Below are positions 1 to 47,972 of a stretch of DNA of 47,972 nucleotides, in pieces. The position numbers and the translations under genes were made by a program. Positions within the stretch are counted from its first letter, which is position 1, and each line of letters opens with the position of its first letter. Below the pieces are notes generated by a model. It saw only the letters and a list, made by a program, of their open reading frames with translations, was not told the origin of the DNA and ran no database searches. The DNA lies in NCBI GenBank assembly GCA_012031875.1, contig JAAUSZ010000008.1:1-47972 (forward strand). Reading direction: 5' to 3'. Source of the stretch: Desulfobacula sp. Its GTDB lineage: Bacteria > Desulfobacterota > Desulfobacteria > Desulfobacterales > Desulfobacteraceae.

Positions 1-606
1 ATAGTCACCTTGGCGTCAAAGATTCGTCTTGCCAGCAGAAATAAGGTTGCTGCAAGCAGGAGGGCGCCGGAGATGAAGAGTCCGGGGAAGCCCCAACTGG
101 ATAATTCCGTCCATGTATTCAAGAAATCGGATACAGGAGGGCACCGGTGAGGTAAAAAATCTGAAATGCCTTAAGATTACCACCAGAAAGGAATAATGAA
201 AGGCAAGGGCGCCTATCCAGAGGAAAATTTCCCAGGAATAGGACAGCTTGTTGGATTCATTCCTGCTGAACGCTGCTTTAGTGTTCCTGAAAAGGGATCT
301 GAAAAGAAAAATTTCAAGAACCATTCTTAGACATACGCCTGTTGAAGTATCAGGGTTATCGATGCAGTTCTGTTTTATCCACGGCAAAGATTTCTGCTGC
401 CCGCAGGTTGTGGGAATCCTGAACGGAACAGCAGAAGATGCCCATCCCAGTACCTTGTAAATAAACCCGGCAAGGAAGGCAAGAACCGCGAGATACGGGA
501 TCACAATCCCGAAGAACCGATGAAGCCCTGCTCCCTCAACCCCTGTATATGCTACTAAGAAGAGCAGAAAAACAGTTGTCAGGGGGATCAAGTACTTTTG
601 ATTCAT
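1..606 (-). CDS. dsrM: DsrM, membrane cytochrome b subunit of DsrMKJOP (partial, frameshifted)
   Basis: NarI/HmcE-type membrane subunit of the DsrMKJOP complex, which in sulfate reducers passes electrons between the quinone pool and the cytoplasmic DsrC/sulfite reductase system. About 195 codons are visible before the window edge. Hydrophobic segments lie near residues 5-25, 32-52 and 125-145, and the family block FRIPTTCGQQKSLPWIKQ begins at residue 62, followed by LFRSLFRNTK. The ATG at 604-606 has an AGGTGG ribosome site 7 nt upstream. Reading breaks at the G4 run 84-87 (CCCC on the coding strand): dropping one base restores GLFISGALLLAATLFLLAR, a proper membrane segment that runs off the edge. 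dsrK and the rest of the complex would lie outside the window. The identification is firm; the frameshift is probably sequence error. Confidence 0.88.
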
Positions 607-664
607 ATTATAACCACCTCATGAGTTGATGTGTGGCGATATACTCACTACACCGCCATACATG

Positions 665-1180
665 TTAAATTTGTTTTGAGCCAAGGAGGTCTTCTTCCGT
701 CAGCTCGGCTACCAAACCCGCCCTTTCAAAGGCTCGGTGGATACGTCTCTTGCTTTCCACGGCCTTTAAAAGGAATATTTCTTCCCTACATTTCATAAAC
801 CTGTTAAAAGACGCAAGTGCGATCTGATCAACAAGTCTGTCAAATTCTCTTATCACCCCGGCATCCAGAAGGGCCTCCCCGATATCTTTCAGGGCGTAGA
901 CAAAGCTGACGGCCCGGCTTGCGGAAAAAGCCTGGACCGCCCGGATGCGGATCACGGGGTCAAGGGCTTTTTCAAGGGACTCCGGTGTGAAGTCATTTAA
1001 GATCTGATTGAATACCTCGGCAAGAGCTTCATGGGTGATGGCGCCGATGGGATTGTCAAACCGGTTGGAATCTTTACCCAGGATTTTTGCCGACTGGGGA
1101 GGATATGTATCAATGGTGGCCTGGAACCATTTTTTAATAAAAGATTCCTTGTTCTGACCAAGTGCTTGTTTTAAATCCAT
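665..1180 (-). CDS. RsbRD N-terminal domain protein upstream of dsrM
   Basis: A helical protein of about 171 aa resembling the RsbRD N-terminal (non-heme globin-like sensory) domain, with no STAS domain after it. Seen: the start MDLKQALGQNKESFIKKWF, the pattern RFDNPIGAITHEALAEVFNQ, and a VIRIRAVQAFSASRAVSF helix typical of this family. I chose the ATG at 1178-1180 because the domain begins there; a longer frame opens at 1273 but its first 31 residues do not look like the family. The ribosome site is poor (AAGG about 16 nt upstream). The stop is 58 nt before dsrM on the same strand, so co-transcription is likely. Stand-alone RsbRD-N proteins at the head of dsrMKJOP operons are a recurring arrangement in sulfate reducers; a sensory or regulatory role is inferred. 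Confidence 0.72.
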   Translation of the reverse strand: MDLKQALGQNKESFIKKWFQATIDTYPPQSAKILGKDSNRFDNPIGAITHEALAEVFNQILNDFTPESLEKALDPVIRIRAVQAFSASRAVSFVYALKDIGEALLDAGVIREFDRLVDQIALASFNRFMKCREEIFLLKAVESKRRIHRAFERAGLVAELTEEDLLGSKQI

Positions 1181-1460
1181 AATTTTATAACACGACTGCC
1201 TTAAACCTATCGTATTTTCCTTTAAATTTATTGTTAGAAGGATATAAACTTCCCTTAATTGTATGTCAAGCATTAAAGATCGGCTGGAGACGAAATCCCA
1301 AAAAGGGTTTGCAAGGCTTTATCCGTGATGTTTTTCCTTTGTCCGCCTCTTTTTTTATTGAATAAATAAAATCTTTAGATTACATACAAGCAAAAGAAAA
1401 TGTATGATCTGCATTTACCATTCAACTCGTTAAAACCATTAACAGGAGACAGGGATTGCC

Positions 1461-1982
1461 ATGAAGAAGATAATTTTAATATGTGCCGGTCTGATGTTGT
1501 TTTACGGCAGTGCAAGCGCGGATTTTGACGGTTTCGGACTTTCCTTGGGATATGGCGTCGGGAAAAAGGATATTGATATTTACCGGTTCGGGATTAAAAA
1601 AGATTATTCCTCCCGGTGGTTTGAAAGCGGAACCGGTTATCTGTCCGGATTTTTTGAATTGTCCTATAACCGCTGGGAACACGGGGGAGACGAGGTGAAC
1701 GGCCTGGCCCTTTCACCGGTGTTCGCCTATTATTTCGGAACCGATGCAGACTTTGTCAGGCCCTATATTGCCGGGGGTATCGGTGCAGCCTTTATCGATG
1801 ACTACCGCATCCACAACCGAAACCTGAGCAGCCATTTCCAGTTTGAAGACCGGATCGGCGTCGGCGCCCGCATGGGCATCTTTGACATGAATGTGTCCTA
1901 TTTCCATTATTCCAACGCCGGTCTCAAGTCCCCCAACGACGGGATCGACATCTGGCTGTTCACCGGCGCTATTCAGTTTTAG
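1461..1982 (+). CDS. pagL: PagL-like lipid A 3-O-deacylase (acyloxyacyl hydrolase family)
   Basis: Outer-membrane beta-barrel enzyme of the acyloxyacyl hydrolase (PagL) family, which removes the 3-position acyl chain of lipid A. The 173-aa product has a signal peptide (residues 1-20, ending SASA), alternating amphipathic strands, and the C-terminal family signature FHYSNAGLKSPNDGID, in which the His and Ser two residues apart fit the catalytic His-Ser pair; the protein ends in Phe as barrels do. Length matches the family. The ATG has AGGG 6 nt and AGGAG 12 nt upstream. It stands alone between divergent dsr genes and the tRNA pair and is followed by a strong terminator. I see no convincing promoter in 1274-1460, only AT-rich sequence. 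Substrate specificity is inferred from family. Confidence 0.82.
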   Translation: MKKIILICAGLMLFYGSASADFDGFGLSLGYGVGKKDIDIYRFGIKKDYSSRWFESGTGYLSGFFELSYNRWEHGGDEVNGLALSPVFAYYFGTDADFVRPYIAGGIGAAFIDDYRIHNRNLSSHFQFEDRIGVGARMGIFDMNVSYFHYSNAGLKSPNDGIDIWLFTGAIQF

Positions 1983-1994
1983 CACTTAAAAAAA

Positions 1995-2038
1995 AGGGGA
2001 TTTTAAAGCCATGGCTTTCAAATCCCTTAATTTTTTAT
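1995..2038. terminator. Bidirectional rho-independent terminator between pagL and tRNA-Ser
   Basis: A 14-bp inverted repeat (GGGATTTTAAAGCC at 1997-2010 and GGCTTTCAAATCCC at 2013-2026, one G.T-type mismatch, GCCATGGC at the tip) is flanked by an A-run on the left (1988-1995) and a T-rich tract on the right (2031-2036). Read rightward it ends pagL; read leftward it ends the tRNA-Ser transcript. The layout fits a shared terminator for convergent units. Confidence 0.85.
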
Positions 2039-2041
2039 TAG

Positions 2042-2133
2042 TGGCGGAGAAAGAGAGATTCGAACTCTCGATACCGGTTTCCCAGTATACTCGCTTAGCA
2101 GGCGAGTGCCTTCAGCCTCTCGGCCATTTCTCC
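2042..2133 (-). tRNA. tRNA-Ser (anticodon GCU)
   Basis: On the minus strand the acceptor stem GGAGAAA/TTTCTCC pairs fully, followed by discriminator G and an encoded CCA (2042-2044). The anticodon stem-loop is CTCGC-CTGCTAA-GCGAG, giving anticodon GCT, which reads AGC/AGU. A long variable arm (TATACTGGGAAACCGGTATC) and the T arm GAGAG-TTCGAAT-CTCTC mark it as a class II serine tRNA. Length is 92 nt including CCA. It lies 17 nt downstream of the second serine tRNA and probably shares its transcript. Confidence 0.96.
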
Positions 2134-2150
2134 GTATTCTTTTCAAGATC

Positions 2151-2238
2151 TGGCGGAGGAGGTAGGATTCGAACCCACGTAGCTTTGACACTAAACGGTT
2201 TTCAAGACCGCCGCCTTCAGCCGCTCGGCCACTCCTCC
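2151..2238 (-). tRNA. tRNA-Ser (anticodon UGA)
   Basis: On the minus strand the acceptor stem GGAGGAG/CTCCTCC pairs, with discriminator G and an encoded CCA at 2151-2153. The anticodon stem GCGGT/ACCGT-type pairing encloses CTTGAAA, giving anticodon TGA, which reads UCA and related codons. The variable arm is long, as in class II tRNAs, and the T loop is TTCGAAT. Length is 88 nt including CCA. It is the first gene after the promoter at 2254-2282. Confidence 0.96.
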
Positions 2239-2253
2239 GAAATTGAACAAGGC

Positions 2254-2282
2254 TTTATATCACCTCGGCAAAAACAGGTCAA
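2254..2282 (-). promoter_or_regulatory. Sigma70-type promoter for the tRNA-Ser pair
   Basis: On the minus strand TTGACC (2277-2282) and TATAAA (2254-2259) are separated by 17 nt. Predicted transcription start is 8-10 nt before the first tRNA at 2238, a short leader typical of stable RNA units. Confidence 0.75.
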
Positions 2283-2350
2283 TACTTAACTTGCCATTTT
2301 AAAATGTCCTGAAGGTTTAATGGATTTTTCGGGTATAACCGATTCTGAAA

Positions 2351-3289
2351 TCAGTAAAGAAGGGTCAGAAATATTTTTACCCTTGCCCATATGGACCGGG
2401 CATCAATGATGCCGTATTTGTATATACCCAGCAGATCCGCTTCCAGAGCTTCGGATGTGATCCGGAACCGGGACCGGTTTTTAAATCTTGAGAAATGAAA
2501 GACAGCGCCTTCCTTTTCATGCCCCCAGATGTCCCGGACATAAAGGCGGCCCTTGTCCCACAGGGCAAAGGCCCTTCTGTGGTCAAACCACCGGCCCATG
2601 GCCGGCTGGAGGGGAAGTGCCCTGCAGAAGGCCGGGGCATGGGCTTTGGCCATTTCAACCAGGTCGCTGGATTCATCCAGGTGGGCAAAGCTCAGATGCG
2701 CTGCGATCTTGTCTTTTGTGCTGTTGCCCGACATGGGCTTGAAGGTTGAGTCATCGTCCTGAGGGTTGGACAGGGCGGTGGGGAGGTTTCCAAGGGCCTG
2801 TTCCAATCGCGTTTTGATACGGTCATGCTCAAGGATGGCCTGGAGATATTTCCGGTTGAAAAGGGTGAAAGGACCGCAAGGTCTGTTGTCTGCCGCGCTG
2901 ATCAGAGAGTATTGGCCCGGGTTATCCGGCAAAAAACGGGCGATGTCTCCATACACCACATCCAGGTCTGAATAGCCGATAAAATCATATCGCCCCAGGT
3001 GGTCGTCGTCTTTTCTCAAGGCATAGAGCAGGGTCCTGCAATCACAGACAACCCTTGTATTCTGGGGTGGCAGGTCAATTTGAAGGGAAGATTTCAGATC
3101 CGAGCGCAGCTTTTCAAAAGAATAGGGAATAAGGGTAACGGCCCTGTTATAGTCTTCTTTTCGGGTGATCCGGTCATTGTAGACAAACCATTGAAAATGA
3201 TCATGATTGGGCTCGCAGGTCTTTGCCCAGTATTTGAAATACGCGGGAAGCTCACCTAAATACAGGATTAAAAAAGCCCCGGAGATCAT
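2351..3289 (-). CDS. DUF6625-like glycosyltransferase-fold protein
   Basis: A 312-aa protein resembling the DUF6625 group, found in polysaccharide loci and thought to be glycosyltransferases with a GT-A-like fold. Seen: N-terminal LILYLGELPAYFKYWAKTC, as in small-sugar-transferase relatives; a D-x-D-type site in GYSDLDVVYGDIARFL near residues 104-119; and a downstream GPFTLFNR block. No signal peptide or membrane span. The ATG at 3287-3289 has AAGG about 9 nt upstream. It starts 48 nt after the stop of the FkbM methyltransferase on the same strand, so the two are probably one operon that modifies a surface glycan. The donor and acceptor cannot be told from sequence. Confidence 0.68.
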   Translation of the reverse strand: MISGAFLILYLGELPAYFKYWAKTCEPNHDHFQWFVYNDRITRKEDYNRAVTLIPYSFEKLRSDLKSSLQIDLPPQNTRVVCDCRTLLYALRKDDDHLGRYDFIGYSDLDVVYGDIARFLPDNPGQYSLISAADNRPCGPFTLFNRKYLQAILEHDRIKTRLEQALGNLPTALSNPQDDDSTFKPMSGNSTKDKIAAHLSFAHLDESSDLVEMAKAHAPAFCRALPLQPAMGRWFDHRRAFALWDKGRLYVRDIWGHEKEGAVFHFSRFKNRSRFRITSEALEADLLGIYKYGIIDARSIWARVKIFLTLLY

Positions 3290-3337
3290 TTCTATCTGCC
3301 TTCAAATCAAATCAGCTGGTCGGTTCATAACTGGGCA

Positions 3338-4153
3338 CTATAATCTACAAACAGCGAATTTTATTTTATTTTGAGGGATAAATTGCTTACAGTGAGAAAT
3401 CAAAGCATCCCCGTTTTTAGTTTCTCTATCACAGTCATGCACTTCACCACGTATATTTTCTACATTTCCCAGAACCTTGGTGTTGTATAAAATTTCATAT
3501 TCTGCGCCTTCACAGTCAATTTTTAGTAGCTTGCATTGTTTTAGGCCATATTTTTCAAAAATCTGATCCAAGGTTATGGATTGCACTTCTTCGATTTTTA
3601 AAATATTTCTGAGAGCATGCGCCTTATGCATATCTTTTGTCATTGTTGAGCTCCCTGTGTTGACAGCATCATACATAAGTTCTACACTTCGGCCGTCTTT
3701 TGTTACGGCTTTATTTTCGACAACAACGTTTGTAATATTATGTAATTTTATATTTTTTATGAAATTAATGTAATTTTGTTTCGCAGGTTCAAATGAATAT
3801 ATTTTTAAAAAAGGAAACTTAAGGGCAATATAAATAGCTACCATACCAATATTTCCGCCGATATCAACGACAACATCACCTGGTTTGAAGTCTATTGTTT
3901 CAAAATCAAAATTTGATTCTGACTTGAATTCACTAGCAATAAAATCTACACTGTTTGAGGATGGGCTATCGTAAAAATAGAAGCTCTCTCCCTTTATTTC
4001 GACGGTGTGGAGGAAACTATATGTACCACACATACTGATCAGCATTTTTTCAATTCTGGTTAATCTTTCTTCAAGGTGCAGTGCTTTTTTATAAGTAGGC
4101 GAAAGTTCATATATTTTATGTCGGATTTTTTTTAAAAGCTTTTTTTCTCTCAT
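3338..4153 (-). CDS. FkbM-family methyltransferase (AT-rich)
   Basis: SAM-dependent O-methyltransferase of the FkbM family, usually modifying sugars in LPS, capsule or glycosylated proteins. Motif I is DVVVDIGGNIGMVAIYIA with the acidic residue of SFEPA following; the C-terminal part has LLKIDCEGAEYEIL, the family's Asp/Glu block. I start it at the ATG at 4151-4153 because AAAGGA sits 7 nt upstream (4161-4166). The same frame can be opened by a TTG at 4265-4267, but that lies inside a likely promoter. The product is then about 271 aa. Base composition is clearly more AT-rich than the flanking genes, suggesting recent transfer, as is common in surface-glycan loci. Confidence 0.83.
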   Translation of the reverse strand: MREKKLLKKIRHKIYELSPTYKKALHLEERLTRIEKMLISMCGTYSFLHTVEIKGESFYFYDSPSSNSVDFIASEFKSESNFDFETIDFKPGDVVVDIGGNIGMVAIYIALKFPFLKIYSFEPAKQNYINFIKNIKLHNITNVVVENKAVTKDGRSVELMYDAVNTGSSTMTKDMHKAHALRNILKIEEVQSITLDQIFEKYGLKQCKLLKIDCEGAEYEILYNTKVLGNVENIRGEVHDCDRETKNGDALISHCKQFIPQNKIKFAVCRL

Positions 4154-4250
4154 TTTGCATTCCTTTTGAAGAGCTAATACAATGACCGATAGCTTATCAA
4201 CCTCACTTTGAGGAAGAACCGAGTTTTTAACAGGCTGAATAAATGTCCGA

Positions 4251-4277
4251 GTTATATGGTCTTTCAAAAATTGTCAA
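4251..4277 (-). promoter_or_regulatory. Possible promoter for fkbM and the DUF6625 gene
   Basis: On the minus strand a perfect TTGACA (4272-4277) is followed by TATAAC (4251-4256) with a short 15-nt spacer. The predicted start leaves a leader of about 90 nt before the ATG at 4153. The spacer is sub-optimal, so confidence is limited. Confidence 0.4.
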
Positions 4278-4447
4278 GACTATAACTGCTGAGACAGTTC
4301 AGCCGCAACTGGGTTTGACGCTGAACAAACTGATTTTACTCGATCTTCTATTTTTTTGGAAATGATAGTATACCACCATCTGATCACAACTTGTAATTAA
4401 ATCTCCCAAAAAAGTAATGTGCTATTCCTTTGGGAGCATAAAAGAGA

Positions 4448-4476
4448 TTGACTTTGGTTCCATATATAAATAGCAT
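4448..4476 (+). promoter_or_regulatory. Possible sigma70 promoter for fkbM2 and the O-antigen ligase gene
   Basis: TTGACT (4448-4453), a 17-nt spacer, then TAGCAT (4471-4476) lie about 30 nt before the start codon at 4506. The rest of the divergent spacer 4278-4447 is AT-rich with nothing else that I can name. Confidence 0.45.
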
Positions 4477-4505
4477 GCAGCCTTAATTTTATCAGGAAAA
4501 CCCCT

Positions 4506-5246
4506 ATGAACCTTATTCAAAAATTGCACTTACTGCACAGCGCCTGGCACTACCGCCTGAATACGGAAAAAAACGATATCCGGTTTCTCCTCGATTTAGA
4601 TCTTAAGGGGGAAACCGTCATTGACATCGGCGCCAACAGAGGGATTTATTCCTATTGGATGGAAAAAACCGTGGGCCCGGCAGGGAAGGTCGTTGCCTTT
4701 GAGCCCCAGCCGGAACTTGAAGCCCATCTGCTGGGTGTTAAATCCGCTTTTAAATTTGACAATCTTTTGATCATCCGAAAAGGTTTGTCCAGCAGTGAAG
4801 GGTCTCAAAAATTATTTCGGTCCGAACCCGGCTCCGGCGGCGCCAGTCTGAATCAAAGCCAAGCTTCCAACGGCTGCCAGGCCATTCCTGTTGAGGTGAC
4901 CACCCTGGACGCCTATTATGACGAATTCACGGATGTGGCTTTCATCAAATGCGATGTTGAAGGACATGAGTACGATGTTTTCAGGGGAGGGAAAAGATTG
5001 CTGGAAAGAGACAAACCCTGCCTCCTGTTCGAATGCCACCATGACGAAGCCAAAAAGCAGGCCCTGTTTTCATTTCTGACATCCCTGGGCTATGACGGTT
5101 TTTTTACCGGCCAAAAAGGAATGATTCATTTCAGCCGGTTTGACCAATACCCTTACCGCCGGGAAAATGAACATCACCGCAATTATATATTTTTGCACCC
5201 TGATTTTATAAAACGCCGGCATCTGGAGCAGATATTCCATCGATAG
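4506..5246 (+). CDS. FkbM-family methyltransferase
   Basis: A 246-aa SAM-dependent methyltransferase of the FkbM family. Motif I is ETVIDIGANRGIYSYWM (residues about 36-52), followed by VVAFEPQPELEAHL, and the later signature VAFIKCDVEGHEYDVFRGG (about 141-159). It has no signal peptide and should act in the cytoplasm on a sugar precursor or nascent glycan. The ATG has AGGA 8 nt upstream. It diverges from the other FkbM gene and is 42 nt upstream of the O-antigen ligase gene, so it is likely co-transcribed with it. Its base composition matches the surroundings, unlike the other FkbM gene, so the two are not a simple local duplication. Confidence 0.86.
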   Translation: MNLIQKLHLLHSAWHYRLNTEKNDIRFLLDLDLKGETVIDIGANRGIYSYWMEKTVGPAGKVVAFEPQPELEAHLLGVKSAFKFDNLLIIRKGLSSSEGSQKLFRSEPGSGGASLNQSQASNGCQAIPVEVTTLDAYYDEFTDVAFIKCDVEGHEYDVFRGGKRLLERDKPCLLFECHHDEAKKQALFSFLTSLGYDGFFTGQKGMIHFSRFDQYPYRRENEHHRNYIFLHPDFIKRRHLEQIFHR

Positions 5247-5288
5247 GCGGCGCTTCATATTCAATGCGGCAAGTCCACAGGATGACCC

Positions 5289-6542
5289 ATGAAAATAAAT
5301 TTGAGCAAATTGGATCTCATTAATAAATGGCTCCTCGTCTTGATGGGCTTTGTTATCCCCCTGTCCACCGCCGCAACCAATGTGGTGCTGGGACTGGTTC
5401 TTTTATTCTGGGTATTTGATAATATTTCGGACCGGTTCAAAAGATGGGTGTCGGTATTGAAAACAAATCCCGTGGCCTTGATGGGCCTGATTTTTTTTCT
5501 CATTTATGTGGCGGGCATGCTTTACACCCGTGGCGAAAAGGAGAGGGTTTATGAAAGTCTTGTGGATGGAGCCCGGTTTTTATTCATTTCCCTGGCAATG
5601 ATCTATGTTAAGGATAAGCAGGATTATTCCAGACTGTTATTTTCCTTTTCCCTGGCCATGGGCCTCACCCTTTTATGTTCCTGCCTGTTATGGATGGACC
5701 GGCTACCCGGCTTCATTCCGGTAAAAGGAAATCTGTTGGATTGTAATGTTTTCTTGAACCACATTGCCCAAAACCTGTTTATGGCCTATATGGCATTTCT
5801 GGCGGCTGTACGGGCCAGGGCTGCCAACGGATATGGACAAAAGCTCCTGTGGGGGATTTTCAGCCTTCTGGCCCTTGCTAATATTCTTTTTATGGTCGGG
5901 GGAATGACAGGCCATCTTGTTTCAGGGATTCTTTTCCTGTATTTTTTTATTTCCTGGGATCGCAGGAAGAGCCTTGTCGCTGCAGGGTCGGTTCTCCTCA
6001 TCCTCGCCGTCTTTGCTTGGATGAATCCTTCAAATTCCATATTTTTAAGGTCCCAGCGTATGATAGAAGAGATCAAGGCCTGGGAATACGGGAAAAAAGC
6101 TTCCAGTCAATCATCTTCCGGGCTGCGGCTTGAATTCTATACGAACACGGTAAAGCTCATAAAGGAAAACCCGGTGTTCGGCACCGGAACCGGCAGCTTT
6201 GAAAATGCTTATCTGTCCTTTGCAAAAAATGCCGGAATGAACCCCACCGACAACCCCCATAATGATTACCTCATGACAACCGCCCATTTCGGCTTTGTAG
6301 GCCTTGCCGTGCTGCTGGGATTTTTTCTGGTTCAGTGGCGCAGTGCAGGTTTTTTTCAGGACAAGACAAAAACTTTCATGGCGCGAGGCTTTGTTCTGAC
6401 CATATTTTTTGCCGCCCTGGTGTCTTCCCCTTTGCAGGACCATGCCGAAGGATGGTTTTTCGCGCTGATGAGCGCCTGTCTTTTTTCAGGCTCGGGTGCA
6501 GGGCCGGTATTTTGGGGTAAAAGGGAAGTCTTGCCTCAATAA
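5289..6542 (+). CDS. O-antigen ligase/polymerase family membrane protein (WaaL/Wzy_C)
   Basis: A 417-aa polytopic membrane protein with about ten to twelve hydrophobic segments. The Wzy_C/WaaL-type periplasmic loop is visible: the loop after residue 265 contains SSGLRLEFYTNTVKLI, GTGTGSFENAY and the hallmark NPHNDYLM, whose His is catalytic in WaaL ligases. It either ligates undecaprenol-linked glycan to lipid A core or polymerises it. The ATG has AGGA 6 nt upstream. It follows an FkbM methyltransferase and faces a convergent GT2 gene related to LPS-core transferases, which favours ligase over polymerase, but sequence alone does not decide. Confidence 0.82.
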   Translation: MKINLSKLDLINKWLLVLMGFVIPLSTAATNVVLGLVLLFWVFDNISDRFKRWVSVLKTNPVALMGLIFFLIYVAGMLYTRGEKERVYESLVDGARFLFISLAMIYVKDKQDYSRLLFSFSLAMGLTLLCSCLLWMDRLPGFIPVKGNLLDCNVFLNHIAQNLFMAYMAFLAAVRARAANGYGQKLLWGIFSLLALANILFMVGGMTGHLVSGILFLYFFISWDRRKSLVAAGSVLLILAVFAWMNPSNSIFLRSQRMIEEIKAWEYGKKASSQSSSGLRLEFYTNTVKLIKENPVFGTGTGSFENAYLSFAKNAGMNPTDNPHNDYLMTTAHFGFVGLAVLLGFFLVQWRSAGFFQDKTKTFMARGFVLTIFFAALVSSPLQDHAEGWFFALMSACLFSGSGAGPVFWGKREVLPQ

Positions 6543-6579
6543 TCAGCCGGGATTCGGTTTTTTGGGGAGGGATAGGATT

Positions 6580-7343
6580 TCAAAAATGGTCAAGATTTTT
6601 TTCCTTAAAATGCAATTTGGCATATTTATAGAAGGTGCCTTCAAAATTGGCAAAGGCAATGATAAATCCGGCCCATCCGTCCAGGCACCCCAGCTTTAAC
6701 ACATACAGGGAAAAGGCTGCCCAGAATCCATGGGCCAGGGCCGTGAGCATTCCTGATGTTTTCCGGCAGTCTGTAATTTTTCAGCCCCCAGGGTGGAATA
6801 CCGGTTTCCCTTATGGAGCAATTCCTCCAGGTTTTTGAATGGGATCTGGCTGATATGGGCCTTGAAATATCCGCAGGGTTTTTCACTGATGACCTCATAG
6901 CGTTCATGGACGGCATCGGGCTTGAATTTAAGCGCTGATTTTCTGAACAACTGGGGCTGGCGGTAGTCCGGGTAGAAACCGGCATGGCGGATCCATCGGC
7001 CCATGAAATAATTGCGGCGGGGTATATAATAGGCATCAAGGCTGTTTTCATCATTGATAATGCCCGATATTTCGTTTTGCGCAGCCTCGGTGCAGCGTTC
7101 ATCCGAATCCAGGCTGAATATCCAGTCATGGCTGCAGGCGGCAATGGCATCGTTCCTCAGCTTTCCAAATCCTTCAAAGGGAATCTGAACGACTCTTGCT
7201 CCGTGTTCTTCAGCGATCCGGGCCGTATCATCCGTGCTGAAGGAATCCGCAACCACCACCTCATCTGCAAAGGAAACGCTTTTTAATGCATCCCTGATCT
7301 TTTCCGACTCATTGTATGCAATGATATAAACCGATAATTTCAA
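6580..7343 (-). CDS. GT2 glycosyltransferase, LPS-core type (frameshifted)
   Basis: Family 2 glycosyltransferase resembling LPS core beta-1,4-glucosyltransferases (WaaE/KdtX type). Seen: VYIIAYNESEKIRDAL at the N terminus, VVADSFSTDDT, and the nucleotide-sugar DXD-type site SLDSDERCT near residue 80. The start is a TTG at 7341-7343 with AAGGAG 8 nt upstream (7352-7357); an upstream TTG at 7388 extends the frame but adds nothing family-like. Reading breaks near 6752-6763; a one-base shift restores a C-terminal part beginning MLTALAHGFWAAF and ending KNLDHF at the stop 6580-6582. The complete protein would be about 254 aa, the usual family length. It converges on the O-antigen ligase gene. Confidence 0.8.
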
Positions 7344-7567
7344 TACGGGCTCTCCTTTTTCCCTGTCCGCCTGAAGTCCTGCCTTCAATCTTTGTTCTGC
7401 ATGGCGTCAATCCTTCAGTATCATTATATAAAATACTTTTAAAGAAAATTTTGTCCGGGCAGGCCCGGAAGACTGTTTTTATGGGTCCTGGGCTTGAAAA
7501 ACAAAAGGCTTCAGGAGCATTTTTAAAGTCCTGTGATATTAAATTAATGGTCTGCCAAATCTTATCA

Positions 7568-7595
7568 TTGACAGAAAACCCAGTTGAGCTATATT
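7568..7595 (+). promoter_or_regulatory. Sigma70 promoter of the argS-gatCA-mutL operon
   Basis: Perfect TTGACA (7568-7573), a 16-nt spacer and TATATT (7590-7595), about 40 nt before the first gene. The following seven genes run on the same strand with overlaps or gaps of at most 36 nt, and no other promoter is apparent. Confidence 0.7.
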
Positions 7596-7636
7596 AAAAA
7601 GTTTCAGGTTAACCCGTTTTAAACAGGAGATAATGG

Positions 7637-8089
7637 ATGAAGCAGAAAATAAGATTTGAAAAAAACATCAAGGAAGGCAGGCTGACCATTCTTGAATCCA
7701 GCGAAGTGGACCCGGGCATTGTCATGCCGCTTCTCGAGGAAGAATACAATCTTGAGGGAATGGTAAAGGCTTCAGCCGATGGGTTTAAAGCCTTCAGACA
7801 ACTGATCCGCAGAAAAAGTTTTTTCCCGACCTCGGAGGTTTGTATGAAGCTTTTTGAGGGGACTGCCGGGTTTTTCAAGAATGATGCGGATCAGGTTATC
7901 ACCATTGAATATGATGATGCCGATACCTTTCCCAAGGAAGAAAAATTTCTGCTGGAAGACGATGATGTCGAGCTTGAGCATATCCTTGAAGATGATGGCG
8001 AGACAAGCGAAGATGAAATTAAGGAAATCGATGACGGGGAAGATTCTCTCGGCTATTCGCCGGAGGATATTTCCGAACACGAGAATTAG
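7637..8089 (+). CDS. Conserved-looking acidic protein of unknown function
   Basis: I do not recognise this 150-aa protein. It has a mixed-charge globular N-terminal part (residues 1-95, with [15 protein letters not shown] and [13 protein letters not shown]) and a very acidic C-terminal tail (about 96-150) rich in Asp and Glu. There is no signal peptide, membrane span or cysteine motif. The ATG at 7637 lies after AGGAG at 7625-7629. It is the first gene behind the promoter at 7568-7595 and ends 8 nt before argS. The frame is uninterrupted and codon use matches argS, so it is probably a real gene. Acidic tails of this kind can bind basic partners or RNA-protein complexes, but nothing here shows that. 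Confidence 0.7.
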
Positions 8090-8097
8090 AGCTGATA

Positions 8098-9765
8098 ATG
8101 AAACAGATGATTCAAAAAACCGTGGCCGATGCCGTGAAAAAGGCATTTGAAAAAGGCCTGTTGCCGTCGGACCGGATGCCTGATATGGAAGTGGAAGAGC
8201 CCAGACACAAGGTCCATGGGGATTTTTCCACAAATATCGCCCTGGCCTCGGCATCCCTCCAGAAAATGCCGCCGCGGAAAATTGCCGAGGCCCTTGCTTC
8301 GACCATTGAGGCCGGGGATCTGATTGACAAGGTGGAAATAGCCGGCCCCGGATTCATCAATTTTTTCCTTTCCCATAAAGCCTGGCACCCGGTGGTGGAT
8401 GAGATTCTTGACCAGGATACAGCCTATGGCCGGTCCCATATCGGAAAAAATGAAAAGATTCAGGTGGAATTTGTCAGCTCCAATCCTACGGGTCCCCTGC
8501 ATGTGGGGCATGGCAGGGGGGCGGCTGTGGGCGATTCCGTCGGAAACATCCTTTCCTTTGCCGGGTTTGATGTCCAGAAGGAATATTATATCAATGATTC
8601 CGGCCGCCAGATCAGAACTCTGGGGACATCCGTCCGGCTGAGGCTGTTACAGAAGGCCGGGAAAACCGTCGATTTTCCAGAGGACTGTTATCAGGGCGAC
8701 TATATTAAGGATATTGCCGGTCTTATCCTTGAAAAAGAGGGAAAGGCCTTCATCCATAAAGATGAGAAAGAAGCTGTCGACGGATGCGCAAAATTTGCAG
8801 CCAAAATCATTCTCCAGGGCATTGAAGCGGATTTGACGAATTTCGGGGTCGGATTTGACCAGTGGTTCAGCGAGCAAAGCCTGTATGATTCCGGAAGGGT
8901 TCAGAAAGCCATTGATGAATTCAAGTCAACGGGCATGATTTATGAAGAAGACGGGGCCCTCTGGTTCAGGACCACGGATTTCGGGGATGAAAAAAACAGG
9001 GTGGTGGTTCGGAATAACGGGCTGGCCACGTATTTTGCCTCGGATATCGCCTATCATATGGAAAAGTTCGAGCGCGGTTTTGAAAGGATCATCGATGTCT
9101 GGGGCGCGGATCATCACGGCTATATTAAAAGAATCAACGCCGTTGTCGAGGCTTCGGGCCGGAAAAGCGAACAATTCCAGGTGATCCTGGTTCAGCTCGT
9201 CAACCTTCTCCGGGGAGGAAAGCCCTTCCAGATGTCCACCCGGGCAGGTGAATTCGTCACCTTGAAAGAAATTGTTGATGAGGTGGGAAAAGATGCAGCC
9301 AGATTCATGTTTTTAAGCCGCAGCTATGATTCCGGACTGGATTTCGATCTGGAACTGGCCAAGCAGAAAAATTCCGAAAACCCGGTCTATTATGTCCAGT
9401 ATGTCCACGCACGAATCACCGGGATCCTTTTAAAGGCAAAACAGGAAAATATCATTCCGGACATTGATTTCAAAAAAGGCGAGCATCTGAATCTTCTGAA
9501 TGAACAAGAAGAGGTGGCGCTTTTGAAAATTCTGCATACCTTCAGGCAGAATGTCGAGAAGAGCGCTTTAGAGTTGCATCCCCATGTGATTTTTAACTAT
9601 CTGATGAATCTTGCCGCGGCCTTTCACGGATATTATAACCGGCATAAGGTCATTACCGATGACAAGGATCAGACCCTGGCCCGGCTAAGCCTTGTTCTGG
9701 CTGTGAAAAAGGTGATCCGGAACGGCTTGACGCTTCTTGGGGTTTCCGCACCGGAAAGAATGTAG
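8098..9765 (+). CDS. argS: Arginyl-tRNA synthetase
   Basis: Class I aminoacyl-tRNA synthetase charging tRNA-Arg; 555 aa, normal length. The N-terminal Arg_tRNA_synt_N additional domain occupies about 1-95 ([13 protein letters not shown]). The HIGH motif is seen as [16 protein letters not shown] near residues 124-139, the KMSKS position as [11 protein letters not shown] near 377, and the C-terminal DALR anticodon-binding domain spans about 440-555. The ribosome site is weak (GAG 6 nt before ATG), and the gene lies 8 nt after its neighbour, consistent with translational coupling. It is followed 2 nt later by a SPOR-domain gene. The reading frame is intact, unlike many genes in this window. Confidence 0.97.
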
Positions 9766-9767
9766 CC

Positions 9768-10628
9768 ATGCCGGCCTTGAAAGGGATTCAAAGATATCTG
9801 ATCTATGCCTGTATTGCCGGAGGGATGTTTTTTCTGGGAGTTGTGGTGGGCCGGGGGACGTCTCCTGTGACCTTTGATACACAGGAGTTCTCAAAAAAGC
9901 TGGAAAAGATGGCCAATATCCCGCAAAAAGAGGCCGGTAAAAAAGTGGACCTTAAATTTTATGAAGACCTTGATCACCCCACCACTCAGGAAAGGCTGAT
10001 GCCCAAGGCTTCCATCCCTGAACCCGTACCTGAAAAGGAAGTGGTGAAAGAGGCCTCCGGGGAACCCGCAAAGGAGCCTGCAAAGGAACCCGTTAAAGAA
10101 CCTGTTAAAGAGGCGCCCAAGGAATCTGCTAAAGAGCCTGCCGCCGCGGTTACGGAACCGGTTCAGGAACCGGTGAAAGTCATTAAGAAGCTTTTGACCA
10201 AGGACCCTGCCAGGCTTGTCAAGAAAGAGCCTGCAAAGGAAGTTGTCCGGGAGCAGGCCAGGGCGCCTGAGAAACCCCCCGTCATCGAACCGGGAAAAGA
10301 AACGGGGATGGACAAGGACGATCTGAAGACGGAAAAAACCGATGAAGCGGCGAGCCAACCCCTGATCGGTTCCAAGGGGTCTTATACGATTCAGATCGCG
10401 GCTTACAAGAGCTTCCAGGAAGCGGTTTCAAAAATGTCTGACCTGGAGGAAAAAGGATTTCCGTCTTACCGGATCAAGGGGGAAAAGAACGGGATTCCCA
10501 TGTACAGGGTCAGGACCGGCCCCTTTGAAACCTATGATGCGGCAAAGGAATTCAAGGCCAGGCTGGATAAAGCCGGGATTGAGGCAATGATTATGAAAAG
10601 GGAGACCGATGAAGATATCAAAGAGTGA
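9768..10628 (+). CDS. SPOR-domain membrane protein with Lys-Glu-Pro repeat linker
   Basis: A 286-aa bitopic membrane protein. A single transmembrane helix lies near residues 11-29 (IYACIAGGMFFLGVVVG), followed by a long low-complexity periplasmic linker rich in KEP and EPA repeats (about 85-195), then a C-terminal SPOR domain (about 203-278, starting SYTIQIAAYKSFQEA and including YRVRTGPFETYDAAKEF). SPOR domains bind denuded peptidoglycan glycan strands at division sites, so a role at the septum or in wall remodelling is likely. Its start codon follows the argS stop by 2 nt and its end overlaps gatC by 20 nt, so it is locked in the operon. The same layout of SPOR next to argS is familiar from other deltaproteobacteria. 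Confidence 0.88.
   Translation: MPALKGIQRYLIYACIAGGMFFLGVVVGRGTSPVTFDTQEFSKKLEKMANIPQKEAGKKVDLKFYEDLDHPTTQERLMPKASIPEPVPEKEVVKEASGEPAKEPAKEPVKEPVKEAPKESAKEPAAAVTEPVQEPVKVIKKLLTKDPARLVKKEPAKEVVREQARAPEKPPVIEPGKETGMDKDDLKTEKTDEAASQPLIGSKGSYTIQIAAYKSFQEAVSKMSDLEEKGFPSYRIKGEKNGIPMYRVRTGPFETYDAAKEFKARLDKAGIEAMIMKRETDEDIKE
10061..10140 (+). repeat. Imperfect tandem repeats coding the KEP linker
   Basis: Short imperfect repeats of about 12 nt (variants of GAACCTGCAAAG / GAACCCGTTAAA) encode the Lys-Glu-Pro-Ala/Val linker of the SPOR protein. They are in frame and diverged at third positions, so they are coding repeats, not an array of spacers. Confidence 0.6.
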
Positions 10629-10896
10629 AGTCGAAAAGATAGCGCATCTTGCCCGGCTGGAAATTGAAGATGACCGGAAGGAAAAAATGGTGGAGCAATT
10701 GGGAAATATCCTCCAGTATATTGATAAATTGAAGGATGCCGATGTGGACGCTGCAAAAATGTCTTCCAAGGGGGCAGCCAAGGACAATGTACTCCGGGAG
10801 GACAGACCCGAGGCATCGCCGGGGCCTGTCATTACCTTGGCCAATGCCCCGGACCGGGATGATGATTTTTATGTGGTGCCGCGAGTCGTCAAATGA
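10609..10896 (+). CDS. gatC: Asp/Glu-tRNA amidotransferase subunit C
   Basis: GatC, the small stabilising subunit of the GatCAB amidotransferase that converts Glu-tRNA(Gln) or Asp-tRNA(Asn) to the amidated form. The 95-aa product has the family pattern VEKIAHLARLEIEDD at the N terminus, the LGNILQYIDKL helix, and a conserved end LREDRPE...DDFYVVPRVVK. Its ATG lies within the SPOR gene 3' end, with GGGAG 4 nt upstream, implying coupled translation. gatA follows 33 nt later. gatB is not in this window, which is common since it is often unlinked. Confidence 0.96.
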   Translation: MKISKSEVEKIAHLARLEIEDDRKEKMVEQLGNILQYIDKLKDADVDAAKMSSKGAAKDNVLREDRPEASPGPVITLANAPDRDDDFYVVPRVVK

Positions 10897-10929
10897 TGGA
10901 AACCTACCCGCAAGTGAGGATATGAACCC

Positions 10930-12402
10930 ATGGAATATCATGAACTGACAATTGGAAATGCCATGGAGAGGCTTGCCCGCCGTGAAATCTCTTCGGTTGA
11001 ACTGACCTCGGCCTTTTTCGACCGGATTGAAAAACATGAGGGCGGGATCGGGGCTTTCATTACCCTGGATCGGGACGGGGCCCTGGCGCAGGCAAAAAAA
11101 GCGGACCAGGACCTTGCTGCCGGCAGGGGTTCTGCATTGACGGGCATCCCTCTCGCCCTGAAAGATATTTTGTGCACCCAGGGGATAAAAACCACCTGTG
11201 GTTCCCGGATCCTTGAAAATTTTGTCCCCCGGTACGACGGGACCGTGGTTTCAAAATTAAAGGGGGAGGGCGCGGTTATCCTGGGCAAGACCAACCTGGA
11301 TGAATTTGCCATGGGGTCGTCTACGGAGAATTCAGCCTATAAAATCACCAGAAATCCCTGGAATCCGGATTATGTGCCGGGCGGGTCCAGCGGCGGTTCT
11401 GCCGCCGCCGTGGCGGCCCGGTTCTGCTGCGGGTCCATTGGGACGGATACCGGAGGTTCCATCCGGCAGCCGGCCTCCCATTGCGGGGTGGTGGGGATCA
11501 AACCCACCTATGGACGAGTCTCCCGGTTCGGCCTGGTGTCCTATGCCTCCTCCCTGGATCAGGCGGGGCCCATTACCCGGGATGTCCGGGATGCGGCCCT
11601 TCTTTTGAACGCCATATCCGGCCATGACAAGCTGGATTCCACCAGCGCCAAAATCCCTGTGCCGGATTTCACCCAGGCCCTGGACCAGTTTGACAAAGGG
11701 TCCCTGAAAGGGATGCGGGCCGGGATTCCAAAGGAATATGTATCGGCGGAAGGAATTGACCCTGAAGTGGAGAAGGTCTTTCATCATGCAAAAGAGGTTT
11801 TGCAGGACCTGGGGGTTGAGATCCGGGAAATCTCCCTGCCCCACGCGGAATATGTGGTGGCGGCCTATTATATCATTGCGCCCTGTGAGGCCAGTTCCAA
11901 TCTGGCCCGGTATGACGGGGTGAAATACGGGTTCAGGGACAGGTCTTCCGATGATCTCATGGACATGTACAAGAAAACCAAATCCAGGGGCTTCGGCCTA
12001 GAGGTGCAGCGCCGGATCATCATCGGCACCTATGCCCTTTCAGCGGGATACTATGATGCCTATTACGGCCGGGCCTCCAAGGTGAGAACCCTGATTGCCG
12101 ATGATTTTTCAAAGGCCTTTGAAACCTGTGACCTTATCCTGTCTCCCGTGGCCCCGGCCCCGGCCTTTAAAATCGGGGAAAAGACCGATGATCCCCTGAC
12201 CATGTACCTGACGGATATTTTTACGCTTTCGGCCAATATGGCCGGGATTCCCGGCATTTCCGTCCCTGCCGGATATTCTTCCCAGGGCCTGCCCGTCGGT
12301 ATCCAGATGATGGCCGGTAAATTTGATGAAATGTCCCTTTTAAGGGCGGGTTACGGATTTGAACAAAGTATCGGGTTAGCCCGGAAATTTCCGGACTTAT
12401 AA
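10930..12402 (+). CDS. gatA: Asp/Glu-tRNA amidotransferase subunit A (amidase)
   Basis: GatA, the glutaminase subunit of GatCAB, which frees ammonia from glutamine for tRNA-dependent amidation. The 490-aa product carries the amidase-signature Ser-cisSer-Lys triad: Lys in [10 protein letters not shown] (about residue 78), the cis-Ser in [11 protein letters not shown] (about 154) and the nucleophile in [13 protein letters not shown] (about 178). Length is normal. GAGGA lies 9 nt before the ATG. It sits directly after gatC, and a 64-aa gene begins 18 nt after its stop. The frame is intact. Confidence 0.97.
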
Positions 12403-12420
12403 CCCAAGGGAGGTGTTCGG

Positions 12421-12615
12421 ATGTCAACCATCATGCCCCAGGGTGAAAAGCTCAAACATGCGGTTCAATGGATATCGGAAAAACGGACGGAAAATCCGGC
12501 CGGCAACCTTGCAAAACTTGTGGATGAGGCAAGTTTCAGATTTGATTTAAGCCCCAAGGATTCCGAATTCCTTCTCAGGTTTGTGAAGCATGACGACCGT
12601 CAGAATCCTGCCTGA
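12421..12615 (+). CDS. Small conserved-looking protein between gatA and mutL
   Basis: A 64-aa protein I cannot assign. It begins with a strong ribosome site (GGGAGG, 7 nt before ATG), reads through a predicted amphipathic helix (KLKHAVQWISEKRTENP) and a second helix with LAKLVDEASFRFDLSPKDSEFLL, and ends 26 nt inside mutL. The segment with DEASFRFDLSP recalls small helical proteins found near housekeeping genes in deltaproteobacteria. There are no cysteines or membrane segments. The good ribosome site and the overlap with mutL support a real gene whose translation feeds mutL translation. Confidence 0.62.
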   Translation: MSTIMPQGEKLKHAVQWISEKRTENPAGNLAKLVDEASFRFDLSPKDSEFLLRFVKHDDRQNPA

Positions 12616-14376
12616 ACTCCTGTCCAACCAGATTGCGGCCGGTGAAGTCGTTGAACGGCCTTCTGCCGTCGTCAAAGAGCTGGTTGAAAACAGTATTGAT
12701 GCCGGGGCCTCGGCCATTACCATTGAAATCGAAAAAAGCGGAAAATCCCTGATCCGGGTTTCCGATGACGGCATCGGGCTTTCAAGGGATGATGCGCTCC
12801 TGTCCATTGAGCGGTATGCCACCAGCAAGATTTTTAAAACCGAGGACCTGTTCTGCATTTCCACCATGGGCTTTCGCGGGGAGGCCCTGCCTTCCATTGC
12901 TTCGGTATCCAAATTCACCCTGGTGACTCGGCCTGAAAATAAAGATACCGGCACCCGGATTGAAATTCTCGGCGGAAAGGTCCGGAATGTTTCCGACGCG
13001 GGCGCGCCCGTGGGCACCATGGTTGAGGTCAAGGATCTTTTTTTCAACACCCCGGCCCGGAAAAAATTCCTGAAATCCGACAATACGGAAATCAGCCATA
13101 TCAGTGATGCCGTTGCCGGCATGGCCCTGGGGCATCCCCACATCCGCTTCCGGTTGTTTTCCAATAAAATGCTTCACAAAAACTTTCCTGCATCGGACAC
13201 TCTTTTCCCCAGGGCTGTCAACGTCCTTGGAACCGAGGTGTCCAAAAAAACGGCGGAGATCCACTATTCCGGCGCCGGCCTCACCCTCACCGGGTATTGC
13301 GTCCTTCCCGATCTGGTCCGGAATACGGGGTCGCGGATTTTTCTCTTTGTGAACCGCCGCCTGGTCCATGACCGGGGGCTCATTTCCGCCATCTTCCAGG
13401 GGTACCGGGGAAGGCTCATGAAGGGCAAATACCCCATGGTGGTGCTGTTTATCGAGATCCCCTTTGATGCCGTGGATGTCAATGTCCATCCCACCAAGCG
13501 GGAGGTCCGGTTTTTTAACCCTCAGGAAGTTTATGAAGCTGTTTGCCGGGCCGTTGACCATGCCTTGTCCCATACCCGGAAAGAGGTTTTTCAGGAGAGA
13601 GAGGGCCAAAGGCCGCTCCTTTCCCGGGAGTTTTATTCCGAGGGCTCCGTGCCGGTCCGGGAAGATGATTTCCCCAGGGTGGAACAAAGGGCCGTGGCCT
13701 GGGGAGAAAGCCTTGCGAATAAAGCGGCTGAAACGGAACCAGCCGGGGATCTTCCCCCTAGTATTCCGGAACCCGGCCTTGATCCCATGTTCCATCCGGC
13801 CCCGCCCAGGATCCTGGGCCAGGTTTTGGGAACCTATATCCTGGCCGAGTCCGGAGAAGGCCTCCTGCTCATTGACCAGCATGCAGCCCATGAAAGGGTC
13901 GTATATGAGGCTTTGAAAAAAAGAGTCACTGCTTCAGGTATGGCCGGACAGACCCTTCTGGTTCCCGAAACCCTGGAACTGAGCCACAAGGAAGCCGATA
14001 TCCTCCTGGGCCTTCTCCCCTATCTTTCTTCCCTGGGGATTGAGGTGGAACCCTTTGGCGGGACCACCTTTATCATCAAAGCCGTCCCTTCCATAATTTC
14101 TCAAAAAGCCATGGCCCCGATCCTAACGGAGATCATTGAAACCAGCCTCATGGACAAAATGAATTTTCAAAGGACCGGTGGCTGGATGAATGCCTCATCC
14201 TCATGGCCTGCCACAAAGCCGTCCGGGCCAATTTGAGGATGAATGCCTTGGAAATGCAGAGCCTTTTAAAGGATTTGGAAAACTGTGAGAATCCCCTGCA
14301 CTGCCCCCATGGCCGGCCCATTCGGGTGACCCTGTCGAAAAACGATCTGGAGAAACTGTTTAAGCGGATTGTCTGA
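12590..14376 (+). CDS. mutL: DNA mismatch repair protein MutL (frameshifted near the end)
   Basis: MutL, the GHKL ATPase that links MutS mismatch recognition to strand incision. N-terminal motifs: VENSIDAGA, SDDGIGL and TMGFRGEALPSI (residues about 36-100). The C-terminal endonuclease signature DQHAAHERVVYE matches DQHAX2EX4E, so this MutL should nick DNA itself, as in bacteria lacking MutH. Reading breaks in AATTTTCAAAG near 14162-14172; a one-base shift restores DRWLDECLILMACHKAVRAN and a proper end (LHCPHGRP...LFKRIV) at the stop 14374-14376, giving about 594 aa. The start overlaps the 64-aa gene by 26 nt and lacks a strong ribosome site, consistent with coupling. It is the last gene of the operon and converges on a glycosyltransferase gene. 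Confidence 0.92.
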
Positions 14377-14414
14377 CGGGCTTTTCAGCCGTCATTGCCT
14401 TGGCGTGTGAAAGC

Positions 14415-15540
14415 TCATTCCGGATCACCCAGGAAATCCCGGTAAACGGCCAGGATCTTATTTCCCATGGCATCTATGGTGTGATGGGTGTTGACCATCC
14501 TGAAGGCTTTTTCAACCCTGTCTGCGGCTCCCTCATCCAAGGTCTGTAAAAGCTTTTCCGCAAGGTCCGCCTCATCGCCGGCCCGGAAAAGGAGCCCTGT
14601 ATCCCCGTGGCGGATGATATCCGGGATTCCCCCGCTCATGGATCCGATGACCGGGCATCGGGCATACATGGCTTCCAGGACGGACTGGGGAATGCCCTCA
14701 AAGGGAATGCCGTTGATATCGCGGGAGGCCAGCATCTTGCCGTCCAAAGCCCTGTAATAGGGCCAGACCTCTTCCCTGAATCCCGCAAAATGAACCCTGG
14801 ATTCCATATCCAGGTCCTTGCAAGGGTTCTGAGCATTTCCAGGTATTCACCGGTGCCGGTGCCGATGACGGCAAGGTGATGGGGGATTTGGCCGGCAACC
14901 CGGTGAAAGGCCCGGAGGATGAGGTCAACCCCCTTGTCATGGGAGACCCGGCCCACAAAGCCGACGAACCGGGTGGCCGGGTCAAGGCTGAATTCCCCGG
15001 CCAGGTTTTCCCGGGCCTGATCTTTTCAATGAGGCCTTTTGGCGGGATGATCCCGGAAGAAAGGGTCTGAATCCGCTCCTTTGGGATGCCCAGGGTTTGG
15101 ATGAGCCGGCGGGTGGTATAATCGGCTGTGGTAAAGATATAGTCGCACAGGCGGTTGTACAGCAGGGTATTGTGCAGGGATGATCCGACATGGGCGCTGA
15201 TGTGCCGGGACAGGATCCGCAGGGGAATCCCCATGCCCACGGCCGCGGACAGGGCGATTTTGGAATCCTCGTTTCCATGGGTATTCAGGACCTGGGGCCT
15301 GAATTTTTTGAACAGGGCCCGCAAGGAAAAGAAGTCCCTTGCCAGGCTGGTCCTTTTAAAAGCCGCATCCCGGGTCAAAAAGCCCTTTGCTTTTGATTTA
15401 TCGTACAACGGCGTGTTCCGGGGAGCCACAATCATGATCTCGTGACCCTTTTCCGCCATCCAGCAGGCCTCGTTGAAGATCCGTTTTTCAAGCCCGCCGA
15501 ACTGGGTATGGCAGGTGGTATGAATGATTTTGATTCCCAT
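14415..15540 (-). CDS. GT4 glycosyltransferase (two frameshifts)
   Basis: Family 4 (GT-B) glycosyltransferase of about 375 aa, reconstructed over two single-base frameshifts. N-terminal half: HTTCHTQFGGLEKRIFNEA, LNTHGNEDSKIA and a SRHISAHVGSSLHN segment. C-terminal half: FVGRVSHDKGVDLILRAF, IGTGTGEYLEML, and the donor-binding EGIPQSVLEAMYARCPVI with the E-x7-E-like element. The breaks are at the T-run near 15022-15026 (one base short) and near 14815-14822. It is the last gene of the seven-gene minus-strand glycan operon; its start lies 21 nt after the end of the deacetylase-like gene. The sugar is unknown. Confidence 0.82.
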
Positions 15541-15561
15541 GGGGCAGGCCGCCGGTCCTTT

Positions 15562-16355
15562 TCAGCAATGAGGGTATGAAATGAGATCTTTATAGGTGAT
15601 TTTTCGGATCTGCCCGCATCCTGCGAAAAGCTCAAGCAGAGATTCAAGCAGGAGAAAAGCCGGATCATTCATGCACATATGGTGGAGCATGATGCCGCAG
15701 GTCCGGGAGGCCAGCCCTGTTTTGAATTCCTCCAGGAGCTTTTGCGAGCCCTCTTGGGCCGATATTTCCTTCCGGGTGTGCAGGTCCGCATGAATGGGAA
15801 TATCCAAAAGCCCTTCCGGCGCAGCCGGAACACTGCCAAGGCTTCTGGAGACGGCGGCGAACCCGGTTTTTTCAACATCATCAGGGCATCCCTGCTGCAT
15901 CGGTTCCAGGGAGGGGTGAAGACCGGGGTCAGGTCCTTCCCCATAATGGTTTCCAGCCTTTCCCGCCCCTTTATCAAATCATTTAAAACAACCCGGGCCG
16001 TCCGGGCCGGGCCGAATTCCTGCTTTTTTCCCTGGGGTTCATAATTCATATGCCTGTATCCGTGCATATGCCAGCAAAAAAGATCCCGCCCTTTTTCCCG
16101 GAATTCGGCCATGGCCTCCCACCGTTTTGGGGTCAGCCAGGCCGGAACCACGGCCAGGCACAGGGGGACTTGATATTTTAAAAACAGGCCCATCATTCTT
16201 GAAAAATTTTTGGACGGCGCTGCAATATCATCGGCCCTGAAAAAAATCTTGATTTCCTGGCCGGCCGGTGCCGTCCGAAGCTGTTCCCGGACCCCGTCTC
16301 TTATTTTTCCGAGCAGGCCGGGGTCCTGGGACTGATAGATACCGGATATCTTCAT
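15562..16355 (-). CDS. Polysaccharide deacetylase-like protein (frameshifted)
   Basis: A protein of about 264 aa with a NodB/DUF2334-like deacetylase pattern. Seen: FFRADDIAAPSKNF, giving an Asp-Asp metal or catalytic pair near residues 41-42; an HxxxxH-type block HMHGYRH near 97-103; and TPVFTPPWNRC near 144-154. Reading breaks at the T6 run 15867-15872 (AAAAAA on the coding strand); adding one A restores LKKTGFAAVSRSLGS and a normal end at 15562. There is no signal peptide, so it would act on a cytoplasmic precursor, perhaps an N-acetylated sugar intermediate. It starts 1 nt after the upstream glycosyltransferase stop, a tight operon junction. Confidence 0.72.
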
Positions 16356-16356
16356 G

Positions 16357-17497
16357 CTATCGGCTCCTCATCCATTTCATGGTGTTGACGGCCCCGTCCA
16401 GATCCAGTTTCGGTCCCGGGGGGCCGGGTTGCATATTCAGGGCCGCCTCCATTTTCCGGGCCAAGACCGACGGGTCCAGATCCGGGTCCTCCAGCAGGGT
16501 GATGGGGGCGAACTCGGACAGTTTCACGGCCCTCTCCCTTTGTTCCCGGTTCTGGTCAAAGGGCCGGACCAGGGCCGGCACCCCTGCGGCCACAATATTC
16601 ATACAGGTATTATACCCGGCCATGCTGACGGAAAGATCCGAGGCCCCCAGGAGGGAGACAAAATCCGGGGTGAATTCCCGGATACTGATCCTGTCATTTT
16701 CAAAGGATCGGAGATCATCCTGATCTTCCCGGTTCATATAGGGGCCGGTATAGACTTTCAGGATCAGGTTTCCCGGACAGGCTCCGGAAGGCCCGGACCG
16801 TTGCCTTGAGCAGGGGCGCTCCCACATTTCCTCCGCCCGCACTGGCGGTAATGAGCCGCCGGTCCGGCCCATGCTCCTCTTTGATCTGCCGGACTTTTTC
16901 CGGGTCCGGCCTAGGGGTCACAAACCCGGTGTAAACCAGGGGGATTTTGATTTTATCCATTCCTGGAAAGGTGACGTCCAGTTTGATGAGCCTGGGATCG
17001 GAATGGATCAGGACGGCGTCAAACCAGGTATGAAGCGCCTGGATGACCCGGGTTTCATATTTAGTCGGATTTTTTTTCTCCACCAGGATGTCCCTCAGGC
17101 TGCACACCACCTTGCAGTTGATGTCCTGCCGGGCCCTGATGAAATCCAGGGCCGGAATCAATTCAAATTCAAAGGCTTTCCGGCCAAAGGGGTAAAGCTC
17201 CACCAGGAAAAAATCCGGTTTTTCGGTATGGATAAGATCCAGCAGGATGGTCTTGCGTTCAAGCTTGACCGCTTCCAGGTCCCGGCAGGGGTCCACACAG
17301 TGAAGGGTGCTGAAGGCGGGGTCCATCATGAGACCCGGCAACGCCACCTGTCTCACATGGCCGGGCAGCAGGGCCTGGACCTGGTCTCCGCCGGTCACCA
17401 GGATCACGTCAAAATCCTTCATGGCCCTTGCAATTTCAAGGGTCCTGAAAAAATGTCCCACCCCCAGTACATGCTGGCAATAGATGACGACTTTCAT
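16357..17497 (-). CDS. MurG/COG4671-like glycosyltransferase (frameshifted)
   Basis: GT-B glycosyltransferase similar to the MurG C-terminal family and COG4671, about 380 aa. Seen: CQHVLGVGHFFRTLEIARAM at the N terminus (GxGH plus R, the nucleotide-sugar transferase loop), VCSLRDILVEKK, ITASAGGGNVG at the domain junction, and the C-terminal SDLSVSMAGYNTCMNIVAAG, typical of the donor pocket. One extra base in the C-run 16772-16774 breaks the frame after residue 240; removing it joins SLSG to NLILKVYTGPYMN. It is a relative of the first gene of the operon (20472-21737), so the locus has two members of this family. Confidence 0.8.
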
Positions 17498-17532
17498 AAT
17501 TTATCCCTGTTCTCCATGTCCATGAGCGCCTT

Positions 17533-18150
17533 TCATGAAATTCCGTCCCCGGGGGTCAACCGGAGGCGGTTGATCCTTTGGATCCGGATGTTTCCCTCCC
17601 AGGTCAGGTCGTGGAGGCAATAATCCTTTAATATGGGGAGTTCACCCGGCCCGAAGGTTCTTTTTAAGGCGTCATAGATCACCGTCTTGATCACACTCTG
17701 GTGGGTGACCACCAGGATATATTGGTTTTCATAAATCTTTGCCGCCCGTTCAAAAGCCGTTTTCACCCGCTCCAGGACCCCGGTCCTGGATTCCCCTCCG
17801 GGCGGGCGGAACCCCCAGCCCCGGGATTCCTGGAATTCAACGGCCCCGGGGTCCGATTTTCTGATATCGTTTATTTTTCGTCCTTCCCAGTCCCCAAAGT
17901 CCTGTTCCCGGAGATCCGGTTCACGGAAAACCGGGATTCCCATCTTATCCGAAAGGATCAGGGCGGTTTCCCCTGCCCTGATCAGAGGGCTGGACAGGAT
18001 CAGGTCAAAGGGTTCGGGTTTCAGGATCTCCCCCCAGCGAACCGCCTCCTCTTTCCCTTCCGGGCTCAGGGGGATGTCGGAGCTGCCCTGGATTCTCTTT
18101 TCCAGGTTCCATGGGGTTCTGGCATGGCGGATCAATCCCAGTCGGATCAT
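17533..18150 (-). CDS. Histidine phosphatase superfamily protein
   Basis: A 205-aa phosphoglycerate-mutase-like phosphatase. The catalytic motif is LIRHARTPWN (phospho-His at residue 9), the acid block is EQDFGDWEG near residues 84-92, and the second His lies in VVTHQSVIK near 155. It has no signal peptide. The start codon abuts the TAA of the upstream glycosyltransferase (18151-18153), and it is 35 nt from the next gene, so it is part of the glycan operon. In such loci this fold often removes phosphate from a sugar-phosphate intermediate, as with other pathway-dedicated family members; the substrate here is inferred, not shown. Confidence 0.87.
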   Translation of the reverse strand: MIRLGLIRHARTPWNLEKRIQGSSDIPLSPEGKEEAVRWGEILKPEPFDLILSSPLIRAGETALILSDKMGIPVFREPDLREQDFGDWEGRKINDIRKSDPGAVEFQESRGWGFRPPGGESRTGVLERVKTAFERAAKIYENQYILVVTHQSVIKTVIYDALKRTFGPGELPILKDYCLHDLTWEGNIRIQRINRLRLTPGDGIS

Positions 18151-19259
18151 TTATGACCCCATTTGAACCAGCAGGGTTTCAAGGGTCTTGTAGTTTTTGT
18201 CCCTGTCGTGAAAAGTTCCGACATAGTCCATGGCGGTTTTCCCCATGTGATTCCTGCGGCTTTCGTCCTGCAGAAGATCCTTTAAGGCCCGGGAAAATCG
18301 GGGCAGTCATACATGGGAACCAGAAATCCTGTTTTTTTGTCCCGGACCACTTCCGGGATCCCGCCGTTTTTAAAGGCCACCACGGGCAGGCCGCAGGCCT
18401 GGGCTTCCAAGTATACCATTCCCAGGGATTCCCGGATACCGGGAAAGGCGAACACATCTCCTGAACTGTAAAATCCGGCCATGTCCTTGGGGGCGATCTT
18501 GCCGGCAAAGGTATAATGTCCGGGAATATGCTTTTCGGCCAGGGCCTTGAGATGGTCTTCCATCTTGCCGCCCCCGGCAATGACCAGGCAAAAGTCCGGG
18601 TTTGTCTCCATGAGCCCGGCACAGCACCGGATCAGCCAGGAAAGCCCCTTGGTTTTGACATCATCCCTGAACATGGCGGCTGTTAAAATAATGGGGCCGG
18701 AATCCAGGCCCCAGGATGTTCTGTTTTTCCGCCCCGCGGATTCATCCCTCACAAAGGCCCGGGGGTTGATGCCGGGCCGGATATAGGTCAGGCCATGGCC
18801 GGGGATGAGGCGCTGAAGGTTTTTAAAGTCCGAGACCTTGTTGGTAAAAATATGATGGGCGGTTTTCAGCGCGTACCGGTTTAAATAGAATCCGGGCAGG
18901 GTGGTTATTTTTCTCTTCCGTTTGGTGGAGTAAATGCCTTGAAAAATGATGTATTTTATCCCTAGGAGTTTGCAGATGAGGGGTCCCAGGAGATCCGGGG
19001 CCTTATAATAGGTATGGTAGGTCAGCCAGACAGCCGGCGGTTTTTCGGCCAGGCGCTTCAGGCTTTGAATGAAATCCGCCGCCAGGACCGGCCAGAGCCA
19101 GGGCTTGAAATAGATCCACCGGGCCCTGAGCCGGCTCTGGACCTCAAGGGTATGGCCCTGGTCTTCCAGGAATTGAACCAAGCCCCGGGCGATGGCCAGG
19201 TCCCCGGAGGGATGGTCATGGTCCAGGGGTTTGAACGGGGCATAAAAGGCGATTCTCAT
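18151..19259 (-). CDS. GT4 glycosyltransferase (frameshifted near the end)
   Basis: Family 4 glycosyltransferase of about 369 aa. Seen: YAPFKPLDHDHPSGDLAIAR at the N terminus, WLTYHTYYKAPDLLGP, LTAAMFRDDVKTKGL at the domain junction, VIAGGGKMEDHL, and the donor-site ESLGMVYLEAQACGLPVVA. The frame breaks in the CCCGGG region near 18286; one base less restores RALKDLLQDESRRNHMGKTA and the stop at 18151-18153. Its first 4 nt overlap the stop of the upstream GT4 (ATGA-type overlap at 19256-19259). Acceptor and donor are unknown. Confidence 0.83.
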
Positions 19260-20533
19260 GTGGCGGAAGAACCCGGGCCGGGCATGAGTCCGGGAATCCG
19301 GTCACTGTAAATCCGGGCCAGGTCGCGGATCAGTTCTTTATTATTAAAATCCCGGACGATTCTTTTCCGGGCTTCCGGGATGACCCTTTGCCTCAGGGCT
19401 TCATCGGTCAACAGGGTTTCCATGGCCCGGGCCAGGGCCGGCGGGTCATCCGGGGGCACCATTTTCCCGGTGACCCCGTCTTCGAGAAATTCAGGAATGC
19501 CGGACACCTTCGGGGCCGCCACGGGCACGTTCATGGCCATGCTTTCGGCCATGACATTGGGGATGCCGTCCCGGTCGCCGTCGGCGGCGATCCTGCACCC
19601 CAGGACAAAGAGATCGGCCTTTGCATAATAGTGGATGACGTCTTCATGGGCCAGGGTCCCGGCCAGGGTGGTGACGGATTCGAGTCCCAGGTCCTTGATG
19701 AGCCGGAGGATTTTTTCATTGTCCGCGCCTTCGCCGATGAGGGTATGCCGGAATTTCACTCCCCTGTCCCGGAGAAGGGCCAGGGCCTGATAGACGATAT
19801 CCAGCCCCTTTTTTTCCGTCATCCTCGCCACGGTCAGGATGTTGTAGGGGGGCGCACATGAGGCAGGTCGGGATTCCGGAGAAAAATATTCCAGGTTGAT
19901 GCCGTGGTAGACGCAAAATACGGGGGTCTTGCCGTTTCCGGCCAAAGAGTTCAGATAGTTCCGGTTGTAGCGGGTGCAGGTCACCACAAATTTGGCCAGG
20001 TCCATTTTCTCCTTGAGCTGCCGGGGGTCAGAGGTGTAGATGTCCTTGGCATGGGCAAAAAAGCTGAAGGGGATGCCGCTCAAAATGCTTGCAAACATGG
20101 CCACGGATGTGGGCGAATGGGCGAAATGGGCCTGGAAATGGACAATATGGGTTCCCGGCAGGCAATGGTGGACCAGGTACCCGGCTTGCAGCAGGTGCTT
20201 GAGGGTGGCTGATTTTTTTGTCCGCCGCCATCGGGCCGCGGCCATGGAAATGGCCTTGAAATAGACCCTGGGCCGCTTCAAAGCCAGCATGAGATTATGA
20301 TATCCCAGGGGCAAAAGGTGACCCAGGATGGTGCTGGGCAGGTACTGGACCCTGGCTTTGATTTTTCCCACGTCGGCATGGGCGAAGGACTCCCTCGGCT
20401 CCCGCATGGAGATGATATGGATGGAAAATCCCAGGGATTCCAGGAGCAGGATTTCATTGGAAATAAAGGTTTCAGATATCCGTGGATAGCCTTTTAAAAC
20501 CATACATAGGGTCGGGGGAGCATTGTTTTCCAT
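19256..20533 (-). CDS. GT4 glycosyltransferase, colanic-acid type (WcaL-like)
   Basis: Intact family 4 glycosyltransferase of about 425 aa resembling WcaL/AmsK-type enzymes. Seen: KGYPRISETFISNEILLLES at the N terminus, HFQAHFAHSPTSVA and FFAHAKDIYTSD in the acceptor domain, VARMTEKKGLD at the junction, and DGIPNVMAESMAMNVPVAAP in the donor site. I start it at the ATG at 20531-20533; a TTG 45 nt upstream extends the frame into the previous gene without family similarity. Even so it overlaps that gene's 3' end by 62 nt, suggesting coupled translation. Confidence 0.87.
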   Translation of the reverse strand: MENNAPPTLCMVLKGYPRISETFISNEILLLESLGFSIHIISMREPRESFAHADVGKIKARVQYLPSTILGHLLPLGYHNLMLALKRPRVYFKAISMAAARWRRTKKSATLKHLLQAGYLVHHCLPGTHIVHFQAHFAHSPTSVAMFASILSGIPFSFFAHAKDIYTSDPRQLKEKMDLAKFVVTCTRYNRNYLNSLAGNGKTPVFCVYHGINLEYFSPESRPASCAPPYNILTVARMTEKKGLDIVYQALALLRDRGVKFRHTLIGEGADNEKILRLIKDLGLESVTTLAGTLAHEDVIHYYAKADLFVLGCRIAADGDRDGIPNVMAESMAMNVPVAAPKVSGIPEFLEDGVTGKMVPPDDPPALARAMETLLTDEALRQRVIPEARKRIVRDFNNKELIRDLARIYSDRIPGLMPGPGSSAT

Positions 20534-21737
20534 TTTTACCGTTCCAAAAATTTGATATGCGCTCACAGATTTTAACAATTCCGGTCATTTCAAAACCGCT
20601 CATGGCTTTTTTGAAATCGTCCTTATGGTCCAGCATATAAAGAATTTTTTCTTCCAGGTTTGACGGGTTGAGCCGGCTCCAGGGGATATAATCCACCAGA
20701 TGGTTATCGCTGAAGGCCCTTGCCCGGATATACTGCTCTTTCCTCGGGGTTTCTCTCGGGATTACCAGGCTCATGACATGGGAGGACAGCACCTCACAGA
20801 GGGTATTGTAGCCTCCCATGCACACCACAAGGTCTGACGCCGCGATGAGGGTTTCCATATCCGGGAAAAAATCATAGGCCCGGATGCCGAGGGCTCCTGC
20901 CCGCTCCAATACAAGGTCGGTGTCGGTTTTGGATAGAAAGGGCCCTGTGACCAGAATGCTGTGGAAAGGAGGGAGAATGGACTGTTCCTTCATTCTTTCC
21001 AGCATGGTCAGATAAGAATCCAGGACATGGAAGCCGTCCCCTCCTCCGCCCGTGGTCACGGTGACCAGGGGCTCATTTTTCATGACATTCAACTGCAATC
21101 TCAGGGCTTCCGCCATCCCCTTCCCGGGCACTTTCCGGGGGATATAGCCCGTAAAATAGAGCTTGTTTTCAATGGATGCCGGGATCTTATATTCCTTTAC
21201 CGGGTCATAAATGTCTTTTTGCCCATAGACCCAGACCTCGCTGTAAAATTCCTCTATGGTGGAATAGATATTTTTTTTTTCCCAGTCTGAGATGACGGTT
21301 TGCGCATCATCCATGATATCCCGGAGTCCGAGAATGGTTTGGGTCTGCTTCAGATTTTCCCTGATCCATTCCAGGGCCGGCAGCACTTCTTTTTTCAGCC
21401 CCTGGGGTTCCTTGTCCACGATGAACAGGTCCGGCAGAAAGGTTTTCACCGTTGCCATGATGATACTCTGCCGGATCTCCATGGCCTGAACCGGATCAAT
21501 CCGGATGGTCAGGGGAAAATATTCGTCATTGGCCTTTTTGATCATTCCCGGAATCCGGACATAATCCACATATTTGGGAAAGGTCAGCCGGCCTGCAATG
21601 GGTGATCCCGTCAGGATCAGGATATTGGTGTCATCCTTTCTCAACTGCTCGGCAATGGCCATGGTCCTTCTGATATGTCCCAGTCCATAGGTATCGTGGG
21701 AATACATGAGGATATTGAAAGACGAGATCCTGTCCAT
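20472..21737 (-). CDS. COG4671-type predicted glycosyltransferase
   Basis: First gene of the glycan operon; 421 aa and intact. It matches the COG4671 pattern: YSHDTYGLGHIRRTMAIAEQ at the N terminus, LILTGSPIAGRL, the block VDKEPQGLKKEVLPALEW, LGLRDIMDD, VYGQKDIYDPVKEY, and a MurG-like C-terminal half with GGGGDGFHVLDSYL and CMGGYNTLCEVL. The ATG at 21735-21737 is chosen over the TTG at 21761; AAAGGAG lies 12 nt upstream, a little far. Proteins of this family occur in varied glycan loci and their sugars are not known. A weak promoter is at 21777-21805. Confidence 0.85.
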   Translation of the reverse strand: MDRISSFNILMYSHDTYGLGHIRRTMAIAEQLRKDDTNILILTGSPIAGRLTFPKYVDYVRIPGMIKKANDEYFPLTIRIDPVQAMEIRQSIIMATVKTFLPDLFIVDKEPQGLKKEVLPALEWIRENLKQTQTILGLRDIMDDAQTVISDWEKKNIYSTIEEFYSEVWVYGQKDIYDPVKEYKIPASIENKLYFTGYIPRKVPGKGMAEALRLQLNVMKNEPLVTVTTGGGGDGFHVLDSYLTMLERMKEQSILPPFHSILVTGPFLSKTDTDLVLERAGALGIRAYDFFPDMETLIAASDLVVCMGGYNTLCEVLSSHVMSLVIPRETPRKEQYIRARAFSDNHLVDYIPWSRLNPSNLEEKILYMLDHKDDFKKAMSGFEMTGIVKICERISNFWNGKNGKQCSPDPMYGFKRLSTDI

Positions 21738-21776
21738 GGGATGCTGTTTCTCCTTTGGCAAAAAGCTGAAAGCTTA

Positions 21777-21805
21777 TCTCTATCCAAACTTCCGGGCCAA
21801 GTCAA
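21777..21805 (-). promoter_or_regulatory. Possible promoter of the glycan operon
   Basis: On the minus strand TTGACT (21800-21805), a 17-nt spacer and TAGAGA (21777-21782) lie about 40 nt before the start codon at 21737. The -10 match is poor. Confidence 0.3.
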
Positions 21806-22017
21806 GAAAATGGATGCATAAATCAGGCGGCCGGATCATTTTTAAATATTTTCAATTAAAATACTGATCCGCCAGGGGAGTTGTTTTAAAATTGATTTGG
21901 TCATAATATGGTATCCGGATTCAGTTCTTTGATATGGGCTAAGGAGAGCATAGGTATTCCTGACGGTTTTTTCATTTCAAGGGAAGAGGCTGGTTTTCCG
22001 GGCCATGGTTCAAATTC

Positions 22018-22046
22018 TTGACTTCCTGAATAATTTTCATTATCAA
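22018..22046 (+). promoter_or_regulatory. Possible promoter for the FtsX/ABC/OPT cluster
   Basis: In the 387-nt AT-rich divergent spacer 21806-22192, TTGACT (22018-22023), a 17-nt spacer and TATCAA (22041-22046) form the best plus-strand promoter candidate. It would give a leader of about 140 nt before the start at 22193. Confidence 0.4.
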
Positions 22047-22070
22047 TGACATATTGGAATAAAACCGAAA

Positions 22071-22125
22071 AACAATCAATCCCCTTTATTAGTTTTTATT
22101 CCGCCTTTTTGAGCGGATTGATGTT
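22071..22125 (+). other. Inverted repeat in the leader of the FtsX/ABC cluster
   Basis: AACAATCAATCC (22071-22082) pairs with GGATTGATGTT (22115-22125) with one bulged A. A competing inner hairpin CCGC/GCGG (22101-22104 with 22113-22116) shares the GG of the outer arm, so the two foldings exclude each other in part. It lies downstream of the candidate promoter and 67 nt before the first gene. There is no T-tract, so it is not a simple terminator. Confidence 0.35.
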
Positions 22126-22192
22126 AAAATCTTGCGGCTATGGGTTCGGTAAGGATTGAGAAAACGCGGGCAAACCATTCACTTCAGGGATT

Positions 22193-22870
22193 ATGCAGGG
22201 AAAAATCAAGCCAAATCTTCCGCAAAAGCAGGTGGTCCTGCCGTTTAAGAAATCTGTTGAAATTGCTGTAAAAAGCATAAGATCCAGATTTTTCCGCACC
22301 TTGATCACCACCATGAGCCTGATCCTGGCCATTTCCTTTTATGCCTATATCAAGGTGAACCTGGATATCATATCCGGCATTGCCGCTTCCCATGATCAAA
22401 CCGCCATCCAGAAGCTCTCTCTCCAGGGCGTTGAAATTCCGGAGGAAGGCCGGACCCTGGGGCTCTCCCCCCAGGAGCGGTGGATTCTTTTCCTTTCCCT
22501 GCTGGTCTGCGTGGTCGGGATAGTCAATACCCAGCTCATGGCGGTGGCAGACCGGTTCAGGGAAATCGGGACCATGAAATGCCTGGGAGCCCTTGACCGG
22601 TTTATCCTGAGGCTGTTCCTGATTGAGGCCGCGCTTCAGGGGCTCATCGGGTCTGCCCTGGGCGGGGCGCTCGGGGCCCTCATTGCCTTTCTCGGGGCCC
22701 TGATCAGATATGGCGGTTCCATTGCCGGCCTTATCCATATGAATCAAATTTTAACCTCCATTGTATCGGCCATTGTCCTGGGATGCCTTTTAAGTATTTT
22801 GGGTGTTCTGTACCCGGCCCTGCTGGCTGCAAAGATGCAGCCGGTGGAAGCCATGAGGGGAAGGGATTGA
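22193..22870 (+). CDS. Minimal FtsX-family ABC permease
   Basis: A 225-aa permease of the FtsX/MacB/LolCE family, unusually small because its ectodomain is reduced to about 60 residues. Seen: a cytoplasmic N-terminal helix AVKSIRSRFFRTLITTMSLI leading into TM1 (about 40-58), a short loop, then three TM segments (about 98-118, 142-170, 190-212) with the coupling motif DRFREIGTMKCLGALDRFIL and the C-terminal LYPALLAAKMQPVEAMRG. Normal FtsX-family permeases are around 400 aa. The frame shows no break. The ATPase gene begins 16 nt later, and the giant FtsX fusion follows, so this is likely the short half of an asymmetric heterodimer. Confidence 0.82.
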   Translation: MQGKIKPNLPQKQVVLPFKKSVEIAVKSIRSRFFRTLITTMSLILAISFYAYIKVNLDIISGIAASHDQTAIQKLSLQGVEIPEEGRTLGLSPQERWILFLSLLVCVVGIVNTQLMAVADRFREIGTMKCLGALDRFILRLFLIEAALQGLIGSALGGALGALIAFLGALIRYGGSIAGLIHMNQILTSIVSAIVLGCLLSILGVLYPALLAAKMQPVEAMRGRD

Positions 22871-22886
22871 CGGCCTGGGATCCTTT

Positions 22887-23618
22887 ATGAATCATTCAAC
22901 CAATATTGTTCGCGTCTCCCGGGTGATGAAGGATTTTACCATGGGCAAAGCCGTTGTCCAGGTCTTAAAGGGAATTGACCTGGACATCAAGGCCGGAGAA
23001 TATGTGTCCATCATGGGACCCTCGGGCTCGGGCAAGACCACCCTTTTTAATATGATCGGCGGTCTTGACAAGCCTTCTTCCGGTTCGGTTTTTATCGACG
23101 AGATCGACATCTCCCAGCTCGACGCCTACGAGCTGGCCTGGCTGCGGTGCGGAAAATCGGATATATTTTCCAGACCTTTAATATCATCCAGGTCATGACG
23201 GCCCTGGAAAATGTGACCCTGCCCATGATTTTGCCGGGATTCCCGATGACGAGGCCAGGGAAAGGGGAATGGACCTTCTGGATCTTGTCGGGTTGAAAAA
23301 AAGATTTCTGCATAAGCCCTTTGAATTATCCGGCGGCCAGCAGCAGCGTGTCGCCATTGCCCGGGCCCTGGCCAATGACCCGGCCATTATCCTGGCCGAT
23401 GAGCCCACGGGCAACCTGGACCTTGCCACGGGAGAGGAAATCATCAAATTGCTGAAAATGCTGAGCCGGGAAAAGGGGTGACCATTATCTCGGCCACCCA
23501 TGACCTGAAAATGCTCAATGTTTCGGACCGGGTGATCTGGATCAGCGACGGGAAGATAGAAAAAATCGAAAAGCGGGAAGAGCTTTCCATTTCCCTGGGC
23601 CGGATCGGTGAAAAATGA
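22887..23618 (+). CDS. ABC transporter ATPase, LolD/MacB type (three frameshifts)
   Basis: ATPase of the LolD/MacB (type VII) group, about 243 aa when corrected. Walker A is [12 protein letters not shown], the Q-loop [10 protein letters not shown], the signature [17 protein letters not shown], Walker [13 protein letters not shown] and the H-loop ISATHDLKM. Single-base losses break the frame near 23150, 23232 (TTTTGCC) and 23478. With each repaired, the sequence runs to the TGA at 23616-23618, which overlaps the ATG of the giant FtsX gene at 23615. The three breaks within one otherwise perfect domain, with all catalytic motifs kept, point to sequence error. Confidence 0.88.
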
Positions 23619-26600
23619 GGGGCAAACGGGCTGCTGATATATGGACCATTTTATCATGCCTGGTTATTTTTCTTTTTTCCTATTCCGGGCCGGCTGCCTC
23701 TTCGGAAGGCCACGGTCAGCAGGAATTTTCTCAGCATATCCGGGCATTTTCAAGCATTTCCGACCGAAGCAGCGGCACCGACGGGGCGGCCCGGGCCGCG
23801 GCCTATATCCAGGCTTTTTTTAAAGACCTGGGATATGAAACCGGAATCCAGACCTTTTCCATGCCTGTCCGGCAGGCGGCAAAAACCCGTCTCACCGTTG
23901 AGAAAACAGACCAATCCATGGACATCGCCCCCTTTCTGTCCAATGCGATTTCTCCGGATACCCTGGCCGAACCCGGGATCCAGGGGCCCCTGGTTTATGT
24001 GGGCAAGGGGGAAATGGGCGATTTTAATCACCAGGACATCAAAAACGCCATTGTTCTGATGGATCTGGATTCCGGGGAGAACTGGATCAATGCCCTGACC
24101 CTGGGCGCCAAGGCCCTGATCTATGTTTTTGAACAGCCGCCGGACCGGTATTTATTTGAAGACAAACTGGAATTGTCTCCGGTGACCTTTCCGAAATTCA
24201 TGCTTTCGGCAACCCAGGCAGAAACTCTGCTGCCCGGCTTTAAAACCTCTTCTTCGTCCAATCCCCTTGTAAGGATCAGCTCCGATGTGAAATGGACCCC
24301 TGCGATCCTTGAAAACATTTACTGCCTGGTGCCGGGCCGCACCCTCAAGGATGAATTGATTATTGTGGAGGGGTTTTATGATACCGCGGGCTTTGTCCCC
24401 AAGCATTCACCCGGTGCGGACCAATCCTGTTCCATTGCCTCCCTTCTGGACCTGGCCGCCTTTCTGAAAAACAACCCGCCGGAGCGCTCTGTTCTTTTAA
24501 CCGCCACGGCCGGGCACGGCAACAGCCTTGCAGGCATGAGAGAAATGATCTGGACCCTGGATATCTCCTCGGGCCGCCTCAAAAAGATGCGGGCCGAGGC
24601 CCGGCAGCGCATGGCCGAGTCTGAGCAGGGCCTGGAGCTTCTGGACCGGTGCGGCCGGAAGGAAAAGCTGGACAAGGACGAGCTGGACCGGGTTCAGAAA
24701 ATCATTCAGGAAATAGCCAAAACAGAAATAGACAGCCTGAGCAACCAGTTGATGCGGCTTCGCCTTGAAAAAAATCCCGATGAAATGGAGATCAAGCGCC
24801 TGGCAGGACAAAGAATGGACCTGAAACGGTTTGAAAGCCGGAAGGATCTTCTGGACCTGACCCGGGAAGAGGCTGATCTGATGACCGCCATGATCCCGCG
24901 TGCCAGGGAAAAAATTGAAAATGCCCGGACGGATGCAGGCATCCGGCAGCAGCACCTCATTTCGGCAAGGGAGTTTAAACAGGGGATTCAGGATAAACAT
25001 ATTCTCATGGTGTTTTCCCTGCATCTTTCAAGCCACGGCACCGGTATCGGCGCCTTTAACGGAGGATGGCTCTATGAGATCGATGACTCCATCAATACCT
25101 TTGCGCCCTATGTGAAGATGAATGAAACCCTTCTTGACAGGGCCGGCCAGGTGGCCGGCAAGCTTAAGGCGGAAAACCTGGTAAAGGACACCTTAAGGCC
25201 CTCCCTTCATCGCTCCTGGCGCAGTTATTTCAAGGATACCCCGCCCCTGGGCGGAGAGGTCGGCAACCTGGCCGGGTACCCCGGGCTCAGCCTTGTCACC
25301 ACGGATGACGCCCGGCAATTCTGGAACACCCCCGGGGATACCCTGGAAAAAGTCGATATGGGCTATGCCGAGGGTCAAAGCCGGTTTATTTCCCATTTGA
25401 TCGAAAACCTGGCCTCGGCCCCGGACCTGGCCTTTCCAAGGCTCCCCCAGAACGGGTTTGCCACCCTATCGGGAAGGGCGCTTTTCATGCGGCACGGGGC
25501 CGTGTTCCCGGATGCGCCGGCTCCGGGAAGCGTCATCCTTTCCTTCCAGGGTCCGGGGTTGTTTTACGCCATGGCCGATGATTCCGGGGATTTTTCCATC
25601 AAGGGCTTGGCCACAAGGAATCTCACCGTCCATAAGGCCATCCTGGAAGGGTATAAATTTGATGAGACCACCGGGGAAACCCTCTGGGCCATTGATAAAA
25701 AAAATGACCACCAAGGACAGGTACAGGGTCAGGATGAAAACCAACCAGGCGGAAACCAGCCTGGTGATGTTCCCCTGCAGCCAGACCACGCTTCTGGATC
25801 TTCTGGAACCCAGGACCTTCCGCCATATGACCCGGATGCAGGTTTTGGATGCCAGGACCGACGCCGTGCCGGTCCGCCACTGGTACAGCCGCATCGACAC
25901 CCGGTCCTCCATCATCAGTTCCATCTATCTTCAGCCGGGAACCCCCATGAAGCTGGCCCTGTCCGATACCCTCCTGACCAAAAAATTCCTGTTGACCCAT
26001 GCGGATCAAACCCGTCCCGAGGGGAGGGGATACCTTGTGGATGGGGCCTCCATCATTTCACCCACCCCCTATCTGGCTTCAAAGGACATGTGGTCCCTCT
26101 TGAATCCGAGGATCAACAATCTGGAGGAGAAGGGGATCAACAGCCGGAAAGTCAAGGATCTTCAAATCCAGGGCAACCAGGCGCTGAAAGAGGCGGAAAC
26201 CTATTTTGAGCAAAAACAGTATGACCGGTTTTTCAGTTCAACCGGCAATGCCCTGGCCCTGGCCGGCAGGGTCTACGACCATGTGCTGAACATCCAGAAG
26301 GATGTGCTCTACGGGGTCCTGTTCTATATTGTCTTATTTGCTCCCTTTGCCTTTTGCATGGAACGGGTCTTGTTCGCCTTTATCAATATCTATAAACGCA
26401 TCGCGGGATTTGTGGGTATCCTGGTCCTTTTGATAGGGATTATTTATAATGTCCATCCTGCCTTTGACCTGGCCTACAGCCCCATCGTCATTATCCTGGC
26501 CTTTTTCATTCTCGGCTTATCTGCGGCCGTGACCTGGATCATTTTCAATTATTTTGAAAATGAGATGAAACGGTTTCAGCAGCATGGGAAAAGGCGAAAT

Positions 26601-28424
26601 GAAGGGGAGATCACCCTTTTAAAAGCGTTTGCCGCCTCTTTTCTCATGGGGGTCAACAACCTCCGGCGCAGGCGGGTCAGGACCTTTTTAACCTGCACCA
26701 CCCTGGTGATCCTGACCTTTACCATCATGAGTTTCACCTCTGTGAAAAGCATCCGCCAGCATTCCCGGCTCTTATACAGTGAAAGAACCCCCTACCAGGG
26801 GCTCCTGGTCAAACAGATGAACTGGCAGAGCCTTCCCGGCAGGGCCTTTAAGATCATCGAGAATTCCCTGGCAGCGGATATGATCGCCGCCCCAAGGGCC
26901 TGGCTTGAAAGCCGGGACCGGTCCCAGACAGCCGGAATTTCCCTGATGCGGGATAAGGAAATTTTTGAAGCCAACGGGCTCATCGGTTTATCCCCCAAGG
27001 AATCCGAGATCACCGGCCTGCCGGAGCGCCTCACCCGGGGGCGCTGGTTTTCTCCCCGGGACCGGTATTCCATTATCATTCCGGAAAGCATGGCCCAAAG
27101 GCTGAACCTTCCCGACCCAGGCGCACAAGAATCCTTTGTCACCCTGTGGTCCATCCCTTTTAAGGTCATCGGCACCTTTTCCGGTAAGAATTTTGATGAA
27201 TTCATGGACCTGGACGGAGAGCCTTTGACCCCGGCCGTTTTCCCGGACGAAGTATTCCAGAAAACCACGGAGGCCGAGGTGGAGGCCATGGAATCCGGGG
27301 ACGATATCCGGGCCTTTCAAAGCCGGTATCAGCATATTCCCTTTGACCAGACCGCCATCATTCCCTATGATACCCTGGTTTCCTTGGGGGGGAGTCTGAA
27401 AAGCATTGCACTGAAATATAAGACGGAAACCCCGGACCATGCCTCAACCTTTCAACTGGCGGACCGGTTCGGATTATGGCTTTTTTCCGGTGAGAAAAAA
27501 GGGGTGTATATTTACAGCGCCGGCGACAGCCTGAACTACAGCGGGCTGCCCAATATTTTCATCCCCATCCTGATTTCCGTTTTCATTGTCCTGAATACCA
27601 TGATCGGCAGCGTCCAGGAACGGAAAAAGGAAATCGGAATTTATACCTCCATCGGCATGGCGCCCTCCCACGTGTCCATTATTTTTATTGCCGAAGCGGT
27701 TTCCTATGCCGTATTGAGTGTGGTCCTGGGTTATATTCTGGCCCAGTTGGTGGTAAAAGTCTTTGCAGGGACAGCCCTTCTCAACGGGCTCACCGTCAAC
27801 TATTCCTCCCTTGGCGGGGTTTTTGCCATGGCCATGGTCATGCTGGTGGTGGTGCTGTCCTCCATTTATCCGTCCCGGGTGGCTGCGGCCATCGCCATTC
27901 CCGATGTTGAAAAATCCTGGGAAATGGCCAAAGCCGAGGGCAATACCCTTTCCATTGACCTGCCCTTTCTCATCAAAGAATCCGAGGCCTCAAGCCTTTG
28001 CGGATTTCTTTATCAATTCTTTGATTCCCACCGGGCCGTATCCCATGGTATTTTCTCCGTGGGCCGGCTGGAGATGGTTCCCCTCGAACCCCCTGCAGAT
28101 GGGGAAAAGAGAACAGGAGAGGGGTTTGGGGGTGACTTTCAGATTGATTTTACAGCCTGGCTGGCCCCCTTTGATCTCGGGGTCATGCAGCAGGTCCGGT
28201 TTGAGGTTCGGGTTTCGCCGCAGTTCCGGAATTATATGGAAATCAAGCTGGCCATTGTACGAAACTCGGGGGAACACAATACCTGGTGGCGGGTGAACAA
28301 AAGATTTGTGAACCTGATCCGCAAACAACTGCTGGTCTGGCGGGCCATGCCCATGGGTGAAAAAGAGAGCTTCATCCATGTCGCGGCATCCCGCACCGGA
28401 GAAAAGGACGGAGCCCTTGTTTAA
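23615..28424 (+). CDS. Giant fusion: pseudo-M28 peptidase ectodomain + FtsX permease (~1602 aa)
   Basis: One gene split by an extra A in the A8 run 25697-25704; with seven As it reads 1602 codons. Order: signal anchor (about 10-28); M28-like domain (about 35-620) interrupted by a coiled-coil insert (about 320-455); a carboxypeptidase-regulatory-like beta domain (about 610-690); a second extracytoplasmic region with coiled coil; four TM helices (about 895-985); then an FtsX core with TM near 1020, a ~230-aa ectodomain and three TM (about 1311-1428); and a ~170-aa C-terminal tail. M28 metal ligands look lost: F254-Y-D for HxD, D269-Q for the DD pair, G300-H for the EE pair, and N571 in WNTPGDT for the usual His. 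It is coupled to the ATPase (ATGA overlap) and overlaps the next gene. Probably a non-enzymatic substrate-binding permease. Confidence 0.8.
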
Positions 28425-30411
28425 AGAAAGAAAAGAAGGAGAAGTCATCCGGCCCCGGGCCTTCATCCTTGGATGTGTCCTGGCGGTTCTCATCTGTGCG
28501 CTCACCCCTTTCAACAACGTGTACCAAAACGCCACCCCCCTGGGAGGCGGGTATTTCCCCCTGGCCCCGTTTTATGTATTGTTCTGGCTGACCCTCATCA
28601 CCGTCCTTTCCGGGAAATGGTTTAAAGCGGAACCCCTTTTAACCGGGCTGGAACTGGTCTTTACCTGGGGGCTCATGGTGCTGGTGTCCGGGATCGCCTA
28701 TACCGGTTTTGCCAGGACCTTTTTTATCAATCTCACGGCCCCCTTTTATTTTGCAAGTGTAGAAAACCGGTGGCAGGAGATCATTCAGCCGCTTTTGCCG
28801 GATAATCTATTTCCCCTGGGCAATGCCGCCATTGAATCGATCTATAACGGGCTGGAAGGGGGCCGGGACATGGGGTGGCTGACGCTGGCCCGCCATATCC
28901 CGTGGGAGGCCTGGGCACTGCCGTTTCTGTCCTGGGGGGCTTTCATGGTCATCTGCTATTTTCTCATCCTCTGCATGATCCATATCATCTCCCACCAGGC
29001 CATGCAGAACGAACGCATGAATTTTCCCCTTCTCATCGTGCCCAAGATGATACAGACCGCGCTGGATGAAAAAAAACCGGGGGCCTTTTTCTGCAACCGG
29101 TTCCTTCTGGCAGGGCTGGCCATCCCGGTCTGTCTGCATTTACTGAACGGCCTGAGCTTTTACTTCCCCTCCTTTCCCCAGATCAATACCCTGGTTCTGG
29201 CCGGGTCCTATTTCCCCCAGCAGGGAATTTTCAACGGATTTATAAAACTCAAGCTCTATTTTTATCCGGCCTTTATCGGGTTCGCCTTTCTGGCATCCAA
29301 GCAGGTCTCTTTCTCCTTCTGGTTTTTTTATATCCTGGGCGCGTTTTTCACCGGGGTCCTGACCGTCGCGGGATGGAGTTTTCCCGCCTCGGAACTGGGA
29401 ACCACCTTCGGACCCACCCTGTCAAGCCCGGAGGAAACCCAGATGATCGGGGCCTTTATTGTTTTTGCCCTTTTCCTGGTCTGGCTGGCCCGGTTCCATT
29501 TTCTGGGAATCACCCGGAATGCCTTCAGATTCGGGCATGAAAATTCAGATCCCGGCCTTATTACGGATAAGATCGCTTTCTGGGGGACAGGGACCGGATT
29601 CTTTTTGCTTGCAGCCTGGTTTTCTTTCCATGGGGTGGCCCTATGGCAGAGCATCCTGATGGTTGTGTTTTTTCTGCTCTTTACCATGGTGGCCACCCGG
29701 GTCATCTGCCAGGGCGGGATCACCTATTTTACCCTGACGGTGGCCCCCCTTGACGCGGTCAATACCCTTTTCGGACTGAAAATATTTTCCAGCCCGGCCC
29801 TGCTCCTGGGCAGCATCAGCCAGAAAATCCTGTTTCTGGACTTACGCGAATCCGTTGCCCCTTCCATTCTCCACATGCTCAGGATCACCCGGCGGGCAAA
29901 ATCTAAGGGCTGGATCGCGGGGGCCGTCTTTTTGATGATGGTGGCCTGCCTCATGGTTTCCGCCGTTGCCATGATCCTGCTCTGCTATAAATACGGGATA
30001 CGGGATCTGGAGATGGACTGGGCCACCCGGAGTACGGTATCGGTGTATAACAATATCCTGCCCGTGTTTCAGAACCAGGTGGAACAGGGCGCTTCCATCA
30101 AATATTTTGCCCTGGCCGGTGCGGTTGTCATGGGGGCTCTGGCCATCCTGTACCACCGGTTTTACTGGTGGCCCCTCCATCCCATCGGGTATTTGATGGT
30201 GTACAGTTCGGCCATGAAGATTTTATGGCTCAGTTTTTTCATCGGATGGCTGTTTAATGCCCTGTGCATGAGATATGGCGGAGTCAGCCTTTTTACGAGG
30301 ATGAGATATTTTTTTGTGGGATTGATCATGGGAGATTTTTTAATGGGCGGAACCTGGGCCCTTATCGGCCTGTTCACGGAAACGGGCGGGTACCAGGTTC
30401 TTCCCCTGTAA
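28378..30411 (+). CDS. DUF6785-family polytopic membrane protein (OPT-like)
   Basis: A 677-aa membrane protein with about 12-14 hydrophobic segments that matches the DUF6785/DUF6784 pattern, a group related in layout to OPT peptide transporters but without a known substrate. Seen: a proline-rich opening (RAFILGCVLAVLICALTPFNN), the ATPLGGGYFPLAPFY loop, ERMNFPLLIVPKMI between helices, and the C-terminal RYGGVSLFTRMRYFFVGLIM. I chose the ATG at 28378; a GTG at 28357 is possible. Either start lies inside the giant permease gene, a 47-68 nt overlap. The frame is intact. It is followed by a second, similar membrane protein 28 nt later, so the two likely work as a pair. Confidence 0.74.
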   Translation: MSRHPAPEKRTEPLFKERKEGEVIRPRAFILGCVLAVLICALTPFNNVYQNATPLGGGYFPLAPFYVLFWLTLITVLSGKWFKAEPLLTGLELVFTWGLMVLVSGIAYTGFARTFFINLTAPFYFASVENRWQEIIQPLLPDNLFPLGNAAIESIYNGLEGGRDMGWLTLARHIPWEAWALPFLSWGAFMVICYFLILCMIHIISHQAMQNERMNFPLLIVPKMIQTALDEKKPGAFFCNRFLLAGLAIPVCLHLLNGLSFYFPSFPQINTLVLAGSYFPQQGIFNGFIKLKLYFYPAFIGFAFLASKQVSFSFWFFYILGAFFTGVLTVAGWSFPASELGTTFGPTLSSPEETQMIGAFIVFALFLVWLARFHFLGITRNAFRFGHENSDPGLITDKIAFWGTGTGFFLLAAWFSFHGVALWQSILMVVFFLLFTMVATRVICQGGITYFTLTVAPLDAVNTLFGLKIFSSPALLLGSISQKILFLDLRESVAPSILHMLRITRRAKSKGWIAGAVFLMMVACLMVSAVAMILLCYKYGIRDLEMDWATRSTVSVYNNILPVFQNQVEQGASIKYFALAGAVVMGALAILYHRFYWWPLHPIGYLMVYSSAMKILWLSFFIGWLFNALCMRYGGVSLFTRMRYFFVGLIMGDFLMGGTWALIGLFTETGGYQVLPL

Positions 30412-30439
30412 TTCATGAGAGTATCGGGACCCATCGCAC

Positions 30440-32396
30440 ATGTATGATGATAAAGAGCTGAACGAATACCGGGACCTTTTAAAGCCCCCGGACCATTTTG
30501 AAGAGGGGTTTAACTGGAAAACCATTGCCGGCGCCGTTTTTATCGGCTTTCTCATGATGCCCGGCAGCATGTACCTCCAACTGGTCATCGGCACGGGGAT
30601 CGGACCCGCGGCCCGGTGGGTCACCATCATCCTCTTTGCCGAAATCGCCAAGCGGGCCTATGCAGACTTGAAACAACAGGAAATCTTCCTGTTGTATTAT
30701 ATGGCCGGGGCAGCCATGTCTTCGCCGTTTCAGGGGCTGCTGTGGAACCAGTACCTGGTTCAGTCCGATGCAGCCAGGATGCTGGGGCTCACGGAATTCA
30801 TTCCCGCCTGGGTGGCGCCCCAGCCCGAGTCCGCCGCCTTGCTCGAACGAACCTTTCTTCACCCGGACTGGCTGATTCCCATCCTGCTCCTGATCGGATC
30901 CCAGATCATCCAGAGAATAGACCAGTTCGGCCTGGGCTATGCCCTCTACAGAATCACTTCCGATGTGGAAAAACTGCCCTTTCCCATGGCGCCGGTGGGA
31001 GCCCTCGGAACCATTGCCCTGGCGGAATCCAGGGAGGAGAAGGCCAAATCCTGGAAATGGCGGATTTTTTCCATCGGCGGGGTCATCGGCCTGGTTTTCG
31101 GGAGTGTCTATATCCTTCTGCCTGCCGTATCCGGCCTTATTTTCATGGAACCGGTCCGCCTGATTCCCATCCCCTGGGTGGAGCTGACCCGGCATACGGA
31201 AGGCATTCTGCCGGCCGTGGCCACGGGCATCCAGCTTGATCTGGGCCTGGTGTTCCTGGGCATGGTCCTGCCGTTCTGGGCCGTCATCGGCGGCCTTGTG
31301 GGCCTTTTGATCACTGTGGCCCTCAACCCGGTCTTATATCACAGCGGGATTCTGAGGAGCTGGCACCCGGGAATGGGAACCGTTGAAACGGTTTTTGCCA
31401 ATAATTTTGATTTCTACATGAGTTTCGGTATCGGCCTCGGGCTCTCCATCGGCCTTATCGGGCTCTGGCAGGTGTCCAAATCCTTCCGGGGGCCCGGAAT
31501 ATCCGGAATAATCTGAAGCTCTTGTTCAACCGCCGCCGGGAAGAGGGGATTTTGATTTCAGGATCGCCATTGCCATCTATTTATTTTCCACCCTGGCCTA
31601 TGTGATCCTGTGTGCGGTGTTGGTACCCACCTTTCCCTGGGTTTTCTTTTTAATCTACGGCTTTGTGTATACGCCGGTGATCTCCTATATCACCGCGCGG
31701 ATGGAAGGGATTGCGGGGCAGTTTGTCAGCCTGCCCATGGTCAGGGAAGCCAGTTTCATTGCCGGGGCAAAATATTTCGGGTACCAGGGCATTGAAATCT
31801 GGTATGCTCCCATTCCCATTCACAATTATGGGGAAGCAACGGTGAATTTCAGGCAGATCGAGCTTACCGGCACCAGTTTGAGAGGGATCATCAAGGCCGA
31901 GTTTATTGTTTTTCCCGTGGTCATGATCGCCAGCCTCCTGTTTTCCCAGTTTATCTGGCGCCTGGCGCCCATTCCTTCGGCCGGCTACCCCTATGCCCAG
32001 GAACTCTGGCATTTGCAGGCATTGAATACGCTTTTGATGCAGTCCTCCACCCTGGAGGGAAATTCCCTGTTCTTTCAGGCTCTTAATTCAGTGACCGTGT
32101 TTTCCGGCATGGGATTCGGGCTTTTGACCTATGCCCTTCTCAGTTTTTTCGGGCTGCCCGTGCTTCTGGTCTACGGCATTGTCCGGGGTCTGGGCCAGAG
32201 TACCCCCCACGGGTTTATCCTGGAGCTGGCCGGCGCGGTCCTGGGCCGGTTTTTTTTCCTGAAACGGTATGGGAAACAGTGGAGGCAATATGCCCCGGTA
32301 CTCCTGGCCGGTTTTTCCTGCGGCATGGGGCTCATGGGGATGTTTGCCATGGGCTTTACCCTGATCTTAAAATCTCTCAGCGGCAGCACTTTCTAG
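30440..32396 (+). CDS. OPT/DUF6784-like polytopic membrane protein (two frameshifts)
   Basis: A membrane protein of about 650 aa with 12 or more helices, resembling the partner of DUF6785 proteins and the OPT superfamily. Seen: GAVFIGFLMMPGSMYLQLVIG in the first helices, QRIDQFGLGYALYRI, the loop PFPMAPVGALGTIALAES, and in the C-terminal half SYITARMEGIAGQFV, ARMEG and a GQSTPHGFILELAGAV loop. Single-base breaks lie near 31490 and 31549; repairing both joins NIRNNLKLLFNRRREE to DFDFRIAIAIYLF. The start follows the upstream stop by 28 nt without a strong ribosome site. It could transport or flip the same substrate as the ABC permeases; this is inferred only from the operon. Confidence 0.72.
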
Positions 32397-32478
32397 ATTG
32401 ATAAAGGTGTGGTAGGATGGAACGCAGAACGCTTAACCGGGTCTTTGGGGTAAGGGATTATGTCACAGGGAGGCTTCC

Positions 32479-33087
32479 ATGAAAAAAAATTTGCTGGTGT
32501 TTTGTTTTTTGCTGGTCTTATTTCCGTATCATTCCGTCCAGGCAAAATTTCCGGTTCATCTGGGGGGCTTTGTGCTGGGAGAGGATATCGGCCAATACCA
32601 CCATCTGATGGATATGGAGACCTTCCGGGAATTGCCCTTTAACGAATACCTGGAAGAGGGGCAGATCCTTCCCCAGCCCGGATTCAAATCCGGATTGGTT
32701 GCCTACGGAACCTGCCTTCGCCCCGGGAAGATCCTCCGGATCAAATTAAAATTCAGCGATTCCTCCAAGGTATTTTTTGAAACGCTCTTAAAAAAATACC
32801 GGGAAGAACTGGGAGAGCCCGACGAATATAAGGGTGATCCTTTTCAGACCATGGTCGCCTGGAAATGGTCCTTTGTAAATGACCGGAAGGAAAAGAGCAG
32901 TCTCATCCTTCAGCACAATATCATGGTGGATGATGAAAAAATGGGAAATTCCGTCAAGTTTTCCCTGACCAGCCGGATTGAAGAAGAAAGGGAATGCTTC
33001 ATGAAAAAATTTCCGGAAAAAGACCCTCCGCAGATCCAGCCTCAAAAAGGCCGGGAGGATCACTGGAAATCATTTGTTCCCTACTGA
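32479..33087 (+). CDS. Secreted protein of unknown function
   Basis: A 202-aa protein with a clear signal peptide (residues 1-23, VFCFLLVLFPYHSVQA-K). I do not recognise the family. The mature part opens with HLGGFVLGEDI and contains GFKSGLVAYGTCLRPGKILRI and FSDSSKVFFETLLKKYREELGEPDEY, a pattern like secreted proteins that recur next to transport genes in deltaproteobacteria. Two-layer alpha/beta content is likely. The ATG has GGGAGG 5 nt upstream. It lies 82 nt after the OPT-like gene and 6 nt before the next gene, so it should be part of the cluster, maybe a periplasmic accessory factor. Confidence 0.68.
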   Translation: MKKNLLVFCFLLVLFPYHSVQAKFPVHLGGFVLGEDIGQYHHLMDMETFRELPFNEYLEEGQILPQPGFKSGLVAYGTCLRPGKILRIKLKFSDSSKVFFETLLKKYREELGEPDEYKGDPFQTMVAWKWSFVNDRKEKSSLILQHNIMVDDEKMGNSVKFSLTSRIEEERECFMKKFPEKDPPQIQPQKGREDHWKSFVPY

Positions 33088-33093
33088 CGGCCG

Positions 33094-33995
33094 ATGCTTG
33101 AGGATATGGTAAAGGACGGCCCGGGCCTGAATAAACTCATTGCCTGGAACGGGGTGAGTTTTAACATCCCCGTGACCTGGGAGTTGGAAAGCCTGGATGA
33201 TACCCATCTGATGGCCGGCGAAAACGGCTCCCCCCGGGTAGAAATAAAATGGGCGGAGTCACCCCGGTCCATCTCCTTTGAAAAGCAGTTTAAAAGCGTT
33301 ACGGCCCGGTCTCAAAAACTGCTGAATATCATCATCCATGAACAACCCGGGCCCCCTTTTTTTTCATCCCCGGTTCCCTTTTTTAAATTTTTCTTTTTTT
33401 CCTGGGAAGGGTCTGGTTCAAAAGGGATGGGCGCCCTGATCTTCTGCACCCGGTGCCGAAGGCTCACCCTGATCCGCTTTTTTTTCCATGGGGCGTTTTC
33501 CCCGGAGTCAATTCCCTCTCTGGTCCTGGCATCCTTTACGGATCATCCCGTGGCCGGCCGGGTATCCTGGCGGGTGTTCGGCATGGCGTTTTCAACCCCG
33601 GCGGAGTTCCGGCTTTCAGACTACAGCTTTAAACCGGGATATTTTTTTTTCACATTTTTGCACCGCAATATCCGTCTCACGGTTTCAAGCTGGGGCCCGG
33701 CCTCGTTTCTGCTTTCTCGGAAAACACCGGCTGAATTTGCAAAAGAAAGGCTTCCCGGGTTAAGCGGGGCTGCAAAGGAAGGGGCTTGCGGGCTCGGCAG
33801 CTTTCTGGAATGGTCTTTCCGCCGGGAGCCTTTTAAGAATGCCGGGAGGCTGCCTTTTTTTTCCAGGTATTCCCGGTTCATCCTTTCAGGATATGCCGGG
33901 ATATGGCCGGCAACAGGCTCTATGGGGTTGAGATCGACTCCCCTGGAGGATTTGAAACCGGATTGATGAAAGGCTCCATCCTTGGTGACCGGTAA
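33094..33995 (+). CDS. Protein with two related domains, unknown function (frameshifted end)
   Basis: I cannot name this protein of about 300 aa. Its two halves look like diverged copies: residues about 15-75 (AWNGVSFNIPVTWELESLDD...VEIKWAES...FEKQF) resemble about 150-212 (SWRVFGMAFSTPAEFRLSDY...LTVSSWG...AEFAKERL). No signal peptide or TM segment, so it is probably cytoplasmic. The frame changes at the T8 run 33855-33862; the alternative frame gives ICRDMAGNRLYGVEIDSPGG and ends at 33993-33995, overlapping the PqqD-like gene. That ending keeps an NRLYGVEI-like strand and fits the operon junction better than the stop at 33964-33966. The ribosome site is weak. Confidence 0.58.
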
Positions 33996-34362
33996 GAAAA
34001 AAAAAGCATGGACCAAACAGGATGCCCTGCTGTGCATCCCTGAAAAAAACACCGGGGTTGAAGAGCTCTTCCTGGATGGCGGAGACCTGGTTCTTTCCTT
34101 TCCGGTGACGTATAAACCTTTTTTCATGCGGCTCCGGCGGTTTCTCCGGTCTGATCCGAAAAGCACATTCAGGCGTAAAATCCAGTTGGACCGCCTGGGA
34201 GCCGATGTCTGGTCCCTCCTGGACGGCAAAAGGGACGTCAAAACCGTTATCAGGGAGTTTGCAGGGCGTCACGGACTGGATAATAAGGAGGCTGAAATTT
34301 CAGTGACGCATTTTTTGCGATCCCTGGGGCAGAAGGGATTGATCAGGATAAGGGAGAGGTGA
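33985..34362 (+). CDS. PqqD-family (winged-helix) protein
   Basis: A 125-aa protein whose C-terminal two thirds match the PqqD/RRE winged-helix fold: IQLDRLGADVWSLLDGKRDV, VKTVIREFAGRHGLD, and ISVTHFLRSLGQKGLIRI (residues about 65-122). The N-terminal part carries LFLDGGDLVLSFPVTYKPFF and a basic stretch. PqqD-like folds bind peptide leaders in peptide-modification pathways, but stand-alone members also occur elsewhere. The start is GTG at 33985 (or TTG at 33982), overlapping the corrected upstream gene by 11 nt. It ends 4 nt before the convergent STAS gene stop. No radical SAM gene or candidate precursor peptide is seen nearby, so a RiPP role is not supported. Confidence 0.76.
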   Translation: MTGKKKKAWTKQDALLCIPEKNTGVEELFLDGGDLVLSFPVTYKPFFMRLRRFLRSDPKSTFRRKIQLDRLGADVWSLLDGKRDVKTVIREFAGRHGLDNKEAEISVTHFLRSLGQKGLIRIRER

Positions 34363-34366
34363 GGGG

Positions 34367-34699
34367 CTAAATTTTTTGCAGGGCCTCATCAAGGTTTTTC
34401 TCAATGGACAGGTACCCGTCAAACCCGGCAATATCAAAGACTTCCCTGACATAGTCCTGAAGGCTGCAAAGGACGATATTCCCGTCCATGCGTTTGAGGT
34501 CCTTGGTTGTTTTCAGCATGACCCGTATTCCGGCGCTGGAGATATACTCCAGATTTTCGAGGTTGAAAACCAGGCGTTTCTGTCCGTTTTCGAGGGTGGT
34601 ATAGATCCGGCTTTCAAATTCCGGCGAGGTGTTGGAGTCAAGGCTGCCGTTCACGCTGAATATTTCAACGCCATTCACATTTTCTTGAAAGATTTCCAT
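34367..34699 (-). CDS. STAS-domain anti-sigma factor antagonist
   Basis: A 110-aa STAS protein of the SpoIIAA/RsbV type. Seen: VEIFSVNGSLDSNTSPEFES, the strand RLVFNLENLEYISSAGIRVML, in which the phosphorylatable Ser lies in SSAGIR near residue 58, and the C-terminal VREVFDIAGFDGYL. It would be phosphorylated by the RsbW-like kinase next door and dephosphorylated by the SpoIIE-type phosphatase upstream. The ATG at 34697-34699 has AAGGGA 8 nt upstream. It is the last gene of the minus-strand signalling operon; its start lies inside the 3' end of the kinase unit by a short gap of 20 nt. Confidence 0.92.
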   Translation of the reverse strand: MEIFQENVNGVEIFSVNGSLDSNTSPEFESRIYTTLENGQKRLVFNLENLEYISSAGIRVMLKTTKDLKRMDGNIVLCSLQDYVREVFDIAGFDGYLSIEKNLDEALQKI

Positions 34700-34719
34700 G
34701 GACAGGTTCCCTTCAGATT

Positions 34720-35169
34720 CTATTTTGAATCGGTTTTTTGAAGATTTTTTTCTGCAATATTTTTTTTTAATACAATGATATTTCTGTTCTTTTTCCGATA
34801 ATACCGGCACTCGTCGATAAAATGTTTTACAAGGTGGATCCCCAGGCCGCCGATGCCTCGTTTATCCAGGGCGCACCGGGTGTCGGGCAAGGGGGAGGCC
34901 GTGATGTCAAAGGGCTCTCCGTCATCCTCCATCCGGATCTCAAGGATACGGTCATCACAGGATAAGGAGATATCGATATCGTGTTCCTTATTGTCCTTAA
35001 AACCGTGGTTGACCACGTTGGTGAACAGTTCCTCAAGGATCAGGTCTATCTCCTTGAGTTTGCGCCGGGTGCAGTCAACAGCCCCGGACATTTTTAAAAC
35101 AAGGGCCTTGATCCTATCCAGATCCGAGAGCCGGTTTTTTAATGTGATGGATAATTTCATCTTTCCCAT
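34720..35169 (-). CDS. RsbW/SpoIIAB-like anti-sigma serine kinase (HATPase_c_2)
   Basis: A 149-aa GHKL ATPase of the RsbW/BtrW group. N-box: LILEELFTNVVNHGF; G1: MEDDGEPFD; G2: RGIGGLGIHLVKHFIDE. These are the motifs of kinases that phosphorylate STAS antagonists and hold a sigma factor or other target. No sigma factor gene is in the window, so the target may not be a sigma factor. I chose the ATG at 35167-35169 with AGGA 8 nt upstream; another ATG lies 9 nt downstream. It is between the cNMP-binding gene and the STAS gene. Confidence 0.9.
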   Translation of the reverse strand: MGKMKLSITLKNRLSDLDRIKALVLKMSGAVDCTRRKLKEIDLILEELFTNVVNHGFKDNKEHDIDISLSCDDRILEIRMEDDGEPFDITASPLPDTRCALDKRGIGGLGIHLVKHFIDECRYYRKKNRNIIVLKKNIAEKNLQKTDSK

Positions 35170-35217
35170 ACCCGTTATCCTAGCGGTCTCCGGTCCCTTT
35201 GTCAACCTGAAATCCTT

Positions 35218-35748
35218 TCAGATCAGACTGATGCCCAGAAGATGCCTGAGAACCTCCCTGTTTTCGGATTCAAACGCCATGATACATTTCCTCTCGGCAT
35301 TTGCAAGCCTTTGCCCGATGGGCCCTGCGATTTTCAGCAGGGTATCGGGGAACTGGTCCACAATCTTTGCAAAAGCCTTGCGGGTCATGGCGATGCAGGT
35401 GGTGTCCGCGGTGGCCGTCAGGGAAAACTGTTTGACCATGGGGGCCATGAGGGAGAGAACCCCGAGATAGCTTTCAGGCCCATATTCACGAATCATGTGT
35501 TCTTTTCCGTCTTTTTTCAGGACCAGGTTGGCAGAGCCGGATAAAATATAATACGCGCACTGGTCGTCATCATCCTGGAGAAAAATAGCGTCTCCCGGTT
35601 TATAGGACTGCCTTTTGCAAAGAAAGGCAAAGAGTTTCATCACATCCATGGAAACACCGGAAAAAAAATCTATCTGTCTGAATACATTCAGGTTTGCTAA
35701 AAATTCACTTTTATTGCCGGCATCAGTTGTGTCCATATGCGAGTTCAT
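35218..35748 (-). CDS. Cyclic nucleotide-binding domain protein
   Basis: A 176-aa protein with a single CAP_ED (cNMP-binding) beta-roll (about residues 15-130), seen in KPGDAIFLQDDDDQCAYYILSG, LVLKKDGKEHMIREYGPESYLG and VSLMAPMVKQFSLTATADT. The helix after it (AFAKIVDQFPDTLLKIAGPIGQRL) is followed by a short tail without an HTH, so it is not a Crp-type regulator but probably a stand-alone sensor or adaptor. The arginine typical of the phosphate cassette is not evident (the region reads PESYLGVLSL), so cNMP binding is uncertain. ATG at 35746-35748 with AAGGGG 7 nt upstream; it overlaps the ABC exporter end by 26 nt. Confidence 0.84.
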   Translation of the reverse strand: MNSHMDTTDAGNKSEFLANLNVFRQIDFFSGVSMDVMKLFAFLCKRQSYKPGDAIFLQDDDDQCAYYILSGSANLVLKKDGKEHMIREYGPESYLGVLSLMAPMVKQFSLTATADTTCIAMTRKAFAKIVDQFPDTLLKIAGPIGQRLANAERKCIMAFESENREVLRHLLGISLI

Positions 35749-38246
35749 AAAAATACCCCTTTTTTGCCATGAGTTCATCATAGGTTCCCATTTCCACTAT
35801 CTTGCCGGCCTTTAAAAAAGCGATCCTGTCATAGTCTTTCACGATATCAAGCCGGTGTACCACCGCGATCAGCGTGCTCTTCCCCTTCCAGTAGCGGGCC
35901 AGGACACTCTGGATCCTTTTCTGGGAATTATTGTCCAGGGCCGAGGTGGCCTCATCCAGGATCATAATCCGGGGAGATTTCAAAAAGGTCCTGGCAATGG
36001 CCAGTTTCTGGCGCTGGCCCCCGGAAAGATTATTCCCCTTGGTCCCCACATTAAAGTTCATTCCGATTTCAATCATTCTTTCCAGAAAATCTTCGCCGAT
36101 CAGCAGGGCGATCATGAACTGGTTGATTTTTCCTGGGCCGCCGGGTTGGTGGTTTTAACGATACCGAACAGGATATTGTTGAATATGGTCTGGGAATGGA
36201 TATACCGGTCATTTTTGAAGAATGCCACGGCATGGGCGTTTTTCTGTTTGATCCTTTCCTTGAACAGAAACCTTCCTTCCAGGATCAGATGGACCATGAA
36301 TTCGGGGATGGCCGCAATCCGGTGCTTTCCGGGGGAGAACCGCAGGGCCAGCTCCAGCAGGGCCAGGGTCTGTTGCCTGTTGATCTGATGCAGGCTTTTG
36401 TTTTTGATGACCCTGACGATCTCCTCATATTGGGCAAATTCTTCCGGCCGGATGGGGGTTTGTTCAAAAAACATCCGGTCCAGGGTGAGATTTTTTAAGA
36501 TGTCCACGGTCTGATAGGCGATTTCCTTGCCCAGGCTCAGGAGCGGGCGGGTCAGGTCCGCATCATCCAGAAAATCTAAAAAGAACGGGTTTTCCATGAG
36601 ACGGTCATTCTTAAACTCATCGGCCATGGGTGCGCCGAAAATAATATTCTCTGCAATGCCCGCATAGGAAAGGAATTGTCTTTCATCAAAAAATTCCACC
36701 CATTCGGCAACGGCTTCCCCGTATTCCTGCTGAAAGCTTTTTCTCATATCAATGATAACGGGCAGGTTTTCTTCTTCCTCTTCCTGGAGGATGGTATTCA
36801 ATCCGAACCGCAATACATCCACAAACAGGCCCGATTGCTGAAGCACCTGGACCAGGGCGTCCAGTTCAGGGGCGCAGTCCCCTTCAAGGGTGCAGTCTTC
36901 GCCGTGCAGCGCCATATAGGAGTACAGGAGATTTTCCCGGATGGTGCCTTCAAATATAAAGGGAGACTGGGATACCAGACCCATATTCCGGGTGATGTCC
37001 GCCTTGGCCAACCCGGAAATTTCCCGGCTCCCCAGGGTGGCGTGGCCCGAGGTATATTGATAAAGCTGGGCAATGCACAGGGCCAGGGAACTTTTTCCGC
37101 TTCCGGAGAAGCCCACCAGGGCGACCTGCTCACCCTGGAGCATATCAAGGCTGACATCATCCAGAAGCCGTATGCCGTCGGGGGTCTCCAGGCTTAAATG
37201 CTCAACATGAACAGAGCCTTCCAGCTCATAGGGTTCCCGGTCTTTTGCAACCAGAGCGGTCTCGACAGGCACATCAAAGAAGGCCATGGTTTTATAATAA
37301 TTGATGGAGCCGTCCTGGTAGACCTGGTAAAATTCAATCAATTCCTTCCACGGATCATAGAGTTTTTCCTGGGCGGATAAAAAGGCCACCAGGCGCCCAG
37401 CCCCAATTGCCCGCGGATGGCCAGGTATCCGCCGATGATGAAGATGAGAAAGGGCCCCAGGCTGATAAAGAAATTGCTCACGACTTTGATGGCGTATTTG
37501 TAGAGGGTCCACCGGATCCTGATTTTCATCAGATCCCCCACAATCCTGTCAAACTTATTGTTTTCAATTTCAAAGGCCCCATTGGCCTGGACTTCATGGA
37601 TACCGGAAACGGATTCAACAATCTTGGAGGATAAAATCCGTGACGCGTTGAGCCTTTCCTTGTTATCCCGGTTCACCCGCCTCTGCATCATGGGGATGAT
37701 ATAGAGCATGATGGGATAAAGAGAAAAGGATACGATCCCCAAAAGGGGGTTCAGCACAATGAGATATCCTGCAAAGGCCAGGAGGGTGACGATGTTGATC
37801 AGGGGAACCGCGATGGCCATGCCCACGAAATTGCCGGGGATGTTCAGCTCATTGAGCAGGGAATTGACCACGGTTCCGGGCGGGGTGGCTCTGAAAAAAT
37901 TCAGGGGGATGCTCAGGATATGGTGGTATAATTGCTTGCGCATTTCAGCCGTGACCTTTTCACTGATCCGGGTTTGAATAAGGTTGATAATAAGTTTCAG
38001 CAATGAGCCCGACACAACCGCGGCCAGGTAAATGCCGCAATACAGGACCAGGAGGTCGGGTTTTCTCAAATTGATGGCTTCGTTGACGATGCGCTGCTGC
38101 ATTTCAAGGGGAACCACCCGGGTGGCCACCGTAATGAGGATGATGATCACCAGCAGAATCTGGAGCTTGATATTCCCCTCCATGATCCATGAAGCAAGGG
38201 TTCTTTTGACAACAGGGGGCTGTTCTTTCCCGGCTTCTGTTTTCAA
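35723..38246 (-). CDS. ABC exporter with a large insertion in the ATPase domain (two frameshifts)
   Basis: A membrane-fused ABC exporter half-transporter of about 841 aa. TMD, about 1-290 (six helices, QQRIVNEAINLRKPDLLVLY, KVTAEMRKQLYHHILSIPLNFF). NBD: Walker A VGFSGSGKSSLALC (about 379), Q-loop VSQSPFIFEGTIRENLLY (about 422-439), then ~300 residues before the signature NLSGGQRQKLAIAR (about 738), Walker B RIMILDEATSALD and H-loop VVHRLD. A normal Q-loop to signature distance is about 50 residues. Breaks: one base missing near 37393-37397 (GCGCCTGG) and an A missing in the A5 run 36127-36131. Start is TTG at 38244-38246, after GGGG with 8 nt spacing. It sits between spoIIE-type and cNMP genes. 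Substrate unknown. Confidence 0.83.
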
Positions 38247-38306
38247 TGTCCCTTCCCCTGCCCACAGCCTTTATTTGGAACTTGCATGGGATTACCCGCC
38301 TTTATA

Positions 38307-39776
38307 TTAAACCAGTTTAACAATGACAACCGTAATATCATCGGCAATGGGGACCTTGCCGATGAACCCCTTAAGATCCCGGATCAGCTCTTTTTGGATG
38401 GTTTGCGCGGGCTGATCCGGGTACCGGGTGATGAGGGCCCGTATCCTGTTTTCACCATACATTTCGCCTGCGCTGTTCCTGGATTCCTTTAAACCGTCCG
38501 AGACAATGGCCAGGATGGAGTCCTTTTCCCATCCAAGGATCTCATATTCGTAAATTTCTGCATCCGGCTCCACTCCCAGGGCCATGCCGCTGCCCAGAAG
38601 CCTTGTAAATTCTCCGCTTTCCGGGGAGTACAGGAGGGCGGGCTCATGCCCGGCCCTGATCCAGTTGATTTTTTTTTGTTCCAGGTCAATATCGGCAAAG
38701 AAAACCGTGGTAAAATGCCCGCTTTCAGAACCATCCCCGGCGAGGTGCCGGTTGACGGAGCGGATCAGGGGCAGGGCGCCTTGATAATCCTCGGCCCCAT
38801 AGCGGAGAAAGGCCCGGATGGTGGTCATATGGAGACCTGCGCCCACGCCGTGGTCCGAGGAATCCGTCACGGCAATCCCCACCCGGGTGCCGGAAAATTT
38901 AAAATAATCATAATAGTCTCCGCCGACCTCCTCGCAATAGAGGCTGATCCCTGAGATATCAAGGCCCGGGACATCCGGGGCCCGGCCGGGCAGAAGATTG
39001 GCCTGGATTTCCTTTGCCACATTGAGCCGGGCCAGCATCCTGATCCGGTCCCTGAGACCATATATCATCTTGTTGGTATGGGTGGCAATCATGCCGAATT
39101 CATCGCTGGTGGCAACGGGCACAAGGGTTGAAAGGTCTCCGTTGCTGACGGATTCCAGCACCCGGGTCTGCATTTGAAAAAGCAGTTTCAGATTTTTGGA
39201 ATAGGAATAGATGATATTGATGATCAGGACCAAAAGAACGGCAACGGCAAAAGAGATCTCCTTAAAAACGGTTTTTGATGTCATCTCCTTCATGATATTC
39301 ATTTGGGCGGTTTCTATTTCCGTCAGCCATGCCAGATCCCTTCCAATGATCAGGATGATGATGACCATGACCATCAGGTTGGCCACAACCGCGATCAAAA
39401 AAAATTTCCGGGTCATGGGATATATTTTTTGAAGGGTGACCCGAAGATCCGGACGGGCCATGACGGTTTTTATCACCTCCCTTTCCTTTTCCAGGGACAT
39501 GTCAACCGCGATAAAAAAACCAAAAGCAACAAAGCCGATGAAAAAGAGGCCCCCGCTGTAAAGGGGGATGGAAAAGAAAACACGGGTCAGGACAAAGGTG
39601 AACAGTCCTGCCGATAAAGCCAGGGCATATTCAATAAAGAACTGGGTTCCGGCCTTTTTCAGTAAGGAGGAAGCATTGACAGCCCTTTTAAGAAAAAGGG
39701 ATCGAAGAACCAGGGCCGCTGCGAAACTCCCACCCGTGTAAGCCCTCAGTATCCCGGAGGGCATGCCTTGGATCAT
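38307..39776 (-). CDS. SpoIIE-type PP2C phosphatase with membrane and HAMP regions
   Basis: A 489-aa membrane-bound serine phosphatase. Membrane segments near residues 55-75, 77-95, 125-145 and 170-190; a HAMP-like segment (VLESVSNGDLSTLVPVATSDEFGMI, shown in part) near 205-245; and a C-terminal SpoIIE PP2C domain (about 255-489) with VGGDYYDYFKF, VTDSSDHGVGAGLHM, FTTVFFADID, LAIVSDGLKES and ADDITVVIV, including the metal-binding aspartates. It would dephosphorylate the STAS protein in response to a membrane signal. The ATG has GAGG 8 nt upstream. First gene of the operon 39776-34367, with the ABC exporter 60 nt downstream. Confidence 0.9.
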   Translation of the reverse strand: MIQGMPSGILRAYTGGSFAAALVLRSLFLKRAVNASSLLKKAGTQFFIEYALALSAGLFTFVLTRVFFSIPLYSGGLFFIGFVAFGFFIAVDMSLEKEREVIKTVMARPDLRVTLQKIYPMTRKFFLIAVVANLMVMVIIILIIGRDLAWLTEIETAQMNIMKEMTSKTVFKEISFAVAVLLVLIINIIYSYSKNLKLLFQMQTRVLESVSNGDLSTLVPVATSDEFGMIATHTNKMIYGLRDRIRMLARLNVAKEIQANLLPGRAPDVPGLDISGISLYCEEVGGDYYDYFKFSGTRVGIAVTDSSDHGVGAGLHMTTIRAFLRYGAEDYQGALPLIRSVNRHLAGDGSESGHFTTVFFADIDLEQKKINWIRAGHEPALLYSPESGEFTRLLGSGMALGVEPDAEIYEYEILGWEKDSILAIVSDGLKESRNSAGEMYGENRIRALITRYPDQPAQTIQKELIRDLKGFIGKVPIADDITVVIVKLV

Positions 39777-40080
39777 GGGTCAAACCTCACACCCATAGAA
39801 ACTCAGGACCAGCGCTGCAAAACCATAATGCAAGATGATTTTCATTGACAGGGTTCTCTTCCTTTCAGGGCAATTGGAAATTTTTTTCCCATTATTCCTT
39901 GCCATGGCCGGTATCCTATCATTTCCACGGCTTTTAAACCAGAATTAATTTTTCAGGAATCCATCAGGAAAAACGGATGTTTTTATTGCCCGGGGTTTGC
40001 ATCCTGAGAAAACCATATTATTTTAAGGGAACAGGACACTACCTGTCCCGTTGTAAGATCAATACACAGGAGAGACCATC
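39777..40080. other. Divergent intergenic region, no gene seen
   Basis: This 304-nt spacer separates the signalling operon (minus) from the lipoprotein/MBOAT operon (plus). It is AT-rich in places (39885-39960). TTGACA occurs at 39845-39850, but no -10 element sits at a proper distance. It must hold promoters for both operons, yet I cannot place them with confidence. Confidence 0.5.
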
Positions 40081-40578
40081 ATGAAAAAAATATACATCCA
40101 AAAGTTTGCCCTACCCCTTATCCTGACCGGTCTGCTGATGATTTCCGGCTGCGCGGCATCTTCCCAAAGGTTTGGCCGGCTCATGACCGATGACCGGGTC
40201 AAGCAGAGCTTTGAAACCTTTACCGTGGATCCGGCCTATGCCTATTATTATTACGGCCAAAAAACTTTCCCCCAGGCCGTGGTGGGTATTTCCAAGGGCT
40301 ATGCCCTGGCTTCGGAAGACTGGCAGCCCATCGACCTGACCACCGGGCAGCTCCGGGACTGGATCTGGCTGCATGCCAGGCGGTTGCCCACGGATCTGAA
40401 AAAATACGGGTCCACCATCCTGGGTCCGGACGGGAAGCCTGCCGGGGTCTGGTATTCCCTGAAAAGCTGGCAGCAGTGGGCCAGAATCGAGTTCATCGAT
40501 GATGTCACCATGAGGATCGGGGGCCCGATAGGCGGAGATCAATACAACTGGTTCGGGCTCAACGCCGTAATATATTGA
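40081..40578 (+). CDS. Lipoprotein of unknown function
   Basis: A 165-aa predicted lipoprotein: signal peptide with lipobox LMISGC (Cys at about residue 24), so it is anchored to a membrane. The mature part has a Tyr-rich AYAYYYYGQKTFPQAVVGI and continues with LRDWIWLHARRLPTDLKKYG and GVWYSLKSWQQWARIEF. I recognise no domain, though similar small lipoproteins stand near MBOAT genes in related bacteria. The ATG has AGGAGA 7 nt upstream. It is 9 nt before the MBOAT gene, so it starts the O-acylation operon and may help the acyltransferase machinery in the envelope. Confidence 0.74.
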   Translation: MKKIYIQKFALPLILTGLLMISGCAASSQRFGRLMTDDRVKQSFETFTVDPAYAYYYYGQKTFPQAVVGISKGYALASEDWQPIDLTTGQLRDWIWLHARRLPTDLKKYGSTILGPDGKPAGVWYSLKSWQQWARIEFIDDVTMRIGGPIGGDQYNWFGLNAVIY

Positions 40579-40587
40579 CAGGCTGTA

Positions 40588-42003
40588 ATGGTATTTAATT
40601 CGCTGACCTTCCTCTTGTTTTTTGCCCTTGTTCTGGTCTTTTCCCGGCTCAGGATTCCCTGGACCGGGAAAAAAATCGGCCTTGTCTGCTTCAGCTATCT
40701 GTTTTATGCCGCCTGGAACCCTCCTTTTGTGGTCCTTTTATGGATCTCCACCCTCATCGATTGGATGGCCGGCAACCGGATCTTTGCTTCAAGGGAAAAA
40801 TTTCAGAAAAGATTCTATCTGATCTTCAGCCTTATAGTGAACCTGGGGCTCCTGGGATTCTTCAAATACGGAAATTTTCTTCTGGACAATTTTATCACCG
40901 TCCTTGACTGGCTTGGAATCGCCTATCAGCCCTTGAGACCGGATATTGTCCTGCCCGTGGGCATCTCCTTTTATACCTTTCAGTCCATGTCCTATACCAT
41001 TGATATCTACCGGGGCAGGATGAAACCCTGGAATTCATCCGTTGATTTTGCCCTCTACGTGACCTTTTTCCCCCAACTGGTGGCCGGGCCCATTGTCCGG
41101 GCCCAGGATTTCCTGCCCCAGTGCGCCGCGCCCAAAAGTGCATCGGCAAGGCAGATGCTCTGGGGCGGGGTTCTCCTGGTGACGGGGCTCTTTGAAAAGG
41201 TGTTTCTGGCCGATACCCTGCTGGCCCCTGTATCGGATGCGGTTTTTTCGCAACCGGGGCAGGCCGGGTTTGTGGATGCCTGGATGGGAACCCTGGCCTT
41301 TTCGGCCCAGATTTTTTTTGACTTTGCCGGATATTCCACCTGCGCCATCGGCGCGGCCCTGTGCCTGGGATTTATCCTGCCGGACAATTTCAGGTTTCCT
41401 TACGGGGCCCTGGGATTTTCCGATTTCTGGCAGCGCTGGCATATTTCTCTGTCCTCGTGGCTGAGGGATTACCTGTATATCCCCCTGGGCGGCAACCGGA
41501 CCGGGACTGTCCGGACCTATGGGAATCTCATGCTGACCATGCTTATCGGCGGGCTGTGGCATGGGGCTTCCTGGCGTTTTGTGGCCTGGGGAGGCCTGCA
41601 CGGGGCGTTTCTGGTGGTGGAGCGGATCATGAAAAAAAAATGGGGGCCGGTGTCATCCCATGACAGGTTTTTCATGCCGCTTCTCCTTGCCCTTTCCACC
41701 TATCTTCTCATTGTCCTGACCTGGGTCTTTTTCAGGGCCCGGGATTTTTCCGAAGCCTTTGCCCTTTTATACCGGATGTTCCATTTTAATGGATCCGGGA
41801 TCCTGGGCCAAGGCGATATCGCTGTGGTGTCGGCCGTGTCTGCCTGCCTTTTCGGCTTTCACTTTGCCATGCGAAACAGGTCCTGTGAAGACCTGGCAGC
41901 GATAACACCGACCGGTATCAGGGCCTTTTTTCTGGCCCTGATGCTGATTATCCTCAGCCTGACGCCGGGAGATGATCGTGCCTTCATTTATTTCCAATTC
42001 TGA
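40588..42003 (+). CDS. MBOAT-family O-acyltransferase (AlgI-like)
   Basis: A 471-aa membrane-bound O-acyltransferase of the AlgI/DltB type, which moves acyl (usually acetyl) groups across the membrane to a surface polymer. About ten TM helices. Family motifs: YLFYAAWNPPF, PVGISFYTFQSMSYTIDIYRG, FFPQLVAGPIVRA, the RWHISLSSWLRDYLYIPLGG block near residues 285-304, and IGGLWHGASWRFVAWGGLHG with the catalytic His in LWHG near 331. The ATG has AGG 5 nt upstream. The 3' end overlaps the SGNH-like gene, the typical pairing of an MBOAT with its acetyl-transferring partner. Confidence 0.92.
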   Translation: MVFNSLTFLLFFALVLVFSRLRIPWTGKKIGLVCFSYLFYAAWNPPFVVLLWISTLIDWMAGNRIFASREKFQKRFYLIFSLIVNLGLLGFFKYGNFLLDNFITVLDWLGIAYQPLRPDIVLPVGISFYTFQSMSYTIDIYRGRMKPWNSSVDFALYVTFFPQLVAGPIVRAQDFLPQCAAPKSASARQMLWGGVLLVTGLFEKVFLADTLLAPVSDAVFSQPGQAGFVDAWMGTLAFSAQIFFDFAGYSTCAIGAALCLGFILPDNFRFPYGALGFSDFWQRWHISLSSWLRDYLYIPLGGNRTGTVRTYGNLMLTMLIGGLWHGASWRFVAWGGLHGAFLVVERIMKKKWGPVSSHDRFFMPLLLALSTYLLIVLTWVFFRARDFSEAFALLYRMFHFNGSGILGQGDIAVVSAVSACLFGFHFAMRNRSCEDLAAITPTGIRAFFLALMLIILSLTPGDDRAFIYFQF

Positions 42004-43039
42004 TACCCGGAAGAGATCCGGGAATTTTGGGAAAACCTGGGTTTTCGCCCTTTTGATCCTGATCGCGGTTTTGGGGTTCTGGGAAGGGTTCTGGCGGGCT
42101 CAGGGTTTTTTGCCCTCCATAGAAGATGATATGCCCCTGTGGCATCTTGCGCGGTCAAAAATTACGAAACAGACTCAAATCGTATTTGTCGGGTCCTCCA
42201 GAATTCAGTTGGGCCTCCATCCGGATGTGTTTGCCCGGGAATGGGGTATCATTCCGGTGAACCTGGCCATTGACGGGAATCCGCCCTATCCGGTATTACG
42301 GGACCTGGCGGACGACCAGGGTTTTTCAGGCCTGGTGATCTGCTCCATCCTTCCCCGCTGGCTGGCGGAAAAAACAACAGAGGATAACCGGGCCTCCAAA
42401 TGGGTCAGGAAATATTATACCCGGACCCCCTTGTCCGGCCTTGATGCCCGGTTGTCCCTTTTGGTTCAGGGGACCTTTGTGTTCAGGTATCCCGGCCTCA
42501 GCCCTGAAAAACTGGAAAAACAGGTTCAAAAAGGGGAGTGTCCCCGGCCTCCCTATGCCCCCATGCGGCCGGACCGCTTCCGGGAAGCCCGGTATACACC
42601 CGAGGATATCCCCAGGATGCTGGCATCCCGGATCAAGCTGGAACGGGCGGCCCTGGAAGATGCGGAACAGATATCGCCCCAAGAATTTCAAGAAAGGCTG
42701 GCCTCATTGAATGCTGATGTCCTGAAAATCAGGCAGCGGGGCGGGGATGTGGTTTTTATCCGGATGCCGTCCTCGGGTGCGATCCGCGACCTGGAAGCCG
42801 CTGCCCGGCCCAGGGAAAAATATTGGGATGTGCTCGCGAATTCCGTATCTGCAACAGCCATCCATTTTGAGGACGTTGACGGGTTAAGGGGTTTTCAGTG
42901 CCCCGACGGCTCCCACCTGGATGTGGACCAGGCCTGGGAATTTACCCTTCAATTGTTGAAACTGCTGCCGCCCCTGGGAAAAACAGCGATCAGATGCCAA
43001 TCCGGGATTGACAGGGCTGCTGTTTTTCTATATGAATGA
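41978..43039 (+). CDS. SGNH-like O-acyltransferase partner of MBOAT
   Basis: A protein of about 353 aa with one N-terminal TM helix (about 22-40, WVFALLILIAVLGFW) and a periplasmic SGNH/GDSL-like domain. The nucleophile block is VFVGSSRIQLGL (near residue 72), and the C-terminal Asp-x-x-His is CPDGSHLD (near 316). Proteins of this shape take the acyl group from MBOAT and place it on the glycan, as AlgJ/AlgX do. The start may be ATG 41972 or GTG 41978: GGGAG (41967-41971) abuts the ATG but is 6 nt from the GTG, so I chose GTG. Either start lies inside the MBOAT gene. Confidence 0.8.
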   Translation: MPSFISNSDTRKRSGNFGKTWVFALLILIAVLGFWEGFWRAQGFLPSIEDDMPLWHLARSKITKQTQIVFVGSSRIQLGLHPDVFAREWGIIPVNLAIDGNPPYPVLRDLADDQGFSGLVICSILPRWLAEKTTEDNRASKWVRKYYTRTPLSGLDARLSLLVQGTFVFRYPGLSPEKLEKQVQKGECPRPPYAPMRPDRFREARYTPEDIPRMLASRIKLERAALEDAEQISPQEFQERLASLNADVLKIRQRGGDVVFIRMPSSGAIRDLEAAARPREKYWDVLANSVSATAIHFEDVDGLRGFQCPDGSHLDVDQAWEFTLQLLKLLPPLGKTAIRCQSGIDRAAVFLYE

Positions 43040-43106
43040 ATCCGTGCGGACGGGCCTGTATCCAGAGAACCCATGATCCGCCCCAATCAAAGAAACAGGA
43101 TTACCC

Positions 43107-44057
43107 ATGGCGATTTCGGAAATGCACCCCGTTCATCAGTTCGAATCCTGGCAGGTCTGGCCGGGATCCTATGACAATAAACTGGTTCCCGGCCAATACC
43201 CGCACAATCCGGACCAGGGTCTGGTGATGGACCGGTTCACCCCCATTGCCTCCATGGGGTCCTGCTTTGCCCGGGAAATCCGGAAGGTTCTGATCCGGGA
43301 AGGGTATTCCTATATCCGGGAAGAAACGGACCACCCGGCCTCGGTCCATGCCAGCGCGGCCTGGGAAAGGACCTATAATACCTTTTCCATGCGGCAGATC
43401 TTTGAATATACCTTTGATTCCTTTACCCCCAGGACCCGGTGGTGGATATCGCCCAAAACCCGCCAGGTCCAGGATCCCTATCGCAGGATCATCCTCTATG
43501 GGTCCGTCGAGGCGGCGGAAAAGGATTTTCAACACCATGTGGAATGCTCAAAGCAGGCTCTCCTAAAAGCAAAGGTCCTGATCCTGACACTGGGGCTCAC
43601 TGAAATCTGGGAGGATAAGATTGATAAGAGCGTGATCTGCCTGCCTTCGGGGCCCTATTTCAACGAGGGCGGCGGCAAAGACGAATATGAGTTCAGGGTG
43701 AGCCGGTACCAGGAAAACCTGGATAACCTGGAAAGAATCTACAGCCTGGTCAAGACCCACAATCCGGGATGCAGGATCGTGATGACCGTGTCTCCGGTCC
43801 ATCTCTGGGCCACTTTTAGAAAGGACATGGATGTGATCGCGGCCAACTGCAATTCCAAATCCACCCTCAGGGCCGTGGTGGACGAATTTGTCTGCCGCCA
43901 CAAGAATGTGTTTTATTTTCCCTCCTATGAGATGGCCACCAGTTTTAATATGCTCATGAACCAGAGCTGCTTTGAATACGGAAAAGAGAATTTCCATATC
44001 AACCGGGCCACGGTGGAGATGATCATGAAACATTTTTTTGAATTCTATTCCGGTTGA
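43107..44057 (+). CDS. GSCFA-domain protein
   Basis: A 316-aa protein of the GSCFA family, itself related to SGNH hydrolases. The name-giving motif ASMGSCFAREIRKVL lies at about residues 48-62; TLGLTEIWED near 162-171 and MTVSPVHLWATF near 227-238 are further family blocks. It has no signal peptide, so it may act in the cytoplasm. The ATG has AGGA 6 nt upstream. It follows the MBOAT/SGNH pair by 67 nt, which suggests a role in making or modifying the same acylated glycan; the family's reaction is not established. Confidence 0.88.
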   Translation: MAISEMHPVHQFESWQVWPGSYDNKLVPGQYPHNPDQGLVMDRFTPIASMGSCFAREIRKVLIREGYSYIREETDHPASVHASAAWERTYNTFSMRQIFEYTFDSFTPRTRWWISPKTRQVQDPYRRIILYGSVEAAEKDFQHHVECSKQALLKAKVLILTLGLTEIWEDKIDKSVICLPSGPYFNEGGGKDEYEFRVSRYQENLDNLERIYSLVKTHNPGCRIVMTVSPVHLWATFRKDMDVIAANCNSKSTLRAVVDEFVCRHKNVFYFPSYEMATSFNMLMNQSCFEYGKENFHINRATVEMIMKHFFEFYSG

Positions 44058-44164
44058 AACCGGATCTGAAAAGTTTTTCAAAAGGCTTGTCTGATTTTTT
44101 GCCATGGTATATAAGTTCCGGATGGCAAAAATGGTAATGAACGTTTTGCAAAGGAGTGACGATT

Positions 44165-45786
44165 TTGAAAAACAACGCCCTAAGGCTTTATACATTTATT
44201 TTGGTGATGGTTTGGTCTTTTGTGATGACGGCTGTCCCGGGATTCTGCGATTCCTTGAAAAAGTGGCGGTCTGCCCCCTGGAAATGAATTCGCCCGAGGA
44301 TCTTTCCTTTCTCCAGAAAGGCCTTTTCTCCATGCTCTTTTCCCGGCTGTCGGATCCGGGAAAGGTAGAGGTCCTGGACAGGGAAACCATTGATCGCGCC
44401 CTGACCCAGGCCCAGGCTTCCCCCGCCACCCAGGGCCCCTTGAATGAATCCAAGGCCAAACTCATCGGTGCAGGTCTTGGGGTGGATTATATTCTTTTCG
44501 GCAGCATGACCCAGTTCGGCAGCAGCGTCAGCCTGGATCTGTCCATGGTCCCGGTCAAGGGGGAAAAGGCTGTCCTGACCTTTTCCAAGCAGGCCCCGGA
44601 GCCTGGAGCGGTCATCACGGAACTGGACATGGCGGCCACGGAAATCAATTTAAAAATTTTCAACCGGGAGCCGGAACTCATTCTTCCCAAGGAGCAGTAT
44701 GCCCAGAGGACTGAAACCGGGCCCGGGGAAGATACCCGGAGCCCCCTGACCAATTACCGGACCCTTCTGGCCGCCAACGGGGAGATCGTTGGGATTGCCG
44801 CCGCTGATGTGGACGGGGACAAAAAGAATGAGGTAGTCACTGTTTACAAGCACACCATCGACATCCTGAAGGATAATGGCGACGGCCGCCTGGTATCAGT
44901 CCAAAAGATTGACGACCCGGTCCATATGGAAATTGTGGGCGTGGATGCGGCGGATATCAACGGGAACGGTGTCGCCGAAATCTTTATTTCACGGTATCAG
45001 CCGGCCACGGGGGATGTCCATTCCTCCATCCTTGAATACATCGGCGGCGCATATAAGGTTTTGAGCAAGGATCTGCCCTGGTATATGCGGGCCGTAAAGG
45101 CAGACGACGGCCGGGATATGCTCTATGCCCAGAAGAGCAGCCGGAAGACCGGCCCCTATGCCGGGAAGGATGTATTCCGGGTTAATTTTGAAAACAATGC
45201 TCCTGTTCAGGGTCAGGTCCTCCGAGTCCCGGACGGATTTTCCATATTGAGTTTTACCGTGGGAGAAGCTGCAAGACCGGATGCTATGAAGGCCATGTTC
45301 ACCAATAAAATCGGCCGCCTGGTCATGTTCAATGAGACCGGAGTTGTGGAATGGTCCGGGGAAGAAGGCTACGGCGGCACCCGGATGTTTTATACCTATA
45401 CGGAAAAAGACAAGATCCAGAGGGATGTCACCTCCGGCGACGGCTTTGACGGGAAGGGCGTCTATTTCCAGCCCCGGAACTTGGTCTTTGATATGGATGC
45501 CGACGGGAAAAAGGACGTGGTCGTCATAAAGAACAAAGACGCCGCTGACGGTATGTTCGGCCAGCTCCGGCGGTTTAAGAGCGGCAGTATTGAAATTTAT
45601 CAATGGAACGAAATGGGCCTTGCGCCGGAGACCTCCCCTAAAAAGCTGCCGGGCCAGGTCACGGATATGGCCGTGACCGACTATGACAACAACGGGAAGA
45701 ATGAGATCCTGATTACGTTGATCAAAAACGCCAATAATTTTTCCCAGGAAAATTCAAAAAGCATGATTGTGGCCTATGATATGTAA
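44165..45786 (+). CDS. Secreted VCBS/FG-GAP repeat protein (frameshifted near start)
   Basis: A secreted protein of about 541 aa. The true start is TTG at 44165-44167: AAGGAG lies 8 nt upstream, and that frame gives a signal peptide (LYTFILVMVWSFVMTAVPG). An A missing in the A5 run 44258-44262 shifts it into the long frame, giving SLKKVAVCPLEMNSPEDLSF. Domain 1 (about 35-190) resembles FlgO/TolB-like proteins (LQKGLFSMLFSRLSDPGKVE; VDYILFGSMTQFG). Then come FG-GAP/VCBS-like calcium-type repeats: AAADVDGDKKNEVV, DAADINGNGVAEIF, VFDMDADGKKDVVV and VTDYDNNGKNEILI, likely one beta-propeller. It follows the GSCFA gene by 107 nt. Function unknown; surface or periplasmic scaffold is plausible. Confidence 0.8.
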
Positions 45787-45816
45787 AAATAAAGATGGAA
45801 AAAGCAGCAAAAATGC

Positions 45817-45845
45817 TTGACAGACCTGAACGCGGCTGATATTAA
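45817..45845 (+). promoter_or_regulatory. Sigma70 promoter of the porin gene
   Basis: Perfect TTGACA (45817-45822), a 17-nt spacer and TATTAA (45840-45845). It gives a leader of about 155 nt before the porin start at 46008, long enough for control by small RNAs or by the leader ORF described below. Confidence 0.7.
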
Positions 45846-45897
45846 ACAGCCTATGTTCCGTTAAAGGGCCTGAATGCCTGCAAGGGAGGTGATTCCG

Positions 45898-45954
45898 GTG
45901 CAGCAGATTCGGTCTTCAAGGAACATGAAAACGGAATTCTTTGGTTGTATTTAA
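45898..45954 (+). CDS. Possible 18-codon leader ORF upstream of the porin
   Basis: A GTG start at 45898 follows GGAGGTGAT (45885-45893), a nine-base match to the anti-Shine-Dalgarno complement, with 8 nt from GGAGG to the start. The frame reads MQQIRSSRNMKTEFFGCI and stops at 45952-45954, 53 nt before the porin ATG. No other start codon uses this excellent ribosome site. It may be translated as a leader peptide or be a ribosome stand-by site. Coding evidence is otherwise absent because of its size. Confidence 0.35.
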   Translation: MQQIRSSRNMKTEFFGCI

Positions 45955-46007
45955 AAGGAGTATGACCAAGGAAAATTTTAAACCCTTTTTTTGTAAAGGA
46001 AAAAAAG

Positions 46008-47323
46008 ATGAAAAAACTAATTGCTTTAATGTTTGCCGTTCTTTTCCTGGGCGCAGGAATTGCCACCGCAAGCGACCTGTCCATGACGGGGTCCTACTAT
46101 GTCAGGGGAACCTATGAGGACAATGTTACGTATGATGAGAATAGTCCTAATGAAGACAGACACTATGGTTACTATGACCATGAACTGTCCGTGGACGCAA
46201 AATGGAAAATGGATGACACCACCTTTGTAACCGCCCGGTTTGAGATGAGAGATGCAAACTGGAGTTCAGCCAACACTGCAACTGAAGGCGCATATACAAC
46301 TCAACCCGATGATAACATCGTTGTGGAGCAGGTCTATGGCGTGACCACCTTTGCCAACGGCATCAATCTTAAGGCAGGTCTCATGCCGGCCGCGCCTGGG
46401 GAAGTGATTTCGGCAATACCTCCACCGAGGCCTACAGGCTTTTCTTCACCGTGCCCACCCAGATCGGCGCTGTGATCGGTATCCTTGAAAGACCTAATTC
46501 TACTACCGGTGAACAGGGAAGCAAAGCCATCGGCGAAAACAATGATACGGATATTTATCATATCGCCATGGTTACAAAGCTCGGGGATGTTAATGTCAAA
46601 CCCATCCTTTCCTATATCAACGCCAATAACAACAACTGGGCAACTGATGTTCAACAAATTTTAGGTCAGATTTCCATTGACGGAAAAATGGGCGCACTCG
46701 GTTATGAAGCAGATTTTTCCTATAGAGATGTTGACAGAACCATCCCTGCTGTAGCAGGCAATGCTAACACACAGGATTATGAGCTTTTCGGTGCCTATGC
46801 CAATATCTGGTACCAGATGCAGGCCCTTAAGATCGGTGGTTTTATTGCTTACGGATCATGGGATGAAGATGCCCAGCAGGGTTATGATTTCGGCGACGAT
46901 TTTGCTCCCGGCAAGCTGCTGATCATGGGCGATGACCTCCTTGGCGAAGGCTTGGGTAATGTGGGTAATCAGACAGGGGCCGATGGCGGAATGGTCGGTA
47001 CGACGCTTTTTGGTATCTACGGCGAATATGCAGTCACCGACAAACTCACCCTTCATGCCGTTGCCGCCTATGCAACCCCTGACAGAGATAAGGCGACAAA
47101 TGCGGTAGATTTACTCAATGTTAATGCTGCTCTTAGAGCTAATAATGCTAAAAAATGGGATGATGCCGATATTTTCGAAATTTCCGGTGGATTCGCTTAC
47201 AAGATCACCCCGAGCCTGACCTATGACGGCGGTATCGGTATGGCAGATGTTAATTTCGGTGATAACAGTGTTGATCCCGACACCATTGTGGAAGCCTTCC
47301 ACAGACTGTCCTTTGCTTTCTAA
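46008..47323 (+). CDS. Outer-membrane porin (frameshifted)
   Basis: A porin of about 438 aa. Signal peptide residues 1-21 (IALMFAVLFLGAGIATAS), then alternating aromatic beta-strands of a 16-strand-like barrel (MTGSYYVRGTYEDN, HELSVDAKWKMDDTTFVTAR), and a C-terminal strand ending AFHRLSFAF, the BamA-recognition Phe. The frame breaks in GCCGGCCGCGCC near 46383-46396; a one-base shift gives GRAWGSDFGNTSTEAYRLFF and joins the second part. The ATG has AAAGGA 7 nt upstream. It lies alone behind its promoter and before a hairpin, and is codon-biased toward well-translated codons, suggesting high expression. Similar porins are common in Desulfobacterales. Confidence 0.88.
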
Positions 47324-47363
47324 GACAGGATGATTCAGTAAGGTCTTAGTTATTTGTTTTACC

Positions 47364-47399
47364 ATGAGCCCCGCCCGGATCACCCCGGACGGGGCTCAT
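47364..47399 (+). terminator. Hairpin terminator after the porin
   Basis: A 15-bp stem with one mismatch (47364-47378 with 47385-47399, ATGAGCCCCGCCCGG against CCGGACGGGGCTCAT) and a 6-nt loop, 40 nt after the porin stop. The following bases (GCTTTC) are not a T-tract, so termination may need Rho or the hairpin may mainly protect the mRNA end. Confidence 0.6.
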
Positions 47400-47455
47400 G
47401 CTTTCAGGGCAAAGCCTCCTTTTGCCGAAGCCTTATTTCTCTGGCCTTTTTAAAA

Positions 47456-47484
47456 TTGACATTAATAGATACAGTGTGTATGAA
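47456..47484 (+). promoter_or_regulatory. hicAB promoter with palindromic operator candidate
   Basis: TTGACA (47456-47461), a 17-nt spacer and TATGAA (47479-47484). The palindrome ATACA-GTG-TGTAT (47469-47481) overlaps the spacer and the -10 element, where binding of the ribbon-helix-helix antitoxin would block RNA polymerase. Transcription would begin close to 47491, the proposed HicA start codon. Confidence 0.5.
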
Positions 47485-47490
47485 TATATC

Positions 47491-47678
47491 TTGAACAGCA
47501 AAGAGATCATAACACTGCTTAAAAGGGTAGGGTTCACGCTTGTGAAGGTTTCAGGCGACCATCATAAGTTCAGGCATGAGGATGGGAGAATTGCTATTGT
47601 TCCCCATCCGAAAAAGGATCTGCCTTGGGCACGATACGAAACATATTCCGCCAAGCAGGGTTGAAATGGAGGCGATAA
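47491..47678 (+). CDS. hicA: HicA toxin (mRNA interferase, frameshifted)
   Basis: HicA is a small dsRBD-fold toxin that cleaves mRNA on or off the ribosome. The visible pattern is NSKEIITLLKRVGFTLVKVS, then GDHHKFRH with the catalytic His, and the strand VPHPKKDLP. A base is missing near 47622-47625; repairing it gives LGTIRNIFRQAGLKWRR and the stop 47676-47678, the normal family ending, for about 62 aa. The start is uncertain: TTG at 47491 fits the family N terminus but has no ribosome site, and the candidate promoter would put the mRNA start about there. The antitoxin gene begins 2 nt after the repaired stop. Confidence 0.82.
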
Positions 47679-47679
47679 A

Positions 47680-47972
47680 ATGAAATATCCAGTAATTATT
47701 CATAAGGATGAGGATACCGGGTATGGGGTAACCCTTCCGGACATCCCGGGGTGTTTCTCCTTGGGGGATACCCTTGATGAAGCTATCCGGAATATCCAGA
47801 CGGCTGTTGAACTGTATTATGACGGTGAAAACATAACGGTTCCACCCCAGGCATCAAAAATTGAAGACCTGGTCAAATCGGATCTTTACACAAAGGACGG
47901 GTTCTGGGTTCTTGCGGATATTGATTTTCCTTTTTGTCTTCTAAAACGGTGCGTATCAATATTACCCTCCCG
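47680..47972 (+). CDS. hicB: HicB antitoxin (partial, frameshifted)
   Basis: HicB antitoxin that neutralises HicA and represses the operon. The N-terminal partial RNase H-fold domain is seen as YPVIIHKDEDTGYGVTLPDI, PGCFSLGDTLDEAIRN and AVELYYDGE. A T is missing in the T4 run 47925-47928; restoring it gives SFLSSKTVRINITLP, the start of a C-terminal ribbon-helix-helix DNA-binding domain that continues past the window edge. So this is a HicB of the RHH type, not the HTH type. The ATG at 47680 has GGAGG 9 nt upstream, within the HicA end. Confidence 0.86.
   Translation, partial: MKYPVIIHKDEDTGYGVTLPDIPGCFSLGDTLDEAIRNIQTAVELYYDGENITVPPQASKIEDLVKSDLYTKDGFWVLADIDFPFCLLKRCVSILPS

Follow-up and report, generated by a model that had tools for sequence, protein, structure and literature searches.

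A Desulfobacula ABC exporter whose nucleotide-binding domain carries two degenerate copies of its own Q-loop segment, next to a cNMP-domain gene

We propose that an ABC exporter of sulfate-reducing bacteria, here from Desulfobacula sp., may be gated by a subunit with a cNMP-binding (CNB) domain; its nucleotide-binding domain (NBD) is enlarged, on profile comparison, by triplication of the Q-loop/helical-subdomain segment. We give this reading a probability of about 0.6. The gene lies in the window, i.e., the whole stretch of 47,972 nucleotides analysed here (contig JAAUSZ010000008.1). In ABC NBDs, the stretch from the Q-loop to the signature hardly varies in length, and it contains the lobe by which the NBD communicates with the membrane domain; the helical subdomain is the part that relays ATP-driven motion to the membrane domain. 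The exporter has a large insert in this stretch, and the insert is real.

Reading frames of the exporter gene

The preliminary description had treated 35723-38246 as one exporter reading frame. The interval actually holds three open reading frames in differing frames (Table 1), with the insert and the signature motif in different frames. Each break is a single base, one at about 37.39 kb and the other at about 36.13 kb, and both were seen against two relatives; the insert-bearing homologues are single open frames.

Table 1. Positions of the exporter pieces, motifs, repeats and neighbouring genes in the window.
Feature	Position	Strand	Basis
STAS-domain protein	34367..34810	-	Pfam STAS 9.5e-21
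RsbW-like HATPase	34720..35205	-	Pfam HATPase_c_2 3.6e-21
cNMP-binding-domain protein, frame overlaps ABC gene	35218..35781	-	Pfam cNMP_binding (PF00027) 9.8e-17; homologues start near 35748
ABC gene piece 3: signature, Walker B, H-loop	35723..36115	-	Pfam ABC_tran (PF00005), profile 100-137; LSGGQRQK, IMILDEATS, VVHRLD
ABC gene piece 2: TMD end, Walker A, Q-loop, insert	36112..37512	-	ORF; Pfam ABC_tran, profile 1-80
ABC gene piece 1, transmembrane domain	37338..38246	-	ORF; Pfam ABC_membrane (PF00664) 1.7e-29
SpoIIE-type phosphatase with MASE10 domain	38307..39776	-	Pfam SpoIIE 4.4e-38, MASE10 8.1e-20; HAMP below cut-off
Frame break 1, approximate site	37391..37394	.	single-base gap vs L039 and L010
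Frame break 2, approximate site	36127..36132	.	single-base gap vs L039 and L010
True Q-loop string QSPFIFEGTIRENLLYS	36969-36919		window letters
Look-alike string GIAENIIFGAP	36660-36628		window letters
Look-alike string TIFNNILFGIV	36189-36157		window letters
Signature LSGGQRQK	36028-36005		window letters
Repeat copy A, true Q-loop	36784..37005	-	hhalign vs B 1.1e-5, vs C 4.8e-7, in homologues; mapped to window
Repeat copy B (insert)	36478..36783	-	hhalign vs C 2.9e-12; mapped to window
Segment M (insert), helical	36313..36477	-	hhalign: no significant kinship with any segment
Repeat copy C, insert end into true signature; contains frame break 2	36005..36312	-	hhalign; mapped to window

Two frame breaks in one gene could mean that it is a decaying pseudogene in this organism, rather than a gene with sequencing errors. 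We consider this unlikely, as the dN/dS values of the three pieces (0.087/0.594, 0.089/0.847 and 0.027/0.696) resemble those of the intact neighbouring cNMP, HATPase and SpoIIE genes, and both breaks are one-base shortfalls within short base runs of a fragmented assembly. The spread over three frames might also suggest that two ABC genes were misassembled, as the preliminary description had allowed for, or that the insert is a second NBD. This explanation is hardly credible, because the same insert occurs in single frames across many independent genomes and these intact homologues exclude such a join. The single frame up to break 2, together with the conservation of the insert, likewise rules out a false join. 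Nor does the reading frame that holds the insert contain a Walker A (GxxxxGK[ST]) downstream of the Q-loop, as was correctly noted from the outset; the insert thus lacks the second Walker A of a tandem (two-NBD) ABC ATPase.

Length and conservation of the insert

By its families (transmembrane domain PF00664, and NBD PF00005 split over two pieces), the gene encodes an ABC exporter, and Walker A, Q-loop, LSGGQ, the Walker B glutamate and H-loop are all present in the window letters. The catalytic motifs were intact in all 107 rows of the Desulfobacterota set, with Met in place of the Leu of LSGGQ in two. The usual Walker A-to-signature spacing is absent: this distance was 358-495 residues in 33/33 homologues, against 103-118 residues in the 21/26 ordinary exporters that could be measured (5 could not). 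The Q-loop-to-signature gap was likewise unusually long, at 314 residues in the intact homologue L039 versus 55-56 in ordinary exporters of related genomes, of which 5/26 were measurable by the script used for this distance. The preliminary description was therefore right about a large insert, whereas its length of ~240 residues has to be corrected to ~258. The order of the three similar strings followed by the signature was also found as described. The insert is under purifying selection (dN/dS 0.084/0.762, about 0.11).

Repeat structure of the insert

The similar strings had been taken to suggest that the segment following the Q-loop was copied repeatedly, and profile-profile comparison, the secondary structure of the model and exporter profiles agree with this. 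By profile comparison, the insert consists largely of two further, degenerate copies of the Q-loop/helical-subdomain segment. Besides the pairs in Table 1, other independent segment pairs reached E 0.07 or worse in the profile-profile comparison. In the predicted model, copies B and C show the same order of secondary structure. MsbA-type profiles match L039 at residues 30-446 (profile 17-433) and again at residues 673-836 (profile 418-575), so that the Q-loop region is matched twice. The NBD outside the insert is complete, as its alignment to the ComA NBD covers 239/239 residues of the latter (Z 31.1, rmsd 1.7). Compared with solved NBDs by profile, copy B alone was not significant (E 0.089), and copy C gave E 2e-4, yet its best single stretch reached just 0.054.

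The long helices preceding copies B and C are alike (E 8.1e-10). The idea that they are degenerate signature helices is not supported, as comparison with the signature helix gave E 0.18 and 0.033 and the best unrelated pairs 0.018; the alignment used had 118 rows, in which 3 of the 7 added alphaproteobacterial rows duplicate existing ones. Segment M as a fourth copy was unsupported by hhalign.

The searches found no known domain for the insert as a whole; its parts derive from the NBD itself. A Pfam scan left the insert uncovered, phmmer against solved structures returned chance-level protease matches only (best E 0.36) and a Foldseek search of the insert model had no match at E ≤0.001 (best 0.35). 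A second look at 982 chains with VIA-align yielded 22 rows with Z of at least 2; the top three were ABC NBDs (Z 4.2, 4.2 and 3.3), too weak by themselves. A literature search, covering titles and the openings of abstracts, found no description of such an insert or operon there.

The neighbouring cNMP-domain protein

A cNMP gene adjoins the ABC gene downstream in 76/79 insert loci, a count that includes one short reading frame with a weak score and no Pfam match (L102), and the two frames overlap in 76/76. In a second, partly overlapping set, the phylum sample, it was directly downstream in 20/20. The sets behind these counts and the 74-locus count below share genomes under other identifiers and were not deduplicated. 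As a control, insert-less exporters of relatives had a cNMP neighbour in 0/25 cases, by a search at E 1e-3 with a profile made from the insert family's own cNMP proteins, which distant CNB domains could escape. Three of the 79 loci (L087, L145 and L150) have the insert and no downstream cNMP gene.

Pfam at E 0.1 found no family besides PF00027 in the window protein. PF00027 was also the only family in L039, L069, L184, L187, L188 and L189, and no helix-turn-helix of a Crp/Fnr protein appeared in any of them. The database name 'Crp/Fnr family transcriptional regulator' is therefore probably wrong for this protein, judging from the absence of a DNA-binding domain in these scans. The phosphate-binding cassette of CNB domains is marked by a Glu and an Arg. 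According to the alignment, these positions are Val and Lys in the window protein; in loci with HATPase/STAS, Glu or Asp was kept in 0/74 and Arg in 53/74.

Partner-switching genes

The window cluster holds SpoIIE, HATPase and STAS genes, the set of known SpoIIE/RsbW/STAS modules, here joined to an ABC exporter and a CNB gene. As the STAS homologues are mostly 110 residues long, a start near 34699 is indicated. Downstream of the 79 insert loci, HATPase occurred in 65 and STAS in 63, and SpoIIE lay within 600 nt upstream in 22/65 loci. The tie to SpoIIE/STAS genes that had been expected thus holds for many loci; it fails at 12/20 loci of the phylum sample and 8/8 alphaproteobacterial loci, where neither HATPase nor STAS was found. 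These loci contradict the idea that partner-switching genes accompany every homologue.

Alphaproteobacterial relatives

Alphaproteobacteria carry the same insert with the same repeat pattern (e.g., WP_117873130.1 and WP_246457273.1), in proteins named 'ABC transporter transmembrane domain-containing protein' that have a CNB partner or fusion. The cNMP domain was fused to the ABC protein in 3/8 loci, forming the C-terminus in all three; the eight loci were hand-picked from match lists, and L184, L186 and L188 are closely related. These members differ from the window family in that their ATPase motifs are degenerate, their CNB pocket retains Glu or Asp and no HATPase/STAS was found at their loci. 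From their motifs, they look ATPase-dead. Because the insert and CNB persist where the ATPase motifs are lost, gating of ATP hydrolysis cannot be their sole function there.

Discussion

In the mechanism that we propose, internal duplication produced three copies of the segment, i.e., copy A with the true Q-loop, copy C running into the true signature, and copy B with added helices between them. The extra copies would make up a lobe adjoining the helical subdomain. A dedicated CNB protein, made from the overlapping downstream gene, may dock on this lobe as a regulatory subunit and gate the ATPase or transport, and in some alphaproteobacterial relatives the CNB domain is part of the same chain as the ABC protein. 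The preliminary description had suspected a regulatory module related to the cNMP gene; the adjacency in both locus sets, the control and the fusions all favour such a tie. Since the CNB pocket in the clade of the window is without the canonical Glu, the signal there probably originates either with the co-encoded SpoIIE/HATPase/STAS trio or with a ligand that is no classical cyclic nucleotide.

Two other explanations concern the CNB protein. The triplicated lobe may itself serve structure or coupling, with the CNB subunit acting elsewhere, e.g., at the C-terminus or at the membrane domain. The C-terminal position of CNB in the three fusions and the three loci with an insert and no downstream cNMP gene agree with this, whereas the contrast between nearly all insert-bearing exporters and none of the insert-less ones, and the co-occurrence of insert and CNB even with a degenerate ATPase, argue against it; we regard it as a serious, clearly less probable alternative. 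That the cNMP protein is a separate signalling protein sharing the operon seems quite improbable. Rhizobial records do label it a Crp/Fnr transcriptional regulator; however, fusion to the ABC chain in three loci, overlapping frames in 76/76 and the lack of any Pfam DNA-binding domain in those separate cNMP proteins that were scanned speak for a subunit.

The exporter shares with MsbA/TAP-type half-transporters the families of its TMD and NBD, the full set of catalytic motifs and a complete NBD fold. It differs from them in the extra residues between Q-loop and signature, largely two more Q-loop/helical copies by our analysis, and in the dedicated CNB partner. The best NCBIfam score of L039 was to the MsbA lipid A exporter (TIGR02203), at 306.1 bits, below the curated cut-off of 602. 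HetC of Nostoc is reported to be a peptidase-containing ABC exporter whose N-terminal CNB domain binds ppGpp (PMC10986499); the likeness would be that a CNB-type domain controls an ABC exporter and that the ligand is no classical cyclic nucleotide. HetC differs in its C39 peptidase and in the N-terminal position of its CNB domain; in the insert family, CNB is separate or C-terminal and the NBD carries the insert. Pfam on the N-terminal piece of the window gene found ABC_membrane only, and no C39 peptidase.

With its threefold lobe linked to a sensor protein in two bacterial groups, the family offers a natural system for probing how coupling between NBD and membrane domain is controlled allosterically, and it may connect partner-switching signalling with transport. 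As the putative control lobe is kept after loss of the ATPase motifs, its role could be studied apart from ATP hydrolysis. The family has been masked by the database names 'ABC transporter' and 'Crp/Fnr family transcriptional regulator'. More tentatively, it might be a distinct ABC class, in which the triplicated helical subdomain is a receptor lobe for CNB and the exporter a signal-gated valve; the Desulfobacterota clade would have swapped the ligand for a phosphorylation partner switch, and the alphaproteobacterial members, their motor dead, would be CNB-controlled membrane proteins without ATP hydrolysis of their own. We consider this extended picture possible rather than probable.

Sequence samples and distribution

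Alignments omitted the wrong-frame reading frame at 13136-15241 of L065 throughout; the reading frame at 4033-8628 of the same locus (1531 aa, doubtful N-terminus) was in alignments A1 and A3, and not in A2. L069 and L070 were excluded from A4 and A5, L071 and L073 were excluded for having no reading frame above 700 aa, and weak or partial homologue matches (e.g., G104) were unused. A scan of genome contigs kept the best 80 of 106 relatives. Among these and the 248 plasmid records matched, the insert family was found in Desulfobacterota and Alphaproteobacteria; the plasmid records fell into ten groups, every one alphaproteobacterial by name. One record titled Aminicenantes (L094), a 3.4-kb contig with 52% identity, is probably misbinned.

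Origin of the insert

The NBD, the ATP-driven motor domain of the exporter, has grown through duplication: it holds two additional copies of its own Q-loop/helical segment. Three look-alike strings had been noticed in this region in the preliminary description, and comparison of segments with hhalign confirmed that they are part of a true repeat. We divided an alignment of 111 rows, 107 from the Desulfobacterota sets and four from Alphaproteobacteria, into nine segments and compared all 36 pairs, numbering residues by the intact single-frame homologue L039. Copy B matched copy C with an E of 2.9e-12 (probability 97.9%), copy A matched copy C at 4.8e-7 (86.9%) and copy A matched copy B at 1.1e-5 (61.7%), while the remaining pairs gave 0.07 or worse, except A/N1, which have residues in common by construction. 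With altered cuts and seven more alphaproteobacterial rows, three of which duplicated existing ones, the copy pairs gave 1.1e-9, 1.0e-7 and 4.2e-7. The Asn preceding the I/L-x-FG part was invariant in copies B and C alike (118/118 rows). No kinship of segment M to the copies was found in the hhalign segment pairs. We also asked whether the long helices descend from the signature helix, and found no support for it.

The AlphaFold2 model of L039 (mean pLDDT 83.8, pTM 0.76) had ten-residue blocks of pLDDT 68-95 in the insert, mostly 86 or more, and residues 489-584 and 649-730, within copies B and C, both ran through a long helix, short strand, loop, short helix, short strand and helices. Two MsbA-type profiles had their best stretches in different parts of the protein, TIGR02203 at L039 30-446 (profile 17-433) and NF008381 at L039 673-836 (profile 418-575), so that the Q-loop region is matched at two places of one protein. 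The copy C profile matched Ste6-2p between Q-loop and signature (whole-chain E 2e-4, best single stretch 0.054) and, more weakly, further exporters; the best match of copy B was the PglK Q-loop region, not significant by itself (E 0.089). Folded alone, the insert gave a confident model (pLDDT 89.6, pTM 0.82) with zero Foldseek matches in the PDB at E 0.001, and on a second look its top three rows were ABC NBDs (Z 4.2, 4.2 and 3.3). Outside the insert the NBD is complete, all 239 ComA NBD residues being aligned (rmsd 1.7, Z 31.1).

Exporter pieces in the window, repeat segments and fusion proteins
Feature	Position	Strand	Remark
Transmembrane domain (TMD) ORF	37338-38246	minus	
ORF with TMD end, Walker A, Q-loop and insert	36112-37512	minus	frame differs from both other pieces
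ORF with signature, Walker B and H-loop	35723-36115	minus	frame differs from both other pieces
Copy A	L039 405-488		true Q-loop
Copy B	L039 489-590		
Segment M	L039 591-645		helical
Copy C	L039 646-748		runs into true signature
Fusion, Hyphomicrobiales UR115	cNMP 918-1004		1027 aa
Fusion, Azospirillum oryzae	cNMP 911-997		1074 aa
Fusion, Ruegeria sp. AD91A	cNMP 903-986		1035 aa

Integrity and distribution of the insert

The exporter parts described at 35723-38246 were present, not as a single ORF but as three, and comparison with two relatives showed the frame to be broken by a single base at two places, near 37.39 kb and near 36.13 kb. The source assembly comprises 357 contigs (completeness 87.44%, contamination 5.99%). 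Against L039, dN/dS by NG86 was 0.087/0.594 for the TMD piece, 0.089/0.847 for the NBD/insert piece, 0.027/0.696 for the C piece and 0.084/0.762 for the insert by itself; the neighbouring genes gave 0.087/0.662 (cNMP), 0.102/0.875 (HATPase) and 0.118/0.721 (SpoIIE). Because the pieces evolve like their neighbours, sequencing error appears more likely than gene decay.

Judged from its homologues, the insert is genuine. Searched alone, it had stop-free matches in 35/145 related genomes, the window's own counted (9/26 in the same genus), and its profile matched 28/395 genomes sampled from the phylum. Each homologue used was one uninterrupted frame, in most cases of 835-888 aa; lengths of 933 and 989 aa were reached by L070 and L069, and one of the ORFs of L065 has 1531 aa and a doubtful N-terminus. 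The insert of about 258 aa holds no Walker A and sets Q-loop and signature 314 residues apart in L039. Walker A and signature were 358-495 residues apart in insert homologues (median 363, 33/33) versus 103-118 (median 104) in the 21/26 measurable ordinary exporters of the relatives. The longer inserts of L069:5583-6947 and L070:5669-6946 separate Q-loop and signature by 447 and 418 residues, and in L069 the Q-loop is followed by short, nearly identical repeats in series.

The contig scan's 80 loci, the best 80 of 106 relatives, bear titles nearly all of deltaproteobacterial sulfate reducers, including Desulfobacula MAGs and the isolates Desulfatibacillum alkenivorans, Desulfosediminicola flagellatus and Desulfopila aestuarii. 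Plasmid tblastn returned 248 records, most frequently from Rhizobium (143) and Sinorhizobium (80); the 20 matches listed were 26-31% identical. L094:1468-2298, 52% identical to the Desulfobacterales query, sits on a contig of 3.4 kb that bears the title Candidatus Aminicenantes and is probably misbinned.

The MsbA-like TMD and NBD, the cNMP-binding (CNB) fold and the partner-switching trio are ordinary components. Database names for family members were generic, none of the NCBIfam matches listed for four members (25 of 66 for L039) reached a curated cut-off, and literature searches found nothing on an insert-bearing exporter with a CNB partner.

Neighbouring genes

A CNB protein accompanies the insert-bearing exporter in two bacterial groups, sometimes in the same chain. 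The ABC gene of the window has a MASE10-SpoIIE protein before it and, after it, a CNB protein in overlapping frame with no other Pfam domain, then RsbW-like HATPase and STAS proteins. Of the 80 loci, 79 extend at least 550 nt beyond the ABC gene. In these, a cNMP gene lay downstream in 76, its frame overlapping in 76/76 when the first possible start was taken; one of the 76, L102, has a short ORF there with a weak score and no Pfam match. HATPase and STAS followed in 65/79 and 63/79 (same strand, within 1500 nt), and SpoIIE lay within 600 nt upstream in 22/65 loci with room (13 same strand, 9 divergent). L087, L145 and L150 have the insert and lack the downstream cNMP gene; in L145 and L150 a HATPase gene comes next instead. 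The phylum sample had a downstream cNMP gene in 30/30 loci, the window's own counted, and in 20/20 with longer flanks; of these 20, HATPase or STAS lay within the stretch in 8, and 12 had neither. Near 26 insert-less exporters (20 regions of relatives; 25 with more than 550 nt downstream), family-derived profiles gave no cNMP match at E 1e-3, a search that distant CNB domains may escape.

Of eight alphaproteobacterial loci, five (L184, L186, L187, L188 and L189) encode the cNMP domain as a short protein of its own, and three carry it as a C-terminal fusion to the ABC protein; HATPase or STAS occurred in 0/8. The partners at L184:8267-8731 and L188:10809-11273 are annotated 'Crp/Fnr family transcriptional regulator', and Pfam found no DNA-binding domain in either. 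The Sinorhizobium and R. etli loci have glycosyltransferase genes close by.

ATPase motifs and cNMP pocket

The Walker A Lys, Q-loop Gln, Walker B Asp and Glu, H-loop His and the signature Ser, Gly and Gln were kept in 107/107 Desulfobacterota-set rows, one of them titled Aminicenantes. In seven alphaproteobacterial rows (L184, L185, L187, L188, L189, L190 and L191, two being close relatives), the Walker A Lys was gone in 6/7, the Q-loop Gln and the His in 7/7, and LSGGQ and Walker B were altered in 7/7, suggesting that these members are probably ATPase-dead ABC proteins. In these members the insert and the CNB partner or fusion have outlived most of the ATPase motifs.

Across 104 aligned cNMP domains, in partly overlapping sets, the phosphate-binding-cassette Glu was kept in 9 loci and Asp stood there in 2; these are the eight alphaproteobacterial loci and L257, L258 and L259, and 0/11 had HATPase or STAS. 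Glu or Asp occurred in 0/74 HATPase/STAS loci, which kept the Arg in 53/74; the window has Val and Lys at the Glu and Arg positions. Further Glu-less pockets occur in loci without HATPase/STAS, some on short contigs. The loss of Glu alongside HATPase/STAS is thus seen as a pattern among loci related by descent, short of proving replacement.

We propose that the added copies sit at the helical subdomain and may offer the CNB subunit a surface to dock on; once docked, this subunit would lock or release the NBD. The signal would probably come from SpoIIE/HATPase/STAS partner switching in the window's clade and from a ligand of the CNB domain in Alphaproteobacteria. HetC of Nostoc provides a precedent for an exporter with a CNB domain, which is reported to bind ppGpp with a KD of about 59 uM and to be required for HetC function (PMC10986499).

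Other loci in the window

Two long ORFs at 23615-28424 (864 and 988 aa) share about 750 nt, possibly reflecting a further frame break or an overlong start; the first has no Pfam match and the second an FtsX-type permease domain. An MBOAT acyltransferase, a Pfam-less ORF and a GSCFA-family protein follow in series at 40588-44057, which looks like a polysaccharide O-acylation cluster.
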